A DNA stretch of 64,000 nt from Actinomycetota bacterium (GTDB lineage Bacteria > Actinomycetota > Actinomycetes > Mycobacteriales > Mycobacteriaceae). The DNA lies in the NCBI GenBank assembly GCA_018268465.1, contig JAFDWN010000037.1:43239-107238 (forward strand). Direction: 5' to 3'. Position numbers and translations under genes: made by a program. Below, piece by piece: positions 1-64,000 of this stretch. Every line of letters begins with the position of its first letter. Positions within the stretch are counted from its first letter, which is position 1. The notes beneath the pieces were generated by a model. The model was not told the DNA's origin and did no database searches. It was given only the letters and a program-made list of their open reading frames with translations.

Positions 1-25
1 GCGCCACCTCAGTTGAAGCGCTACG

Positions 26-394
26 TCAGTTGAAGGAGTCGCCGCAGGCGCACGAACCGGTGGCGTTGGGGTTGTCGATGGTGAAGCCCTGCTTCTCGAT
101 GGTGTCGACGAAGTCGATGGTCGCACCCTGTACGTAGGGGGCGCTCATCCGGTCGACCGTCAGCGACACGCCGCCGAACTCCACGGTGAGGTCACCGTCG
201 AGGACACGATCGTCGAAGAAGAGGTTGTAACGCAGGCCCGCACAACCACCCGGCTGAACGGCGATGCGCAGCGCCAGGTCGTCGCGGCCCTCCTGGTCCA
301 ACAGCGCCTTGGCCTTGGTGGCCGCGGCGTCGGACAGGGTGACGCCGTGACTTGCGGTGCTGGTGCTGGTGGCGGACTCGTCCTGAACAGTCAT
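26..394 (-). CDS. erpA: Iron-sulfur cluster insertion protein (ErpA/HesB/IscA family)
   Basis: A 122-residue A-type carrier that passes assembled Fe-S clusters to apo-enzymes in the cytoplasm. The three conserved cysteines are visible: one in PGGCAGLRY and two in the C-terminal GSCACGD motif. The length fits the family. The open frame continues far upstream, but the ATG at 394 has a GGGAG ribosome site and starts just before the conserved domain, so it was chosen. It is the Rv2204c equivalent and lies divergent from the next gene. The stop region carries a short duplicated decamer (TCAGTTGAAG at 9-18 and 26-35). Confidence 0.93.
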   Translation of the reverse strand: MTVQDESATSTSTASHGVTLSDAAATKAKALLDQEGRDDLALRIAVQPGGCAGLRYNLFFDDRVLDGDLTVEFGGVSLTVDRMSAPYVQGATIDFVDTIEKQGFTIDNPNATGSCACGDSFN

Positions 395-554
395 TCCGTC
401 TCCCTCATGCGGTACGTGGGCGGGCGCACCCGGCAAGGGTGAAACCCACACGGTCAACGGTACCTTGTCATGCCAGTATTCCCCGATTTCCGGCCGCTGG
501 CGACATCGCGCGCACGGGATCGGAGGTCCGTGCCTGCGCGCGGCACGGGGAAAG

Positions 555-560
555 TAACCT
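555..560 (+). promoter_or_regulatory. Leaderless-type -10 box TAACCT
   Basis: TAACCT lies 7 nt before the GTG at 568, the spacing that makes transcription begin at the start codon. It supports this GTG over upstream in-frame starts. Confidence 0.5.
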
Positions 561-567
561 GGCAGGT

Positions 568-1251
568 GTGAATCTCCTGGGCCGAAAGAAGGACAATTCC
601 GACTCTGAGGACTCGGGTTCCGGCGCGTCCGCTCAGACCGATTCGGGCCAGGAGATCGCGGCACGCGAAGCCGGCACCGCGCCCAAGGGCAGGCCGACGC
701 CCAAACGCAGTGAGGCCACCCGCAAGCGCGGCCCGATCGCCCCGGCCCCGATGACGTCCGGGGAAGCCCGCCGGCGCCGCAAGGAGCTGCGCGGCCCGAA
801 ACTCAGCAGGGATGAACGCAAGGCCGAAAAAGCCGAACGGCGGGCCAACATGTCCGACCGTCGCGAGCGGATGATGGCCGGCGAGGACGCCTACCTGCTG
901 CCGCGCGACAAGGGGCCGGTGCGCCGGTTCGCCCGCGACATGGTCGACTCGCGGCGCAACATTCTCGGCTTGTTCATGCCCGCCGCGCTCGGCTTGATCT
1001 TCATCATGCTGGCGGTGCCGTCGGTCGAAGTGCAGCGGCTGTTGTCGCCGGCGATGCTGGTGCTGGTCGCGATCATGGTCATCGACGGCTTCTTCCTGGG
1101 CCGCAAGGTCAACCGCGCGGTCGACGAGAAGTTCCCGAACAACACGGAGTCCGGTTGGAAGCTGGGCTTCTACGCCGCCAGCCGCGCGTCGCAGCTGCGC
1201 CGGATGCGCGCGCCGCGACCGCAGGTCCAGCGCGGCGCCAAAGTCGCCTGA
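568..1251 (+). CDS. DUF3043-type membrane protein (Rv2206-like)
   Basis: A 227-residue protein. The first ~130 residues are charged and rich in Lys/Arg/Glu. Two hydrophobic segments follow (ILGLFMPAALGLIFIMLAV and LLSPAMLVLVAIMVIDGFFL), then a basic tail, so it is probably an inner-membrane protein with cytoplasmic ends. I recognise it as the actinobacterial DUF3043 family; no biochemical role is known to me. The GTG start at 568 is preferred because a TAACCT -10 box sits 7 nt upstream and because upstream in-frame sequence would run back into erpA on the other strand. Confidence 0.85.
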   Translation: MNLLGRKKDNSDSEDSGSGASAQTDSGQEIAAREAGTAPKGRPTPKRSEATRKRGPIAPAPMTSGEARRRRKELRGPKLSRDERKAEKAERRANMSDRRERMMAGEDAYLLPRDKGPVRRFARDMVDSRRNILGLFMPAALGLIFIMLAVPSVEVQRLLSPAMLVLVAIMVIDGFFLGRKVNRAVDEKFPNNTESGWKLGFYAASRASQLRRMRAPRPQVQRGAKVA

Positions 1252-1268
1252 CGTAGCCCGGTCACAGC

Positions 1269-1808
1269 GTGCGAGTGCTGGTGCTCGGTGGTATCCGATC
1301 GGGCAAATCGCGGTGGGCCGAAGACGCGATCACCCAACTCGCGGGCAGCGGGCAACCGGTGAGTTATGTGGCCACCGGATCCCGCGGTCCAGTCGGCGCC
1401 GACGCCGACTGGACCGCGCGAGTCGAGGCGCACCGGCGCCGCCGCCCCGCGCACTGGTACACGGTCGAGACGGGTGACGTCGCCGATCGGCTGCGCAGCG
1501 ACCCCACGACGGCAACGCTGGTCGACGACGTGGGCGGATGGCTCACATCGGTGATGGACCGCCGCGGCGCCTGGTCGGGCGCGGCCGTCGGGGTCGACGT
1601 CGACGAGTTGGTGGACGCCGTCGGCGGGTTTCGGTCTCCGCTGGCCCTTGTCAGTCCCGAGGTCGGCCTGACGGTTGTGCCTGCCTCCGCGGCGGGCCGG
1701 CGGTTCGCCGACGAACTCGGAACGCTCAACCAGCGTCTGGCGGCGGCGTGCGACCGCGTCGTATTGGTCGTCGCCGGGCAGCCGATCACTTTGAAGGATG
1801 GCGTATGA
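1269..1808 (+). CDS. cobU: Adenosylcobinamide kinase / adenosylcobinamide-phosphate guanylyltransferase
   Basis: A 179-residue bifunctional enzyme that phosphorylates adenosylcobinamide and then adds GMP, giving AdoCbi-GDP for nucleotide-loop assembly. The P-loop GGIRSGKS is at residues 7-14, and the length is typical of CobU. The start is GTG. The stop overlaps the cobT start (ATGA), so the two are translationally coupled. CobU, CobT and CobS together make all three lower-ligand steps. In M. tuberculosis, as I recall, cobU lies elsewhere (Rv0254c), so its place here completes the operon. Confidence 0.92.
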
Positions 1809-2842
1809 ACTTCTTGCCGGTGACTCCGCCGGACGCGGACGCGGCGGCGGCGGCCCGGGCACGTCAGGCCGTCCTGACCAAACCGCTCGGAGCCCTCGGG
1901 CGGCTCGAAGATCTGTCGGTGTGGGTGGCGTCGTGTCAGGGTGTGTGCCCGGCCCGGCAGTTCCAGCGGGCACGCGTGGTCGTCTTCGCCGGCGACCACG
2001 GGGTCGCCGCGGCGGGGGTGTCGGCCTATCCCCCGGAGGTCACCGGGCAGATGGTGGCCAATTTCGCGACGGGCGGGGCGGCGATCAACGCGCTGGCCGG
2101 CATCGCGGGTGCAGAGGTACGGGTGGTGGACGTGGCCGTCGACACCGACGAACCTGTGTCGGAGGCGATCGGTGCGTATCGGGTGCGGCGCGGCAGCGGC
2201 AATATCGCCGTCGAGGACGCGTTGAGCGCCGAGGAGGTGCTCGCCGCCGTGGAGGCGGGCCGCCGCATCGCCGACGAGGAGGTCGATTCCGGCGCGGATC
2301 TGCTGATCGCCGGCGATATGGGGATCGGGAACACCACGGCGGCGACGACGATCATCGCCGCGCTGACGGGAGCAGAGCCGGTGGCCGTCGTGGGACGGGG
2401 CACCGGAATCGACGACGACGCCTGGGCGCGCAAGACGGCGGCCATCCGCGACGCGCTGTACCGGGCCGGCGCGGTCCGGTCCGATCCGCTCGGACTGCTT
2501 CGGGTGTGCGGCGGGGCGGACCTGGCGGCGATGGCCGGGTTCTGCGCCCAGGCCGCGGTCCGGCGCACCCCCATGCTGCTCGACGGCGTGGTGGTGACCG
2601 CAGCGGCGCTGGTGGCCGACCGGTTGGCGCCGGGAGCCCGGCAGTGGTGGCAGGCCGGTCACCGCTCCACCGAGCCCGCTCACACGCTGGCGCTGGATCG
2701 GCTGGAGCTGGTACCCATCGTCGACTTGTCGATGCGTCTGGGTGAGGGCACCGGCGCGGCGGTCGCGCTGCCCGTGCTGCGCGCCGCCGTCGCGGCGCTG
2801 GGGTTGATGGCCACCTTCGACGAGGCCGGCGTCGCGACGTGA
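1805..2842 (+). CDS. cobT: Nicotinate-nucleotide-dimethylbenzimidazole phosphoribosyltransferase
   Basis: A 345-residue enzyme that makes alpha-ribazole phosphate from nicotinate mononucleotide and dimethylbenzimidazole. Visible family motifs are FAGDHGV near the N-terminus, [11 protein letters not shown] in the middle and the C-terminal LGEGTGAA, whose Glu (about residue 314) corresponds to the catalytic base of the family. The frame is open upstream, but ATG 1805 overlaps the cobU stop and starts the conserved domain. The 3' end overlaps cobS by 4 bp (GTGA). Confidence 0.95.
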
Positions 2843-3600
2843 TCCGGTCGGTGGCCGGGGCGTTCGCGTTCGGCACCGTGCTGCCGGCTCCTGCCGTCGC
2901 TGCGGGTGCGCCGGGGCGAGGTGTGCTCACGGCCCTGCCGCTGGCGGGCATCGCGGTCGGGACCGCCGCCGCGGCGACGCTGTGGGCAGGGTCCTGGGCC
3001 TTCGGTGCGGGCAGCCCGTTGGCGGCGGTGCTGGCCGTGGCGGCGCTGCTGGCGCTGACCCGCGGTCTGCACATCGACGGCCTGGCCGACACCGTGGACG
3101 GTCTCGGGTGTTACGGGCCGCCCGCGCGGGCGCTTGCCGTGATGCGCGACGGCTCGGCGGGACCCCTCGGCGTGGCCGCCGTGGTGGTGGCCCTTGCGGC
3201 ACAGGTGACCGCGCTGGCGGCGCTGCCCGGCGGCGTGCGGGGGTGGGTCGCGGTGGTCGTCGCGGTGACGGCGGGCCGGGTGGCCGCGGTGCTGGCGGGC
3301 AGGCGGTCGGTGCCTGCTGCCGAGGGCAGTGCGCTGGGCGGGGCGGTGGCGGGCTCGCAGCCGGTGTGGGTGGTTCTCATGTGGGTGACCGTCGCGGCGA
3401 CCGCGGCGGTGTTCGCCTGCGCACGTCCGTGGCAGGGTCCGGTGGCCGTGCTTGTCGCGTTGGCCTGCAGTGCGGTGCTGGTCGGGCATTGTGTGCGCCG
3501 ATTCGGCGGCATCACGGGCGACGTGCTGGGTGCGGTGATCGAGGTGACGACAGCGATCACGCTGATCGGTTTCGCCGTCGTCACCCCGGCGGCTAGCTGA
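2839..3600 (+). CDS. cobS: Adenosylcobinamide-GDP ribazoletransferase (cobalamin synthase)
   Basis: A 253-residue integral membrane enzyme that joins AdoCbi-GDP and alpha-ribazole (phosphate), the last step of cobalamin assembly. The motif [10 protein letters not shown] at residues 78-87, a metal-binding region typical of CobS, is followed by [10 protein letters not shown]. The rest is mainly hydrophobic Ala/Val/Leu stretches consistent with several membrane helices. GTG start inside the cobT stop. Its 3' end overlaps the convergent ilvE end by 8 bp. Confidence 0.94.
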
Positions 3601-4711
3601 GCCCCGCCATCCAGCCGTGGGTGTCGGCGAAGGTGCCGCGCTGGATCCCGGTGAGGGTGTCGCGCAGCGCCATGGTGACCTCGCCGGGCTGGCCGTCGGC
3701 GATGCTGAATTCGCCCGCCGAATCACCTGAGCCGTATTTGACGTGGGACACCGGGGTGATGACGGCGGCGGTGCCGCACGCGAACACTTCGGTGATCTCA
3801 CCCGCGGCGGCCTTCTTCTGCCATTCCTCGACGTCGATCTTGCGCTCTTCGACGGCGAATCCCGCGTCGGTTGCCAACTGCAGCAACGAATCCCGTGTGA
3901 TGCCCGGGAGGAGCGACCCGCTCAGCTCCGGTGTGACGAGCCGTGCGGTTCCACCGCTGCCGAAGACGAAGAACAGGTTCATCCCGCCCATCTCCTCGAC
4001 GTAGCGGCGCTCGATGGCATCCAGCCACACCACCTGATCGCAGCCGTTGTCGGCGGCTTCGGCCTGCGCGAGCAGCGAGGCGGCGTAGTTACCACCGAAT
4101 TTGGCCGCTCCGGTTCCGCCGGGGCAGGCCCGCACGTACTCGGTGGACAGCCACACGCTCACCGGTTTGATGCCGCGGGGGAAGTAGGCGCCGGCCGGTG
4201 AGGCGATCACCATGTACCGGTACTCGGTGGCCGGGCGCACACCCAGCCCCGGCTCGGTGGCGAAGATGTAGGGCCGCAGGTACAGCGACTCTTCCCCGCC
4301 CGCCGGCGGCACCCATTGCCCGTCGACGGCGATGAGCTGGCGCAGCGACTCGATGAACACCTCGTCGGGCAGTTCCGGAATGGCCAGCCGCCGCGCCGAG
4401 GACCGCAGCCGCGCCGCGTTGGAGTCCGGCCGGAACGACACGATCGATCCGTCGGCCCAGCGATAGGCCTTGAGACCTTCGAAGACCTCCTGCGCGTAGT
4501 GCAGGACGATCGCCGACGGGTCGAGTTCGATGGGGCCGTACGGGATCACCCGCGCGTTATGCCAGCCCTTGCCCTCGACGTAGTCGATGGAGACCATGTG
4601 ATCGGTGTGGTAGCGCCCGAATCCGGGGTTGGCGAGAATCCCTTCCCGTACCTCGTCGGCCGCCGGGTGCGCGTTGCGCTCAACGGTGAACTCGAGAGGG
4701 ACGTCAGTCAT
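3593..4711 (-). CDS. ilvE: Branched-chain amino acid aminotransferase
   Basis: A 372-residue class IV PLP aminotransferase for the final step of leucine, isoleucine and valine synthesis, and for methionine regeneration in mycobacteria. The PLP lysine is K204 in [10 protein letters not shown]. The conserved N-terminal block around [14 protein letters not shown] and the C-terminal [12 protein letters not shown] are present. It is nearly colinear with the recalled M. tuberculosis IlvE (368 aa). An ATG start at 4711 is favoured over upstream codons because a TACACT -10 box lies 6 nt before it. Confidence 0.96.
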
Positions 4712-4717
4712 GTCCCG

Positions 4718-4723
4718 AGTGTA
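4718..4723 (-). promoter_or_regulatory. Leaderless-type -10 box TACACT for ilvE
   Basis: TACACT on the minus strand ends 6 nt before the ilvE ATG. Confidence 0.45.
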
Positions 4724-4764
4724 TATCTCGTGCGCCAGCGAGATTTCGCCCGGCGCACGCCGTG

Positions 4765-5871
4765 TCAGCGGGTCCGCGCGGCGACGAACGGGGGTTTGAC
4801 CACTTCGCATTCGACGCGGCGGCCGCGCACGTCGACCTCCACGTGCGCGCCGTCGGCGATGTCGCGGTCGGTGTCGAGCAACGCCAGGGCGATACCGGCT
4901 TTCAGGGTCGGGGAGAATGTGCCGGACGTCGTCACTCCGACAGGGGTGTCCTCGGCCAGCACGGTGAGATCGGCGCGCAGCACGCCGCGCCCGAGTGCCC
5001 GCAGGCCCCGCAGGAGCCGTCGCGCCCCGGCGGCCTTCTCGGCCAGCAGCGCGTCGCGCCCCCAGAAGGCGTCCTTACGCCAGCCGACCGCCCAGCCGCA
5101 GCGCGCCTGCAGCGGTGAGATGTCGAGGGAGAGTTCGTGACCGTGCAGCGGGTAGCCCATCTCGGTGCGCAGTGTGTCGCGCGCGCCGAGCCCGGCCAGT
5201 TCGCCGCCGGCGGCGCGCACCGCGTCGACGAGCGCGTCGAAGACGACACCCGCGCCGTCCCACGGCGGCAGGAGTTCGTAGCCGTGCTCACCGGTGTAGC
5301 CGGTGCGGCACACCCGAACCGACACTCCGGAGAAGTCGGCGTCGGCGTAACCCATGTAGTCCATGTCGGCGGGCAGTCCCAGCGCAGCGAGTACGTCGGT
5401 GGACTTGGGGCCCTGTACGGCCAGCACGGCGTAGGACCGGTGCAGGTCGGTGACGCTCGTCCCGGCGGGGGCCCGGTCGGCCAGCGCGGCCACGACCGCC
5501 GCGGTGTTGGCGGCGTTGGGCACCAGGAAAATCTCGTCGTCGGAGACGTAGTAGGCGATCAGGTCGTCGACGACACCGCCGGATTCGGTGCAGCACAACG
5601 TGTATTGGGCCTTGCCGGGGGCGATCCTGGCCAGGTCGTTGGTGAGCGACGCGTTGACGAAGTCGGCGGCGCCGGGCCCGCGTACCAGCGCCTTGCCGAG
5701 ATGGCTGACGTCGAACAGGCCGACGGTGGTGCGGGTGGCGGTGTGTTCGGCCACCGTGCCCGCGTAGGAAACCGGCATCAGCCAGCCCCCGAATTCGGCG
5801 AAGCTCGCCCCCAGGTCGCGGTGCCGGTCTTCGAGTGGTCCGTGCAGGATGTCGCTCGCGCTGTCACTCAC
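4765..5871 (-). CDS. gcvT: Glycine cleavage system T protein (aminomethyltransferase)
   Basis: A 368-residue aminomethyltransferase that moves the methylene group from H-protein-bound aminomethyl to tetrahydrofolate, releasing ammonia. The N-terminus [27 protein letters not shown], and the C-terminal [17 protein letters not shown] block are characteristic. The frame stays open to 7500 antisense to pepA, but the family sequence begins at the GTG at 5871. It is divergent from pepA with only 39 bp between them. The ilvE-gcvT order is as in M. tuberculosis. Confidence 0.95.
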
Positions 5872-5910
5872 GAGGCCCAACCCTATCGCCGGGTGATTAG
5901 GGTGAACGCC
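5872..5910. promoter_or_regulatory. Compact divergent gcvT/pepA promoter with mirrored TAGGGT boxes
   Basis: The 39-bp gap holds TAGGGT on the minus strand (5880-5885, 8 nt before the gcvT GTG) and TAGGGT on the plus strand (5898-5903, 7 nt before the pepA GTG). Together they form an inverted repeat ACCCTA-n12-TAGGGT. Both transcripts would start at or next to their start codons, and each -35 region would have to lie inside the opposite gene's -10 to start region. Confidence 0.5.
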
Positions 5911-7446
5911 GTGAGCACCGAATCCGGTTACCAGACCCCGTCCGTCACCGTGGCGACCTCGCTGCCCAAACGCGGGGCGGCCGCGTCGGTGCTGATCGTG
6001 CCGGTCGTCAGCGGCGACGGGGACGACACCGGCGCGTCGGTGGTCGCCAACTCGTTCCTCGACGCCGAGGCGACCGGCGAGATCGAGGTCGCCCTGAAGG
6101 CGCTGGGCGCCACGGGCGGCAGCGAACAGCTCACGCGCGTGGCGGTGCCGTCGCTGCCGGTGGGCAGTGTGCTCGCCGTCGGGTTGGGCAAGATCCGCGA
6201 CAGCTGGCCCTCCGACACCATCCGGCGTGCCGCGGGCGTCGCCGCCCGGTCGCTGAACGGCACCGAGGCCGTCGTGACGACGATGTCCGAACTCGACCTC
6301 GAGGCGACCGTCGAGGGACTGATCCTCGGCGCTTACCGGTTCAGCGAGTTCCGCAGCGCCAAGACCAGCCCGAAGGATCGCGGCCTGCGCAAAATCACCG
6401 TGCTGGCTCCCGACGCGAAGGCGGCGACCAAGGCGTCGGCCGAGCGGGCGGTGGCGATCGCGGCCGCCGTGGCGACGGCGCGGGATCTGGTCAACACTCC
6501 CCCGAATCACCTGTTCCCCGCCGAGTTCGCCAAACGCGCCAAGGAACTGGGCGAGGCCGCGGGACTCGAGGTGGAGGTCCTCGACGAGAAGGTGCTTGCC
6601 CGCAAGGGTTACGGCGGGGTGATCGGTGTCGGTCAGGGATCGTCGCGCCCGCCGCGGCTGGTGCGGCTGGTCCACCGCGGATCGCAGCTGGCCACGAAGC
6701 CCGCCTCGGCCAAGACGGTGGCCCTGGTCGGTAAGGGCATCACATTCGACACCGGCGGCATCTCGATCAAGCCCGCGGCGAATATGCACCACATGACCTC
6801 CGATATGGGCGGGGCGGCCGCGGTCATCGCGACGGTGGTGCTGGCCGCCGGGCTGCAACTGCCGATCGACGTGATCGCCACCGTGCCGATGGCCGAGAAC
6901 ATGCCGTCGGCCACCGCGCAGCGGCCCGGCGATGTGCTGGTCCACTACGGGGGGATCACCGTCGAGGTGCTCAACACCGATGCCGAGGGCCGGCTGGTCC
7001 TGGCCGACGCCATCGTGCGAGCGTGCGAGGACGACCCCGACTATCTGATCGAGACGTCGACGCTGACGGGCGCGCAGACGGTGGCGCTGGGTGCGCGCAC
7101 GCCCGGTGTGATGGGCAGCGACGAGTTCCGCGACCGTGTCGCGGCGTTGTCGCAGCAGGTCGGTGAGAACGGCTGGCCGATGCCGCTGCCCGAGGAGCTC
7201 AAGGACGATCTGAAGTCGACGGTCGCCGACCTGGCCAATGTCAGCGGCTCCCGGTACGCGGGCATGCTGGTCGCCGGGACCTACCTGCGCGAGTTCGTCG
7301 CCGACGGTGTGCAGTGGGCCCATCTGGACATCGCCGCGCCGGCCTACAACACCGGCGGGCCGTGGGGATACACCGGTAAGGGTGGGACCGGGGTGCCGGT
7401 GCGGACGATGTTCGCCGTCCTCGAAGACATCGCGCAGGCCGGCTGA
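5911..7446 (+). CDS. pepA: Leucyl aminopeptidase (M17 family)
   Basis: A 511-residue two-metal cytosolic aminopeptidase that trims N-terminal residues. Metal and catalytic residues are visible: K275 and D280 in [11 protein letters not shown]298 in TSDMGG, and D357/E359/R361 in the signature NTDAEGRL. The N-terminal ~170 residues form the usual variable domain. Two in-frame GTGs compete (5902 and 5911); 5911 is chosen because a TAGGGT -10 box ends 7 nt upstream. It corresponds to Rv2213 (pepB). Confidence 0.95.
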
Positions 7447-7483
7447 CCGAGCTTCGCGGGGCCCGCCGAATGGGGTGGCCGCG

Positions 7484-9259
7484 CTACAGAACGCGGCCAC
7501 GCGCGGTGCTGCGCAGCGCCTGCGGCAGCACCCTGGACACCCCGTAGACGAAGTACGCCTCGGGCATGACCGGACGGATCGGCTTGTTCTTCTTCACCGC
7601 GGACACAATGGCTTTCGCGGCCTTGTCGGGGCCGTAGCGGCGCAGCTCGAACATCTTCTCGAGCTGGCCGCGGCGCCCGGCCACCTTATGGGATTCGCCG
7701 TCGGGTGCATGGAACCGGGTAGTGCGCACGATATTGGTGTCGACGGTGCTGGGGCACACCGTCGTCAGCCCGATGCCCGCGGCGTCCAGTTCGGCACGCA
7801 GACAGTCGGAGAACATGTACACCGCGGCCTTGGACGTGCAGTAGGCGTTGAGCGACTGCAGCGGCGCGTACGACGCCATGGACGCCACGTTGACGATATG
7901 GCCGCCAACGCCGCGTTCCACGAGCCGGCCGGCGAACGCTCGGCATCCGTTGACGACGCCGCCGAGGTTGACGTCGAGAACACGGTCCCACTGTTCGGGC
8001 GGGGTATCGAGGAAGGATCCGGCCTGGCCGATGCCGGCGTTGTTGACGACGATGTCGGGCACTCCGTGCTCCCGGCACACCGTGTCGGCGAACCGTTCGA
8101 CTGCATCGGCGTCGGCGACGTCGAGGACATATGGGTGGGCGACGCCGCCGCGGGCGGTGATGGTGGCGGCGGTCTCCTTGGCGGTGGCCTCGTCGATATC
8201 GCTGACGACGAGTTCGGCGCCTTCGCGGGCGAATTGGAACGCGGTCTCGCGACCGATGCCGCTGCCCGCGCCCGTCACGGACACCAGCATGTCGCCGAAC
8301 GGTTTACGCCGGCGTCCCACCTGGGCCCGCAACAGTTCACGGCTGGCGGGTTTGCCGTCGATATGGTCGGCGAATTCGGTGACTGCGCGGGCGAGTACGT
8401 GCGGGTGTGACATGGGCGCCCAATGGCCGGCGTTGATGTCGCGGCGCCACAGCCGCGGCACCCACTGCGCGAGATCCTCGAACACGAACGGGCGTACGAA
8501 CGGATCCCGGGTGTTGACGACGAGTTGGACGGGCACGCCGACGTAGTGGTCGGTGCGGAAGGCCCGGGGACCGCGGGAGGTGGCGGCGCGGTAGATCTTC
8601 AGTGAGTTCGCGGCGTCGCCGGGGAGGGTTTCGCCGCGGTGGCGCTGTGCGGGCGGCAGTCCGTCGGTCAGCGCACGATCGCCGCGCCGGACCAAGAATG
8701 ACCGCACGAGTGCGGGCGCGACGACGGGAACCGACAGCGGGTAGATGTAGCCGAGGCGCAGCAGTTGACCGACCGCCGAGACGAACCGGCGGGGACGGTA
8801 GGGGTGCGTGACACCCGTCCACAAGGCATGTTTGAGGTGGTCGGTGCTCGGCCCGGAGACCGAGGTGAACGACGCGATGCGTTCGTCGGCGCCGGCGCGG
8901 CTGAGGTACTCCCAGGTCGCGATCGATCCCCAGTCGTGGCCGAGCACATGGACCGGCTGTCCGGGGCTGAGCGTGTCGATCACCGCGGCGAGATCGTCGG
9001 CGAACCGCTCCATGGTGTACGCCTTGACCGCTGTGGGCGCGGTCGACCTTCCGGTGCCGCGGTTGTCGTAGCGGATGATCCGGAACCGGTCCGCCAGCAG
9101 CGGCACCACCCCGTCCCACAGGACGTGCGAGTCGGGCCAGCCGTGCACGAGCAGCACCGTCGGCCCGTCGGGGTTGCCCTGCTCGTATGTCGCGATCCGG
9201 ACACCGTCCACGCTGTCCACGTATGTCGCAGCGACATCCCGCGTCTCGACCGCCGCCAT
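7484..9259 (-). CDS. ephD: EphD-type fusion: alpha/beta epoxide hydrolase plus short-chain dehydrogenase
   Basis: A 591-residue two-domain protein. Residues ~15-300 are an alpha/beta hydrolase with HGWPDS (39-44), a nucleophile-elbow GHDWGS with Asp109 in place of Ser (as in epoxide hydrolases and dehalogenases) and a likely catalytic His279 in NAGHW. Residues ~322-591 are a classical SDR with TGAGSGIG (329-336), NNAG (406-409) and the YCTSK pair Y473/K477. M. tuberculosis EphD (Rv2214c) has the same fusion and position; in mycobacteria it has been linked to mycolate epoxide metabolism. Convergent with pepA, 37 bp apart. GGAGG precedes the ATG. Confidence 0.93.
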
Positions 9260-9332
9260 CAGACCTCCACGCCGAAGTTAGTGTGACCTCAGGTATCCCA
9301 TACCGCCGGTATCGGCGATGTCAAGGACCGCC

Positions 9333-9689
9333 TCACCGGTCGTCGAGCTCCTCGCGCGCGGCGCGGCGGCGCTCGATCCGCCGTCGGGCATCGTAGTCGC
9401 GCATCCGCTGCGGGTAGCCGACCTTCTGGACGTCGTACACCGGGATTTTCAGGCGGTCACTGAGCCGCCGCGCACCGGCGGCTCCCCCGGCGCGCCGACG
9501 GGTCCATTCGCCGTCGGCTGCGACGAGAACCACAGTGACATCGGTGACTGTCGTTCTCGGCTCGACGTAGGCCTCCACACCGGTGTGTCCGGCGACCCAT
9601 TCCCGCAGGTAGCGCAGGTCCGCAGCGGGATCGTTGGTCGCGCCGCCGCGTGCGGGCCCGCGTCCCCGAAACCTGTCGAACAGTCCCAC
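9333..9689 (-). CDS. Conserved hypothetical protein, 118 aa
   Basis: A small soluble protein of unknown function. It begins MGLFDRFRGRG, has a Gly/Ala-rich mixed core, and ends in a highly charged helix rich in Arg and Glu (MRDYDARRRIERRRAAREEL). I recognise no catalytic motif. The GTG start lies in the palindrome CCCACGTGGG, with GGAAGG about 10 nt upstream. It lies upstream of ephD in the same direction (73 bp gap), so co-transcription is possible. Confidence 0.7.
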   Translation of the reverse strand: MGLFDRFRGRGPARGGATNDPAADLRYLREWVAGHTGVEAYVEPRTTVTDVTVVLVAADGEWTRRRAGGAAGARRLSDRLKIPVYDVQKVGYPQRMRDYDARRRIERRRAAREELDDR

Positions 9690-9882
9690 GTGGGCTCGAC
9701 CTTCCGTTCTCCTGAACCGATTCGGTAGCCGCCTCGCCGGTCACTGCCGGGTTTGCGGTCTCTTTCGATAGTGCCAGAGCGGCAAGTCGTCAGGTCTGCC
9801 ACGAACCGCCGGGGTGGACGTGACAGGATGGGACCCGACATTCGGTCCACACGCCTATGACTGTTCGAGGGAGTCAATACAC

Positions 9883-11601
9883 ATGGCCATCTCCGTTCAG
9901 ATGCCCGCACTTGGTGAGAGCGTCACCGAGGGGACTGTCACCCGCTGGCTGAAACAGGAGGGTGACACCGTCGAACAGGATGAGCCGTTACTGGAGGTCT
10001 CCACCGACAAGGTCGACACCGAGATTCCGGCGCCCGCGTCGGGGGTCCTGACCAAGATCATCGCGCAGGAAGACGACACCGTCGAGGTCGGCGGTGACCT
10101 TGCCGTGATCGGCGACGCAGGCGAGGGGGGCGGCGCCGAGGAGCCGCCCGCGCAGGAAGCCCCCGCCGAAGAGCCCGCGGCCGAACCGGAGCCGGAACCG
10201 GAACCCGCCGCCGCGCCGGCCGCCTCCGGGGGCGACGCCACCTCGGTCGTGATGCCCGAGCTGGGCGAGTCCGTGACCGAGGGGACGGTGACGCGCTGGC
10301 TCAAGCAGGTCGGTGACGAGGTCGCAGTCGACGAACCCCTCGTGGAGGTGTCCACCGACAAGGTCGATACCGAGATCCCCTCGCCGGTGGCCGGCACGCT
10401 GCTCGCGATCACCGCCGAGGAGGACGACGTCGTCGCGGTGGGCGGCGAACTGGCCAAGATCGGCAGTGCCGGCGCCGCGGCTCCCGAAAAGCCGGCACCC
10501 AAGCCGGAACCGAAGCCGGAACCCAAGCCCGAACCCAAACCGGAACCGGTCGCGGCAAAGCCCGAACCCAAGCCCGAACCCAAGCCCGAACCCAAACCGG
10601 AGCCGAAGCCCGCTCCCGTCGCCCAGGCCGCGCCGTCGGCCAACGGCAGTGCCGATGGCAGCCCGTATGTGACGCCGCTGGTGCGCAAGCTCGCGGGCGA
10701 GCACAACGTCGACCTGTCCTCGGTGAAGGGCACGGGCGTCGGCGGCCGCATCCGCAAGCAGGACGTGCTCGCCGCGGCCGAGGCGAAGAAGGCACCTCCG
10801 GCACCCGAGCCTGCTGCCGCAGCACCCGCCAAGGCGCCCGCCGCGGCGGCGCCCAGTGCCCCCTCGGCGCTGGCGCACCTGCGCGGAACCACGCAGAAGG
10901 TCAACCGGATCCGTCAGATCACCGCGAAGAAGACCCGCGAATCGCTGCAGACGACCGCGCAGCTGACGCAGGTCCACGAGGTCGACATGACCAAGATCGT
11001 GTCGCTGCGGGCCAGGGCGAAGAAGGCGTTCGCCGAACGCGAGGGCGTCAACCTCACCTACCTCCCGTTCATCGCCCGCGCCGCGATCGACGCGCTGAAG
11101 GCCCATCCCAACGTCAACGCGAGCTACAACGAGGACAGCAAGGAGATCACGTACTACGACGCCGAGCACCTCGGGTTCGCCGTCGACACCGATCAAGGGC
11201 TGCTCTCCCCGGTGGTGCACAACGCCGGCGATCTGTCGCTGGGCGGGTTGGCCCGGGCGATCTCCGATATCGCGGGCCGCGCGCGGTCGGGCAACCTCAA
11301 ACCCGACGAGCTGTCCGGCGGCACGTTCACCATCACCAACATCGGCAGCCAGGGCGCCCTGTTCGACACCCCGATCCTGGTTCCGCCGCAGGCGGCGATG
11401 CTGGGGACCGGTGCGATCGTCAAGCGTCCCCGGGTCATCGTCGACGCATTCGGCAACGAGTCGATCGGTGTCCGGTCGGTGTGCTACCTGCCGCTGACCT
11501 ACGACCACCGGTTGATCGACGGCGCCGACGCCGGACGCTTCGTCACCACGATCAAGCGCCGTCTCGAAGAGGGTGCGTTCGAGGCTGATCTGGGGCTCTG
11601 A
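9883..11601 (+). CDS. dlaT: Dihydrolipoamide acyltransferase E2 of 2-oxo acid dehydrogenase (DlaT/SucB)
   Basis: A 572-residue E2 core subunit. It has two lipoyl domains with lipoylated lysines K43 and K160, each in [11 protein letters not shown] Lys-Pro-Glu-Pro-rich linker follows (~206-243), then a peripheral-subunit-binding domain (~261-297) and a catalytic acyltransferase domain ending in TYDHRLIDG, with His542 as the catalytic base. In M. tuberculosis DlaT serves pyruvate dehydrogenase and the peroxynitrite-reductase complex. The neighbours lipB and lipA supply its cofactor. ATG 9883 has the site GAGGGAG upstream; the longer open frame is not family-like. Confidence 0.95.
10501..10611 (+). 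repeat. KPEP-coding repeat in the dlaT linker
   Basis: An in-frame run of Lys-Pro-Glu-Pro units, encoded by near-identical 12-bp repeats and broken once by a short VAAK stretch. It encodes an extended charged hinge between the second lipoyl domain and the E1/E3-binding domain. Confidence 0.85.
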
Positions 11602-11606
11602 CCTCG

Positions 11607-12533
11607 GTGACCGGCGGAACCGCAGCGGACGCGGCCGTCGTCGCGATAGCGGGCTCCTCAGGTCTCATCGGGTCAGCGTTGGTTTCGGCGCTGCGCGCGG
11701 CGGATCACCGGGTGCTGCGCATCGTGCGCCGCGCCCCGTCCAACGCCGACGAACTGTTCTGGAACCCGGACACCGGCGAATTCGACACCCGCGCTTTGCG
11801 CGGGGTCGACGCCGTGGTCAACCTGTGCGGCGTCAACGTCGGGCAGAAGCGGTGGTCGGGCGCGTTCAAACAAAGCCTGCGCGACAGCCGTATCGGCCCG
11901 ACCGAGGTGCTGACCGGTGCCGTCGTGGACGCGGAAGTACCGGTACTCGTCAACGCCAGCGCGGTGGGCTACTACGGGGACACCCGGGACCGTGCCACCG
12001 ACGAATCGGCACCGCCGGGTACCGGCTTCCTGGCGCGACTGTGCCGGGACTGGGAGGCCGCGACGCTGCCCGCGCAGAGCGCAGGAGTGCGGGTGGTGCT
12101 GGCCCGCACCGGACTGGTGTTCGCCCCGTCGGGCGGGATCCTGGGCCGCGTCAAACCGCTGTTCGGGTTCGCGCTGGGCGCCCGGCTGGGTAACGGGCGG
12201 CAGTACATGCCGTGGGTCACGCTGGAGGACGAGGTACGGGCGCTGTTGTTCGCGATCTCGCATCGCAATCTCAGCGGCCCGGTCAACATCACCGGTCCCG
12301 CGCCCGTCACCAATGCGGAGTTCACCACGGCGCTGGGTCGTGCCATGAACAGGCCGACTCCGCTGATCGTGCCCGGCTTCGCCTTGCGGGCGGTGCTGGG
12401 CGAGTTCGCCGAGGAGGGGGTGCTGGGCGGGCAGCGCGCGATACCCGCGGCGCTGGAGGACGCGGGCTTCCGGTTCCACCACAACACCGTCGGCGAGGCA
12501 CTCGCCTACGCGACGGCGCCCAAGGAGGGATAG
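11607..12533 (+). CDS. TIGR01777-family NAD(P)-dependent epimerase/nucleotide-sugar-like protein (Rv2216-like)
   Basis: A 308-residue extended SDR-type protein. The Rossmann glycine motif [10 protein letters not shown] is at residues 16-25. [18 protein letters not shown] and the C-terminal [17 protein letters not shown] are hallmarks of this family (E. coli YfcH, plant SulA/cell-division inhibitor-like). The substrate is unknown. GTG start 5 nt after the dlaT stop, so it is probably in the dlaT operon. Confidence 0.88.
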
Positions 12534-12550
12534 CGACCCGCGCCTGCGGG

Positions 12551-12556
12551 TAGTTT
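12551..12556 (+). promoter_or_regulatory. Leaderless-type -10 box TAGTTT for lipB
   Basis: TAGTTT ends 6 nt before the lipB GTG; no Shine-Dalgarno sequence is visible there. Confidence 0.5.
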
Positions 12557-12562
12557 GGTGCG

Positions 12563-13264
12563 GTGGCGCCAATTTCCATCCGGGCGGCGACGGCACCCGT
12601 CGACGTCCGCAGACTGGGTTCTCTCGACTACCACAGCGCCTGGAGGATGCAGCGCGAGCTCGCAGACGCCCGCGTCGCGGGCGGTCCAGACACTCTGCTG
12701 CTGCTCGAACATCCCCCCGTGTACACGGCGGGTAAACGCACCGAACCCCATGAGCGTCCCCACGACGGCACCCCGGTGGTGGACACCGATCGGGGCGGCA
12801 AGATCACCTGGCACGGTCCCGGACAACTGGTCGGCTATCCCGTCATCGGGCTGACCGAACCGCTCGACGTGGTGAATTATGTTCGGCGCCTTGAGGAGTC
12901 GTTGATCAGCGTGTGCGCCGAGTTGGGCTTGCCGACGTCCCGGGTGGCGGGCCGCTCGGGTGTCTGGGTGCCAACCGACGGTGTGCGTCCTCCCCGCAAG
13001 ATCGCCGCCATCGGTATCCGGGTGGCTCGCGCGACGACGCTGCACGGATTCGCGCTGAACTGCGACTGCGACCTCGCCGCGTTCTCGGCGATCGTGCCGT
13101 GCGGCATCAGCGATGCGGGGGTGACGTCGCTGTCGGCCGAACTGGGCAGACAGGTCCGCGTGGCGGATGTGACGGCCTTGGTCGCCGACGCGGTGTGCGA
13201 CGCCCTCGACGGGCGGCTGCCGGTCGGTGACGACCGGGCCGCGCAGGTAGCATCAGCCCAATGA
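12563..13264 (+). CDS. lipB: Octanoyl-[acyl carrier protein]:protein octanoyltransferase
   Basis: A 233-residue enzyme that transfers octanoate from ACP to lipoyl domains such as those of DlaT and GcvH. The acyl-binding Cys180 in [13 protein letters not shown] and its partner Lys146 in RKIAAIG are both present, as are the conserved [17 protein letters not shown] segment and [14 protein letters not shown]. The start codon is GTG with a TAGTTT -10 box 6 nt upstream. The stop overlaps the lipA ATG by 4 bp. Confidence 0.95.
13248..13253 (+). promoter_or_regulatory. Possible internal leaderless -10 box TAGCAT for lipA
   Basis: TAGCAT lies inside the end of lipB, 7 nt before the lipA ATG, suggesting lipA may also be transcribed on its own. 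Confidence 0.4.
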
Positions 13265-14202
13265 GCGTGGTGCCAGAGGGCCGGAAACTGCTGCGCCTGG
13301 AAGTGCGCAATGCCCAGACGCCCATCGAGCGGAAGCCGCCGTGGATCAAGACCAGGGCGCGGATGGGTCCGGAGTACACCGAGCTGAAGAATCTCGTGCG
13401 CCGCGAGGGTTTGCACACGGTGTGCGAGGAGGCGGGCTGCCCGAACATCTACGAATGCTGGGAAGACCGTGAGGCGACGTTCCTCATCGGCGGTGAGCAG
13501 TGCACGCGTCGCTGCGATTTCTGCCAGATCGACACCGGCAAGCCCGCCGACCTCGACCGCGACGAGCCGCGCAGGGTCGCCGAAAGCGTGCAGGCGATGG
13601 GTCTGCGGTATTCGACGGTCACCGGTGTGGCCCGGGACGATCTGCCCGACGGTGGTGCCTGGCTGTACGCCGAGACGGTGCGCGCGATCAAGACGCTCAA
13701 CCCCAACACCGGGGTGGAGCTGCTGATCCCGGACTTCAACGGGGTTCCGCAGCTGCTCGAGCAGGTTTTCCAGGCGCGCCCGGAGGTCCTGGCGCACAAC
13801 GTGGAGACGGTACCCAGGATCTTCAAACGGATCCGGCCGGCCTTCCGCTACGACCGCAGCCTGGGGGTTCTGACCGCGGCGCGCGACTACGGACTGGTCA
13901 CCAAATCCAATCTCATCCTCGGTATGGGTGAGACGCCCGACGAGGTCCGCACCGCGCTGACCGACCTGTACGCGGCCGGCTGCGACATCGTCACGATCAC
14001 CCAGTACCTGCGCCCGTCGCCGCGGCACCATCCCGTGGAGCGGTGGGTCAGACCGGAGGAGTTCGTCGAGTTCGCCGAGTTCGCCGAGGGCCTCGGCTTT
14101 TCCGGGGTGCTGTCCGGCCCCTTGGTCCGGTCGTCGTATCGCGCCGGACGCCTTTATGCGAAGGCCGCGGGGTTACGGACGGGCACTCCACCCGTATCCT
14201 GA
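13261..14202 (+). CDS. lipA: Lipoyl synthase (radical SAM)
   Basis: A 313-residue radical-SAM enzyme that inserts two sulfurs into protein-bound octanoyl groups. The auxiliary cluster cysteines are C55, C60 and C66 ([12 protein letters not shown]). The radical-SAM cluster cysteines are C81, C85 and C88 (CTRRCDFC), preceded by TFLIGGEQ. The C-terminal RSSYRAG motif is present. It overlaps lipB, and a possible private TAGCAT -10 box lies 7 nt before the ATG. Confidence 0.97.
14195..14200 (+). promoter_or_regulatory. Leaderless-type -10 box TATCCT
   Basis: TATCCT spans the end of lipA and ends 6 nt before the ATG at 14207. Confidence 0.5.
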
Positions 14203-14206
14203 TTGA

Positions 14207-14959
14207 ATGGCCAAATCGCGTAACCCCGCCGCTGCCAAGGCTGCGAAAGCCGAGGCGAAAGCAGCCCGTAAGGCCGCTTCCAAGCAGCGACGCAGTCAGC
14301 TCTGGCAGGCGTTTCAGATCCAGCGCCGGGAGGATAAACGGCTGCTGCCGTACATGATCGGTGCCTTCGTGCTGATCGTGGCGATCTCGGTGGCATTGGC
14401 CATCGCCGTCGGCGGGATCACCTTGTACACGTTGATTCCGCTGGGTGTGGTGCTCGGCGCGTTGGTGGCGTTCATCATTTTCGGCCGGCGAGCGCAGAAG
14501 GCGGTGTACCGAAAGGCCGATGGTCAGACGGGTGCGGCGGCCTGGGCACTGGACAACCTGCGGGGCAAGTGGCGGGTGACGCCCGGCGTGGCCGCAACGG
14601 GTCATTTCGACGCCGTCCATCGCGTGATCGGACGCCCGGGGGTCATCTTCGTCGGCGAGGGTTCGGCCGCCCGCGTCAAACCGCTTCTGGCGCAGGAGAA
14701 GAAGCGCACCGCGCGACTGGTCGGCGACGTGCCCATCTATGACGTCATCGTCGGCAGCGGTGAGGGTGAGGTGCCGCTGTCGAAGCTGGAGCGCCATCTG
14801 ACCAAGCTGCCCGCGAATATCACCGTCAAACAGATGGATGCGCTGGAATCGCGCCTGACGGCGCTGGGGAGCAAGGTCGGCCCGGCGGCCATGCCGAAGG
14901 GTCCGCTGCCGGGGCAGGCGAAGATGCGCGGGGTTCAGCGCACCGTGCGGCGGCGCTAG
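14207..14959 (+). CDS. DUF4191 membrane protein (Rv2219-like)
   Basis: A 250-residue protein with a very basic, Ala/Lys-rich N-terminus, two adjacent hydrophobic helices (MIGAFVLIVAISVALAIAV and LYTLIPLGVVLGALVAFII) and a ~150-residue soluble C-terminal part ending in a basic tail. It matches the actinobacterial DUF4191 family that follows lipA in mycobacteria; its function is unknown. It starts 4 nt after the lipA stop, with a TATCCT -10 box 6 nt upstream of the ATG. Its stop abuts the stop of the convergent next gene. Confidence 0.88.
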   Translation: MAKSRNPAAAKAAKAEAKAARKAASKQRRSQLWQAFQIQRREDKRLLPYMIGAFVLIVAISVALAIAVGGITLYTLIPLGVVLGALVAFIIFGRRAQKAVYRKADGQTGAAAWALDNLRGKWRVTPGVAATGHFDAVHRVIGRPGVIFVGEGSAARVKPLLAQEKKRTARLVGDVPIYDVIVGSGEGEVPLSKLERHLTKLPANITVKQMDALESRLTALGSKVGPAAMPKGPLPGQAKMRGVQRTVRRR

Positions 14960-15451
14960 TCAGCGCCTGATCACCGCGGTACGCGTCACCCTGTCGTGCA
15001 GTCCACGCAGATCGGTGTCGGTGATCAGCGCCGGGATCACCAGCGCGATGAGCAGTCCCCGCGCCAGAGCGCGGCCGATGCCGACCTGCTCGCCTCCGTC
15101 GGTGGGCACCACGACCAGGCCGAGCGCCAGCTGACCGGGGGTGAACCCGAACAGCCGCACCGAGACCGCACCGATGATGATCCAGATGACCAGCACCGCG
15201 GTGGACAGGGTGGTCGCCGACACCAGCCCGGTGGTCGTCATCACGAGCGCGGCCAAACCGTAGGCGATCAGCCAGTCCACGAACAGCGCGGACACCCGGC
15301 GACCCATGCGCGCGATGGACCGTCGACCGGTGTCGGGAAGGCCGAGCCGCTGGCCCGGATAGGTGGTGGTTGCGTGGTCCGGACTGCCCGAGGCTTCGTC
15401 CGGTTCGAACGCACCGGACCCTGACAGCCAGGACCCGATTGTGCGGGCCAT
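14960..15451 (-). CDS. RDD-family membrane protein (Rv2219A-like)
   Basis: A 163-residue integral membrane protein. The RDD region starts with RMGRRVSALFVDWLIAYGL, followed by further hydrophobic spans (LSTAVLVIWIIIGAVSVRLFG and a C-terminal ALLIALVIPALI) and the typical polar segment between helices. RDD proteins are small membrane proteins of mixed or unknown role. The gene is divergent from glnA1, so its promoter shares the 15452-15601 region with the GlnR box; it might respond to nitrogen, but that is inference. Confidence 0.85.
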   Translation of the reverse strand: MARTIGSWLSGSGAFEPDEASGSPDHATTTYPGQRLGLPDTGRRSIARMGRRVSALFVDWLIAYGLAALVMTTTGLVSATTLSTAVLVIWIIIGAVSVRLFGFTPGQLALGLVVVPTDGGEQVGIGRALARGLLIALVIPALITDTDLRGLHDRVTRTAVIRR

Positions 15452-15512
15452 ATTGTTCAGGATAGGCAGGGGCGCCCGCGCCCCCGCCTACGGCCAGGGG
15501 CAAGGCGATTGC

Positions 15513-15550
15513 GTAACGTCGGCGCAACATACGGTTGACGTCAGCGCAAC
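15513..15550 (+). promoter_or_regulatory. GlnR-type binding box upstream of glnA1
   Basis: Four AC-ending pentamers are spaced with exact 11-bp periodicity: GTAAC-n6-GCAAC-n6-TTGAC-n6-GCAAC. This is the a1-b1-a2-b2 layout known for GlnR sites in actinobacteria. The box ends 51 bp before the glnA1 start. The third pentamer (TTGAC, 15535-15539) could double as a -35 element. Confidence 0.7.
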
Positions 15551-15601
15551 ACCGTGTCCCTAGCGTCAACGCCCGGGTTCACCAGTAAAGGAGATAGCTC
15601 A

Positions 15602-17038
15602 GTGGCAGAAAAGACCGCTGATGACATCATCAAGCTGATCAAGGACGAGAACGTCGAGTACGTCGACATCCGTTTCTGCGATCTGCCCGGTGTCGTTCAG
15701 CACTTCTCGATCCCCGCCTCCGCGTTCGACGAGAGCGTATTCGAAGACGGGCTGGCCTTCGACGGATCGTCGGTGCGCGGCTTCCAGTCGATCCACGAAT
15801 CCGACATGATGCTGTTGCCCGATCCCGAGACCGCGCGCATCGACCCGTTCCGCGCCGCCAAGACGCTGAACCTCAACTTCTTCGTGCACGACCCGTTCAC
15901 CCGTGAGGCCTACTCGCGCGACCCGCGCAACGTGGCCCGCAAGGCGGAGAACTACCTCGCCAGCACCGGCATCGCCGACACCTGCTTCTTCGGCGCCGAG
16001 GCCGAGTTCTACATCTTCGACTCGGTGTCGTTCGACTCCAAGATGAACGGCACCTTCTACGAGGTCGACTCCGAATCGGGTTGGTGGAACTCGGGCGAAC
16101 CGTTCGAGGCCGACGGCTCGCCCAACCGCGGCTACAAGGTCCGCCCCAAGGGTGGCTACTTCCCCGTCGCACCGTATGACCACTACGTCGACCTGCGCGA
16201 CGAGATGGCCACCAACCTGCAGAACGCCGGGTTCACCCTGGAGCGCGGCCACCACGAGGTCGGCACCGCCGGTCAGGCCGAGATCAACTACAAGTTCAAC
16301 ACGCTGCTGCACGCGGCCGACGATGTGCTGCTGTTCAAGTACATCATCAAGAACACCGCGTGGGCCAACGGCAAGACCGTCACCTTCATGCCGAAGCCGC
16401 TGTTCGGCGACAACGGTTCCGGTATGCATGCCCACCAGTCGTTGTGGAAGGACGGCAAGCCGCTGTTCCACGACGAGTCGGGTTACGCGGGCCTCTCGGA
16501 CATCGCCCGCCACTACATCGGCGGCATCCTGCACCACGCGCCGTCGCTGCTGGCGTTCACCAACCCGACGGTGAACTCCTACAAGCGTCTGGTCCCGGGC
16601 TACGAGGCGCCGATCAACCTGGTCTACAGCCAGCGCAACCGCTCGGCATGTGTGCGCATCCCGATCACCGGCAACAACCCCAAGGCCAAGCGCCTGGAGT
16701 TCCGCTGCCCGGACAGCTCGGGCAACCCGTACCTGGCGTTCGCCGCGATGTTGATGGCCGGCATCGACGGCATCAAGAACAAGATCGAGCCGCTCGCTCC
16801 GGTCGACAAGGACCTCTACGAGTTGCCGCCGGACGAGGCCGCCAACATCCCGCAGGCGCCCACCTCGCTGGCCGCGGTGATCGACAAGCTCGAAGAGGAC
16901 CACGAGTACCTCACCGAGGGCGGCGTGTTCACCGAGGACCTGATCGAGACCTATATCGCCTACAAGCGGGAGAACGAAATCCTGCCGATCCAGATCCGGC
17001 CTCACCCGTACGAGTTCTCGCTCTACTACGACGTGTAG
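15602..17038 (+). CDS. glnA1: Glutamine synthetase type I
   Basis: A 478-residue GSI-beta enzyme making glutamine from glutamate, ammonia and ATP; it is the main nitrogen-assimilation enzyme. The length equals the recalled M. tuberculosis GlnA1. Visible are DGSSVRGF, the ATP-site segment [12 protein letters not shown], the NRSACVRIP block, and the adenylylation tyrosine about residue 406 in [10 protein letters not shown]. That tyrosine is the target of GlnE, encoded 2.4 kb away. GTG 15602 is chosen because AAAGGAG lies 8 nt upstream and the protein then aligns end to end. A four-site GlnR box lies upstream. Confidence 0.97.
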
Positions 17039-17084
17039 TCGACACCGCCGACGCGACGTCTAGTCGACACCGCCGACGCGACGT
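17036..17084 (+). repeat. 25-bp tandem duplication spanning the glnA1 stop codon
   Basis: The sequence from the glnA1 TAG (17036-17060) is repeated directly at 17061-17084, identical for 24 bases. The first copy contains the stop codon; the second lies in the 3' untranslated region before the terminator. Confidence 0.9.
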
Positions 17085-17103
17085 ACCGGTCGGCACCGGG
17101 AAA

Positions 17104-17134
17104 CCGGGTGGCGCAGCAGCGCCGCCCGGTTTTT
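17104..17134 (+). terminator. Intrinsic terminator of glnA1
   Basis: An 11-bp stem (CCGGGTGGCGC / GCGCCGCCCGG, one G-U pair) with a 4-nt AGCA loop is followed by TTTTT. Such a clean U-tract terminator is uncommon in mycobacterial DNA. Confidence 0.85.
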
Positions 17135-17153
17135 CGTTTGATAGCAATGACGC

Positions 17154-17585
17154 ATGCGTGTGCTTGTTCAACGGGTGCTCTCGGCGAGTGTCGCGGTCGA
17201 CGGCGAGGTGGTCGGGGCGATCCGGCCGGCCGGCCAGGGCCTGTTGGCCTTCGTCGGCGTCACACACACCGACGACACCGACACCGCGCGCCGGATGGCG
17301 GACAAACTGTGGCGGTTGCGCATCCTCGACGACGAACGGTCCGCGGCCGACGTCGGCGCGCCGATCCTGGTGGTCAGCCAGTTCACGCTGTACGCGAACA
17401 CCGACAAGGGTCGCAGGCCGTCGTGGAACGCCGCGGCGCCGGGTGCGGTGGCCGAGCCGATGGTCGCGGTGTTCGAGGACACGCTGCGTGCGTTGGGGGC
17501 CGATGTCGCCTCGGGGATCTTCGGCGCCGATATGCGAATCGAACTGGTCAACGACGGCCCGGTGACGGTGATGCTCGAACTCTGA
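17154..17585 (+). CDS. dtd: D-aminoacyl-tRNA deacylase
   Basis: A 143-residue DTD that hydrolyses D-amino acids and glycine from mischarged tRNAs. Both active-site motifs are visible: SQFTLYA with the following KGRRPSW, and the cross-subunit NDGPVT near the C-terminus. [13 protein letters not shown] is the typical start. It stands alone between the glnA1 terminator and the doxX genes. From memory, the M. tuberculosis homologue lies elsewhere (Rv1897c), so this is a local gene-order difference. Confidence 0.93.
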
Positions 17586-17644
17586 GCGATGTGGCGTAGA
17601 CCCCATCAGCCGCACGAAAGCTATTCGGACCGCGGTCCGCATAG

Positions 17645-17650
17645 TAGGGT
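17645..17650 (+). promoter_or_regulatory. Leaderless-type -10 box TAGGGT
   Basis: TAGGGT ends 7 nt before the ATG at 17658 and supports that start over the upstream frame. Confidence 0.5.
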
Positions 17651-17657
17651 CGGTCCC

Positions 17658-18080
17658 ATGACGACCACAGTTGAGTCCCGGGTAAGTGCGCTCTCACCAC
17701 TCGTCCTGAGCCTGTTCCGCATCGTGTTCGGCCTGCTCTTCGCCGTGCACGGCGCATCCAAACTCTTCGCCTGGCCGGTGGACAGCGGCACCGGCGCGGT
17801 GCCCGTCGGCACCTGGCCCTACTGGTGGGCCGGCCTGATCGAACTGGTCCTCGGCCTGCTGATCACGGTCGGGCTGTTCACCAGGATCGCCGCCTTCATC
17901 GCCTCGGGCCACATGGCCGTGGCCTACTTCTGGCAGCACGCACCCAACGGACTACATCCGCTGGAGAACGGCGGCGAACCCGCCGTGCTGTTCTGCTTCG
18001 GATTCCTGCTGCTCGCCGTCATGGGCGGCGGTAGCATCGCGATCGACGCCGTGCGCAGACGGGGCAGCACCCCAGCCTGA
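17658..18080 (+). CDS. DoxX-family membrane protein, copy 1
   Basis: A 140-residue protein with about four hydrophobic helices. Family features are LFRIVFGLLFAVHGASKLF near the N-terminus and PNGLHPLENGGEPAVLFCFGF near the end. DoxX-like proteins are membrane partners of redox enzymes; in mycobacteria one member works with SodA and SseA in oxidative-stress defence. Whether that holds here is unknown. It is followed by a second, similar copy 118 bp downstream. Confidence 0.88.
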   Translation: MTTTVESRVSALSPLVLSLFRIVFGLLFAVHGASKLFAWPVDSGTGAVPVGTWPYWWAGLIELVLGLLITVGLFTRIAAFIASGHMAVAYFWQHAPNGLHPLENGGEPAVLFCFGFLLLAVMGGGSIAIDAVRRRGSTPA

Positions 18081-18186
18081 GACGAAAATTGTTGGGGCCG
18101 AATGTTTTTTGCGAGACAACTACCCGGAGATGGTGATTGCCGTCGCCGTGATGCGGCGGGGCGTGGCACGGTTCACGCTCCGCCGG

Positions 18187-18192
18187 TAGCGT
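18187..18192 (+). promoter_or_regulatory. Leaderless-type -10 box TAGCGT
   Basis: TAGCGT ends 6 nt before the ATG at 18199. Confidence 0.5.
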
Positions 18193-18198
18193 CGAGTC

Positions 18199-18594
18199 AT
18201 GACGCAAACCCTTGCGAATCGGGTTAATTCGAGCTCTCAGGCCGTTCTGTCGGTGTTCCGTGTCGTGGTCGGCTTCCTTTTCGCCGTCCACGGCGCCGCC
18301 AAATTGTTCGCCTGGCCGGTGGATATGGGCGGTGCCGTGCCGGTCGGCGCGTGGCCCGCGTGGTGGGCGGGCGTTATCGAACTGGTTGCCGGCCTGCTGG
18401 TGATGCTCGGATTCTTCACTCGCCCAGCCGCTTTCATCGCCGCCGGCACGATGGCCGTAGCGTACTTCTGGATGCACCAGCCCAACGGGCTGCATCCGCT
18501 GGAGAACGGCGGCGAGACGGCGGTGTTGTTCTGCTTCGCGTTCCTGCTGCTGTTCGCCATGGGACCGGGCCGCTGGGCGCTGAATCGGCGCTGA
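18199..18594 (+). CDS. DoxX-family membrane protein, copy 2
   Basis: A 131-residue paralogue of the preceding gene. They share the segments LFAWPVD, PVGxWPxWWAGxIELV and PNGLHPLENGGE, so the pair arose by tandem duplication. Four hydrophobic spans are predicted. It has its own -10 box, so the copies may be regulated separately. The function beyond the DoxX family is unknown. Confidence 0.88.
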   Translation: MTQTLANRVNSSSQAVLSVFRVVVGFLFAVHGAAKLFAWPVDMGGAVPVGAWPAWWAGVIELVAGLLVMLGFFTRPAAFIAAGTMAVAYFWMHQPNGLHPLENGGETAVLFCFAFLLLFAMGPGRWALNRR

Positions 18595-18607
18595 CGGGAG
18601 GCGGCTG

Positions 18608-19468
18608 TCAGTCGTCGAGCCGAAGATCCTCGCGGAAACGCTTCATCCCGTCGATCTTTTCGGCCGTCGTCGCCTCGGCCCCGGTGTAGAACATCCACGG
18701 CATGGTGAGGATGTGGGTGATCCCCGCATCCTCTGCGCGCTGATAGTCGTCCCTGGTCAGCGCGTCGGTCAGCGGCGTCAGGATCGTGAAATCGTCTAAC
18801 GGGAGTTCGTTTTCGGTGCGTAACGTGCGCAGCCGGGTGGCCGCGTCGATCGCGCGCTCGGTGGTGATGAGATCCCCGACCCAGCCGTCGTAGCGGGCGG
18901 CGCGCCGGATCGCGATATCGCTCAGGCCGCCGACGAAGATAGGAATGCGCGGCGGCGTCGGCGTCATCTCGAGCCGGGGCGCCTGATAGAACTCACCGTC
19001 GAATTCGGTCCAGCCCGGCCGCCACAGTGCCCGCATCAGCTCGAGCATCTCCTCGGTGCGCCGGCCGCGACGGTCGAAACGCTGACCCATCAGCTCGAAC
19101 TCCTCGGCGCACCAACCGACGCCCACTCCCAACTCGACCCTGCCGTCGGCGAGGTGGGCGGCGGTGGCGATGGATTTGGCCGCCGAGTACGGGTCGCGCA
19201 TCGCGGGAATGTAGACCGTGGTGACGAAGTGGATATGCCGGGTGACCTGGGCCAGCGCACCCACGAGCACCCACGGGTCGGGCCAGTCGGTGAACGGCTG
19301 CCAGCGCCGCTGCCCGTCGCGGGTGTACGGATAGGGTGTGCGCAACGTCTCCAGGTTGACCACGTGGTCGGGGATGCCCACTCCGTCGAAGCCGAGTTCA
19401 TCTGCCGCCCGGGCGATCTCGACGATCTCCTTGGTGTCCAGGAATGCGGTGCTGACGTAGAACTTCAT
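18608..19468 (-). CDS. LLM-class (luciferase-like) F420-dependent oxidoreductase
   Basis: A 286-residue TIM-barrel protein of the bacterial luciferase-like superfamily. Typical segments are ARAADELGFDGVGIPDHV, TTVYIPAMRDPYSAAKSIATAAHLADGR (read in pieces), GVGVGWCAEEFELMG and PIFVGGLSDIAIRRAARYDGW. In mycobacteria such proteins usually use coenzyme F420; the substrate cannot be told. It ends 13 bp from the convergent doxX copy and follows glnE in the same direction. Confidence 0.87.
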   Translation of the reverse strand: MKFYVSTAFLDTKEIVEIARAADELGFDGVGIPDHVVNLETLRTPYPYTRDGQRRWQPFTDWPDPWVLVGALAQVTRHIHFVTTVYIPAMRDPYSAAKSIATAAHLADGRVELGVGVGWCAEEFELMGQRFDRRGRRTEEMLELMRALWRPGWTEFDGEFYQAPRLEMTPTPPRIPIFVGGLSDIAIRRAARYDGWVGDLITTERAIDAATRLRTLRTENELPLDDFTILTPLTDALTRDDYQRAEDAGITHILTMPWMFYTGAEATTAEKIDGMKRFREDLRLDD

Positions 19469-19484
19469 CCTGGACCGCGCCTCC

Positions 19485-22460
19485 TCAAGCCCCGAAGACC
19501 TTGCGCACCACAGCTTTCGCGCGGCGCGTCACCCGCAGGTAGTTGTCCAGGAACTCGCCCCCGTCATCGCTGCCCCAACCGGCGGCCAGCGCCACCGCGT
19601 TGAGCTGCCGCCCCGGGCCGGGCAGCTGGTCGGTGGGTTTGCCGCGGACGAGGACGAGCGCGTTGCGCGCCCGCGTCGCGGTCAGCCAGGCCTGGCGCAG
19701 CAGTTGGACGTCGCTTTCGGCGATCAACTCGGCAGCGCCGATGGCGTTGAGCGTCTGCAGCGTCGAGGTGTTGTGCAGCGCGGGCACGCGGTGCGCGAAA
19801 CGCAACTGCAACAGCTGCACGGTCCACTCGATGTCGGCGAGCCCACCGCGGCCCAGCTTGGTGTGGGTGTTCGGGTCGGCGCCGCGGGGCAGCCGCTCGG
19901 CGTCCACCCGCGCCTTGATGCGCCGGATCTCCTGGACGGCCTCCGGCGACACCCCGCCCGGCGGGTAGCGCGTCTCGTCGATCATCAACAGGAACCGATG
20001 CCCCAGGTCCATGTCGCCGGCCACCCGGTGAGCCCGCAGCAACGCCTGGATCTCCCACGGCTGGGCCCACTGCGCGTAGTACGCCCGGTAGGACGCCAGC
20101 GTTCGCACCAGCGGACCGTTGCGGCCCTCGGGGCGCAATCCGGCGTCCACCTCCAGCGGCGGGTCGGCGCTGGGTGTGCCCAGCCGGGCCCGCACCTGTT
20201 CGGCGATGCTGACTGCCCACCGCACCGCGACCGATTCCGCGGCGTCGTTGTCCGGTTCGCACACGAACATCACGTCGGCGTCGGATCCGTAGCCGAGTTC
20301 TCCCCCGCCGAGCCGGCCCATACCGATCACCGCGATCCGCGCAGGCACGCCGCTGTCCGGCGTATTGGCCCGGATCACCACGTCCAGCGCCGCCTGCAGC
20401 ACCGCCACCCACACGGAGGTCAGTGCCGCGCACACATCGGTCACCTCAAGCATGCCGAGCAGATCGGCCGACGCGATGCGGGCCAGTTCCCGGCGCCGCA
20501 GCGTGCGGGCCGCGGCGATCGCGCGCACCGGATCGGCGTGCCTGCCCGCCGAGGCGACCAATGCGCGCGCCACCCCCTCGGGTTCGACGTCGAGCAGTTT
20601 GGGCCCGTCCGGCCCGTCCGCGTACTGCTGGATCACCTCCGGTGCCCGCATCAGCAGCTCCGGAACGTAGGCGGAGGTACCGAGCACCCGCATCAGCCGT
20701 TTCGCGACGGCGCCCTCGTCGCGCAGCGTGGACAGATACCACCGCTGCTCGGCCAGCGCCTCGCTGATCCGGCGGTAGGCGAGCAATCCGGCGTCGGGAT
20801 CGGGAGTATCGGACAGCCAGTCCAGCAGCGTCGGAAGCAGCACCTGCTGGACGCGGCCGCGGCGACCGCCGTGGCTGGTCAGCGCGGCCAGGTGGGTCAG
20901 CGCGCTCTGCGGCCCCTCGTACCCCAGCGCGGCCAACTGCCGTTCCGCCGCCTTGGCGCTCATCCCTTCGGCGATGCCCAGCGCGGGCTGGCCCACCGAT
21001 TCCAGCAGCGGTTGGTAGAACAGCTTCGCGTGCAGCCGCGACACCCGCAGGCTCTGGCGCTTCAGTTCCTCACGCAGCACACCGAGCGCGTCGCGCTGAC
21101 CGTCGGGCCGCATATGCGCCGCACGGGCCAGCCATCGCATCGCCTCCTCGTCGCCGGACTCGGGAAGCATGTGGGTGCGTTTGAGCCGCTGCAGCTGCAG
21201 CCGGTGTTCGAGCAACCGCAGGAATTCGTAGGACGCGGTCATGTTGGCTGCGTCGTCACGACCGACGTATCCACCCGCACCCAGCGCGGCGAGTGCCTCC
21301 ACGGTGGAGGCCACGTGCAGCGTGTCGTCGTTGCGTCCGTGCACCAACTGCAACAGCTGAACGGCGAACTCGACGTCGCGCAGGCCTCCGGTGCCGAGTT
21401 TGAGTTCGCGGTCGCGCACGTTGGCGGGCACCAGCTGTTCGACCCGCCTGCGCATCGCCTGCACCTCGGGAACGAAGTCGGCCCGCTCACACGCTGTCCA
21501 CACCATGGGCATCAGCGCGGAGGTGTACCGCTCCCCCAGCTCGCGGTCGCCGACGGCGAACCGGGCCTTCAGCAGCGCCTGGAACTCCCACGTCTTGGCC
21601 CACCGCTCGTAGTAGGCGACGTGGGAGTCCAGGGTGCGCACCAGCGCGCCCTGCTTACCCTCCGGCCGCAGGGCCGCGTCGACCTCGAAGAACGCATCGG
21701 AGGCGAACCGCATCATCTCCCCCGCGACGCGCGTGGCGATGGCCAGCGTCGAGTGGGCCGCCTCCTCGGCGACGAAGATGACGTCGACGTCGCTGACGTA
21801 ATTCAGTTCCCGCGCACCGCATTTGCCCATGGCGATGACCGCAAGGCGGGGCGGCTGCGCGTCCCCGCAGACCGAGCGGGTGGCCACTGTCAGCGCGGCG
21901 CCGAGGGCGGCGTCGGCGAGGTCGGCCAGATGGGCGCCCACGGTGGGGAAGGGCAGCACCGGCTCGTTCTCCACCGTCGAGGCCAGGTCCAGGGCGGCCA
22001 GCACCATCAGCCGGTCGCGGTAGAGCGTACGCAGCGCAGGGAGCGCCGCACGCGCGTCGGCAGCACCGGCGGCCTGCTGTTCGAAGGTGTCGCGAAGGGT
22101 GGCTGCGGACGGCAGTTCGGCCTTGCCCGCCAACAGATGCCACGACTGGGGGTGGGCCACCAGATGATCACCGACGGCCAGGGAGGAGCCCAGGACGCTG
22201 AACAGCCGGCCACGCAGGCCGCGATCCTTGAGCAGGGCCCCGTTCAGCTCGTCCCAACCGGATTCGAGCGCGTCGGCGAGGCGCACCATGGTGCGCAGCG
22301 CGACGTCGGCATCGGGTGCACGCGACAGCGACCACAACAGTTCGACGTGGCCGTCGGTGTTCCAGCCCAGCCGTTCGAGGTCGGCGGGTGCGAGCGGCTG
22401 CACCAGCCCGAGCCGGCCCACACTGGGCAGCTTCGGACGCTCGGTCGCTGGTTTCGCCAC
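19485..22460 (-). CDS. glnE: Glutamine synthetase adenylyltransferase / adenylyl-removing enzyme
   Basis: A 991-residue bifunctional enzyme that adenylylates glutamine synthetase when nitrogen is plentiful and removes AMP when it is scarce. It carries two nucleotidyltransferase domains: the N-terminal adenylyl-removase core with [19 protein letters not shown], and the C-terminal transferase core with [21 protein letters not shown] (read as two pieces). The longest frame begins at 22466. GTG 22460 is preferred because TACGGT ends 7 nt upstream of it, and M. tuberculosis GlnE aligns from this point. Its target is GlnA1. Confidence 0.96.
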
Positions 22461-22467
22461 GCCCATG

Positions 22468-22473
22468 ACCGTA
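22468..22473 (-). promoter_or_regulatory. Leaderless-type -10 box TACGGT for glnE
   Basis: TACGGT on the minus strand lies 7 nt before GTG 22460 but only 1 nt before ATG 22466, so it argues for the GTG start. Confidence 0.5.
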
Positions 22474-22503
22474 GCGCACCGGTCGGACGGCCCGGACCGA
22501 CCG

Positions 22504-23844
22504 TTACAGCGACAAGTAGGTCTTGAGCTCGAACGGTGTCACGTGGCTGCGGTAGTTCTCCCATTCGGCGCGCTTGTTGCGCAGGAAGAAGTCGAATACG
22601 TGCTCGCCCAACGCTTCCGCGACCAGCTCGGAGCCCTCCATAGCCTCCAGCGCACCGCCGAGGCTGGCAGGCAGCTCTCGGTAGCCCATCGCGCTGCGTT
22701 CTTCGCGAGTGAGGCTCCACACGTCGTCCTCTGCCTGTGGGCCGAGGACGTAACCCTTCTCCACCCCGCGCAGGCCCGCGGCCAGCAGCACCGCGAACGT
22801 CAGATACGGGTTGCAGGCCGAGTCGGGGCTGCGCACCTCGATCCGACGCGACGAGGCCTTGCGCGGCGTGTACATCGGCACCCGCACCAGCGCTGAGCGG
22901 TTGGCCGCACCCCACGACGCGGCCGTCGGCGCCTCGCCCCCGTGCACCAGACGCTTGTAGCTGTTCACCCACTGGTTGGTGACGGCGCTGATCTCGTTGG
23001 CGTGTTCGAGGATGCCCGCGATGAACGACTTGCCGACATCGGACAGCTGCAGCGGGTCGTCGGGGCTGTGGAAGGCGTTGTTCTCGCCTTCGAAGAGGCT
23101 CATGTGGGTGTGCATGGCCGAGCCGGGATGCTGGGCGAACGGTTTGGGCATGAACGACGCGCGCACCCCGTCGGCGATCGCGACCTCCTTGACGACGTAG
23201 CGGAACGTCATCACGTTGTCGGCCATCGACAGCGCGTCGGCGTAGCGCAGGTCGATCTCCTGCTGACCGGGGGCGCCCTCGTGGTGGCTGAACTCGACGG
23301 AGATCCCCATCTGCTCGAGCGCGTCGATGGCGTGGCGGCGGAAGTTGGGCGCCGCCTCGTGCACCGCCTGGTCGAAGTAGCCGCCGTTGTCGGCCGGGAT
23401 GGGTGGTGTGCCGTCGTCGGGTCCGGGATGCAGCAGGAAGAATTCGATCTCGGGGTGGACGTAGCAGGAGAAGCCCAGGTCGCTGGCTTTGGCGAGCTGA
23501 CGGCGCAGCACGTGCCGGGAGTCGGCCCACGACGGCGAGCCGTCGGGCATCGTGATGTCGCAGAACATCCGCGCGGAGTGGTGGTCGCCGCCGCTGGTGG
23601 TCCACGGCAGCACCTGGAAGGTGGACGGATCGGGGCGGGCCACGGTGTCGGATTCGGACACCCGCGCGAACCCCTCGATCGAGGAGCCGTCGAAGCCGAT
23701 GCCCTCCTCGAACGCCCCCTCCAGTTCGGCAGGCGCGATCGCCACAGACTTGAGGAATCCGAGCACGTCGGTGAACCACAGCCGGACGAAACGGATATCC
23801 CGTTCCTCCAGCGTGCGCAGCACAAATTCCTTCTGGCGATCCAT
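22504..23844 (-). CDS. glnA2: Glutamine synthetase-family protein GlnA2
   Basis: A 446-residue GSI-alpha-type protein, shorter than GlnA1. It has [15 protein letters not shown], the [19 protein letters not shown] metal/ammonia-site block, ATP-site [20 protein letters not shown] and NRSALVRVP. The regulatory NLVY adenylylation segment of GlnA1 is replaced by sequence around [17 protein letters not shown], so it should not be a GlnE target. M. tuberculosis has the same glnE-glnA2 order (Rv2221c-Rv2222c). The start is supported by a TACGCT box 6 nt upstream. Confidence 0.95.
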
Positions 23845-23850
23845 GACCGC

Positions 23851-23856
23851 AGCGTA
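23851..23856 (-). promoter_or_regulatory. Leaderless-type -10 box TACGCT for glnA2
   Basis: TACGCT on the minus strand ends 6 nt before the glnA2 ATG. Confidence 0.5.
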
Positions 23857-23943
23857 GGTTCCGGCTGTTAAATCTATGTTACGTCCCTGGTCCGGTTTGA
23901 TTCCCGGTTCGCTACGGGCAGGTCGGGACGGGCCGGACAGCGA

Positions 23944-25503
23944 TCAGCAGCGCAGCCCGGCGGGCGGCTCGGTCAGGTCGGTCAGGAACGCCAGGATGGT
24001 GGTGTCCACACACGCGTCGCCGTTGAACACGACGGTGTGCTGGGACCCGTCGAAGGTCACCAGCGCGGCGCCGAGGTCGGCGGCGAGGTCGACACCGGCC
24101 TGGTAGGGGGTGGCCGGGTCGCGGGTGGTGGAGACCACCACGACGGTTCCCGGCGGGGCGGGTGACACCGGCGGGGACGGCGATGGCGGCACCGGCCACA
24201 TCGCGCAGAGGTCGCGGGGGGCGAATCCGGTGAATTCGCCGTAGGTGGCGAACGGCGCGGCGTCGCGGACCCGGCGGTCGGCATCCACCCACGCCGCCGG
24301 GTCGGTCGGGAATGCCGAATCCACGCACCGCACGGCGCTGGACACGTCCTGCTGGTTGCTGTAGTGCCCCTGGGCGTCGCGGTGCAGGTACTGGTCGGCG
24401 AGTGTGAGCAGGTCGTCGGCGTCGGTGCCGCGCTGCAGCCCGAGCAGCCCACTGGTGAGGTACAGCCAGTAGCGCTTCGAGTACAGGGCGCTGACGGTGC
24501 CGGTGATGGCGTCGGAGTAGCTCAGTCCGCGCGGGTCGGCGGTGCGTCCCGGCTCAGCGACGAGCGGGTCGACGAGTTCGCGGAAGCGGGTGACGAACTG
24601 GGCCGGGTCGGTGCCGAGCGGGCAGCCCGCCGATTGGGCGCAGTCTGCGGCGTACTCGTCGAAAGCCGCCTGGAATCCGGCCATTTGGCGCACGCTGCGT
24701 TCGATCGGGTCCATGTTGGGGTCGACAGCGCCGTCGAGGACCATGGCCCGGACGCGGTCGCCGAAGCGCTCGGCGTACTCCGCACCCAGCACCGTTCCAT
24801 AGGAGAAGCCCAGATAGTTGATCTGCTCGTCGCCCAGCGCGGCCCGCACGACGTCCATATCGCGCGCCGTGGTCGCCGTCGCCATACCGGACAGCGCCGG
24901 CGCTCCCATCCGGTCCAGGCACCGCTGGCCGAACTGCCGGTACAGGTCTTCGATGCGGGCCACCCCGGCCGGGCTGTAGTCGGTCATCGGTTCGCGGCGC
25001 CAGGCGTCGAATTCCGCGTCGGTGCGGCAGCGCAGTTCCGGGGTGGAGGCGCCGGATCCGCGCGGGTCGAAGCCCACGAGATCGAAGCGGCGCAGCAGTT
25101 CCGTGTCGGCCAGCGCCGCGCCCATCCCGGCGACGGTCGTGACGGCCGAGGCGCCAGGGCCGCCGGGATTGACCATCAAGGCGCCGATGCGCTCGCCCGT
25201 GGCGGGTATCCGGATGACCGCCAATTGCACTGGCGCGCCTGGAGATTCGATACCCGCGTCGTCGGCGGCCCAGTCCGCGGGCACCGCCACGGTGGCGCAT
25301 TGCGCGGTGGGGATGCCCGTCGTGTCACCGACCCAGTTTTCGCAGCCGCCCCACGCGGGCGCCCCTCCGTACCGCTGGGTTGCGTCCGCTTCGGGCGTCG
25401 CCAGCGCCGGCGGGGGCACCATGACACCGACGGCGCCGAGCACGAGGGCAGCCGCGGCGTATCGGCGCACGCGCGACCTCGCCGCCGAGCCCGCGCGCCA
25501 CAT
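23944..25503 (-). CDS. Exported alpha/beta hydrolase (Rv2223c-like, Hip1/CaeA paralogue)
   Basis: About 519 residues, starting with an Arg-rich region and hydrophobic AAAALVLGAVGVMVPPPALA, a Sec signal peptide without a lipobox Cys. Serine-hydrolase features are the oxyanion segment NPGGPGAS, the nucleophile elbow GFSYGT, a likely acid in TTRDPATPY and a late His in GSQHTVVF, as in tripeptidyl-peptidase-like hydrolases. ATG 25503 has GGGAG at better spacing than ATG 25512; either is possible. It lies downstream of a closely related gene in the same direction. Confidence 0.88.
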   Translation of the reverse strand: MWRAGSAARSRVRRYAAAALVLGAVGVMVPPPALATPEADATQRYGGAPAWGGCENWVGDTTGIPTAQCATVAVPADWAADDAGIESPGAPVQLAVIRIPATGERIGALMVNPGGPGASAVTTVAGMGAALADTELLRRFDLVGFDPRGSGASTPELRCRTDAEFDAWRREPMTDYSPAGVARIEDLYRQFGQRCLDRMGAPALSGMATATTARDMDVVRAALGDEQINYLGFSYGTVLGAEYAERFGDRVRAMVLDGAVDPNMDPIERSVRQMAGFQAAFDEYAADCAQSAGCPLGTDPAQFVTRFRELVDPLVAEPGRTADPRGLSYSDAITGTVSALYSKRYWLYLTSGLLGLQRGTDADDLLTLADQYLHRDAQGHYSNQQDVSSAVRCVDSAFPTDPAAWVDADRRVRDAAPFATYGEFTGFAPRDLCAMWPVPPSPSPPVSPAPPGTVVVVSTTRDPATPYQAGVDLAADLGAALVTFDGSQHTVVFNGDACVDTTILAFLTDLTEPPAGLRC

Positions 25504-25698
25504 GGTTGCCATGCTCCCACGGCCGCCGCGAACGGGCCCGCCTGCCGCCGGCGCGGGTGCCGGCCGGGCGCTCCGGCCGTCGGGTGACCCTGTGGAGTTC
25601 ACACGCCCCCGGCGTGCCGCGTCTGCCATGTCAGGTAGATCGCCGCGACCGCGGCCGGTGTTCCACCCGCAGGTCCACGGGCCGGTGCGGACCGCCGT

Positions 25699-27222
25699 TC
25701 AGCACCGGGCGCCGGCGGCGGGCACCGTCACGTCGATCAGGTAGGTGGCCGCGATGTCGTCGATGCAGCTGTCGCCCTGGAACACCACGGTGTGCTGCGT
25801 GCCGTCGAAGGTGACCAGGGTGCCGCCGAGTTGACGGGCGAGGTCTTGGCCCGCCTCATAGGGCGTGGCGGGATCGTTGGTGGTAGACACCACCAGGATC
25901 GGTGGCAGCCCGCTGACGGAGATCTCGTGGGGCGTGCTGGTCGGCGGGACGGGCCAGAACGCGCAGGTGCCCAGCGGGGCGAGCCCGGTGAACTCGCCGT
26001 AGCTCATGAACGGTGCCGCCTCCCGCAATCTGCGGTCCTTCTCGACGACGGTGGCGCGGTCGGTGATGGCGGGCTGGTCGACACAGTTGACCGCGACGCG
26101 GACATCGGTGGAGTTGTTGTAGCGCCCCTTGGCGTCGCGGCCCATGTACAGGTCGGCCAGCACCAGCATGGTGTCGCCCCTGCCCATCTTGAGTTCGTTG
26201 AGCCCTTGGGTCAGGTGACGCCACAGACCGGGCGAGTACAGGGTCATGATGGTGCCGACGATCGCGTCGTTGTAGCTCAGGCCGCGCGGATCGTCGGTGG
26301 CGGCCGGGTTGCGCACCAGCGGATCGACGAGGCTGGTGTACACGTCGACGGCTTTGGCCGGGTCGGTGCCCAGCGGGCAGCTGGGGTCACGGGCGCAGTC
26401 GGCGGCGTAGTCGTCGAACGCCTGCTGGAACGCTGCGGCCTGGCGCACGTCGGCCTCGATGGGGTCGGCGTTGGGATCGATCGCACCGTCGAGGATCATC
26501 GCGCGCACGTTCTGCGGGAACTCCTCGGCGTACATCGCGCCGATCCGGGTCCCGTACGAGAACCCGAGATAGGTCAGTTTCTCGTCGCCGAGCGCGGCCC
26601 GGATCGCGTCGAGATCCTTGACCACACTGGCTGTTCCGACGTTGGCGAGGAACTCCTTGCCGGTCTTGTCCACGCACCGCTGGACGAACGCTTTGGTCTC
26701 GTTCTCGATGTGGGCGACACCTTCGGGGGTGTATTCGACCACGGGGTCGGCACGCAGCCGGTCGTTGTCGGCATCGGAGTTGCACCACAGCGCCGGGTTG
26801 GACGACGCCACTCCGCGCGGGTCGAAGCCGACGAAGTCGAACCGCTCACGAACCGACCGGGGCAGACCCGCCACGAGAGATGCGGCGCCTTCGACACCGG
26901 ACTCCCCGGGGCCGCCGGGATTGATCACCAGTGAGCCGATTTTGTCGCCCGTCGCCCTGAACCGGATCATCGCCAGCTGGGCGACGTCGCCGTCGGGTTT
27001 GGCGTAGTCCACCGGCACCGACAGCAGGGCGCACTCCGCGCCGGGCGGGATGCGCGCGCCGTCGGCTTCGGCCGGCTGGCAGGTCGACCACTGCAGCGGC
27101 GTCCCGGGCCGGGGTACCGCGATGACGGCCCGCCCCTCGACGGTGTTGCCACAGCCCGCCATCAGTAGCGCCGCGACGGCGGCCAGCACTCCCGTCGTGA
27201 GCGCCCCGCGCCTCAGGTTCAT
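25699..27222 (-). CDS. caeA: Cell-envelope serine hydrolase lipoprotein (CaeA/Hip1-like)
   Basis: About 507 residues with a lipoprotein signal ending in the lipobox LMAGC, so it should be anchored on the outer face of the membrane. The catalytic set is visible: NPGGPGESG, GFSYGTRIG (Ser), STTNDPATPY (Asp) and GTQHTVVFQGDSC (His). It aligns closely with recalled Rv2224c (Hip1), a surface protease that cleaves GroEL2 and modulates host responses. ATG 27222 gives the shortest complete signal peptide; upstream ATGs exist at 27240 and 27294. Confidence 0.9.
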   Translation of the reverse strand: MNLRRGALTTGVLAAVAALLMAGCGNTVEGRAVIAVPRPGTPLQWSTCQPAEADGARIPPGAECALLSVPVDYAKPDGDVAQLAMIRFRATGDKIGSLVINPGGPGESGVEGAASLVAGLPRSVRERFDFVGFDPRGVASSNPALWCNSDADNDRLRADPVVEYTPEGVAHIENETKAFVQRCVDKTGKEFLANVGTASVVKDLDAIRAALGDEKLTYLGFSYGTRIGAMYAEEFPQNVRAMILDGAIDPNADPIEADVRQAAAFQQAFDDYAADCARDPSCPLGTDPAKAVDVYTSLVDPLVRNPAATDDPRGLSYNDAIVGTIMTLYSPGLWRHLTQGLNELKMGRGDTMLVLADLYMGRDAKGRYNNSTDVRVAVNCVDQPAITDRATVVEKDRRLREAAPFMSYGEFTGLAPLGTCAFWPVPPTSTPHEISVSGLPPILVVSTTNDPATPYEAGQDLARQLGGTLVTFDGTQHTVVFQGDSCIDDIAATYLIDVTVPAAGARC

Positions 27223-27277
27223 GGCACCACATGCTGCCATGAACCCCGATCGCCGCTGGCACGCAGCGTGCGGCAGG

Positions 27278-28669
27278 TCAGGGTGTCGCGGCAAGCAGCT
27301 CCTGCAGCGCGATCGGGAAGTCGTCGGCCATATCCCACAGATCGGGCAGCAGTTCCGGGCATGACACGATGCCGACGTCGAGTTTGCCGGTCAGCGACAT
27401 CACGGTGATGTTCAGTCCCGAGCCGTGGAAGATCGGCCCCAGCGGGTACATCGCCTTGACCTCCGAACCGAGTAGGTACAGCGGCACCTGCGGGCCGGGC
27501 ACGTTGGAGATGACGAGGTTGTGCACGGGTTTGGCGCCGCTGAGCCGGCTGGCGGCGTAGACGCGCATCGCCACCCCGAACACCGCCGGCGCGGCGAACT
27601 GCGTCCAGTCCTGCAGCAATGTCGCGCCGATCGCCGAACTATGTTGTTTGGCAACGGCATTCGCCTCTGCGATGGCCTTGAGCCGCTCGACCGGATCTTC
27701 GATGTGGGTTTCCAGGCGGGAGAAGAGCCCCGAGACCTGGTTACGGCCGGGCCGGTCGGATTTGTCGTGCACCGACACCGGCACCATCGCCACCAGCGTG
27801 TTGTCGGGCAGCTCGCCCCGGTCGAGCAGGAATCGACGCAGCACCCCCGATACCAGCGCCATGACCACGTCGTTGACCTTGACGCCGAAGTGGTCCTTGA
27901 CCGCCTTGATGTCGCCGAGGTCGAGCTGCGCGAATGCCAGGTTGCGGTGGCCGGTGACGTTGGCGTTGAACGCGGTTTGCGGCGCCGCGAACGGGCGCGC
28001 CATGGTCAGACCCAGCCGCGCACGTCTGGCCGTGTCGATCGCCGATGTCACGGTCGACGGCATGACGCCGGCCATCCTCACCGGCCACGTCATGAACCGC
28101 GCCGCGCCGCCGATCGCGATCTGCAGTGCGCTGCCCCCGCCGACGCCGTCGACGGGGGCCGGTGGGGGCGCGTCGGGTTCGGTGCTGCACAGCTTGGACA
28201 TCAGGTTGGCGCCGGTCACCCCGTCCACCGCCGCGTGGTGGACCTTGGTCATGACCGCCAGCTTGCCGCCGTCGTGCGCGTCGGTACCCGCGACGTTTTC
28301 GATGACCCACATCTCCCACAGCGGCCTGCTGCGGTCGAGGGTGAGCGATGCGATGTGGCCGCAGATGTCGGCGAGTTCACGGCGGCCGCCCGGTGCGGGC
28401 AGCCCGATCCGATGGAGGTGGCGATCAACGTCAAAGTCGTTGTCCTCCACCCAGACCGGGTGGTCGAGGTTGAACCGGGTGTCGGCGAGTTTCTCCCGGA
28501 ATTCCGGCATCGCCTTGATCCGCAGCGTGAGCTCGTCGCGCAGCCGGTCGAAGGTGTATCCGCCGGGCATGGTGGAGGTGTCCAGTTCGAGGATCGAGCA
28601 CACATGCAACGGTTGGGAGGCGTTTTCGAGGTAGAGGAAACTGGCGTCGAGTCCGCTGAGCCGTTGCAT
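27278..28669 (-). CDS. Wax ester synthase / diacylglycerol acyltransferase (WS/DGAT)
   Basis: A 463-residue bifunctional acyltransferase that esterifies diacylglycerol or fatty alcohols with acyl-CoA for storage lipid. The catalytic HHxxxDG motif is HHAAVDG in the first third, preceded by the usual opening MQRLSGLDASFLYLE. The C-terminal half has PLYLLGSEVKAMYPLGPIFH and GLNITVMSLTGKLDVG, typical of the family. Mycobacteria carry many such genes; I cannot say which lipid is made. ATG 28669 is chosen because TACGAT ends 6 nt upstream. Confidence 0.93.
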   Translation of the reverse strand: MQRLSGLDASFLYLENASQPLHVCSILELDTSTMPGGYTFDRLRDELTLRIKAMPEFREKLADTRFNLDHPVWVEDNDFDVDRHLHRIGLPAPGGRRELADICGHIASLTLDRSRPLWEMWVIENVAGTDAHDGGKLAVMTKVHHAAVDGVTGANLMSKLCSTEPDAPPPAPVDGVGGGSALQIAIGGAARFMTWPVRMAGVMPSTVTSAIDTARRARLGLTMARPFAAPQTAFNANVTGHRNLAFAQLDLGDIKAVKDHFGVKVNDVVMALVSGVLRRFLLDRGELPDNTLVAMVPVSVHDKSDRPGRNQVSGLFSRLETHIEDPVERLKAIAEANAVAKQHSSAIGATLLQDWTQFAAPAVFGVAMRVYAASRLSGAKPVHNLVISNVPGPQVPLYLLGSEVKAMYPLGPIFHGSGLNITVMSLTGKLDVGIVSCPELLPDLWDMADDFPIALQELLAATP

Positions 28670-28675
28670 GGGCCG

Positions 28676-28681
28676 ATCGTA
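28676..28681 (-). promoter_or_regulatory. Leaderless-type -10 box TACGAT for the WS/DGAT gene
   Basis: TACGAT on the minus strand ends 6 nt before the ATG at 28669. Confidence 0.5.
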
Positions 28682-28829
28682 GGACGCACGCGGGCCGATG
28701 TGAGGAAATCCACTCAACCCCGGTTTCGGGTTGGTCGCGTGCTGGTGGCAGACTGGTGGACGTCAGACGAACCCGGGGACCCGGTAGGGCCTCGAGGATC
28801 GACCCGACCACACTCATCGAGGGACAACG

Positions 28830-29672
28830 ATGTCTGAACAGACCGTGTACGGCGCTGCCGAGGTCGAGACGAAACCCCGCACCAAGATTCGCACCACCCA
28901 TCTGCAGCGGTGGAAGGCCGAGGGTCACAAGTGGGCGATGCTCACCGCCTATGACTACTCCACCGCCCGCGCCTTCGACGACGCCGGCATTCCGGTGCTC
29001 CTGGTCGGCGATTCCGCGGCCAATGTGGTCTACGGCTACGACACCACCGTGCCGATCACCATCGACGAGTTGATCCCGTTGGTGCGCGGGGTGGTCCGCG
29101 GCGCCCCGCATGCCCTGGTGGTGGCTGATCTGCCGTTCGGCAGTTATGAGGCGAGCCCCACTCAGGCGCTGGCCACCGCGACCCGGTTCCTCAAGGAGAC
29201 CGGCGCCCATGCCGTCAAACTCGAAGGCGGTGAACGCGTCGCCGAGCAGATCGCGACGGTCAGCTCCGCCGGCATCCCGGTGATGGCGCATATCGGGTTC
29301 ACCCCGCAGAGTGTCAACAGCCTGGGCGGTTTCCGTGTCCAGGGCCGCGGCGACGCCGCCGACCAGACCATCGCCGACGCGATCGCCGTCCAGGAGGCCG
29401 GCGCGTTCTCGGTGGTGATGGAGATGGTGCCTGCCGAGCTGGCGACGCAGATCACCGGGAAACTCACCATCCCCACCATCGGTATCGGCGCCGGCCCCAA
29501 CTGCGACGCGCAGGTGCTGGTGTGGCAGGACATGGCAGGCCTCACCACCGGGAAGGTCGCCAAGTTCGTCAAGCGTTTCGGCGACGTGGGCGGCGAATTA
29601 CGCCGCGCGGCAACACAATACGCAGAGGAAGTCGCTGCAGGCGCCTTCCCCGCCGACGCGCACAGTTTCTGA
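28830..29672 (+). CDS. panB: 3-methyl-2-oxobutanoate hydroxymethyltransferase (ketopantoate hydroxymethyltransferase)
   Basis: A 280-residue enzyme of pantothenate and CoA synthesis that adds a hydroxymethyl group from methylene-tetrahydrofolate to alpha-ketoisovalerate. Characteristic are [34 protein letters not shown] with its metal-binding Asp, VKLEGG, and [17 protein letters not shown] upstream of ATG 28830 gives a normal ribosome site. Convergent with the acyl-AMP ligase gene, 6 bp apart. Confidence 0.96.
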
Positions 29673-29678
29673 GCCGGG

Positions 29679-31487
29679 TCAGTACTTCCCGGCCAGGTAG
29701 TCGGCCCGGCATGCGCGGCGGGCCAGTTTGCCGCTGGTTGTACGCGGGATCGCGCCTGCCGCAACAAGTCTGATGTCGGCGACGGGTAAGCCGTGGCGTC
29801 GTGAGATCGCACGGCGGATCGCATCGTGGATCGGTTCGGCGTCGGCCCGGCCGGCGCCCGGTGCCCGTTCGGCGACGATGACGAGGTGCTCCCGCGCGGC
29901 GTCGTCGGGCACCGCGAACGCCGCGACGAATCCGTGGCGCACGGCGGTGGACGCCTCGGCGGCGGTGGCTTCCAGGTCCTGGGGATAGTGGTTGCGGCCG
30001 TCGATGATCACCAGGTCCTTGATGCGGCCGGTGATGTAGAGCTCGCCGTCGAGGTAGACGCCGAGGTCGCCGGTGCGCAGCCAGAAACCGCCGACCGGGG
30101 CACCGTCGGCGTGGCTGCCGTGCTCCAGCCGCGATTGCAGTTTGTTGTGGAAGGTGACGTCGGTTTCGCGGCGCCGGCCCCAGTAGCCGCGGCCGATGTT
30201 GTCGCCGTGCAGCCAGATCTCGCCGACGGTGCCGTCGGGCAGTTCTGCTTCGGCGGCGGGATCGACGATGACCGCCCACTGGCTGCAGGCCACCCGGCCG
30301 CAGGACACCTGCGCCACGGCCGTCGACGCCGCCGGTTCGACCGGGACCGCTTCACCGGCGCCGAGCCGCTCGCGGTCCAGATACACCGCGGTGGGGCTGG
30401 CGTCGGGCGCGATGGTGGAGACGAACAGGGTGGCCTCGGCCATCCCGTAGGACGGTTTGACGGCGGTGCGCGGGAGCCCGTAGGGCGCGAATGCGGCGGT
30501 GAACCTCTCGATGGAGTCCAGGCTGACAGGTTCGGAGCCGTTGATGAGTCCGGCGACGTTGCTCAGGTCGAGAGTCTCCCCCGGCTTTGGCAGACCACGC
30601 TGCGCGGCCAGCTCGAACGCGAAGTTGGGGGCCGCGGCGAAGGTGCGCCCGAAGACGGACTCGTCGGCCAGCGCCTTGATCCAGCGGTGCGGTCGGCGCA
30701 CGAACGCCAGCGGCGACATCAGGGTGATCTGCGCGCCGAACAGGGCCGGATACATGATCATCAGCAGGCCCATGTCGTGGTAGAGCGGGAGCCAACTGAC
30801 ACTGCGGACGTCGGGGTCCAGACCCACGGAGATGATCATCTGCAGCACGTTGGTGCACGCGGAGCGGTGGGTGATTTCCACGCCCGCGGGAGTGCGGGTG
30901 GATCCCGACGTGTACTGCAGGTAGGCGATGTCGTCGGTGTGGGCGTGGTGGGTGCGGAACGCCTGCCCCACCGAATCGGGAACCGCGTCGATCGCGATGA
31001 CTCGGGGCCGTCGGGACCGGGGCAGCGCGCGCAGGAAGGTGTTGACGGACTCGGCGGCCGCCAGCGTGGTGAGCACGACGTGCGGTGCGGCGTCGGACAG
31101 CACGGCGTCCAGCCGTTCGGCATGTCCGGGAAGTTCGGGCGCGAAGAGCGGAACGGCGATGTTGCCTGCGTGGATAGCGGCGAAGAAGCCGACGACGTAG
31201 TCGACACCCTGCGGGGCGAGGATGGCGACGCGGTCGCCCGGCGCGGCGATCTGTTGCAGCCGCGTGCCCACCGCCCGCAGCCGGGTTCCGAGCTGGGTCC
31301 AGGTCAGCTCGACCGGCATCCCGTCACGGGTGTAGTCGAGATACCGGTACGCAACGGCATCGGCGAGTTCGGCGACGTTGCGCTCGAGATACGACGTCAA
31401 CGTCACGCCCGCGGGCAGCGCGATGTGCCCGTCGGCGTCCAGGTGGTCGTCGAGCTTTTCGTTGAAGAGACCGGATACGACTGCCAT
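29679..31487 (-). CDS. Fatty-acyl-AMP ligase (FadD-type FAAL)
   Basis: A 602-residue ANL-superfamily enzyme that activates a fatty acid as acyl-adenylate. Motifs in order: YTSGSTRTPAGVEITH (ATP loop), SWLPLYHDMGL, KPSYGMAEATLF, TGDLGVYLDGELYITGRIKD, the FAAL-type IIDGRNHYPQDLEATAA, and the late TTSGKLARRACR with its catalytic Lys. These favour an acyl-AMP ligase loading onto a polyketide synthase or carrier protein rather than a CoA ligase. No polyketide synthase lies nearby, so the partner is unknown. ATG 31487 is supported by TAGAAT 7 nt upstream, which overlaps a strong palindrome. Confidence 0.9.
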   Translation of the reverse strand: MAVVSGLFNEKLDDHLDADGHIALPAGVTLTSYLERNVAELADAVAYRYLDYTRDGMPVELTWTQLGTRLRAVGTRLQQIAAPGDRVAILAPQGVDYVVGFFAAIHAGNIAVPLFAPELPGHAERLDAVLSDAAPHVVLTTLAAAESVNTFLRALPRSRRPRVIAIDAVPDSVGQAFRTHHAHTDDIAYLQYTSGSTRTPAGVEITHRSACTNVLQMIISVGLDPDVRSVSWLPLYHDMGLLMIMYPALFGAQITLMSPLAFVRRPHRWIKALADESVFGRTFAAAPNFAFELAAQRGLPKPGETLDLSNVAGLINGSEPVSLDSIERFTAAFAPYGLPRTAVKPSYGMAEATLFVSTIAPDASPTAVYLDRERLGAGEAVPVEPAASTAVAQVSCGRVACSQWAVIVDPAAEAELPDGTVGEIWLHGDNIGRGYWGRRRETDVTFHNKLQSRLEHGSHADGAPVGGFWLRTGDLGVYLDGELYITGRIKDLVIIDGRNHYPQDLEATAAEASTAVRHGFVAAFAVPDDAAREHLVIVAERAPGAGRADAEPIHDAIRRAISRRHGLPVADIRLVAAGAIPRTTSGKLARRACRADYLAGKY

Positions 31488-31494
31488 GCGGCCA

Positions 31495-31515
31495 ATTCTA
31501 AGAGCGCCTCTTAGA
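31495..31515 (-). promoter_or_regulatory. -10 box and perfect palindromic operator upstream of the FAAL gene
   Basis: A perfect inverted repeat, TCTAAGAG-CGC-CTCTTAGA (31497-31515), overlaps the minus-strand -10 box TAGAAT (31495-31500) that ends 7 nt before the ATG. A repressor bound here would block the promoter. The shape suits a TetR-type dimer, but no TetR gene is in the window. Confidence 0.65.
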
Positions 31516-31658
31516 GAAAAGGTGCGCCCGCGGGCTGCGCCACGGTCTCGATTCGGTATCACCATCAGCGCCAACCCTGTTGTTAACCTTCGTGTGGCAG
31601 GGTGTCCACCGCTTGTTCACGTATCGGACGCGGTCAGCGAAGGGACAACTCGGGCGCC

Positions 31659-33161
31659 ATGGCGAAATCCTCCGACCAGGCTAAATCCAGGCATCTGGAG
31701 GTTGAGCGCAAGTTCGACGTCGGCGAGGGCACGGTATCGCCATCGTTCGCGGGCCTGTCGGCGGTGGCGCGGGTGGAGCGGTCGCCGTCACAACAGCTCG
31801 ACGCCGTCTACTTCGACACACCGGGGCGTGATCTGGCGGCCGCCCGCATCACGTTGCGCCGCCGTACGGGCGGACCGGACGAGGGCTGGCACCTGAAACT
31901 GCCCGCCGACAAGGACTCCCGCACCGAGGTTCGTGAACCGCTCGGCGACGCGGAGACGGTGCCCGAGGCATTACGTGACATCGTGCTGGCCATCGTGCGG
32001 GATCGGCCGCTGGCTCCCGTGGCACGCATCGGCAATCACCGGACGGTCGACGTCCTGTTCGGCCAGGACGGTATGCCGTTGGCGGAGTTCTGCGACGACC
32101 AGGTCAGCGCCTCGGCGTCGGGGCACGAGGACGACGAACAGCGCTGGCGGGAATGGGAACTCGAGCTGGCCGAGGGGGCGCCGCGCGATCTGCTGGACCG
32201 GCTGGGCAACCGCCTGCTGGACGCGGGCGCGACGCCGGCAGGGCACGGCTCCAAACTCGCCCGCGTGCTCGACACCGCCGCCGGGCCGGCACCCTCCGAC
32301 ACCGCCGCGGGGCCGGTCGATCCCATCCACCGGGCCGTCGCCGCGCAGGTCGGGGAACTGGTGTTGTGGGACCGGGCGGTACGCGCCGACACCTGGGACT
32401 CCGTGCACCAGATGCGGGTGACGACGCGCAAGATCCGCAGCCTGCTGCAGGCTTCGGAGGGCGCGTTCGGCATCGCCGACGACGAGTGGATCCTCGACGA
32501 GCTGCGGCAGCTGGCCGGGGTGCTCGGCGTCGCGCGGGACGCCGAAGTGCTCGCGGAGCGCTATGAGCGGGCGCTGGACGCGCTGCCCGACGAGTTGGTG
32601 CGCGGCCCGGTGCGGGAGCGGCTGGTCGACGGGGCCAAACGCCGCTACGCGTCGGGGTGGCGACGTTCGCTGACGGCGATGCGGTCGCAGCGTTACTTCC
32701 GGCTGCTGGACGCGCTGGACGCACTGGCCCTCGCCGAACCGCCGTCGACGCCGGCCGGTGAGGAGCCGGCGCCGGTGACGATCGACGCGGCCTACAAGCG
32801 GGTCCGCAAGGCCGCCAAGGCGGCCCGGGCCGCCGCGTCGGCGCCCGAACCCGACCGGGATGAGGCACTGCACCGGATCCGCAAGGGTGCCAAACGTCTT
32901 CGCTACACCGCTGCGGCGACGGGCGCGGACAAGGTGTCCGAACGCGCGAAGACGATCCAGACGCTGCTCGGCGACCATCAGGACAGCGTCGTCAGCCGCA
33001 CCCACCTCACCCAGGAGGCGCTGATCGCGCACGCCGCCGGCGAGGACACCTTCACCTACGGCGTGCTCTACCAGCAGGAGGACGACCTGGCCCAGCGGTC
33101 GCGGGCGCAGATCGAGGACGCGCTGGAGGGTTTGGACAAGGCGGTCCGAAAGGCACGCTGA
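31659..33161 (+). CDS. CYTH-CHAD domain protein (Rv2226-like)
   Basis: A 500-residue two-domain protein. The N-terminal CYTH (triphosphate tunnel) domain begins HLEVERKFDV, with the ExExK residues E14, E16 and K18, and continues through RITLRRRTGG and WHLKLPA. The C-terminal CHAD domain (~220-500) is helical with conserved His/Arg/Lys (VHQMRVTTRKIRSLL and LHRIRKGAKRLRYTAAA). CYTH proteins hydrolyse triphosphates and CHAD domains bind polyphosphate, so a polyphosphate or triphosphatase role is likely but unproven. ATG 31659 is closest to the domain; it is followed at once by rnpB on the other strand. Confidence 0.92.
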   Translation: MAKSSDQAKSRHLEVERKFDVGEGTVSPSFAGLSAVARVERSPSQQLDAVYFDTPGRDLAAARITLRRRTGGPDEGWHLKLPADKDSRTEVREPLGDAETVPEALRDIVLAIVRDRPLAPVARIGNHRTVDVLFGQDGMPLAEFCDDQVSASASGHEDDEQRWREWELELAEGAPRDLLDRLGNRLLDAGATPAGHGSKLARVLDTAAGPAPSDTAAGPVDPIHRAVAAQVGELVLWDRAVRADTWDSVHQMRVTTRKIRSLLQASEGAFGIADDEWILDELRQLAGVLGVARDAEVLAERYERALDALPDELVRGPVRERLVDGAKRRYASGWRRSLTAMRSQRYFRLLDALDALALAEPPSTPAGEEPAPVTIDAAYKRVRKAAKAARAAASAPEPDRDEALHRIRKGAKRLRYTAAATGADKVSERAKTIQTLLGDHQDSVVSRTHLTQEALIAHAAGEDTFTYGVLYQQEDDLAQRSRAQIEDALEGLDKAVRKAR

Positions 33162-33163
33162 GG

Positions 33164-33573
<410 letters not shown>

Positions 33574-33580
33574 GCCGTTC

Positions 33581-33590
33581 ACCGTACTCT
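33581..33590. promoter_or_regulatory. Overlapping divergent -10 boxes for rnpB and the AraC regulator
   Basis: TACGGT on the minus strand (33581-33586, 7 nt before the rnpB 5' end) shares two base pairs with TACTCT on the plus strand (33585-33590, 7 nt before the AraC ATG). RNA polymerase could occupy only one at a time. Confidence 0.5.
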
Positions 33591-33597
33591 GAAACCC

Positions 33598-34050
33598 ATG
33601 CCGCGGGTGCCACCGGCTCGGTATTTGTTGCGGGCGAAGGATCTGGTCGACGCGCGTTATGCCGAGCCGATCACCGTCGACGACCTCGCCGCCGCCGCGG
33701 GATTGTCGCGGGCACATTTCTCCCGGATGTTCACCCGCACCTTCGGCGAGTCCCCGCACGCCTATCTGCAGACCCGCCGGCTCGAACGAGCCGCGGCGCT
33801 GCTGCGCTACACCGACCGCTCGGTCGCCGATATCTGCGCGATGGTCGGCCTCACCAGCGTCGGATCGTTCACCACCAGCTTCGCTCGCGTCTACGGCAAA
33901 CCTCCGGCGGCCTATCGGGCCGGTTTGCCGCCTGCCTCTGTGCACGCTCGCGTGCCCAGTTGCATCCTGCGCCGTGACACTCGCCCGCCCGCGGACAGCC
34001 GGGTCAAGACAGCACACGGGGAGAAGACACCGGCGCCGCCGCGTCCGTAG
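33598..34050 (+). CDS. AraC-family transcriptional regulator (DNA-binding domain only)
   Basis: A 150-residue protein consisting almost only of an AraC/XylS DNA-binding domain: a first helix-turn-helix in ITVDDLAAAAGLSRAHFSRMF and a second in RSVADICAMVGLTSVGSFTTSFARVYG, ending with the usual KPPAAYRA. There is no ligand-binding domain, only a ~45-residue unstructured tail. It lies 10 bp upstream of a glyoxalase-family gene in the same direction and probably controls it. Leaderless start. Confidence 0.9.
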   Translation: MPRVPPARYLLRAKDLVDARYAEPITVDDLAAAAGLSRAHFSRMFTRTFGESPHAYLQTRRLERAAALLRYTDRSVADICAMVGLTSVGSFTTSFARVYGKPPAAYRAGLPPASVHARVPSCILRRDTRPPADSRVKTAHGEKTPAPPRP

Positions 34051-34053
34051 CGT
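34048..34053 (+). promoter_or_regulatory. Leaderless-type -10 box TAGCGT
   Basis: TAGCGT overlaps the AraC gene stop codon and ends 7 nt before the ATG at 34061, so the VOC gene may have its own promoter. Confidence 0.45.
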
Positions 34054-34060
34054 CGTGGCC

Positions 34061-34501
34061 ATGATGAGAATCGCAAGTGCCCAGCTCTGGGTCCACAACC
34101 AGGACGTCGCGCTGAAATTCTGGACCGAGAAGGTCGGCATGGAAGTGCGCCAAGACGTTTCGTTTCCCGAGATGGCGGGGTTCCGTTGGCTGACCGTCGG
34201 ACCGCCCGGGCAGGACGACGTGTCGATCGTGCTCATGGCGGTTCCGGGTCCGCCGATGATGGACGATGCGACCCAGGGGCAGGTGCTCGACCTGGTGGCC
34301 AAGGGCTTCGCCGGGACGGTGTTCCTGACCACCGACGACTGCCACGCCAGCTATCGCGAATTGTCGTCGCGCGGTGTGGAGTTCACCGAACCGCCGTTCG
34401 AGCAGCCCTATGGCATCGACTCCGGATTCCGTGACCCCTCGGGCAACAGCGTGCGGTTGACCCAGTTGGCGGATCTGAGCGTGCCCAACGGTCAGCCGTG
34501 A
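34061..34501 (+). CDS. VOC-family (glyoxalase/bleomycin-resistance-like) protein
   Basis: A 146-residue vicinal-oxygen-chelate protein with the paired beta-alpha-beta-beta-beta pattern: AQLWVHNQDVALKFWTEKVGMEV at the start and the second module ending YGIDSGFRDPSGNSVRLTQ. Such proteins are metal-dependent lyases, dioxygenases or antibiotic-binding proteins; the substrate is not evident. It follows the small AraC regulator, an arrangement common for inducible VOC genes. The frame is open upstream inside the AraC gene, but ATG 34061 starts the domain. Confidence 0.85.
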   Translation: MMRIASAQLWVHNQDVALKFWTEKVGMEVRQDVSFPEMAGFRWLTVGPPGQDDVSIVLMAVPGPPMMDDATQGQVLDLVAKGFAGTVFLTTDDCHASYRELSSRGVEFTEPPFEQPYGIDSGFRDPSGNSVRLTQLADLSVPNGQP

Positions 34502-34652
34502 CGCGGACTTGGGCGGCGAGCGGCGAGACAGTCACGGAAACGCAGGCAATCTCGCCGACGGACCAGCGTGGACGACCGCCGCCCCCTACAGTCGGTTAGC
34601 CCGATCCCACCGCACTGCTGTGGTCCGGTGAGGGCACGAGGGGAGTCTGCTG

Positions 34653-35444
34653 GTGAGTAGGTGGATTGTCAGCCACGTACCGTCGGGATTGATCCTGGCT
34701 GGTCTGATGGTGCTCATCGCCGGTGGCGCGCTCGGGGTGTCGATCGTTGTGCGGCGCCGGTTTCCGGGGCTCACCGGCGACGCCCACAACGACGTCCTGA
34801 AGTTCACCTACGGGTTCATCGGGTTCGTCTATGCATTCTTCATCGGGTTCGTGGTCTCGTCGATGTGGGGGCAGATCAACACCACCGATGGCGACGCCCG
34901 CACGGAAGGTGCGACTGCCGTCCAGATGGCCACCGACGCAGCCCGTTTCGGCCAAGCCGATGCCCAGCGAATCCGGCTCGGCTTGGCCGATTATGCGAAC
35001 GCCGCCATCGCGGAGTGGAGCGCGCACGGCGATACCCGCTCGCCGGCAGCCGACGCCGCCCTGACGCAGCTCTACACCACCTACGAGCAGGTGCATCCGG
35101 CCACCGAGACGCAGAAGAATCTGGTCGCGTCGTCGCTGTCGAACCTGGACACCATCAGCCAGGCCCGCACCGTACGGCTGCTGACCGCCCGCGAAGACAC
35201 CGGGCCACCCTGGCCGCTGTGGGTGGTCATCTTCTTGACCAGTGCGCTGGTGCTGGGCACGGCGATCACCTACGGCGTCGAGAACCACCGGATGCACTAT
35301 CCGATGGTCCTCACCGTCGGATTGATTGTGGCGGCCAACCTGTTTCTGATCCTCGAACTGTCACACCCCTATGCCGGGGAGATCGCTACGACCCCCGACC
35401 CGCTTCGTGAAGTCGTGCGGGTCACCAGCCAGCAGGCACCGTAG
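34653..35444 (+). CDS. DUF4239-type membrane protein
   Basis: A 263-residue protein with two N-terminal hydrophobic helices (LILAGLMVLIAGGALGVSIVV and YGFIGFVYAFFIGFVVSSMW), a polar central part (~75-190) and two C-terminal helices (LWVVIFLTSALVLGTAITY, MVLTVGLIVAANLFLILEL). This matches bestrophin-like DUF4239 proteins of unknown function. GTG start with GAGGGGAG upstream. It stands alone, with 151 bp before it in which I see nothing further. Confidence 0.8.
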   Translation: MSRWIVSHVPSGLILAGLMVLIAGGALGVSIVVRRRFPGLTGDAHNDVLKFTYGFIGFVYAFFIGFVVSSMWGQINTTDGDARTEGATAVQMATDAARFGQADAQRIRLGLADYANAAIAEWSAHGDTRSPAADAALTQLYTTYEQVHPATETQKNLVASSLSNLDTISQARTVRLLTAREDTGPPWPLWVVIFLTSALVLGTAITYGVENHRMHYPMVLTVGLIVAANLFLILELSHPYAGEIATTPDPLREVVRVTSQQAP

Positions 35445-35474
35445 GTCGACCGGGTTCGGGTACCCGAGTCGGCC

Positions 35475-36101
35475 CTAGCCCTCGGTTCGGCGGCGCAGGA
35501 CCATCACGTTGTCGACGAGTGTCGCCGATTGCCCGTCCGGCCCGACCGCCGAACGTTCCACCGTGTCGACCCGCACCCGGTCCCATTCGGCGGCATCGAG
35601 TTCGAGCCCGGCCACCACATCGCGCGCGCTCGGGAAGTGGTGCTCCCGCACGTGCTCGTCCGCCCACGGCGGCGCGCCACCGTGATCGACGATCAGCAGC
35701 CGCCCGCCCGGCGCGACGGCCGCCGCGGCGTTCCGCAGGATCTGCTCACGCTCCAGCCGTACCAGCGAATGCAGGAATTGCGCGGATACCAGGTCGTATG
35801 TGCCTGCGGGGAAACTGTCGGACAGATCGTGGTGCTGAAAGTCGATGCGCTCCAGCACATCACGTTCCCCGGCAGCCTGCCGGGCACGGGCTAGCGCAGT
35901 CTCGGAGATGTCGACGGCCACCACGGTCCAGCCCCGTCCGGCCAGCCAGACCGCGTCGCCGCCCTCGCCGCACCCCAGGTCCAGGGCGCGCCCCGGCGGC
36001 AGGTCGGCCGCCACCTCCTCGAGCCGGGCGTTGACCCGTCCGCTCCAGATCCGGTCCCGTTCGCCGTAGCGCTCTTCCCAATGCTGTTGTGCCTCGGTCA
36101 T
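35475..36101 (-). CDS. Class I SAM-dependent methyltransferase
   Basis: A 208-residue methyltransferase. SAM motif I is ALDLGCGEGGDAVWLAGRG, followed by VVAVDISETALARAR (acidic loop) and the post-II region APGGRLLIVDHGG. It resembles TehB-like small-molecule methyltransferases; the substrate is unknown. ATG 36101 is chosen because GGGGG is then 7 nt upstream, against 1 nt for ATG 36107. It is divergent from an XRE-cupin regulator, a recurrent pairing in actinobacteria that suggests the regulator senses the methyltransferase's substrate. Confidence 0.88.
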   Translation of the reverse strand: MTEAQQHWEERYGERDRIWSGRVNARLEEVAADLPPGRALDLGCGEGGDAVWLAGRGWTVVAVDISETALARARQAAGERDVLERIDFQHHDLSDSFPAGTYDLVSAQFLHSLVRLEREQILRNAAAAVAPGGRLLIVDHGGAPPWADEHVREHHFPSARDVVAGLELDAAEWDRVRVDTVERSAVGPDGQSATLVDNVMVLRRRTEG

Positions 36102-36148
36102 CGACATGCCCCCACCTTGCCCCGCTCCGCGACCGGATGCCAAGCTGG

Positions 36149-36165
36149 TTTGCCATGCAGGCAAA
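36149..36165. promoter_or_regulatory. Palindromic operator TTTGCC-n5-GGCAAA spanning the XRE-cupin start codon
   Basis: A perfect inverted repeat with 6-bp arms centred on the start codon of the XRE-cupin gene, ending 48 bp from the divergent methyltransferase start. Its place suggests autorepression by the XRE-cupin protein and joint control of the pair. Confidence 0.55.
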
Positions 36166-36760
36166 TCCGCCGCCAGATGACAACGTGGAGAGCCGCGTCC
36201 GCAGGCGGCTGCGCGAACTGCGCACGCAGCGTGGCCTCACCCTGGAGGAGGTCGCCCACCGGGCCCGGATAGACATGTCGACGCTGAGCCGGCTGGAGTC
36301 GGGCAAACGCAGGCTGGCGCTCGACCACCTCCCCCGGCTGGCCGCCGCGCTGTCCGTGAGCACCGACGAGCTGCTCAACCCACCCGAATCGCCGGACCCC
36401 CGCGTGCGCGCCGGACCCTACAGCCGCGACGGCGTCACATTCTGGCCGCTCACGCGCAGCGGGCCCGCCGGCGGACTGCATGCGTTCAAGATCCGGATCA
36501 GCCCGCGGCGCCGGCAACCTCCGAAAGAACTCCCGGTGCACGAGGGCCAGGACTGGCTCTACGTACTGTCGGGCAACATGCGACTCGTCCTCGGCGAGCG
36601 GGATTTCACCATCAAACCCGGTGAGGCCGTCGAGTTCAGCACCTGGACACCGCATTGGTTCGGCGCGGTCGACGGCGCCGTCGAGGCGATCGTCATCCTC
36701 GGGCCGCACGGCGAACGGCTACACGTGCATCGGCGGGCTACAGATACGCCGTCTGGTTGA
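36155..36760 (+). CDS. XRE-family regulator with C-terminal cupin domain
   Basis: A 201-residue regulator: helix-turn-helix at ~14-70 (RLRELRTQRGLTLEEVAHRA, IDMSTLSRLESGKR), then a cupin fold (~100-190) with VHEGQDWLYVLSGNMRLVLGE and KPGEAVEFSTWTPHWFG. The cupin His/Glu residues suggest metal or ligand sensing. An alternative ATG at 36137 would add 6 residues. It is divergent from the methyltransferase and overlaps the convergent RNase H gene by 23 bp at the 3' ends. Confidence 0.88.
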   Translation: MQANPPPDDNVESRVRRRLRELRTQRGLTLEEVAHRARIDMSTLSRLESGKRRLALDHLPRLAAALSVSTDELLNPPESPDPRVRAGPYSRDGVTFWPLTRSGPAGGLHAFKIRISPRRRQPPKELPVHEGQDWLYVLSGNMRLVLGERDFTIKPGEAVEFSTWTPHWFGAVDGAVEAIVILGPHGERLHVHRRATDTPSG

Positions 36761-37844
36761 CCAGGCGCACCGAGGACGCGCCGTCGGGATAGAACTCGGC
36801 GATGCTCAGCGATGCCAGGTCGAGGTGCAGGCGGTACAGGATGCCGTCGCCGGCGTCGAGGGCCAGCCGCAACACCGTCTTGATCGGCGTCACATGCGAC
36901 ACCACCAGCACCGTCGCGGCACCGTACTCGACGATGATGCGGTTGCGCGCGCGGCGCACCCGATGCGCCACGGCGTCGAAACTCTCACCGCCGGGCGGGG
37001 TCACGCTCGTGTCGCTCAGCCAGCGCCGGTGCAGCTCGGGGTCGCGCTCGGCGGCCTCGGCGAAGGTGAGTCCCTCCCAGGCCCCGAAGTCGGTCTCGAT
37101 CAGGTCGTCGTCGACGGTCACGTCGAGTCCCAGCGCCTTGGCCGCCGCCGCGGCGGTGTCGTAGGCCCGCTGCAACGGCGAGGTCACCACCGCCGCGATC
37201 CCGCCCAGCTGGGCGAGGTAGCCGGCCGCGGCGCCGGCCTGGCGCCGCCCCACCGCGGTCAGCGCCGGGTTGCCGTGCCCCGAATAACGCCGCTCCACCG
37301 ACAATTCGGTCTGACCGTGCCGCAACAGCAGTAACCGGGTGGGCTCTCCGCGCGCGCCGGTCCAGCCGGCCGGATTCGACGGCGTCCCGGCCGGCAAGGT
37401 GGGCTCCGGTTCGACGACCTCGCGTACGGGCACCTCGATGCCCGCGGCGGCGTCCATGGCCTCGTTGGCCAGCCGGTCGGCGTGGGCGTTCTCCGAGCGG
37501 GGAATCCACGAGTAGGTGACTCGGCCGAACTGACGCGCCACCGCGGCGGCCTGCCGCTGCAGTTCGATCAGGTCGGGATGTTTGACCCGCCAGCGTCCCG
37601 ACATCTGTTCGACCACCAGTTTGGAATCCATCGACACCGCGACCTCCGTGGCGCCCAGCTGTGCGGCTTCCTCCAGACCCGCGATCAGACCCCGGTATTC
37701 GGCGACGTTGTTGGTAGCACGCCCGATCGCCTGCTTACGCTCGGCGAGCACCGTCGCGCGATCGGCCGACCACACCACCGCCCCGTACCCCGCGGGGCCC
37801 GGATTACCGCGGGACCCGCCGTCGGCCTCGACGATGACTTTCAC
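36738..37844 (-). CDS. Bifunctional RNase H / acid phosphatase (Rv2228c-like)
   Basis: A 368-residue fusion. The N-terminal type I RNase H (~1-135) has catalytic acidic residues D8 (EADGGSRGNPG), E49 (NNVAEYRG), D73 (SMDSKLV) and D123 (NAHADRLAN). The C-terminal histidine phosphatase (~168-368) has LLLRHGQTE (R175-H176-G177) and SHVTPIK. It removes RNA from RNA-DNA hybrids; the phosphatase resembles CobC (alpha-ribazole phosphatase), which fits the cobalamin genes of this chromosome. GTG start. Confidence 0.93.
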   Translation of the reverse strand: MKVIVEADGGSRGNPGPAGYGAVVWSADRATVLAERKQAIGRATNNVAEYRGLIAGLEEAAQLGATEVAVSMDSKLVVEQMSGRWRVKHPDLIELQRQAAAVARQFGRVTYSWIPRSENAHADRLANEAMDAAAGIEVPVREVVEPEPTLPAGTPSNPAGWTGARGEPTRLLLLRHGQTELSVERRYSGHGNPALTAVGRRQAGAAAGYLAQLGGIAAVVTSPLQRAYDTAAAAAKALGLDVTVDDDLIETDFGAWEGLTFAEAAERDPELHRRWLSDTSVTPPGGESFDAVAHRVRRARNRIIVEYGAATVLVVSHVTPIKTVLRLALDAGDGILYRLHLDLASLSIAEFYPDGASSVRLVNQTAYL

Positions 37845-37865
37845 GTGACGATGTTCCCCGGCCCG

Positions 37866-38594
37866 TCAGCCCGTGACCCGCAACAGGATGGCACCGCATT
37901 CGGGACAGCGCAGCACCTCGTCCTCGGCGGCGGCGGAGATCCGCGCCAGCTCACCCCGGTCGATCTCGATGCGGCACGCGCCGCAGCGGCGGCCCTGCAG
38001 CGCCCCCGCGCCCGCCCCGCCGCGGGCGCGTTGGCGTTCGTAGAGCGCGACGAGTTCGCCGTCGAGCGTCGAGACGAGTTCGTCACGGCGCGACATACGC
38101 TGGTGGCGGGTCTGGTCGAGGGTGTGCAACGCCTGCTCGCGGGCCCGTTCGGCGTCGCTGAGCTGATTCTGCAGTTCGTCGATGCCCGCCAGTTCGGTTG
38201 CCTGCTGCCCCTGCAGGTCTTCGCGTCGCTCCATCACCTCCAGCAGGGAGTCTTCGAGACTGGATTGCCGGCGCTGCAGGGTTTCCAGCTCGTGCTGCAG
38301 CTCGGTGATCTGCTTGGCGTTGATCGCGCCGCCGTCGATCAGCGCACGGTCGCGGTCCTCGCGCTGGCGCACCGCCTCGACCTCGGATTCGAACTTGGCG
38401 ACCTGCGCGTCCAAATCCTCGATGGCCAGTTGCAGCACCGCCAGCCGGTCGTTGGCCTCGCGGTGCGCGGCCTGAACCTCGGCTAGGCGCTGCTGCTCGG
38501 GCAGATGCTTGCTGCGGTGCGCGATCCGGCCCAACTCAGCGTCGACCTCCGCCAGTTCCAGAAGCGAACGTTGTTGCACGACTTCAGCTTTCAT
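37866..38594 (-). CDS. Coiled-coil zinc-ribbon protein (Rv2229c-like)
   Basis: A 242-residue protein: residues ~5-180 form a long charged coiled coil rich in Glu/Gln/Arg/Leu heptads, and the end is a four-cysteine zinc ribbon (CGAC about 197-200 and CPEC about 228-231). This layout is found in the widespread C4-type zinc-ribbon family next to Nif3-like genes; the role is unclear. The start overlaps the stop of the Nif3-like gene (ATGA), so the two are coupled, and the RNase H gene follows 21 bp downstream. Confidence 0.88.
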
Positions 38595-39715
38595 GACCTT
38601 CTCTCGACATTCCACGGATCGGTGCGCACCGGGCACACCCGCACGGGCAGCGCGTCACCGAAATGGTCGCGCAGCACCTGCGCGGCCTGGCCGCACCAGG
38701 GGAACTCGCTCGCCCAATGCGCGACGTCGACCAGCGCCACACCCGAGGCACGGCGGTGTTCGTCGGCGGGGTGGTGGCGCAGATCGGCGGTGACGTACGC
38801 CTGCACACCTGCGCCGGCGACGGCACCGAGCAGCGAATCCCCGGCACCCCCACACACCGCCACCCGTGTCACCGGACGGTCGGACTCCCCCGCGGCGCGC
38901 ACCCCCCACGACGTGGCGGGCAGCGCGTCGCATACCCGGGCGACGAACGCCGACAGCGGCTCCGGCGCACGGAGGGAGCCGATCCGGCCGAACCCGACGC
39001 CGGCGGGGATCGGCGCCAGGGCGACGATGTCGAAGGCGGGTTCCTCGTAGGGATGGGCGGCGCGCATCGCGGCGAGGATCCGTCCGCGCAACCGGGCGGG
39101 CGCGATCACTTCGACCCGATCCTCGGCGACGCGTTCGACCGTGCCCACGGTGCCGATCGCCGGTGTCGCACCGTCGTGGGGCAGGAACTGGCCGGTGCCC
39201 GTGACGCTCCAGCTGCAGTGGGAGTAGTCGCCGACCTGTCCGCCGCCCGCCGCGAAGATCGCTTCGCCGACGGCGCCGGCATGGTCGTGCGGCACGAACA
39301 CCACCCACTTGTCCAGGTCGGGCCCGGGCGCCACCGGTGAGAGCACCTCCTCGACTGTCAGCCCGATCGCCTCCGCCAGCGCGTCGGACACCCCCGGTGA
39401 TGCGGCGTCGGCGTTGGTGTGCGCGGTGAACAGGGCACGGCCCGTTCGAATGAGGTGATGCACGAGGGCACCTTTGGCGGTGTCCGTCGCGACGCTGTCG
39501 ACGCCGCGCAGCAGCAGTGGGTGGTGCGCGAGGAGTAGTCCGCGGTCGGGCACCTCGGCGACGACGGCGGCAGTGGCGTCCACCGCGACCGTGACCGAAT
39601 CGACGGTTTCACCGGGGTCCCCGCAGACCAGCCCGACCGAATCCCAGTCCTGGGCCAGGTGCGGCGGGTACGCCGCGCCGAGGACGTCGATGACGTCGGC
39701 CAGCCGGACGCTCAC
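38591..39715 (-). CDS. Nif3-like dinuclear metal-centre hexameric protein
   Basis: A 374-residue protein of the Nif3/YbgI (GTP cyclohydrolase I type 2-like) family. Metal-ligand motifs are [12 protein letters not shown] with paired His and a later [12 protein letters not shown]...DVAHWASE. The middle insert (~130-250, [23 protein letters not shown]) is the PII-like domain present in long family members. The enzymatic role is unsettled. It is the first gene of a likely operon with the zinc-ribbon and RNase H/phosphatase genes. GTG 39715 matches the M. tuberculosis start. Confidence 0.93.
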
Positions 39716-39831
39716 CGCGCCACCGGGCACAGACGGAGTGGACAGGTCACATGACGACAGTAGTGCGCGGTCGCCGGGCCGGTGGCAGCTCCCGTCACGC
39801 GGGCGGGGCGGGACGCGGCGGACACATCAGG

Positions 39832-39837
39832 GACAAT
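39832..39837 (+). promoter_or_regulatory. Possible -10 box GACAAT for the HAD gene
   Basis: GACAAT ends 6 nt before GTG 39844. The same hexamer and spacing precede the amine oxidase at 53664. Confidence 0.35.
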
Positions 39838-39843
39838 AGGGGC

Positions 39844-40524
39844 GTGACGGATACGCTGGACAGCACCACTGCGGGGACACGCCCGCAGCTTGTGTTCTTC
39901 GATCTCGACGGCACCCTGACCGACTCGGCGCACGGCATCGTGTCGAGCTTCCGTCACGCACTGCGCGAAGTCGGCGTCCCCGTCCCCGACGGTGACCTTG
40001 CCGGGCGGGTCGTCGGCCCGCCGATGCACCACACGCTGCAGGCCATGGGGCTCGGTGAGCACGCCGAGGCGGCCATCGCCGCCTACCGCGCCGACTACAC
40101 CGCCCGGGGCTGGTCGATGAACAGCCTCTTCGACGGCATCCCCGAACTGCTCGCCGACCTGGACCGGGCGGGGGTGCGGATGGCGGTGGCCACCTCCAAG
40201 GCCGAGCCGACCGCACGGCGCATCCTGAGCCACTTCGGCCTGGACCGGCACTTCGAGGTGATCGCAGGCGCCAGCGTGGACGGGTCACGCGCCGCCAAGG
40301 CCGACGTGGTCGCCCATGCGCTGAACCAGCTGGGCCCGCTGCCGGAGCGGGTGGTGATGGTCGGTGACCGCCGCCACGACGTCGAGGGCGCGGCCGAACA
40401 CGGGATCGACACCGTGGTGGTGGGCTGGGGTTACGGACGCGACGACTTCGGCGAGCCGCACGCCTCGGGCGCGCTGGCACATGTGGACACCGTCGCGGCC
40501 TTGCGGAAGGTGCTCGGTGTCTGA
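39844..40524 (+). CDS. ptkA: HAD-superfamily hydrolase, PtkA-like
   Basis: A 226-residue HAD protein with FFDLDGTLTDS (nucleophile D20, acid D22), the TSK motif in AVATSKAEPTARR and VVMVGDRRHDVEGA. It sits directly before ptpA and overlaps it by 8 bp, as in M. tuberculosis, where PtkA is reported as a tyrosine kinase acting on PtpA. The recalled M. tuberculosis PtkA is ~291 aa with a disordered N-terminal extension; here at most ~31 extra residues fit upstream. The sequence also reads as an ordinary phosphoglycolate-phosphatase-like enzyme. Confidence 0.85.
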   Translation: MTDTLDSTTAGTRPQLVFFDLDGTLTDSAHGIVSSFRHALREVGVPVPDGDLAGRVVGPPMHHTLQAMGLGEHAEAAIAAYRADYTARGWSMNSLFDGIPELLADLDRAGVRMAVATSKAEPTARRILSHFGLDRHFEVIAGASVDGSRAAKADVVAHALNQLGPLPERVVMVGDRRHDVEGAAEHGIDTVVVGWGYGRDDFGEPHASGALAHVDTVAALRKVLGV

Positions 40525-41047
40525 CCCTCGGGCAGGAGCGCAGCGACCCGGAGATTGGTCCGGGCTGCACGTCACGTTCATCTGTTCGGGCAATATCTGC
40601 CGTTCGCCGATGGCGGAGAAGATGTTCGCCCACCAGATCGGCGAGCGGGGGCTGGCCGACGCGGTGCGCGTCACCAGCGCAGGCACGGGCGCCTGGCATG
40701 TCGGCGATGCGGCCGACCACCGTGCGGGGGCGGTGTTGCGCGAGCACGGGTATCCCAGCGCCCACCGGGCCGAGCAGATCGGCGCCGATCACCTGTCGGC
40801 AGACCTGATCGTCGCGCTGGGACGTAACCACCTGCGAATACTGCGCGAGATGGGGGTGCCCCCGGAGCGGTTGCGGATGCTGCGGTCGTTCGACCCCCGG
40901 TCGGCGGCGCATGCGCTGGACGTCGAGGACCCCTACTACGGCACCCGGGACGATTTCCAGGACGTGTTCGACGTGATTTCCTCGGCGCTGCCCGGACTGC
41001 ACGAGTGGGTCGACGAGCAACTCACCGCACGCGGGATCGCGAGCTGA
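40517..41047 (+). CDS. ptpA: Low-molecular-weight protein tyrosine phosphatase
   Basis: A 176-residue phosphatase. The P-loop CSGNICRS provides nucleophile C23 and R29; the general-acid Asp lies in VEDPYYG; LRSFDPRSAAHALDV is strongly conserved with M. tuberculosis PtpA. In that species PtpA is exported into macrophages and blocks phagosome acidification; in an environmental species the role is probably regulatory. GTG 40517 overlaps the HAD stop and gives ~13 residues more than the recalled M. tuberculosis protein. Confidence 0.92.
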   Translation: MSDPRAGAQRPGDWSGLHVTFICSGNICRSPMAEKMFAHQIGERGLADAVRVTSAGTGAWHVGDAADHRAGAVLREHGYPSAHRAEQIGADHLSADLIVALGRNHLRILREMGVPPERLRMLRSFDPRSAAHALDVEDPYYGTRDDFQDVFDVISSALPGLHEWVDEQLTARGIAS

Positions 41048-41054
41048 TGTGCCC

Positions 41055-41921
41055 ATGACCGACCTGAAGAAGTCCAGTCGACTGCCGCGGTGGGCCTTCT
41101 TTCTGCGGCCCGGGTGGCTGGCCCTGTTTGTCGTGGTGCTGGCGTTCGCCTACCTGTGTTTCACGGTGCTGGCGCCGTGGCAGCTGGGTAAGAGCAGCAA
41201 GACCTCACGCGAGAACGCTCAGATCACCCATTCGCTGGGCGAGGACCCGGTGCCGGTGACCGAGCTTCTGCCGCACCAGGATTCGGTGGCACCGGACTCG
41301 CAGTGGCGGCGGGTGACGGCGACCGGGAGGTATCTGCCCGAAGCCCAGGTGCTCGCACGATTGCGGTTGATCGAAGGTGAGCCGGCGTTCGAGGTGCTGG
41401 TGCCGTTCGCCGTCGACGGCGGCCCGGTGGTGCTGGTGGACCGCGGCTATGTCCGGCCGGAGCAGGGGTCGCGACCGCCCCGGGTCGACCCCGTCCCCGA
41501 CGGGACTGTCTCCATCACCGCCCGGCTGCGCGACTCCGAAGGGTTGGCGGTGGGCAAGGAGCCGTTTCACGCCGACGGCGCCGAACAGGTGTACTCCATC
41601 AACATCGCCCAGATCGCTGGCTTGACCGGCGTTCCGCTGGCGGGGTCGTACCTGCAGCTCGTCGAGGATCAGCCCGGCGCCCTCGGGGTGATCGGCCTGC
41701 CGCGCCTGGACGCCGGCCCGTTCCTGTCCTACGGCATCCAGTGGATCGCGTTCGGCATCATCGCCCCGATCGGGCTGGGCTATTTCGTGTATTCCGAGAT
41801 TCGGCAGCGCCGACGGGAGAAGGCCGCCGCCGACGCCAGGGCGGTCGCCGCCGACGCGGCACCGGAAGCCCCGTTGACGACCGAGGAGAAGCTTGCCGAC
41901 CGGTACGGCAAGCGGCGCTGA
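41055..41921 (+). CDS. SURF1-family membrane protein (Rv2235-like)
   Basis: A 288-residue protein with the SURF1 layout: an N-terminal helix (LALFVVVLAFAYLCFTVLAPWQLG), a soluble loop with WRRVTATGRYLPEAQVL and VLVDRGYVRPEQGSRPP, and a C-terminal helix (SYGIQWIAFGIIAPIGLGYFVY). SURF1 helps assemble cytochrome c oxidase (haem a insertion). GTG 41049 two codons upstream is an alternative start. The conserved M. tuberculosis-like order stops after this gene and resumes at the tRNA-Val/ahpE. Confidence 0.9.
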   Translation: MTDLKKSSRLPRWAFFLRPGWLALFVVVLAFAYLCFTVLAPWQLGKSSKTSRENAQITHSLGEDPVPVTELLPHQDSVAPDSQWRRVTATGRYLPEAQVLARLRLIEGEPAFEVLVPFAVDGGPVVLVDRGYVRPEQGSRPPRVDPVPDGTVSITARLRDSEGLAVGKEPFHADGAEQVYSINIAQIAGLTGVPLAGSYLQLVEDQPGALGVIGLPRLDAGPFLSYGIQWIAFGIIAPIGLGYFVYSEIRQRRREKAAADARAVAADAAPEAPLTTEEKLADRYGKRR

Positions 41922-42054
41922 CGCCGCCGGCGTCAAATCCGAATTCGGCGCGTGCTGAAGTGATGTACTCGAACGAGCCCGCGGAGCCGGGTGAACCGGT
42001 CGACGTTCGGCGCCGTTTCATCAGAACATTCACATCCACCGGACAGGGAGCCCA

Positions 42055-42456
42055 ATGACGAACTTCCCCGCACTCAACCACGTCGCCGTCACGGTGCGTG
42101 ACCTCGATGTCAGCGGCCCCTGGTACCGCACTCTGCTGGGCGCCGACCCGGTTCTCGACGAACACACCGACGCCGGATTCCGCCATCTGGTGTGGCTGCT
42201 GCCCGGCGGCACGCTGTTCGGCATCCACCAGCACGACACCCCCGCCACCGACGAGGCGTTCAGCGAATTCCGGGTGGGACTGGATCACGTGGGGTTCGGC
42301 TGCGCCGCCCGGTCCGACCTCGAGCAATGGGTGACGCGGCTCGACGAGCTGGACATTGCGCACGGCGGTATCGTCGACGCACCGTACGGGTCGGGTTTGA
42401 GTTTCCGCGACCCCGACGGCGTCGCGCTGGAGTTCTTCGCTCCCCCGGCGGAGTAG
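42055..42456 (+). CDS. VOC-family (glyoxalase-like) protein
   Basis: A 133-residue vicinal-oxygen-chelate protein: FPALNHVAVTVRDLDVSGPWYRTLLG at the start, GLDHVGFGC opening the second module and SGLSFRDPDGVALEFFAPP at the end. Likely metal ligands are His (NHVAVTV), His (LDHVGF) and the late Glu (ALEFF). The substrate is unknown. AGGGAG precedes the ATG. It is the first gene after the conserved block and is convergent with the sugar-acid operon. Confidence 0.87.
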   Translation: MTNFPALNHVAVTVRDLDVSGPWYRTLLGADPVLDEHTDAGFRHLVWLLPGGTLFGIHQHDTPATDEAFSEFRVGLDHVGFGCAARSDLEQWVTRLDELDIAHGGIVDAPYGSGLSFRDPDGVALEFFAPPAE

Positions 42457-42483
42457 CGGGCCGGCCCGGGGGTGCACCCTGCT

Positions 42484-43431
42484 TTATCGCAGCACAGGGT
42501 CCCCTCCGGGCGTGCAGAATCGCTCCACATCGCTGAGCGTTGGGCTCGATTCCCAGTCCCCCGGCGTCATGCACAGCAGCGCACCGCAGGCATTGGCGCG
42601 GCGCAGCCGTGCCGTGGCGTTGAGGTTCTGCAGCCACCCACTGAGATATCCCGCGACGAACGAATCGCCGGCGCCGACGGTATCCACGACGTCCACCGGA
42701 AAGGCGGGGCTGGTGATGACGTCGGCGGCCGTGTAGAGCGCGGCGCCTTCGGCACCGTTCTTGATGATCACTTCGCTTGGACCGCAACGCAGCAGCCGCC
42801 CGGCAGCCTCGGGCGCGGCGCTGTCGGGGTAGAGAAGTTGAAGTTCGTCGGGACCACCGAAGACCACATTCGCCGTCTCAGCGAGCTTGCGCAACAGTGG
42901 GCCCGCGATGTCGGCCGGCGCCAGCGTCGAACGGTAGTTGATATCGAAACTCACCCACACTCCGGCGGATTGCGCCCGGCTGACCGCGGCCAGCACGCAA
43001 TCCCGGGCGCTGTCCGACAGCAGCGCCGTGATGCCCGAGACATGCAGGAGTTCGACGCCTTCGATCCAGTCGGGCGGAATGTCGTCGGGCCGCAACCGTG
43101 AACCGGCCGAACCCGTCCGGTAGTAGAACACCGCCGACGTGGTCGTCGACGGCCGCTCCTTGAGCATCAACCCCGTCGGGGCATCGGGGTCGACGATCCC
43201 GCGGACGTCGACACCCTCGGCCCTGATCTCGCGAGTGACGCGCTCGCCCAGGGGATCATCGCCGACACGCCCCAGCCAGCTGACGTCCACGCCCAGGCGA
43301 CGCAGCCCGATGGCGACGTTGCTCTCCGCACCGCCGACACCCAGCGCCAGATCCGAAACGTGCCGGAGCGAACCGATCTCGCGGGTCCGCATCAGCGCCA
43401 TGGTCTCGCCCAGGGTGGCGACGCCAGTCAC
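42484..43431 (-). CDS. kdgK: PfkB-family sugar kinase, probably 2-keto-3-deoxygluconate kinase
   Basis: A 315-residue ribokinase-type enzyme: LGVGGAESNVAIGLRRLG near the N-terminus and the anion-hole/catalytic-base motif DTVGAGDSFVAGYLSG near the C-terminus. Its neighbours, a D-mannonate dehydratase (which makes KDG) and a KDPG aldolase (which uses KDPG), make KDG phosphorylation the natural assignment. GTG 43431 overlaps the aldolase stop by 4 bp. It is the last gene of the six-gene operon. Confidence 0.85.
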   Translation of the reverse strand: MTGVATLGETMALMRTREIGSLRHVSDLALGVGGAESNVAIGLRRLGVDVSWLGRVGDDPLGERVTREIRAEGVDVRGIVDPDAPTGLMLKERPSTTTSAVFYYRTGSAGSRLRPDDIPPDWIEGVELLHVSGITALLSDSARDCVLAAVSRAQSAGVWVSFDINYRSTLAPADIAGPLLRKLAETANVVFGGPDELQLLYPDSAAPEAAGRLLRCGPSEVIIKNGAEGAALYTAADVITSPAFPVDVVDTVGAGDSFVAGYLSGWLQNLNATARLRRANACGALLCMTPGDWESSPTLSDVERFCTPGGDPVLR

Positions 43432-44093
43432 GACGTCACCTCGCGGCACGCCGTGACGAATGCGACCGTCCGCTCGGCAAGTGCATCGAGATCGCCACCG
43501 CGGAACGCATCGCCGAGCAGTGGGCCGCCCACGCTCACCGCTGCCGCACCGGCGCGCAGCCAGTCAGCGGCCCCCTGCAGGTCGACACCACCGGACGGCA
43601 CCGCGGCGATATCCGGAAACGGCCCACGGAGATCCTTGAGATAACTCGGCCCGACGTGGTTGGCCGGGAAGATCTTCACCGCCGCCGCGCCGGCGCGCCA
43701 CAGCGAGAAGAGCTCGGTCGGCGTCAGCCCGCCCGGCACGATCGACACCCCGGCATCGGTGGCCGCGGCGACGAGTGTGGGGTCGGTGATCGGCGTGACG
43801 AGATAGTGGGCGCCTGCGTCGACGGCGGCGCCGAGCTCGCAGTGATCGGTGACGGTGCCGACGCCGATATCGGCGGTGTCGCCGTAGTGCGCCAACAGCT
43901 CTGGAAGCACGGCGATGGTGCCCGGTGTCGTCAGGGTCAGCTCGACACTGCGGACCCCCGCGTCGAGGAGAACCTCGAGCACCTTGTCGTAGTCCGTGGC
44001 CTGGTGCGCGCGGGCAACCACCACGAGCCGCGAGGCTGCCGTGCGGTCGGGCAGTGCCAACCGGGCACCGGCATGGAGTGTGTCACCAGTCAT
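43428..44093 (-). CDS. eda: 2-keto-3-deoxy-6-phosphogluconate (KDPG) aldolase family protein
   Basis: A 221-residue class I aldolase splitting KDPG into pyruvate and glyceraldehyde-3-phosphate. The catalytic Glu is in SVELTLTTP and the Schiff-base Lys in [12 protein letters not shown]; the phosphate-binding end is AVPSGGV and [14 protein letters not shown] 44093 is preferred; ATG 44105 would enlarge the overlap with the upstream dehydratase from 11 to 23 bp. It lies between the KDG-forming and KDG-phosphorylating enzymes, so it completes the Entner-Doudoroff-like branch. Confidence 0.88.
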
Positions 44094-45324
44094 GGACGGT
44101 CCCATCCTGTAGGCGGTTCACCGGCAGGTAGGCGGAGGTGAACTCGAATGCCGCTGACGCCTCTTCATCGAGTTCGACACCAAGGCCCGGAGCATCGCCG
44201 GGATGCAGGAACCCGCGGTCGAAAGTGTACGACGTGCGGAAGACGTCGAGTGTCGTATCGCTATGCGGCATGTACTCCTGAATCCCGAAGTTGTGGATGG
44301 CCATGTCGAGGTGCAGCGCGGCTGCCATTCCCACCGGGGAGATGTCGGTGGGGCCGTGCATGCCCGACTTGATGCCGTAGATGCCCGCAAAGTCCAGCAG
44401 TTTCTTCATCGCGGTGATCCCGCCGGTGTGGGTGACCGCGCTGCGTACGTAGTCGATCAACCGTTCGGTGATCAGCGTCTGGTAGTCGTACACCGAATTG
44501 AACACCTCGCCGATGGCCAGCGGCGTCGTCGAGTGTTGGCGAACGAGCCGCAGCGCGGCCTGGTCCTCGCCGGGCGTGCAGTCCTCCAACCAGAAGAGGT
44601 CATACGGCTCAATGTCTTTGGCGAAGCGAGCGGCCTCGATCGGGGTCATCCTGTGGTGGCCGTCGTGGAGAATGCGAATGCCGGTTCCGAAATCCTCCCG
44701 AATCGAGGCGAACACGCCAGGCATGTGGGCCAGATACGCTCTGGTGTCCCACACTTCCTCGATCGGCGCGGTCGCGGCACTGCCGTCCGCAGCGCGGTGC
44801 GCTGGTTCGTAGTCGTACCTGGTACCGGGCTTGTTGGTGGCCACACCGTAGATCTGCCCGAGCCCCGGCACGCCGGTCTGGACCCGCACCGCGGTGTAAC
44901 CCGCTTCGACGTACCCGCTGATGGCGTCCTTGAGCGCCGGGTAGTCGGCTCCGGACGCATGGCCGTAGACCCGGATGTGGTCGCGGCTTGCACCGCCGAG
45001 GAACTGATACAGCGGCATGCCGGCTTTCTTCGCCTTGATGTCCCACAACGCCATGTCGACGGCGGCGATGGCCGCCATGGTGACCGGTCCACGGCGCCAG
45101 TAGGCGCCGCGGTAGAGGTACTGCCATGTGTCTTCGATGCGGTCCTCGTCGCGGCCGATCAGCATGGACGCGAGGTGTTCGGACAGATACGCGGCGACCG
45201 ACAGTTCGCGTCCGTTGAGCGTGGCGTCGCCCCATCCGACAACGCCGTCGCCGGTCACGATTTTGAGGGTGACGAAGTTGCGGCCGGGGCTGCAGACGTT
45301 GACGTCCACTCTCGCGATGGTCAT
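44083..45324 (-). CDS. manD: D-mannonate dehydratase (ManD/RspA, enolase superfamily)
   Basis: A 413-residue enolase-superfamily enzyme dehydrating D-mannonate to 2-keto-3-deoxygluconate. Metal ligands are D221 (ILHDGHHR), E247 (WLEDCTP) and E273 (AIGEVF). The ManD-type acid/base set R147 and Y159 is in place, with H223 and H324 ([10 protein letters not shown]). The family also contains low-efficiency members with other roles, but the operon neighbours favour true mannonate dehydration. AAGAAAGAGAC precedes the ATG. Confidence 0.93.
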
Positions 45325-45379
45325 GTGTCTCTTTCTTTGTCGCAGTTGCGGTTCGGCGTCGCCGTTGAGGTTCGGCGGG

Positions 45380-46780
45380 TCACATCGCGGGCAGCGGATC
45401 GGTGAGGTCGCGGCCTGTCCAGTCCTTCGCCCATACCGCGACGATCAGCGCCGACAGCGAGTACAGGACAAGCATGACCATGATCGGGATGGGACTTCCG
45501 GTCGCCGCCGCCACCCAGGCGGCGACGACGACCGGGCCGATGCCCGTGGCGATCACAGCGGCGATCTCGCGGATGACGGCGGTGAGGGTGTAGCGGTTCC
45601 GGGCACCGAAGATCTCGGGGATCGAGACGTTCTCCAGCGACGCCGGGCTCAGCACCGCGACGTTGTGCAGCACGACGTAGCCGACGAACACCCACAGCAG
45701 ATTCTTCGAGTCGATGGCCAGCATCGTGGGAACGATCACGACCAGGGCCGCAGACATCACGAGGATGTACATCCGGCGACGGCCGAACTTGTCGCCCAGC
45801 GCTCCGATGAGCGGGATGGTGACGAACCCGACAAGTGAGGACACGATGACCGCGTTGGCGCTGACGCCCTTCTGCAGTCCGAGCGTGAGGGTCATGAACG
45901 AGATGAGGTATGTCTGGATCAGACCCGAGTTGCCGGCTTGTCCGAACCGCAGGAAGAACGACACCAGGATCGCCTTGATCGGCTTGTGCTGCATGGCTTC
46001 CACGGTGCGGGTGTCGGCGCCGGATCCGGCCTTCTCCAGGATCTCCTCACGAGACAAGGCACGCCCGTCCACGACGTCCTCGCGCTCCTCGAATACAGGG
46101 CTTTCCTTGAGGTTGAGTCGGACCCAGACCGCGAACACCATCACCACGGCGCTGGCGATGAACGGAATCCGCCAGCCCCATGCGATGACGTCGCTCTCGA
46201 CCATCACCGCGAGCAGGATGGCCCAGATGGCTGATGCGAACAACGTGCCGCAGTTGGTGCCGAGCCCGACGAGGGAAGCGACGAACCCGCGGCGTTCGGC
46301 GGGGGCGTACTCGGCGAGCATCACGCCCGCACCACTGATCTCGGCACCCGCTCCGAATCCCTGAAGCAGGCGCAGGGCGACGAGCAGGATAGGTGCCAGC
46401 ATCCCCACTTGCCCGTAGGTGGGCAGGAATCCGATCAACGTAGTGGCCGCACCCATGAGGGCGATGGTGTAGAAGAGCACTTTGCGTCGGCCGATGCGGT
46501 CGCCGAGGCGACCGAAGAACAGGGCGCCGAGCGGTCGCGCGATGTAGCCGACCCCGTAGGTGGCCATCGACAGGACGACCGCCATGCCGGCGCTTTCACC
46601 GGAGAAGAACAACTGGCTGAAGACCAGCGCAGCGGCTAGTGAGTAGAGCTGGAAGTCCATGAACTCGAGTGCGGTGCCGAGCCATCCCGATACGGCGGCT
46701 CGTACCAGATCGGCCATACTGCGCCGGGCGGCGGGCGGATGCTCGGCATCCCGCGATTCGGGGGTGTGTGCTGTGGTCAT
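45380..46780 (-). CDS. MFS transporter, metabolite:H+ symporter (MHS) type
   Basis: A 466-residue permease with about 12 hydrophobic helices. The loop motifs [15 protein letters not shown] (after helix 2) and [13 protein letters not shown] (after helix 8) mark the major facilitator fold; [14 protein letters not shown]-like sequence ([15 protein letters not shown]) and [12 protein letters not shown] fit the MHS group of organic-acid importers (KgtP, ShiA, ProP). Inside this operon it is probably the importer of the sugar acid. ATG 46780 has GGGAAG upstream. Confidence 0.9.
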
Positions 46781-46820
46781 CGTGCTTCCCTGTTCTCGGT
46801 CCGGTGAGTGGTTTCGAAAT

Positions 46821-47825
46821 TCACAGTTGGATAAGGACTTTGGCGGAGGCCGACGCGTCACGGGCAGTGACGAAGGCATCCACGGCCTCGGCGGCCGGCA
46901 CTACGTGCGAGATCACCTCGTCGAGGCGGCCGGTGGTGGCGAGCAGCGAGATGGCGTCGTCGATCTCGGTCGCGAAGCGGAATGCCCCGACGAGGGTGAC
47001 TTCCTTGGCCAGCATGGGCGCCAGGTTCACCCCGATCTCGGCGTTGGGCAGGGTGCCGACCTGCACGACCGTGCCCGCCCGGCGCACCGCCCGAACGGCC
47101 TGGGTAACCGAGACGCCGACACCCGAGCACTCGAAGACGACGTCGTAGGACTCGTCGTCGATCGCGTCGCGCCCGACGAGAACGGTTTCGGTCGCACCCA
47201 GCGCCACCGCACGGGTCAACGGCTCGGGCCGAAGGTCGCTGACGCCGATCGCGCCGGCCCCGGCTTTCGCGACGGCGGCGACGACGAGCAGGCCTATGGG
47301 GCCCGCGCCGATGACGAGCACACGTCGGCCCGACATGTCACCGGCCAGATTGACGGCGTGGATAGCCACCGCCAGGGGCTCCGCCAGCGCCGCACGCTGA
47401 AGCGGAAGCCCTTCGGGCAGTGCACGGATCATGTGGTTCTCGACGACCAGCAGTTCGGCGGCACCGCCCTGTCGGTGCGGGAACGTGGCGGCGCTGCCGA
47501 GATAGTCGCCACCGGGGCACAGATGCGGGCGGTCCCGCAGCGCCGGTGTCGGTGGTCCGAAGCGGGCCGGGTGAACGGTGACCGGGAGACCGAACGGATA
47601 CCGGCCGGAGGGATCGAGATCGACGACGGCCGACAACTCGTGTCCCGGCGTGAACGGCTCGCGAACGACGTTCTCGCCGTTGGCCCCGTGGAAGTAGTAG
47701 TGCAGGTCCGACCCGCAGATGCCGACGTACCCGACGCGGAGCCGAACCTCACCGGCGCCTGGTTCCGGATCGGGGCGGTCCTCCCACCGGATGTCCTCTT
47801 TGCCGTGGATTGCGAGCGCTTTCAT
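46821..47825 (-). CDS. Zinc-type medium-chain dehydrogenase, IdnD/RspB-like hexonate 5-dehydrogenase
   Basis: A 334-residue MDR enzyme. The catalytic-zinc region GICGSDLHYYFHGANGENV and TPGHELSAVV resembles L-idonate 5-dehydrogenase; the Rossmann motif is VIGAGPIGLLVVAAVAKAG. The lobe that normally has four structural-zinc cysteines has only one (PHLCPGGD), so that site is lost. It should oxidise a hexonate at C5; with a fructuronate reductase beside it, L-gulonate to D-fructuronate is the most coherent reaction (inference). Its start overlaps the upstream stop by 4 bp. Confidence 0.85.
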   Translation of the reverse strand: MKALAIHGKEDIRWEDRPDPEPGAGEVRLRVGYVGICGSDLHYYFHGANGENVVREPFTPGHELSAVVDLDPSGRYPFGLPVTVHPARFGPPTPALRDRPHLCPGGDYLGSAATFPHRQGGAAELLVVENHMIRALPEGLPLQRAALAEPLAVAIHAVNLAGDMSGRRVLVIGAGPIGLLVVAAVAKAGAGAIGVSDLRPEPLTRAVALGATETVLVGRDAIDDESYDVVFECSGVGVSVTQAVRAVRRAGTVVQVGTLPNAEIGVNLAPMLAKEVTLVGAFRFATEIDDAISLLATTGRLDEVISHVVPAAEAVDAFVTARDASASAKVLIQL

Positions 47826-49312
47826 GACACTTCCCTGTGGTCGACGGCTTGGGTGGCTTCTTTTGCGGCGGCGCGGATTCCGCCGTGCACGATTGTTTCG
47901 AGGAGGTCGGCGACCCGGTTGCTGAACGCGGCGTGCGCAACCAGATCGTCGGGTAGGAATCCGCCGCGCAGAACCGCGAGTGCGTGGTCGCGCGCTCCGT
48001 GGGCGCCGCGGGTGGCCTCCGCCAACCGGCCTCGGGCGGGTTCACGAACCGCCGCGGCCTCGGGGCCTGGGTCGAATCCCGGCGGTGGAGCCACCGCTGC
48101 GATCCATCCGGCGACCGTCAACGCGAGGAGATGGGGCACGCGGCCCGCACGCAGTGCGATCAGGGCGGGTTCGGGAATGCGCTGCAGCAGTTTCACCGAT
48201 CCGTCGGTCCCCACCTGCGAGGTCCGGTGGCCCAGTGCGGCATTGGCCCACCGGTGCGACAGCGAGTCGAGGTAGGCCTCGACGGCGAAGTCGCGGGGCA
48301 GTTCGACGGTGGGCAGGTACTCACCGGCAATGCAGGCGTGCACGGCGTCGCGGACGAAGTCCTGCGCCCACGCGTCGGCGATGGTCGCGCGGCCGTCCAG
48401 GATTCCGAGGTAGGCGATCAGCGAATGCGATCCGTTGAGCAGGCGAAGTTTGACGAGCTCGTAGGATTCGACCTCGTCGCTCATCACGACGCCGGCACGA
48501 TCCCATGCGGGCCGACCGGCGGCGAAGTCGTCTTCGAGCACCCACATGGTGAAGTCCTCCGCGGGTACTGGACAGCGGTCGTCGACGCCGAGTAACTCGC
48601 CGATGTCGGCGATCGTTCGGTCGGTGGTGGCGGGCACGATGCGGTCGACCATCGAGTTCGGGAAGGCGACGTGGTTGGCGACGAAGCTCAGCACGTCGTT
48701 CGGGGCGCCGCTGGCATGCAGGTATTCGGTGAGGACGGCACGCGTCGCGTCTCCGTTGGATTGGAGGTTGTCGCAGGACAACACGGTGATCGGCGCTCCC
48801 GACGCCGCGCGGATGCTCAGCCCTCTCGCGATCAGCCCGATCGTGCTGCGTGGGTGACCGGGGTCGGCGATATCGGCACGCACGTCGGCGAGGTCGTGAT
48901 CGAGAGCGCCGTTCCGCGGGGATCGGCAGTAGCCCACTTCGCTGACGGTGAGGGACAGAATGCGGTGCGCCGGGTTGGCGACCGCCGACACGAAGGCGGC
49001 GGGATCGTCCGTGAGTACGCCGAGTCCGCGGTGCACGTCCACGACGCCGGCACGGCGGCCCTTGTCGGAGAATTCGAGGATCGAGTAACGCCCTTCTTGG
49101 CCGGCCATGGCCGCCACGACGTCTCGCGAGCGGTTCGCAAATCCGTAGATGCCCCAATCCCCTGCCTCGGCTGCCAGGGCCGTCGCGGTGTAGACCGCGG
49201 CATGAGCGCGGTGGAAGTTACCCAGGCCCAGGTGCACGATGCCCGCGGTGTCGCCGGCCGATGCGCCGAGCAGCGCACCAGTTGGTGTGGTGTGGCGTGC
49301 CAGTCGCTGCAT
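47822..49312 (-). CDS. uxuB: Mannitol-dehydrogenase-family oxidoreductase, probably fructuronate reductase
   Basis: A 496-residue polyol/uronate dehydrogenase. The N-terminal Rossmann region IVHLGLGNFHRAHAA and the catalytic Lys-Asn-His set in VKLRLLNGSHSLIAYLG are diagnostic of the mannitol/fructuronate/tagaturonate group. Next to a D-mannonate dehydratase it most likely reduces D-fructuronate to D-mannonate. It is the first gene of the operon; GAGAGGA precedes the ATG and the divergent IclR gene is 163 bp away. Confidence 0.9.
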   Translation of the reverse strand: MQRLARHTTPTGALLGASAGDTAGIVHLGLGNFHRAHAAVYTATALAAEAGDWGIYGFANRSRDVVAAMAGQEGRYSILEFSDKGRRAGVVDVHRGLGVLTDDPAAFVSAVANPAHRILSLTVSEVGYCRSPRNGALDHDLADVRADIADPGHPRSTIGLIARGLSIRAASGAPITVLSCDNLQSNGDATRAVLTEYLHASGAPNDVLSFVANHVAFPNSMVDRIVPATTDRTIADIGELLGVDDRCPVPAEDFTMWVLEDDFAAGRPAWDRAGVVMSDEVESYELVKLRLLNGSHSLIAYLGILDGRATIADAWAQDFVRDAVHACIAGEYLPTVELPRDFAVEAYLDSLSHRWANAALGHRTSQVGTDGSVKLLQRIPEPALIALRAGRVPHLLALTVAGWIAAVAPPPGFDPGPEAAAVREPARGRLAEATRGAHGARDHALAVLRGGFLPDDLVAHAAFSNRVADLLETIVHGGIRAAAKEATQAVDHREVS

Positions 49313-49330
49313 GCCCGTCCTCTCGAATTG

Positions 49331-49388
49331 CGTGAACCCGGTCCGTCAGCGTTCCGTATTATGAACCGATTGTGTCGTAATGCGAACC
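49331..49388. promoter_or_regulatory. Candidate IclR operator in the divergent promoter region
   Basis: Three GAACC cores lie at 49334-49338, 49363-49367 and 49384-49388. The last two sit in related 13-mers, CGTATTATGAACC and CGTAATGCGAACC (10 of 13 identical), whose starts are 21 bp apart, two helical turns. The segment is more AT-rich than its surroundings and separates uxuB from the IclR gene. Confidence 0.45.
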
Positions 49389-49475
49389 ACACTGACATGC
49401 CCGTGCAGATGTGTCAAGGGTCACTGCGCCTGATGTGCCAAGATCTCCGTTACGGCCGTGCAGCAGAGGGGGCGG

Positions 49476-50282
49476 ATGAGCAGCGAACGCACCGACCCCC
49501 CAGTGGGCAGTGTCGACAAAGCGCTCGCGTTGATCGAACTGCTCGCCGAAGCCGGGCCCGACGGGATGGCCCTACGCGACGTGGTCGAGGCCAGCGGATT
49601 CAACAAGGCATCGGCGCATCGCACGCTGCAGGCGCTTCAACACCGAGGTTTCGCCGAGCAGGACACTGACCAGCGTTATCGACTGGGTTCGCGGCCGGCA
49701 CTGCTGGTCGCGCGATTCCAGCGCGAGGAGAACCTGCCGACGCTGTTTCGTCCCGCGCTACTCGCCATCTGCCAGGAGGTGCAGGAACTCGTGCACCTGG
49801 GCATTCTCGAGGGCCGCAACGTGCTCTACCTCGACAAGGTGGAACCCGACCACACGCTGCGGGTGTGGTCGCGCGTCGGCCGTCAGGTCAGCGTGTTGAC
49901 GACCGCGTTGGGCCGCGCCATGGTGGCCGGTGAGGGCACCTCCGATGCGCAGCTCTCGGTCTACACCGCCGAGGCCGATTCCGCTGTCGCCGAGAAGTTC
50001 CGCCGCGCCGTGCAGGATGCGCGCGTACATGGCTACGCCGCCGAGCGCGAGGAGAACGAGGCCGGGATCTGTTGTGTCGGAGTGGCATTGACGAGAACGA
50101 CGGGCCGATCCGTCGCGGTGAGCATCACCGGGCCGAGCGACCGGATGGGGGCCGGTCGACTCGACGAATTGGGACGACGTCTGCGTGAGGTACTCCGCGA
50201 CTCCGCACCGCCGGGTTTCACCGTCGCACCCGCCAGCGACACCGACCGGAAGGTCGATGTGGGGGTCCCGGGTCGCGCGTGA
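49476..50282 (+). CDS. IclR-family transcriptional regulator
   Basis: A 268-residue regulator: an N-terminal winged helix (SVDKALALIELLAEAGPDG, ASGFNKASAHRTLQALQHRGF) and a C-terminal effector domain with NVLYLDKVEPDHTLRVWSRVG, TALGRAMVA and the ENEAGICCVGVAL loop that holds effector in IclR, KdgR and GntR-like sensors. Divergent from the sugar-acid operon, so it is probably its regulator, with KDG or a hexonate as effector (inference). ATG 49476 has GAGGGGG upstream; GTG 49458 is an alternative. Confidence 0.9.
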   Translation: MSSERTDPPVGSVDKALALIELLAEAGPDGMALRDVVEASGFNKASAHRTLQALQHRGFAEQDTDQRYRLGSRPALLVARFQREENLPTLFRPALLAICQEVQELVHLGILEGRNVLYLDKVEPDHTLRVWSRVGRQVSVLTTALGRAMVAGEGTSDAQLSVYTAEADSAVAEKFRRAVQDARVHGYAAEREENEAGICCVGVALTRTTGRSVAVSITGPSDRMGAGRLDELGRRLREVLRDSAPPGFTVAPASDTDRKVDVGVPGRA

Positions 50283-50298
50283 TCACGCGTTCAAGGTC

Positions 50299-50529
50299 TC
50301 AATCGCTGACTGCCTCCGCGATCATCGCGGCGATCTGATCGGCACCGGCATCCGCGGTATCGATGACCTCCGCTTCGTCGTGCAGCCACATGCGGGCCGC
50401 CTCGGCGTAGGGCTCCAGTTGTCGGAATCGGAACGCGGAAGGACCCCTATCGGTGTCGCTTTCGATGCGCCGACGGAGCGTTTCCCGGTCGGTGTCGACC
50501 GACGTCTCCGTGACGTCGACCGACCCGTC
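50299..50529 (-). pseudogene. C-terminal remnant of a P-loop kinase-like ATP-binding protein
   Basis: The last ~75 residues of a minus-strand frame look like the end of small ATP-binding/kinase proteins: DTDRETLRRRIESDTDR (lid-type arginines), an RFRQLEPYAEAARMWLHD helix and EVIDTADAG. There is no P-loop or N-terminal half, and upstream sequence in the frame turns into low-complexity text that overlaps the next gene's start region. I read it as a decayed gene stub; a short real gene cannot be excluded. Confidence 0.4.
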
Positions 50530-50573
50530 GGGGTGCCCCCTCGCGGCGCTGGGCCGATCCGACGTTTGCGAGG

Positions 50574-52127
50574 ATGAGTTCCGTGACCGGGCCATCGCCT
50601 CCGCCGGACGCGCCGTCGGGTCCGCCACCACGTCCCGATCTCGGCGCCAATGCCGCCGCGGCACTGGTGGTCCTGTCATCGGCGGCGGTGCTGGTGGTGG
50701 AGATCACCGCGCTGCGCCTGTTGGCTCCCTACCTCGGCCTCACTCTCGAGACCAGCACTCTGGTCATCGGAATTGCCTTGGCGGCAATAGCTCTCGGATC
50801 CTGGGCCGGTGGCCGCATGGCCGACCGAACTGATCCGCGCAAGCTCATCGGCTCCGCGCTCGGCGGATCGGGCGCCGTCGTCGCGCTCACTCCGTCGATG
50901 CTGCGCATGGCGGCGGAATGGGCGCCGCCGCTGCTGCTCATCGTGGCTTCGCTGACCATCCTCATTCCCGGCGCGCTGCTGTCCGCGGTGACACCGATGG
51001 TGACAAAGCTGCGCCTGACCACACTCGACCAGACGGGAACGGTCGTGGGACAACTGTCCGGGCTGGCCACGGTGGGCGCCATCGCCGGCACTGTCCTCAC
51101 CGGCTTCGTCCTGATCTCGCGGTTGCCGGTGAGCGCCATCCTGATCGGACTCGGGGCGCTGCTGGTGGCCGGCGGAGCCGTCGTCGAATGGCGAATGCGC
51201 CGATGGAACCGCGTCAACGCCGCCGGACTCGCGCTGATCATCGCCGTCGGCGGCCTCGCCAGCTACGTCGCGCCCGGCGGCTGCGACGTCGAAACCAAGT
51301 ACCACTGTGTGCGAGTCGTGACCGACCCGGATCGTGGTAGCGGCGCCACGCTCGTCCTGGACGGGTTGAACCACTCCTATGTCGACCTCGACGATCCCAC
51401 CCGGCTGCAGTTCACCTACGTTCGCGCGTTCGCGGCGGCGGTCGACGCGGCGTTTCCCGCCGGCCAACCGGTGAAGGCGTACCACCTCGGCGGCGGGGGG
51501 CTCACCTTCCCGCGGTATCTCGCTGCCACCCGGCCCGGGACGCGCAGCGTCGTCGCCGAAATCGACGAGGGTGTGGTGCGCACCGACCGTGGCCGGCTCG
51601 GCCTGGCGTCGGCAACGGACATCGACGTCCGCGTCGAGGACGGCAGGCTCGGGCTGCGGCGACTGGAAGCGGGCAGCAGAGACCTGATCGTGGGCGACGC
51701 GTTCGGCGGCGTCAGTGTGCCATGGCATCTCGCCACCACCGAGGCGCTCGCCGATGTACGCCGGGTGCTCAACGACGACGGGGTGTATGTCGCCAACCTC
51801 ATCGACTACGGCGAGATGGCATTCGTGCGCGCCGAAATCGCCACTGTCCTAGAGAACTTCGACTACGTCATGCTCGCCGGCGAACCCCGCGACCTGGGTA
51901 TCGGCCCGGTGGCCGCCCCCGACGGGGGCAACGTCGTGGTCGTGGCCGCCAACCGGCCACTCGACACCCGCGCCCTGCAGAAGGCACTGAGCGGTTGGAG
52001 TACGGGCTGGACGATCCTGGACGGCGACGCGCTGCGCGGTTGGATCGGTACTGCCGAGACGCTCACCGACGACTACGCACCCGTCGATCAGCTCCTCACA
52101 CCGGCCCGGGCGCGCGGCGCGCGGTAG
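50574..52127 (+). CDS. Membrane-fused spermidine synthase-like protein
   Basis: A 517-residue protein. Residues ~25-235 are a hydrophobic domain of several helices (VVLSSAAVLVVEITALRLLAP, STLVIGIALAAIALGSWAGG, and others). Residues ~240-517 are a spermidine-synthase-type methyltransferase fold, with YHLGGGGLTFPRYLA in place of the usual GGGEG loop and VGDAFGG where polyamine synthases have an Asp-rich catalytic stretch. M. tuberculosis SpeE has the same membrane fusion. The altered motifs leave real aminopropyl transfer in doubt. It is convergent with an amine oxidase. Confidence 0.82.
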   Translation: MSSVTGPSPPPDAPSGPPPRPDLGANAAAALVVLSSAAVLVVEITALRLLAPYLGLTLETSTLVIGIALAAIALGSWAGGRMADRTDPRKLIGSALGGSGAVVALTPSMLRMAAEWAPPLLLIVASLTILIPGALLSAVTPMVTKLRLTTLDQTGTVVGQLSGLATVGAIAGTVLTGFVLISRLPVSAILIGLGALLVAGGAVVEWRMRRWNRVNAAGLALIIAVGGLASYVAPGGCDVETKYHCVRVVTDPDRGSGATLVLDGLNHSYVDLDDPTRLQFTYVRAFAAAVDAAFPAGQPVKAYHLGGGGLTFPRYLAATRPGTRSVVAEIDEGVVRTDRGRLGLASATDIDVRVEDGRLGLRRLEAGSRDLIVGDAFGGVSVPWHLATTEALADVRRVLNDDGVYVANLIDYGEMAFVRAEIATVLENFDYVMLAGEPRDLGIGPVAAPDGGNVVVVAANRPLDTRALQKALSGWSTGWTILDGDALRGWIGTAETLTDDYAPVDQLLTPARARGAR

Positions 52128-52194
52128 ACGCCGCTGATACAGCATGACCTCCTGGGCGACGGGGTGCCGAGCGATCCGAAACGGTTTCCCCATC

Positions 52195-52216
52195 CGGGGT
52201 CCCGACTGAGACCCCG
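52195..52216. terminator. Hairpin between convergent genes
   Basis: CGGGGTC and GACCCCG form a 7-bp perfect stem with an 8-nt loop between the spermidine-synthase-like gene and the convergent amine oxidase. There is no U-tract, so a terminator role is tentative. The rest of the 205-bp gap shows nothing clear. Confidence 0.35.
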
Positions 52217-52332
52217 TTGATATGGGAGTCTGCGATCAGAACGACGATTTCGGTTCAAAGCCATTGAACTACAACACTATCCAGCGTGATCTAGCGAGCG
52301 GTGGCCGATGTCCATCGCAAGTCCACCGTGGC

Positions 52333-53664
52333 CTACTCTGTCGAGTTCCCGCCTGATACCAAGAGTCGACCGGCGCGACGGCCACTAGCGTACGCGCCGT
52401 CGGCATAGCCGGGCCGCGCGCTGCTGGTGTGCTCGCCCGCGAACAGCAGCCGACCGTGCGCCGGTTCGGCGAGCACGTCGAACATCGTCGGGTCGGCGCC
52501 GGGCGGGCACTGCGTGTAGGCGCCGCGGGTGCAGGGGTCGGTCGTCCATGACGTCACTGCCGACGCGACCGGTTCGGGAACCGGGCGCCCGAAAACCTCT
52601 GCCAACAAAGCCTTCAACCAATCGACGGCCTGCGCAGGAGGACGGGCGAGCACGTGGGGCGTGTTGGTGTGAAACAAGTGCGCACACAACACCGGACCCG
52701 CTGCGAATGCGTCGAGATCGAATACCCAGATCGAAGGCTCGTCCTCATCGGAGGGATACACGATGAGATGCGAGATGCCGTCGTCGCGCCAGAAGGCCGA
52801 CTCGAAAGCGAGCGCGATCTTCTCGTAGCGGCCGAACCCCAGGGCGTCGACGGCCCGCTGCATCGGTGCGGGCAGCGGCGGATCGAATATCGGGCTGCCC
52901 TCCTTGAGGACGCCGAGGGGCACGGCGACGACCACGTGGGAACCGGCTTCGTGCGAGCCATCCGCGCATGCAGCGCGGATCCCGCCGGCCTCGACCTCGA
53001 TCGAGGCCACCTCCGCACCCAGGCGGATGTTCAGTCCAGTCGCCAGCTGAGTTACCACTGTCAGGTACCCGTCGCGCGGAAGGTCGCCGAACAGCTCACC
53101 CTCGAACTCGTCGGCGAGTGAGATCCATTGCAGCGACTGGTTCTCGACGGTGTCCGCGGCGTTGGCCTCGAGCTCGGCCCGCAGCTCCTGGCGCAGCCGG
53201 CGCGCGACGGCGGGGCTCAGCCCGCGTTCCGCCAGGTAGGTTTCGACGGCGTCGTGCGCGGTCGCCGCCGGCCCCAGCCGCCGGCCGAGCGCCTCGACGG
53301 AGTCCCAGAAGGCGGCGGTCTCGGTCTGTGCGTAGAACTCGACCTCTGCGCGATCGAGTCGGCGACGCTCGGCCACGTCGAACGCCGACAGCGACGGAAG
53401 GGGGTTGCCTGCGTGCCGCGCGATACCGTGGTCGTCGCAGAAGGCGGTCAGCGGATTGCCGATGGGATGGTGAATCCAGGAGCCACCCATATCGACCGGC
53501 GTGCCGGCGAGATCGATGGTGTGCAGCCGCCCGCCGATGCGGTTGCGGGCTTCGAGCACGACGGCGTCGATCCCGGCCTGGCGCAGCGTCGATGCGGTGG
53601 CCAGCCCCGCGATCCCGGCGCCGACGACCACCACACGCTCGACGGGCCCGGCGATCTTATTCAT
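52333..53664 (-). CDS. FAD-dependent amine oxidase (monoamine/polyamine oxidase type)
   Basis: A 443-residue flavoprotein. The dinucleotide-binding motif is VVVVGAGIAGLATA (GxGxxG at 15-20), followed by the FAD-contact EARNRIGGRLHT and MGGSWIHHP. The C-terminal GRLLFAGEHTSSARPGYADGAYASGRRA closes the FAD site as in polyamine and monoamine oxidases. It should oxidise an amine to an aldehyde with peroxide release. It lies opposite a spermidine-synthase-like gene, hinting at a polyamine link. Confidence 0.9.
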   Translation of the reverse strand: MNKIAGPVERVVVVGAGIAGLATASTLRQAGIDAVVLEARNRIGGRLHTIDLAGTPVDMGGSWIHHPIGNPLTAFCDDHGIARHAGNPLPSLSAFDVAERRRLDRAEVEFYAQTETAAFWDSVEALGRRLGPAATAHDAVETYLAERGLSPAVARRLRQELRAELEANAADTVENQSLQWISLADEFEGELFGDLPRDGYLTVVTQLATGLNIRLGAEVASIEVEAGGIRAACADGSHEAGSHVVVAVPLGVLKEGSPIFDPPLPAPMQRAVDALGFGRYEKIALAFESAFWRDDGISHLIVYPSDEDEPSIWVFDLDAFAAGPVLCAHLFHTNTPHVLARPPAQAVDWLKALLAEVFGRPVPEPVASAVTSWTTDPCTRGAYTQCPPGADPTMFDVLAEPAHGRLLFAGEHTSSARPGYADGAYASGRRAGRLLVSGGNSTE

Positions 53665-53670
53665 CGGGCC

Positions 53671-53676
53671 ATTGTC
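53671..53676 (-). promoter_or_regulatory. Possible leaderless -10 box GACAAT for the amine oxidase
   Basis: GACAAT on the minus strand ends 6 nt before the ATG at 53664. Confidence 0.35.
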
Positions 53677-54448
53677 GCGCTACGCCGCAGGCGTCGGCAC
53701 CCAACTGCCGTACCGTTCGGGGCGCAAGGCGCACATTAGCTAAGGGCGAGCACGACACCCGGAGGGTTCTAAGCTGGCGCCGGACCGCCTACCCCGGCTC
53801 GGCTGCTACACCGCGCAGTGGCAGGACACCTGACCGCGCCGAAGGACTGGTCGAACTCCACCCAGCCACGTGAACACCAGGGCGTGACGCTCGTACCAAA
53901 ACGGTGGTCGCCCAATGGTTCGAACGCATTTCAGCGCCACGTCCGGGTCGCTCGTCCGATCTCATCCAGGCCTCAGCCTGGTTGCGCTGCCGGCGGCTCG
54001 CGACCACGGCCCCGGTGCGCACCCGGAATCGACGGACGACCCGACCGCGCACTCCCGAGCGTGAGCGCGGTTCGCGACGCTCAAATACTCTGTCGATTTC
54101 CGCGAGAAATGCTGTGACATTTCTGTGTGATGATCGGAATATTCATGTATCCTTCCGCCCGCTGTTGACAACGCTCTAACATGGGGAGCACCATAACCGA
54201 CACGGGGTTATGCCCCATTGGGGGGAGGATTTATCTTGGGCAGGAATTCACGCTAAATCTCGGGCTGCGCCGCCGCGCCGACGGCCGGCCATAACCGTGA
54301 CCTGTATTTCACCTTGTTCGGCCTTTCGGTGGTGCGCGCGATCCCAGCGGTTGAACAATTGATCTGAAATTCGATGGTCGTCGTTAATTCTGCCGACTGC
54401 GGCCACCCTGGTCAAAAATCGTCGACGCTGGAGAATGAAAGGGAAACC
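53677..54448. other. 772-bp intergenic stretch before the metacaspase operon
   Basis: I recognise no gene here. Up to ~54080 it is GC-rich with only short, low-complexity frames on both strands (for example 53818-54117 plus and 53789-54052 minus) that look like chance or decayed sequence. From ~54085 it turns more AT-rich than anywhere else nearby and holds the putative promoter, an inverted repeat and a strong unused Shine-Dalgarno-like GGGGGGAGG (54220-54228). If transcription begins near the TTGACA at 54165, the operon leader is ~250 nt. Confidence 0.6.
54165..54212 (+). promoter_or_regulatory. Putative promoter and operator of the metacaspase operon
   Basis: TTGACA (54165-54170) is a perfect -35 hexamer, but no good -10 box follows at 16-18 bp. 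Just downstream is a perfect inverted repeat CATAACC-n7-GGTTATG (54192-54212), a possible operator or RNA hairpin. Adjacent GGGG/CCCC runs could make alternative stems. Confidence 0.4.
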
Positions 54449-56752
54449 ATGCCCGTACCCATCGGCCCGCTGTTCGCGGGCGGGAATCAAGACATCACAA
54501 AAGACGGTTATGTCGTCAGTTATTGGCCGGACGCACACAACGATCTTTTACAGCGAGCGGGACTTCCTCCCGTCTATTACTGGCTGCCGCAGCAAGTCAC
54601 ATTGGCGAAAACCGCTGACGGCAACTACAAGTTCAGCATGATTCATTTTGTAGGGGTCCGTTCGAGTGATACGACCGTCGGCGAAACGAGCGCTGACAAT
54701 GAGGTCGCGGGAGGTCTCCTGACGTTCTCCACGGTGGCGGCCCCTCCCGCCGACGTGCTGCAACAAGCCCACAACGACCTCATCAACTGGGCGCGGGGAA
54801 ACGGCAGCCCGTACTGGAATTACGTGGGCAATCAACCACCGAACTTCACGTTTGTCCCCATCGTGAGCAATACGTGCACTCTTTCGAACACGTTGCCGGG
54901 CGCCGACGGTACGGTTCCTGCCGCCGCACCCGGGAAATCGGCACTCAATGGGAGCGCTCCACCGGCCATCACGACGACGCGCAGTTTCCTGCCGGTAGCA
55001 GTCGCGTCGCGAACGGTCCCGGCTACCTTCCGCGGCACCAACATCGACCCGATGTTGGTGAAGATGGACGGTCAGGGTCCAGGGACCATCGACCCGAACG
55101 CGGATAAGGCATTCAGTGGGCTGCTCGGCAGCATTCCGGCAGCCGTCGTCTACAACGGTTTCCACATGGGCACCGGCCCGTTATTCGTCACCGAGAACAT
55201 GATGATCCGCGTGGTGAGCCCGCTCATGACGCTGGACATCGTCGGCGACTGGTCGCGCGTGCAGAGCCATTTCTCGGCCGCCGCGCACGCCGGTGACATC
55301 TGGTGGGGCGCTGATATCAAGGCCCAGTTCGACAGCTTGCGCGAAAGCGGCGATATTCAGGTCAACATGTTCATAGATCAGTCGCTGCCGGGCGCCGACA
55401 AACTCCAGGACTACATGGATAAGCGCAGCGATATGGTTTTCCAGAAGTTCATGGACCTTGCCAAGCAGGCGATCTTCGATCCGGCGCCGTTCAACGAACA
55501 GCCGGCCCAGGCGTCGAATGGGTTTTTGGGCATCGGGGGCGGGGTTGCCATGAAATTGCGCAGGCAGCAGACCACGCTCACGCTGGATTACCACGAAACC
55601 CGCGAGATCGCTTACCTGCAACCGTTCCAGGTCACCGGGACGCTGGACGGCGTCGGCGATGCGATCCGTAGCGACCCGAGCAAGGAAAAGGTCTACTTCA
55701 TGACCGTCGACATCGGGGACTGGGACCGCAAGGTCGCTCGGATCGTGAAGCCGGTGGTCAATTGGCCGGATCCCGCCCAGCAGTGGGTCGGCGAGCCCGT
55801 CGCATTTCTCTCGGCTCAGGTCGGCTACCCGAATGCGCAGGGCGCGCTGCAGTGGGACGGCCATGTCTTCAATCCCACCGACGGCCCGGGTACACAATGG
55901 AACACCGCGGTTGCCATGAAGCAGCAGACCGATGTGACGAACGCCCCCGGCGGATGGGCGCCGGACAAAATGTTCGTCAAACGTCAGATTCATTTCACCG
56001 AACCACCCAGCCCCCTTGAGAACCCGATGGTCCGGATTCAGGTCGAGAAGAACATCGTCGATCTCGACGGCCCCGACATCGGCACGGCGGAAAACGACAT
56101 CACCCTGGAGGTACGGGTCGAGGAGGCGGGAACGCTCAGCGTCGGGCCGATCCTTCTAGGCGTTCAGCTCTCCGACAACACCCAATACGTCGAGGTGACG
56201 CTGCAGGCGGAAGGGAACACCGATGCCGGGCAACCTCGGGATCCCGTGAAGTTCGCCTTCGAATTCGCCGATCAGACCGCCCCGCGGTACTGGATGGTCT
56301 ACACGGGTCAGAAGACCTTCGTCCCCAAGTTCAAATACCAGGTGCACGTACTTGTGAAAGGGACGCTGTTCTCCCACGGGCAGGAGTGGTTCGGACCGTG
56401 GACCGAGAGCGGCGGAAGCGGCCCCCTGATGGTCAGCGTGCCCACGCCGACCGACCCCGGTGTCACCACCAAGGACCTGCCGCTATCGGCATTCGTGGCA
56501 CCGTCGACGGGGGGAAGTCCCGTTCGGCCGCCCGCATCCACTGGGCCACTACCTCCTCCGTCGACAGGACGGCCGGCGCCGGAGTATGCGGGCAGTAGGC
56601 CCGGCACCGCACCACCGCCGACGACCTACACGAAGGGCGCAGTCGGGGGCTGGAGCGCTACTCCGCCGGGCACATCGAAGGAAATGCCGGGTGAGGCATC
56701 CGATGCCGTCGCATTCACGGGCTTCGAGCCCGCGCATTCCGGGCGTCTGTGA
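54449..56752 (+). CDS. Unrecognised large protein, first gene of the metacaspase operon
   Basis: A 767-residue protein that I cannot place in a family. It has no signal peptide or membrane helix. The N-terminal ~100 residues include VYYWLPQQVTLAKTADGNYK and an AGGLLTFSTVAAPP strand pattern; the centre (~230-370) is mixed alpha/beta with the helix-like KLQDYMDKRSDMVFQKFMDL; ~440-640 looks like beta-sandwich sequence. The last ~95 residues are a Pro/Ser/Thr/Gly-rich disordered tail. GAAAGG precedes ATG 54449. It uses rare codons for a mycobacterium (CTT TTA at 54545-54550), suggesting transfer. The next gene starts 6 nt later. Confidence 0.85.
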   Translation: MPVPIGPLFAGGNQDITKDGYVVSYWPDAHNDLLQRAGLPPVYYWLPQQVTLAKTADGNYKFSMIHFVGVRSSDTTVGETSADNEVAGGLLTFSTVAAPPADVLQQAHNDLINWARGNGSPYWNYVGNQPPNFTFVPIVSNTCTLSNTLPGADGTVPAAAPGKSALNGSAPPAITTTRSFLPVAVASRTVPATFRGTNIDPMLVKMDGQGPGTIDPNADKAFSGLLGSIPAAVVYNGFHMGTGPLFVTENMMIRVVSPLMTLDIVGDWSRVQSHFSAAAHAGDIWWGADIKAQFDSLRESGDIQVNMFIDQSLPGADKLQDYMDKRSDMVFQKFMDLAKQAIFDPAPFNEQPAQASNGFLGIGGGVAMKLRRQQTTLTLDYHETREIAYLQPFQVTGTLDGVGDAIRSDPSKEKVYFMTVDIGDWDRKVARIVKPVVNWPDPAQQWVGEPVAFLSAQVGYPNAQGALQWDGHVFNPTDGPGTQWNTAVAMKQQTDVTNAPGGWAPDKMFVKRQIHFTEPPSPLENPMVRIQVEKNIVDLDGPDIGTAENDITLEVRVEEAGTLSVGPILLGVQLSDNTQYVEVTLQAEGNTDAGQPRDPVKFAFEFADQTAPRYWMVYTGQKTFVPKFKYQVHVLVKGTLFSHGQEWFGPWTESGGSGPLMVSVPTPTDPGVTTKDLPLSAFVAPSTGGSPVRPPASTGPLPPPSTGRPAPEYAGSRPGTAPPPTTYTKGAVGGWSATPPGTSKEMPGEASDAVAFTGFEPAHSGRL

Positions 56753-56758
56753 TCGGTC

Positions 56759-59746
56759 GTGTCGGTCTACACGCGCGCGGCGCCCACCCTGACCTCCACG
56801 TCAGGGTGGGCGCGGGTGGCCCTCCCCGGCCGCCGCGCATTCCTCGTGAACACAGCGTCGGCAGGTGTTTGCCGCTGCGTTCCCGAACAGCCGTCACTGG
56901 CGCGCGATGCAGCCGGGCAACCGCATGTGGCGCTCACGCTCGTGCTGGCCCACATGCCGACCAGCACCGATGCGTCCATCGCCGCTTTGGTCGTCAGCGG
57001 CTCGCTCGCCCTGACGTGCTCGTTCTCCATCGCCGCAGACGAACTCTCCGCCCTCGAAGCTCACCTCGGCGTGAAGTGCTCTCCGCTCTTCATCCGCGGG
57101 GGGTCGGCGCAGCTGCGCGATGTGGCATCGGTATACGCGCGAAGCAGCTTGATGGGCCGTGCCGAGCGATTCTGGCTCGGCACCTCCCTTCCGCCGGAGC
57201 AGGCGCTGGACGTGGTGCACTCATTCGAAGCGACCCGGTCTCAGTTGTATGTAGACACCAGGATCGAGGGAGACCTGGCGCCCGGAATCCAACCCGTGGC
57301 GCTGGACGCGCTACTGGGCGGAGTGCTGGACGGTCTCGACCGCCGCCGCTACCTGTCGATGATCGTCGTGCGAGCGGACGGCACGACGGCGGCAGTGCCC
57401 CCATGGATCGATGGCATCCCCCATGCTGAGGCCGAAACGCGAGATGCGCCGCGCCGCCTCACGATGGTGACGACCGACGATCGGCTCGTCGCCATGCCGT
57501 TCGCAATGACACCGTCCAGCGCCGTCAGACCATCCGCAGCTGCCCTGACGGCGGGCGGCGCCACCGGGCCGGCAACGCGGCTGAATCCGAACACGCAACA
57601 CTGGCAAGGGAATGACGCCATCACCTTGTTGACGAGTTCCGGCACCGGCACCTCCGGCGGTGCCGCGCTGGAGATCCCGACGCAGCGCCTCCCGCTCTAC
57701 ACGGAACCGGCTGCGCCCTTCTGGGTTGACGCAGTCGATTCCAGTGCAGCTTGGTATCCCCCGTCCTTCGTGCCGCTCATCCCGAAAGCCAGCGACGACC
57801 CCCGCACTGCCGCTTACACTTTCGAGTTTTCTCGAAGCGGCATCACGCTCGGGTCCGGGGGCACCCAGACAGCATTGACCGCCACCGTGCGCATCACCGT
57901 GGATGAACAAATGTCAGCACCCACCAAGCAGGCCCTGACGAGCGCGGGTTCACCATCCCCGCAACCGCTGCCGCTGAACAATCTGAGCGTCTCGCTGGAG
58001 ATTCCCTACCGGCGGCCCGGGTCGGCGAGTCCCGTGACACAGCGGTTCCCGGGCACCGTGACACCCGATGGGACACGCCTGACCGTCTCGGTGTCGCTAC
58101 TGGACGACTGGGTGCGCCTTGCCTATAGCGCGCTCGCCTACCCGCCGGCAGCAGGCTGCCCAGCGCCACGGCTCATCATCGACTACGCATTCACCGTCTA
58201 CCAATGGGTACCGGTCGGCGGTATCCAGACGGTCTACGGCGGAAAAATCGCTCAGCTCGCCGCCGTCGCCAGTCGAGATGAACTGCCGCCGAACGTGACC
58301 CAACCGACGCTAATCCAACACGATCACATCGTCGTCGCTCCGCGGTCATACGTTCAGTATCGACAAGAGGGGCCGCGTACCAAGGGCCTACCTGCCGGTG
58401 CCGGCACCGTACCGCTGCACTTGCCGGATGCCTCGATCGCGATTGATCGCCCGCAGTTGGTCTCCCTGATTCACCCGTTCCCGGCGCGTCGGCTGCTGAC
58501 CCGCTCGATCGTCCGCGAGGAGACAGTGGATCTGCAGTTCCCGTGCGCTTCTCTGGGAGCGCTCTACCTGCAAGTCGCAGGCGATGGAGTCACCAAGACA
58601 GCTGTCGGGTGCCAGGACGCTCTCACGTTGGGAGAGACCGGAGCGAGAGCTTTCGAAGAGATTGTCCCGCTGCGCACTTCGACGTATCGCGTATACCGCT
58701 CGCTGCAACAGCCCGGACGCTTTCTGGTCGTACCTGCCGCCTACCGGGTTGGCCGATATGCATCCAGCGAAGGCCCGAAAGCGTTTCGCCCCATCATCCT
58801 GCTCTACGGCCTGCTCGATGACGACCCTACGAAAAATCGCTATGTCCTCGCTGCGACTCTGATCGCTGATATCTCGCCGTATCAGCGTGCGCTGCTTCAG
58901 GACGCGTTGCGCGCCTTGACGCCACGCGGTTCGATGCCGACCGTCACGCTTCCCAGCGATCCGTTCGTCGGCGCCGGCATCACGTTCGCCTGGACGGTTC
59001 CCGAAGGTATGGACCAGCCGGACGCGCTGAATGTGCTCGATACGTTCACCGTGATGTTGTCGATGCCCATGGATCAGGCCGCGCTGTTGTCGGCCATGAT
59101 CAATCACAGCGCAATCCAGGGAAAAGTGACGTTCACGCTTCCCGACGGGACGGACTTCGATGCCGCCCTGGTAATCGACGGCAACGTGGTCGGCCCGCCG
59201 GATACCGGCCCGGTGACTGCAGAACTTGCCGGAAGCACGATCACGCTGACCAATCACACGCAGCAGGCGATGAACGTTACCGACGTCGCGACCATGAATG
59301 GCAGTGGCACCGTCACAATTGCACACGCCGACACGCCACTAGCTCCTGGAGCGACTTTTTCCCTGCCTGCGGTGCCGACGGCGACGGGAGCCGTGGCCAG
59401 TGCCACCGCGGCCGAACACCCGACGCTCGACGAGCTGGATGTCTTCGTCGAAGACGTGACGATGACCGTGACTTTCATCAATCAAGTCAATTTCGCAAAT
59501 CATGGCTTGACGGCATTGGCGGTTCAGGCGCATTTGAGTGGTAGCGGAAACGGTCAGGAAGCAAGCCTGCCGGAAGGCGCGACGGCGACGATGAACTTTA
59601 CGTTGCCCATCACCGCTTACCTCACCCAACACACCCTCCAATATGCCTTGAGGAAAACAAGTGCATCGGGAACAACCCTAACTGCTTGGCGAGATTGGGA
59701 CCTCAACAAAGGTGCCGTCATTGGAATCACCGCCGACCTGCTGTGA
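56759..59746 (+). CDS. Unrecognised large beta-rich protein, second gene of the metacaspase operon
   Basis: A 995-residue protein with no signal peptide, membrane helix or catalytic motif I can name. It is dominated by alternating hydrophobic/polar strands. A block near residues 650-700 (GRFLVVPAAYRVGRYASSEG, then RPIILLYGLLDDDPTKN) resembles in style the N-terminal strand block of the preceding protein. The C-terminal ~200 residues (VTAELAGSTITLTNHTQQAM, TVTIAHADTPLAPGATFSLP) read like Ig-like or bacterial adhesin-type sandwich domains. GTG start 6 nt after the upstream stop implies coupled translation; only a weak ribosome site is seen. Confidence 0.85.
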   Translation: MSVYTRAAPTLTSTSGWARVALPGRRAFLVNTASAGVCRCVPEQPSLARDAAGQPHVALTLVLAHMPTSTDASIAALVVSGSLALTCSFSIAADELSALEAHLGVKCSPLFIRGGSAQLRDVASVYARSSLMGRAERFWLGTSLPPEQALDVVHSFEATRSQLYVDTRIEGDLAPGIQPVALDALLGGVLDGLDRRRYLSMIVVRADGTTAAVPPWIDGIPHAEAETRDAPRRLTMVTTDDRLVAMPFAMTPSSAVRPSAAALTAGGATGPATRLNPNTQHWQGNDAITLLTSSGTGTSGGAALEIPTQRLPLYTEPAAPFWVDAVDSSAAWYPPSFVPLIPKASDDPRTAAYTFEFSRSGITLGSGGTQTALTATVRITVDEQMSAPTKQALTSAGSPSPQPLPLNNLSVSLEIPYRRPGSASPVTQRFPGTVTPDGTRLTVSVSLLDDWVRLAYSALAYPPAAGCPAPRLIIDYAFTVYQWVPVGGIQTVYGGKIAQLAAVASRDELPPNVTQPTLIQHDHIVVAPRSYVQYRQEGPRTKGLPAGAGTVPLHLPDASIAIDRPQLVSLIHPFPARRLLTRSIVREETVDLQFPCASLGALYLQVAGDGVTKTAVGCQDALTLGETGARAFEEIVPLRTSTYRVYRSLQQPGRFLVVPAAYRVGRYASSEGPKAFRPIILLYGLLDDDPTKNRYVLAATLIADISPYQRALLQDALRALTPRGSMPTVTLPSDPFVGAGITFAWTVPEGMDQPDALNVLDTFTVMLSMPMDQAALLSAMINHSAIQGKVTFTLPDGTDFDAALVIDGNVVGPPDTGPVTAELAGSTITLTNHTQQAMNVTDVATMNGSGTVTIAHADTPLAPGATFSLPAVPTATGAVASATAAEHPTLDELDVFVEDVTMTVTFINQVNFANHGLTALAVQAHLSGSGNGQEASLPEGATATMNFTLPITAYLTQHTLQYALRKTSASGTTLTAWRDWDLNKGAVIGITADLL

Positions 59747-59762
59747 ATGAAAAGAGGAGATC

Positions 59763-61211
59763 ATGGGACAGTCACTTTCGCTGCATCTCGGACTGAATGG
59801 CGTCGACGCAGCACAGTACAACGGCTGGCCGGGGACGCTCTCCGGCTGCGTCAACGACGCCAATGCCATGTACAGCATCGCCTCAGCGCAGGGGTTCACG
59901 CCCACGCAACTACTCAACGTTGCGGCGACGGCGGATGCGATCCTGACAGAAATCGGCAAGGCGGCGCATGCGCTGCACAGCGGGGATACGTTCCTGCTCA
60001 CGTACTCCGGCCATGGCGGGCGAGTGCCAGACCCGACGGGCGAGTCGCCCGATGGGCTCGATGACACCTGGGTTGCGTACGACCGCCAGCTCCTCGGTCA
60101 TGAGTTGTACAACCTCTGGAGCCAGTTCGCCCCGGGCGTTCGTATCGAGGTGTATTCGGACAGTTGCCACAGCGGAACGGTCATCCGGGATCTCGTGCTG
60201 GGGAGGAGCCCAGTCTTCGGCTCTCCCGGCGCGGGCCTCCGACAAGCGCCAGGCAACGGCGATCCCGGTATGGCTGCCTTCAGAGAGGTGTTCGAGGCGG
60301 CACCAGAAGCGCTGACCCGCAACGCGCCCATCCCACTCGCCGCTCCGGGAGACGGCGCCCACAAGGTGCCACGCGCCATTCCGCCGTTGCTCGCGCTGCA
60401 GCTCTATTACCAACACGAGCGCGAATATCGCGCCCGTCAATGGTCACGCAGCCGGGCCGATATCAGCGCCAGCGTCATCCTCATATCCGGCTGTCAGGAT
60501 AACCAGACCTCCATGGACGGCCAGACGAATGGGCTATTTACCGAGAAATTACTCGCGGTCTGGAACAACGGGAACTTCCAAGGCACCCTGCCGCAGTTCC
60601 ATAAAGCGATCGTCGCCCTGATGCCGCCCGAGCAGACGCCCAACTACTTCACCGTGGGGGCCGACGATCCGACCTTCACAAGCGCGCGCCCTCTCACCAT
60701 CGTGGACTCCACTGCCACCACGAACTCTACCGACACACCTACCACCGATTCGGGCACCGGATCGATACCTCCATCGGTACAGGGTCCATCATCGTTGAGC
60801 CAGGACACGACAGATCCCATCACGTTCACCGTCGACCTCGGTTCGAATCCCTACTACGTTTTCGAGATCACCAGCGACACGAGGAACTTCGGCGACTTCT
60901 CGGGCCGGACGACGTCGAATTTCTACGCATCGTGGGCTGACCCAGGCGCGCAAGCCCGCATGACCGACCCGGCCTACACCCTGCCGCCGGGCGCGTGGAA
61001 TGCCCTGAAAGACAATGGAACCCTGTACTACCGAGTCGGATCGACGACCAGCCTGACCGGCTGGGATAATTACCTGATTTCGGTCACCGACGCAGATGCA
61101 GCCGACGTGGCCCCGTCGATCACCATCGACGCCGTCAGCTCAGCCAAGTCTGCACCGATATCCGGTCCGGACATCAGCATTTACAGTCCTGTCGCCGTGC
61201 TGACGACATGA
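59763..61211 (+). CDS. Caspase-family (type I metacaspase-like, C14) cysteine protease
   Basis: A 482-residue protein. The N-terminal peptidase (~1-310) starts SLHLGLNGVDAAQYNGWPG, with GCVNDANAM. It has the catalytic dyad His84 (TYSGHGGR) and Cys135 (YSDSCHSGT). D133 and the DGLDDTWVAYD acidic loop (~97-107) fit metacaspases that cut after Arg/Lys. A Thr/Ser-rich linker (~315-350) leads to a C-terminal Ig-like beta domain (~350-482). There is no signal peptide. GAGGAG precedes the ATG, 16 nt after the upstream gene. A TTA codon lies at 60549-60551. It is the third gene of an operon with two unrecognised proteins. Confidence 0.92.
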   Translation: MGQSLSLHLGLNGVDAAQYNGWPGTLSGCVNDANAMYSIASAQGFTPTQLLNVAATADAILTEIGKAAHALHSGDTFLLTYSGHGGRVPDPTGESPDGLDDTWVAYDRQLLGHELYNLWSQFAPGVRIEVYSDSCHSGTVIRDLVLGRSPVFGSPGAGLRQAPGNGDPGMAAFREVFEAAPEALTRNAPIPLAAPGDGAHKVPRAIPPLLALQLYYQHEREYRARQWSRSRADISASVILISGCQDNQTSMDGQTNGLFTEKLLAVWNNGNFQGTLPQFHKAIVALMPPEQTPNYFTVGADDPTFTSARPLTIVDSTATTNSTDTPTTDSGTGSIPPSVQGPSSLSQDTTDPITFTVDLGSNPYYVFEITSDTRNFGDFSGRTTSNFYASWADPGAQARMTDPAYTLPPGAWNALKDNGTLYYRVGSTTSLTGWDNYLISVTDADAADVAPSITIDAVSSAKSAPISGPDISIYSPVAVLTT

Positions 61212-61256
61212 GGCGAGGCTGAACCCTCCTCCGGCAGCTCATCGACCAGAACATCT

Positions 61257-61331
61257 TGGTGGGCGCGGAGGGTTTCGAACCCCCGACCGCTGGTGTGTAA
61301 AACCAGAGCTCTACCACTGAGCTACACGCCC
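61257..61331 (-). tRNA. tRNA-Val (anticodon UAC)
   Basis: The minus strand folds as a full cloverleaf: acceptor GGGCGTG/CGCGCCC, D-arm with AGCTCAGTGGTAGAGCT, anticodon stem CTGGT/ACCAG with loop TTTACAC (anticodon TAC), T-arm with GGTTCGAAACC. The 3' CCA is encoded. It reads GUA (and probably other GUN) valine codons. It marks the border between the accessory region and the conserved ahpE-aceE block. Confidence 0.96.
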
Positions 61332-61376
61332 GTGCCAGGGGAGGCTACACGCCGAGCGCGCGCGACCGGAAATCCG

Positions 61377-61841
61377 TCAGACGCGGTCGCGCGCGGCCAG
61401 GGCAGCCGCCCATACCGCCTGATCGCGCGGTTCCCCCGGCTGGTTCATCTCGGCGAACCGGATGACTCCCGACCGGTCGACCAGGAAGGTGCCGCGGTTG
61501 GGAAATCCGCCGTCGGCGTTGAACACCCCGTAGGCCTGACTGACTGCGCCGTGCGGCCAGAAATCCGACAGCAGCGGAAAGGTGAACCCGCTCTGCACTG
61601 CCCAGATCTTGTGCGTGGGCGGCGGGCCCACGGAGATGGCCAGCGTGGCGGTGGTGTCGTTCTCGTAGATCGGCAGCCGGTCGCGGATCTCGCCCAGTTC
61701 GCCCTCGCAGATACCGGTGAACGCCAGCGGGAAGAACACCAGCAGCACGTCCTTGGCGCCCCTGAATTCACCCAGCGCCACGTGTCGGCCGTTCTGGTCT
61801 TTCAGCGTGAACTCGGGAGCCGTATCGCCGACCTCAAGCAC
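61377..61841 (-). CDS. ahpE: One-cysteine peroxiredoxin AhpE
   Basis: A 154-residue peroxiredoxin reducing hydroperoxides and peroxynitrite. The peroxidatic Cys45 is in FFPLAFTGICEGELGEIRD, as in M. tuberculosis AhpE, and no resolving Cys is seen, so reduction depends on an external thiol such as mycoredoxin or mycothiol (known for the M. tuberculosis enzyme). GTG start at 61841. It follows the DUF3052 gene by 12 bp, so they are probably co-transcribed. Confidence 0.95.
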   Translation of the reverse strand: MLEVGDTAPEFTLKDQNGRHVALGEFRGAKDVLLVFFPLAFTGICEGELGEIRDRLPIYENDTTATLAISVGPPPTHKIWAVQSGFTFPLLSDFWPHGAVSQAYGVFNADGGFPNRGTFLVDRSGVIRFAEMNQPGEPRDQAVWAAALAARDRV

Positions 61842-61853
61842 GGATGCGCATGC

Positions 61854-62312
61854 CTATCGCTTGCCCGCCCGGGACTTGGGCTGTACCAGCCGGCTGGCGA
61901 TCCAGTTGCCCAGGTTGGCCGACGACGTCTGCATCAGGCCCGCGGTGGGCGCCGACTCGGCGATCTCGGCCGGCTGCACGTGCCCCGGTTTACCCGTCTT
62001 GGGCGTCACCACCCAGATCACCCCGTCCTCGGCCAGCGGTGTGATGGCATCCATCAGCCGGTCCACCAGGTCGCCGTCGTCGTCTCGCCACCACAGCAAC
62101 ACGATGTCGACGACCTCATCGGCGTCCTCGTCGAGGAGCTCACCGCCGGATGCGTCCTCGATATCGGCCCGGATGTCGTCGTCGGTGTCCTCGTCCCAGC
62201 CCAGCTCCTGGACCACCTGATTCTTTTGAATGCCCAGCCGCTGGGCGAAGGTCGGGGACGCGTTCTCTCCCCGGTCGTTCCGCTCCTGCCCGCCGTCGCT
62301 CGCCGCGACCAC
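61854..62312 (-). CDS. DUF3052 family protein (Rv2239c-like)
   Basis: A 152-residue acidic protein. The core reads AQRLGIQKNQVVQELGWDED, an Asp/Glu-rich stretch (DDDIRADIEDASGGELLDED) and VVDIVLLWWRDDDGDLVDRL, ending in a basic tail. This is the actinobacterial DUF3052 family; function unknown. GTG 62312 is chosen because AAGGAGG lies 7 nt upstream, while the ATG at 62357 has none. It precedes ahpE. Confidence 0.88.
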   Translation of the reverse strand: MVAASDGGQERNDRGENASPTFAQRLGIQKNQVVQELGWDEDTDDDIRADIEDASGGELLDEDADEVVDIVLLWWRDDDGDLVDRLMDAITPLAEDGVIWVVTPKTGKPGHVQPAEIAESAPTAGLMQTSSANLGNWIASRLVQPKSRAGKR

Positions 62313-62405
62313 CGTCTTTCCTCCTTCAGCCGAGCGTGTGGGTGTGTTGTTGCGCACTATCGTCGCACGCCGCCGCCGTGCTGCGGGTGGGCGGCGCCGG
62401 GTTGG

Positions 62406-62981
62406 TCAATATGCGGCATCGCAAAGGTTCACCGCGTGGTCCCTGGAGTCGTTGAGCCGCACGATCGCGTCGTTGAACTGGTCGGTCGGCAGATCCTGCG
62501 CGACGGCGGTGGCGACTGCGCGCGCCGCGTCGACCCAGGCGTTGAGTCCGTCGCGCAGTTCGGCCGGAATGGAGTCGGTGATACCCGAGGAGACCAGGTC
62601 GGCACTGCGGTTGAGTGCGTCGACGGCGGGCCCGGATTTGGCCGCGACGTCGGAGCTGGTGTTGAACGCGTCGACGTAGGCGTTCACCGCCATCACCGCG
62701 TCCACGCTGGAGGAGCTCAGATCCTCACATGCGGTGTGGATCGCCTCCTTGGTCAGCGACACCTGCCGCTCGGACTCGCGCGCACTCGATCGCGCCGCCG
62801 ACTCCTCGACCGACGCCGTCACCGACGCCCGGTATGCCGGGGCGTCGGCTTTGTCGATCGTTGCGGTGCCACCGGTCATCGACGTGCAGCCCACGATCAC
62901 CATCGCCACCACGGCGAGGCCCCCGACCACCGCGGCGGCGATCCGCAGCCGTCCCCCCACGCAGCGCAAACCGGTCAGCAC
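62406..62981 (-). CDS. Putative lipoprotein (Rv2240c-like)
   Basis: A 191-residue exported protein. The N-terminal signal (RIAAAVVGGLAVVAMVIVGC) ends in a lipobox with Cys ~32, so it is probably lipid-anchored. The mature part is Ala/Ser/Asp-rich, largely helical, with two further cysteines (ACEDLSS and NLCDAAY) that could form a disulfide. No function is recognised. GTG start; divergent from aceE. Confidence 0.82.
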   Translation of the reverse strand: MLTGLRCVGGRLRIAAAVVGGLAVVAMVIVGCTSMTGGTATIDKADAPAYRASVTASVEESAARSSARESERQVSLTKEAIHTACEDLSSSSVDAVMAVNAYVDAFNTSSDVAAKSGPAVDALNRSADLVSSGITDSIPAELRDGLNAWVDAARAVATAVAQDLPTDQFNDAIVRLNDSRDHAVNLCDAAY

Positions 62982-63127
62982 GGTCTGCAGACGTTACCGT
63001 TTCATTCCTTTCAGCGCGGGTTCATTCCAGTCGCCAACGCGGGGCCCACGGATGCGGCACGATAGGTTGTCGTTAGCGGCCGTTTGAGCAGAAAAATGCC
63101 GTATCACCGCCTACCGAGGAGCGGAAG

Positions 63128-64000
63128 TTGACCACCGAGTTCGTGCGCCAGGACCTGGCCCAAAACTCCACCCATGCTGCCGAACGCGACCGTGTTCGCG
63201 TCATCCGTGAGGGTGTCGCCTCCTACCTGCCCGACATCGATCCGGACGAGACAGGCGAATGGCTCGAGTCGTTCGACAAACTACTCGAACAGGCGGGACC
63301 GGCCAGGGCGCGCTACCTGATGCTGCGCCTGCTGGAACGGGCGGGCGAGCAGCGCGTCGCGATCCCGTCGTTGACATCCACCGACTACGTGAACACCATC
63401 CCCACCGAACTGGAGCCGTGGTTCCCCGGTGACGAGGACGTCGAACGCCGCTACCGAGCGTGGATCCGCTGGAATGCCGCGATCATGGTGCACCGCGGCC
63501 AGCGCCCGGGAGTGGGTGTGGGAGGCCACATTTCGACGTATGCGTCGTCGGCGGCCCTCTACGAGGTCGGGTTCAACCACTTCTTCCGCGGCAAATCCCA
63601 CGCCGGTGGCGGCGACCAGGTGTTCATCCAGGGCCACGCCTCCCCCGGCATCTATGCTCGCGCGTTCCTCGAGGGCAGGCTCACCGCCGACCAGCTCGAC
63701 GGGTTCCGTCAGGAACACAGCCATCCCGGTGGCGGGCTGCCGTCCTATCCACACCCGCGGTTGATGCCGGACTTCTGGGAGTTCCCGACGGTGTCCATGG
63801 GCATCGGCCCGATGAACGCCATCTACCAGGCGCGCTTCAACCACTATCTGCATGACCGCGGCATCAAGGACACCTCCGACCAGCATGTCTGGGCGTTCCT
63901 CGGCGACGGCGAATGCGACGAACCCGAGAGCCGCGGCCTTGCGCACATGGCGGCACTGGAGGGTTTGGACAACCTGACGTTCGTCATCAACTGCAACCTG
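63128..64000 (+). CDS. aceE: Pyruvate dehydrogenase E1 component, 5' part (truncated by window end)
   Basis: The first 291 residues of the homodimeric E1, which decarboxylates pyruvate with thiamine diphosphate and passes the acetyl group to E2 (DlaT, encoded at 9.9-11.6 kb). From TTG 63128 the sequence runs without interruption to the window end, closely following M. tuberculosis Ace[53 protein letters not shown], and the ThDP motif [12 protein letters not shown] leading to INCNL. GAGGAG 9 nt upstream supports the unusual TTG start. Confidence 0.96.

Follow-up and report, generated by a model that had tools for sequence, protein, structure and literature searches.

Three adjacent genes in a genome from the Mycobacteriaceae encode a metacaspase-type protease (C) and two large partner proteins (A and B). 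Comparisons of sequences and gene order indicate that A-B-C is a self-contained unit that has moved horizontally between very distant bacteria. Our preferred reading, to which we give a probability of about 45%, is that the protease of this mobile module controls two large partners built from the same kind of module, probably in biological conflict or regulated cell death. Our search of the open-licence literature (titles and the opening of abstracts) did not find any description of this trio.

Results

The three genes and their surroundings

The trio lies at positions 54,449 to 61,211 of the 64,000-nucleotide stretch of DNA that we analyzed (the window). Gene A (54,449 to 56,752) encodes 767 amino acids, gene B (56,759 to 59,746) encodes 995 amino acids and has a GTG start, and gene C (59,763 to 61,211) encodes 482 amino acids. 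A preliminary description of this DNA had placed the genes on the same strand with gaps of 6 nt (A-B) and 16 nt (B-C), and the coordinates of the open reading frames bear this out: all three are on the + strand. There is a longer alternative ATG for A at 54,374, but we prefer 54,449 because of the GAAAGGG just upstream and because of the N-termini of the orthologs. B's GTG start lacks a clear ribosome site. In an alignment, the start of the Paraburkholderia ortholog is two codons from the start of B in the window.

The preliminary description also stated that none of the proteins has a signal peptide. By inspection of N-termini, rather than with a predictor, we did not see a strongly hydrophobic N-terminus in A, B, or C, or in any of the 37 proteins that we inspected (13 A, 12 B, and 12 C). 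In A and C, no 19-residue segment exceeds a Kyte-Doolittle value of 1.39. B exceeds 1.6 in half of its orthologs (6 of 12), and B from the window reaches 1.95 at residue 74; since the position of the peak varies among about four sites, B is unlikely to have a membrane segment.

The trio forms the right end of a window-specific interval of about 18.8 kb (42,447 to 61,254; no strand). Just beyond it is a tRNA-Val (TAC) gene on the - strand (61,257 to 61,331), and DNA similarity to the chromosomes of relatives sets in at the 3' end of this gene. The sequence that flanks the far side of the interval lies 0.6 to 1.3 kb from tRNA-Val in four relatives. For this genome, no repeat of the tRNA end is reported at the opposite border of the interval. 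The G+C content is 0.632 for the trio, 0.673 for the rest of the interval, and 0.693 for positions 1 to 42,446 of the window, and the interval may reflect more than one acquisition. A Pfam scan of nine neighbors within the interval found catabolic, regulatory, or unnamed proteins and no known defense gene.

The trio is conserved across phyla

Recurrence of the trio outside this genome had been set beforehand as the test that could refute it as a unit. A two-sequence profile of A identified 11 loci from three phyla in a search of genome contigs; in the same scan, A as a single sequence had no match. A search of plasmids, with A and B queried separately, identified one further locus, from Deinococcus. 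Thus, the discovery queries were A (or, for Deinococcus, A and B separately), and never the trio as such. One A locus is cut by the end of its contig and was left out. At all 12 assessable loci, which include the window and represent four phyla, A, B, and C are present in that order, so the trio survived this test. Given the chosen starts, the A-B gap is 5 to 14 nt in all 10 genome-contig loci, and the B-C gap is 7 to 43 nt in 9 of them (110 nt in the other, L015).

The distance matrices for the three proteins agree: the Mantel correlations are 0.932 for A-B, 0.911 for A-C, and 0.953 for B-C, and none of 5,000 permutations gave values as high. Together with the order that is conserved across phyla, this supports the view that A, B, and C form a genuine unit. 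In all four trees, the window trio groups with Paraburkholderia, which belongs to another phylum (support of 1.0), and not with the other actinobacterial loci. The window and Paraburkholderia proteins are 69% identical for A, 47% for B, and 66% for the core of C. A was not found in the 60 other relatives that we searched. A profile of B, run against 392 actinobacterial genomes, found its own B and one weak match (59 columns, E = 5e-4). Our profile scans of genomes, this one included, scored two candidates per genome from a first look, and weak members may therefore have been missed. That the trio is shared intact across distant bacteria suggests a machine under the control of the protease, which may serve in defense or controlled cell death.

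Housekeeping roles for A and B, with the protease as an incidental neighbor, are highly improbable. A and B have no assigned function, two of the three arrays of A-like proteins (see below) have no recognized protease nearby, and this type of protease is often found in the absence of A and B: of 21 plasmid records that match C, only the one from Deinococcus matches A. However, co-inheritance, as seen in the conserved order and the agreeing distances, largely refutes this explanation.

C is a metacaspase-type protease

C matches Peptidase_C14 in Pfam (E = 6.8e-20), and His84 and Cys135, previously noted as the intact pair of a caspase-fold protease, are present in all 12 orthologs. PADLOC names only a generic caspase at the trio. 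The nearest solved sequence is GSU0716 from Geobacter (3bij, E = 1.9e-77), which C matches over residues 3 to 144 and 193 to 315, and with which it shares the His/Cys pair and the acidic pocket positions. However, GSU0716 is a protease only, whereas C has additional C-terminal domains and the partners A and B. We compared C with the S1-pocket residues of TbMCA2 (from PMC4357240). The equivalents of Cys92, Asp95, and Asp211 are in all 12 copies and the equivalent of Ser156 is in 10 (assigned by motif). C therefore keeps three of the four metacaspase S1-pocket positions in every copy, and such an acidic pocket is predicted to be of the Arg/Lys type.

In the window, C has a C-terminal domain at about residues 340 to 460, which is common to the copies from Paraburkholderia, Lewinella, and Deinococcus. 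A profile search of the PDB with the C-terminal part gave only chance-level matches, and this part did not match A, B, or the array proteins. At 10 of the 12 loci, C has domains of the peptidoglycan-binding type (PG_binding_1): the Deinococcus domain was identified by Pfam, and similar stretches occur at nine further loci, twice in six. No peptidoglycan-binding domain was found in C from the window or from Paraburkholderia. In a Sinorhizobium locus, the same type of caspase is fused to a GDSL-lipase-like part (below the Pfam cutoff), and its gene adjoins those for a papain-family protease and a CHAP protein. An Ensifer plasmid has a 48.6% match to a portion of C, which we dropped because it is in no listed open reading frame of at least 120 amino acids.

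A belongs to a superfamily that forms tandem arrays

The preliminary description found no recognizable motif in A or B. Indeed, A has only a sub-threshold match to Pfam (GpP_4th, E = 0.035), B has none, and neither has a credible match in NCBIfam or PADLOC. Profile searches of the PDB with A, B, and the superfamily described here gave chance-level matches only. Searches with 12 members of each protein likewise gave no named family for either. A and B nevertheless do not seem to be two unrelated unknowns: membership in a common superfamily is clear for A and probable for B.

Profile comparisons clearly place A, as a divergent member, in a superfamily that has no name. Its proteins have about 750 to 900 amino acids and elsewhere occur in tandem arrays. 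The hhalign comparison of A with the array proteins gave a probability of 99.7% (E = 5e-27) over 555 columns, or most of the length of A. Similarly, an array profile built without A, in a scan that scored two candidates per genome, matches A in the window genome (E = 2.1e-14) and nothing else there. The region most strongly in common is at about residues 213 to 302 of A. The last 100 or so residues cannot be aligned, except for a terminal motif, and this tail looks flexible. The motif, which was picked after looking at the sequences, is kept in all 13 copies of A (2,000 shuffles gave a mean of 0.29 and a maximum of 3). One of the arrays, in Paracoccus, stands behind genes for an EAD1-trypsin protein, an EAD1 protein, and an AAA_16/STAND-like NTPase.

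B probably consists largely of three related modules

Three stretches of B from the window (residues 33 to 126, 316 to 483, and 639 to 795) match the module at the N-terminus of the array proteins. The scores were 45.6, 41.9, and 39.3, all against the N-terminal part, while the maximum from 100 column shuffles was 30.2. From these profile matches, we infer that B probably consists largely of three N-terminal modules. Could the matches reflect a common repeat-like pattern instead of homology, so that B is unrelated to the superfamily? The pairwise probabilities are modest (14 to 62%, or 2 to 67% with other cuts), the matches of the modules to each other are weak (two of the three pairs are just above shuffles and one is below), and the match of B to the A profile was not significant. 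With other segment cuts, the first and third modules still exceeded the shuffled maximum (36.1 versus 16.3 and 28.5 versus 17.3), but for the middle module the two values were about equal (20.8 versus 20.0). On the other hand, three separate stretches hit the same N-terminal part, and when cut by the window residues, each beat all 40 shuffles. We consider it unlikely that B is unrelated. Against a mixed profile of A plus the arrays, B gave E = 0.0043 and a probability of 8%. The B profile also matched protein 14150 from the Paracoccus array cluster (E = 0.012).

Some loci have a CHAT-type gene upstream

Five of the 12 loci have a CHAT-type gene upstream of A (identified by Pfam in one and by similarity in the others). 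No CHAT match was found in the window. In L016, the one such locus that we inspected for this, a gene with sigma-70 region 2 precedes the CHAT gene. There, a 308-amino-acid open reading frame was rejected as having the wrong start; it is an overlapping frame of 187 amino acids that has sigma-70 region 2.

Discussion

How the trio might work

If the trio is a protease-controlled conflict module, then A and B would form an assembly in the cytoplasm that also includes C. C would be activated by a signal, which in some lineages might be relayed by the CHAT-type protein. C would then cut after Arg or Lys, most simply in the flexible tail of A before the conserved C-terminal peptide, although basic residues are common in the tail and we can only guess at a cleavage site in it. 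The cut would switch on the A/B assembly. By analogy with other cassettes of a protease and its partner, the outcome would most likely be a conflict response: growth arrest or killing of the infected cell. A bolder version is that A, B, and the arrays form one unrecognized class of protease-coupled assembly, made of large proteins with several modules each and run under a caspase, CHAT, or EAD1-trypsin protein. In the compact form, the metacaspase would free the C-terminal peptide of A and so fire a two-protein suicide or immune device that is unlike gasdermin, nuclease, or NADase effectors. We consider this version doubtful.

A somewhat unlikely alternative is that the module acts at the cell wall or outside the cell: C would bind peptidoglycan via its C-terminal domains and process a wall-associated or released A/B structure, leading to lysis, fratricide, or surface remodeling. 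Because most copies of C have PG_binding_1-type domains, such a role fits them better than a cytoplasmic one does. The company of the Sinorhizobium caspase is also in favor, as is PMC3501461, in which a metacaspase operon of Geobacter sulfurreducens includes an amidase and some metacaspases carry peptidoglycan-binding domains. However, the N-termini that we inspected argue against export, and C from the window and from Paraburkholderia seems to lack the peptidoglycan-binding domain. It is more improbable that A and B serve as the structural subunits from which a phage-tail-related particle or an injection-like assembly is built, with C as the maturation protease or cargo. Tandem arrays of large, divergent paralogs would suit a particle, and A has sub-threshold similarity to GpP_4th in 2 of 12 members and, in 1 of 12, to a PHROG for a major tail protein (E = 0.2). 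However, these E values are at the level of chance, A from Tessaracoccus had no match in phage records, and the A family and one array protein had none in viral contigs. Also, 29 loci on viral contigs with this type of caspase have no match to A, B, or the arrays, and none of the ten window neighbors that were scanned is a tail gene. We set aside the identification of A as GpP_4th or a tail protein.

Comparison to known systems

The trio resembles several known systems in part. Gasdermins are far smaller than A and B, and the family models for gasdermin do not match either protein. The likeness is that in bacterial gasdermin operons (PMC9079055), a gene for a caspase-like protease lies beside the gene for a protein that is activated by removal of its C-terminus, and A likewise has a separable C-terminal peptide. 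Canu (caspase-nuclease; PMC12799240) is also a three-gene caspase cassette whose protease activates its partner, but there the partner is a gated nuclease, and the caspase includes a paracaspase-like Ig fold. In 12 A proteins and 12 B proteins (one B is a fragment at a contig end), we did not find a nuclease family. The array in Paracoccus connects the A superfamily to the EAD/STAND/VMAP conflict systems (PMC7159879). The excerpted text of that paper does not mention arrays of proteins of about 800 amino acids. Within the trio, we did not find MoxR or vWA, and A, B, and C have no EAD or STAND component. TPR-CHAT proteases are Craspase-like, and their link to the trio is the CHAT-type gene upstream of A. 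In an untargeted look at the genes scanned near the trio, we did not notice a CRISPR gene, a TIR (type IV Thoeris), or a gRAMP with TPR-CHAT (Craspase).

Implications

In PMC3501461, 70 of 217 metacaspase operons have no assigned function. The trio provides a defined and conserved set of partners for one bacterial metacaspase across four phyla. A superfamily can now be given for A, and probably for B, with links to EAD1-trypsin and STAND-like proteins in one array and to CHAT-type proteins in five loci. The compact, three-gene form lets the substrate and the purpose of a bacterial metacaspase be asked about directly.

The trio and its protease

Genes A (54449-56752), B (56759-59746), and C (59763-61211) are open reading frames on one strand, separated by 6 nt (A-B) and 16 nt (B-C), which agrees with the layout in the preliminary description. 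The large proteins A and B had been reported to lack a recognizable motif, and Pfam, NCBIfam, and PADLOC gave no credible match for either. The profile searches proposed for them also gave no credible family: alignments of 12 members each (one of the B members is cut off by a contig end) had no credible match in Pfam, and sequence profiles had none in the PDB.

C is a member of Peptidase_C14, and its closest solved structure by sequence is Geobacter GSU0716 (3bij), a metacaspase of the same type. The preliminary description recognized a caspase-type protease with His84 and Cys135, and both residues are conserved in all 12 copies of C. According to an excerpt of PMC4357240, Cys92, Asp95, and Asp211 of TbMCA2 are part of a potential S1 pocket. 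Equivalents of these residues, assigned by motif rather than by structure, are present in 12 of 12 copies of C (and an equivalent of Ser156 in 10 of 12), which predicts specificity for Arg or Lys. The window's own genome (G000) encodes two more Peptidase_C14 proteins (G000:C1:466062-466679 and G000:C9:76787-77233).

Recurrence and rarity

The preliminary description made its proposal depend on whether the three genes recur together, and they do, in all 12 assessable loci, across Actinomycetota, Pseudomonadota, Deinococcota, and Bacteroidota. Among plasmids, A and B each matched one record, from Deinococcus taeanensis (NZ_CP083456), which carries A, B, and a caspase gene in order. The window and Deinococcus copies of A were combined into a two-sequence profile, and a scan of genome contigs with it returned 11 loci: Paraburkholderia, a Lewinella MAG, Allorhizocola, Aestuariimicrobium, three Tessaracoccus, an Actinomycetes MAG, and three Nocardioides. 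In 10 of these, tblastn searches with B and C, both absent from the A-profile query, placed B and C downstream of A; in Allorhizocola (L014), the contig ends within the open reading frame after A, so this locus was left out of the count.

The trio is rare. A was absent from all 60 other relatives searched. Among 396 actinobacterial genomes, the A profile found only the window's genome and, as partial matches of the array type, one other (G114); B found its own genome and one weak match among 392 (two candidates were scored per genome in the scans with the A, B, and array profiles). The protease type of C is widespread without A and B: 21 plasmid records matched C, and only the Deinococcus record among them matched A. 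Similarly, 29 viral-contig loci from IMG/VR with a C-type caspase (L052-L080) had no match to A, B, or the array proteins in the stretch fetched. In Sinorhizobium meliloti (L008, NZ_CP021819, 6111-10834), a caspase and a GDSL-lipase-like part (below the cut-off) form one protein, which adjoins a papain-family protease and a CHAP-domain protein. On a plasmid of Rhodococcus sp. DMU1 (L007, NZ_CP050953, 9989-13313), a caspase gene adjoins genes for a HEXXH putative peptide-modification protein and a radical SAM protein.

A CHAT-type gene lies immediately upstream of A in 5 of the 12 loci (Aestuariimicrobium, the Actinomycetes MAG, and three Tessaracoccus); this call rests on Pfam for one locus (CHAT, 2.3e-20; TPR, sub-threshold) and on similarity for the other four. 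A gene with sigma-70 region 2 precedes the CHAT-type gene in the one locus inspected. The Deinococcus locus has a BTAD regulator oriented away from A, and a Nocardioides locus (L020) has a LuxR-type response regulator.

A superfamily of array proteins

By sequence comparison, A belongs to a larger superfamily of unnamed proteins that occur in tandem arrays. The A profile matched two adjacent large proteins in G114, and a search with one of them hit five plasmid records: three with arrays (Pararhizobium and two Paracoccus strains), one with the Deinococcus A, matched weakly, and one from Paraburkholderia sp. PGU19. This last match is short (40%; NZ_AP023181, 679655-679975) and has no annotated gene. 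When we compared 13 A proteins with 11 array proteins using hhalign, the probability was 99.7% (E = 5e-27, 555 columns). An array profile built without A recovered, among 396 genomes, A in the window's genome (E = 2.1e-14) and otherwise only G114, which supplies two rows of that profile. Six array members had no Pfam family above the cut-off.

The three arrays that we read have their paralogs on one strand with a few other genes interspersed: two paralogs in G114 (L023, G114:C122:1-20000, 3-6764, the first truncated at the contig start), five in Paracoccus, and four to five in Pararhizobium, where the fifth has 600 amino acids and E = 5e-8. In G114, two unnamed genes (320 and 359 amino acids) follow. 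The Pararhizobium qamdonense plasmid array (L044 and L051, NZ_CP119567, 810066-856000) includes extra unnamed genes and is near several cytochrome P450 genes and genes for a nucleotide cyclase and a Crp/Fnr regulator. The Paracoccus sp. SMMA_5 plasmid array (L045, NZ_CP102353, 88124-114142) has five unnamed paralogs of 745-818 amino acids on one strand; EAD1-trypsin, EAD1, and AAA_16 genes on that strand lie 129 nt upstream of the first paralog. The AAA_16 gene matches STAND models below the cut-off, and the cluster also holds a PLD-like gene and other unnamed genes. EAD1 recruits effectors, according to an excerpt of PMC7159879, and the cluster looks like a conflict-type system. No protease was recognized among the genes read in the Pararhizobium and G114 arrays, so the link between the superfamily and proteases is limited to the trio and one of the three arrays.

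B is probably made of the same module as the array superfamily. The array profile matches B at residues 639-795, 33-126, and 316-483 (scores of 45.6, 41.9, and 39.3; the maximum of 100 column shuffles was 30.2, and the reversed control scored 16.8), and all three fall in the N-terminal region of the array proteins. Each module alone, cut by window residues, exceeded all 40 shuffles (36.2 against 14.3, 36.8 against 21.0, and 43.1 against 24.5), with the middle module level with shuffles under an earlier, worse cut; the probabilities against the array proteins were 14-62%. Between modules, two of the three pairs scored just above shuffles and one below, and a direct profile comparison of B with A gave no significant match.

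Co-inheritance and a putative integration site

Over the 12 loci, A, B, and the C core agree in their identity-distance matrices (Mantel r = 0.932 for A-B, 0.911 for A-C, and 0.953 for B-C; for each pair, 0 of 5,000 permutations were as high). The window groups with Paraburkholderia (support of 1.0) in all four trees (A, B, C, and concatenated) and branches apart from the other actinobacterial loci.

We searched 40 other genomes of the genus for the right flank and kept the best 19 loci, in which DNA similarity to the window begins at the 3' end of tRNA-Val (61254-61259; L041 has the tRNA as a separate match). In four of them (L026, L034, L041, and L042), sequence 0.6-1.3 kb past the tRNA matches the window at 41.3-42.4 kb, so the window has about 18.8 kb extra; this estimate rests on those four flanks, as the other 15 were indecisive. 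In four relatives (G009, G019, G021, and G034), the contig that carries this tRNA holds its 3' end (61256-61301) a second time as a 45-46 bp match, 9-16 kb away and in the same orientation; thus, tRNA-Val looks like a recurrent integration site.

The G+C content is 0.632 for the trio, 0.673 for the remainder of the interval, and 0.693 for positions 1-42446. Nine neighbors within the interval, scanned with Pfam, include an amine oxidase, an IclR regulator (49458-50282), and a sugar-acid catabolism cluster (42484-49312: PfkB, KDPG-type aldolase, mandelate-racemase type, MFS, and two dehydrogenases), and no integrase was recognized among the nine; the interval may therefore be composite. An open reading frame of 517 amino acids (50574-52127) had no Pfam family at E = 1e-5. 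The gene order AhpE, DUF3052, aceE, as read from the translations, suggests that the host is a Mycobacterium-like actinomycete.

Possible mechanisms

The likeliest mechanism is that C gates A and B. A and B would assemble, with C placed on or near the assembly; once activated by some trigger, C would cut the assembly and so change it, and the result could be conflict or regulated death. The tail of A is a hypothetical target. A ends in roughly 50-115 unalignable residues (the cut was automatic, and for four copies it defaulted to the final 100 residues), yet all 13 copies carry [FLV]-x-[SGD]-[FYWH] among their final 16 residues. Sets of shuffled tails averaged 0.29 (maximum of 3 in 2,000 sets), which overstates the significance, because the motif was defined after the tails were seen. 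An end conserved beyond a free linker usually marks a docking or releasable peptide. The tails contain Arg and Lys, which would suit a metacaspase; since basic residues are common, a cleavage site there is only a hypothesis.

The main rival is a wall-associated role, because of the PG_binding-type domains on C: the Deinococcus C contains PG_binding_1 (Pfam, 1.3e-17), and similar stretches occur in nine further loci, twice in six of them. We found no such stretch in the window or Paraburkholderia C. These two share with the Lewinella and Deinococcus C a C-terminal domain that had no match in the searches made. A tail-like particle is a weaker rival, as neither A nor an array protein had a viral relative with the queries tried.

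In bacterial gasdermin operons (excerpt of PMC9079055) and canu loci (excerpt of PMC12799240), a caspase-type protease activates a neighbor. The trio resembles them in arrangement; we place it in neither class, since it had no match to a gasdermin or a nuclease. The preliminary description knew of no system of this composition, and none of the titles or abstract beginnings retrieved from an open-licence library describes it; an excerpt of PMC3501461 lists 70 of 217 metacaspase operons as without function. That the trio is a new class of assembly seems rather unlikely to us. It is akin to bacterial caspase cassettes: a real, conserved, and mobile three-gene module that combines a known type of protease with partners from an unnamed superfamily, in a role that is putative.
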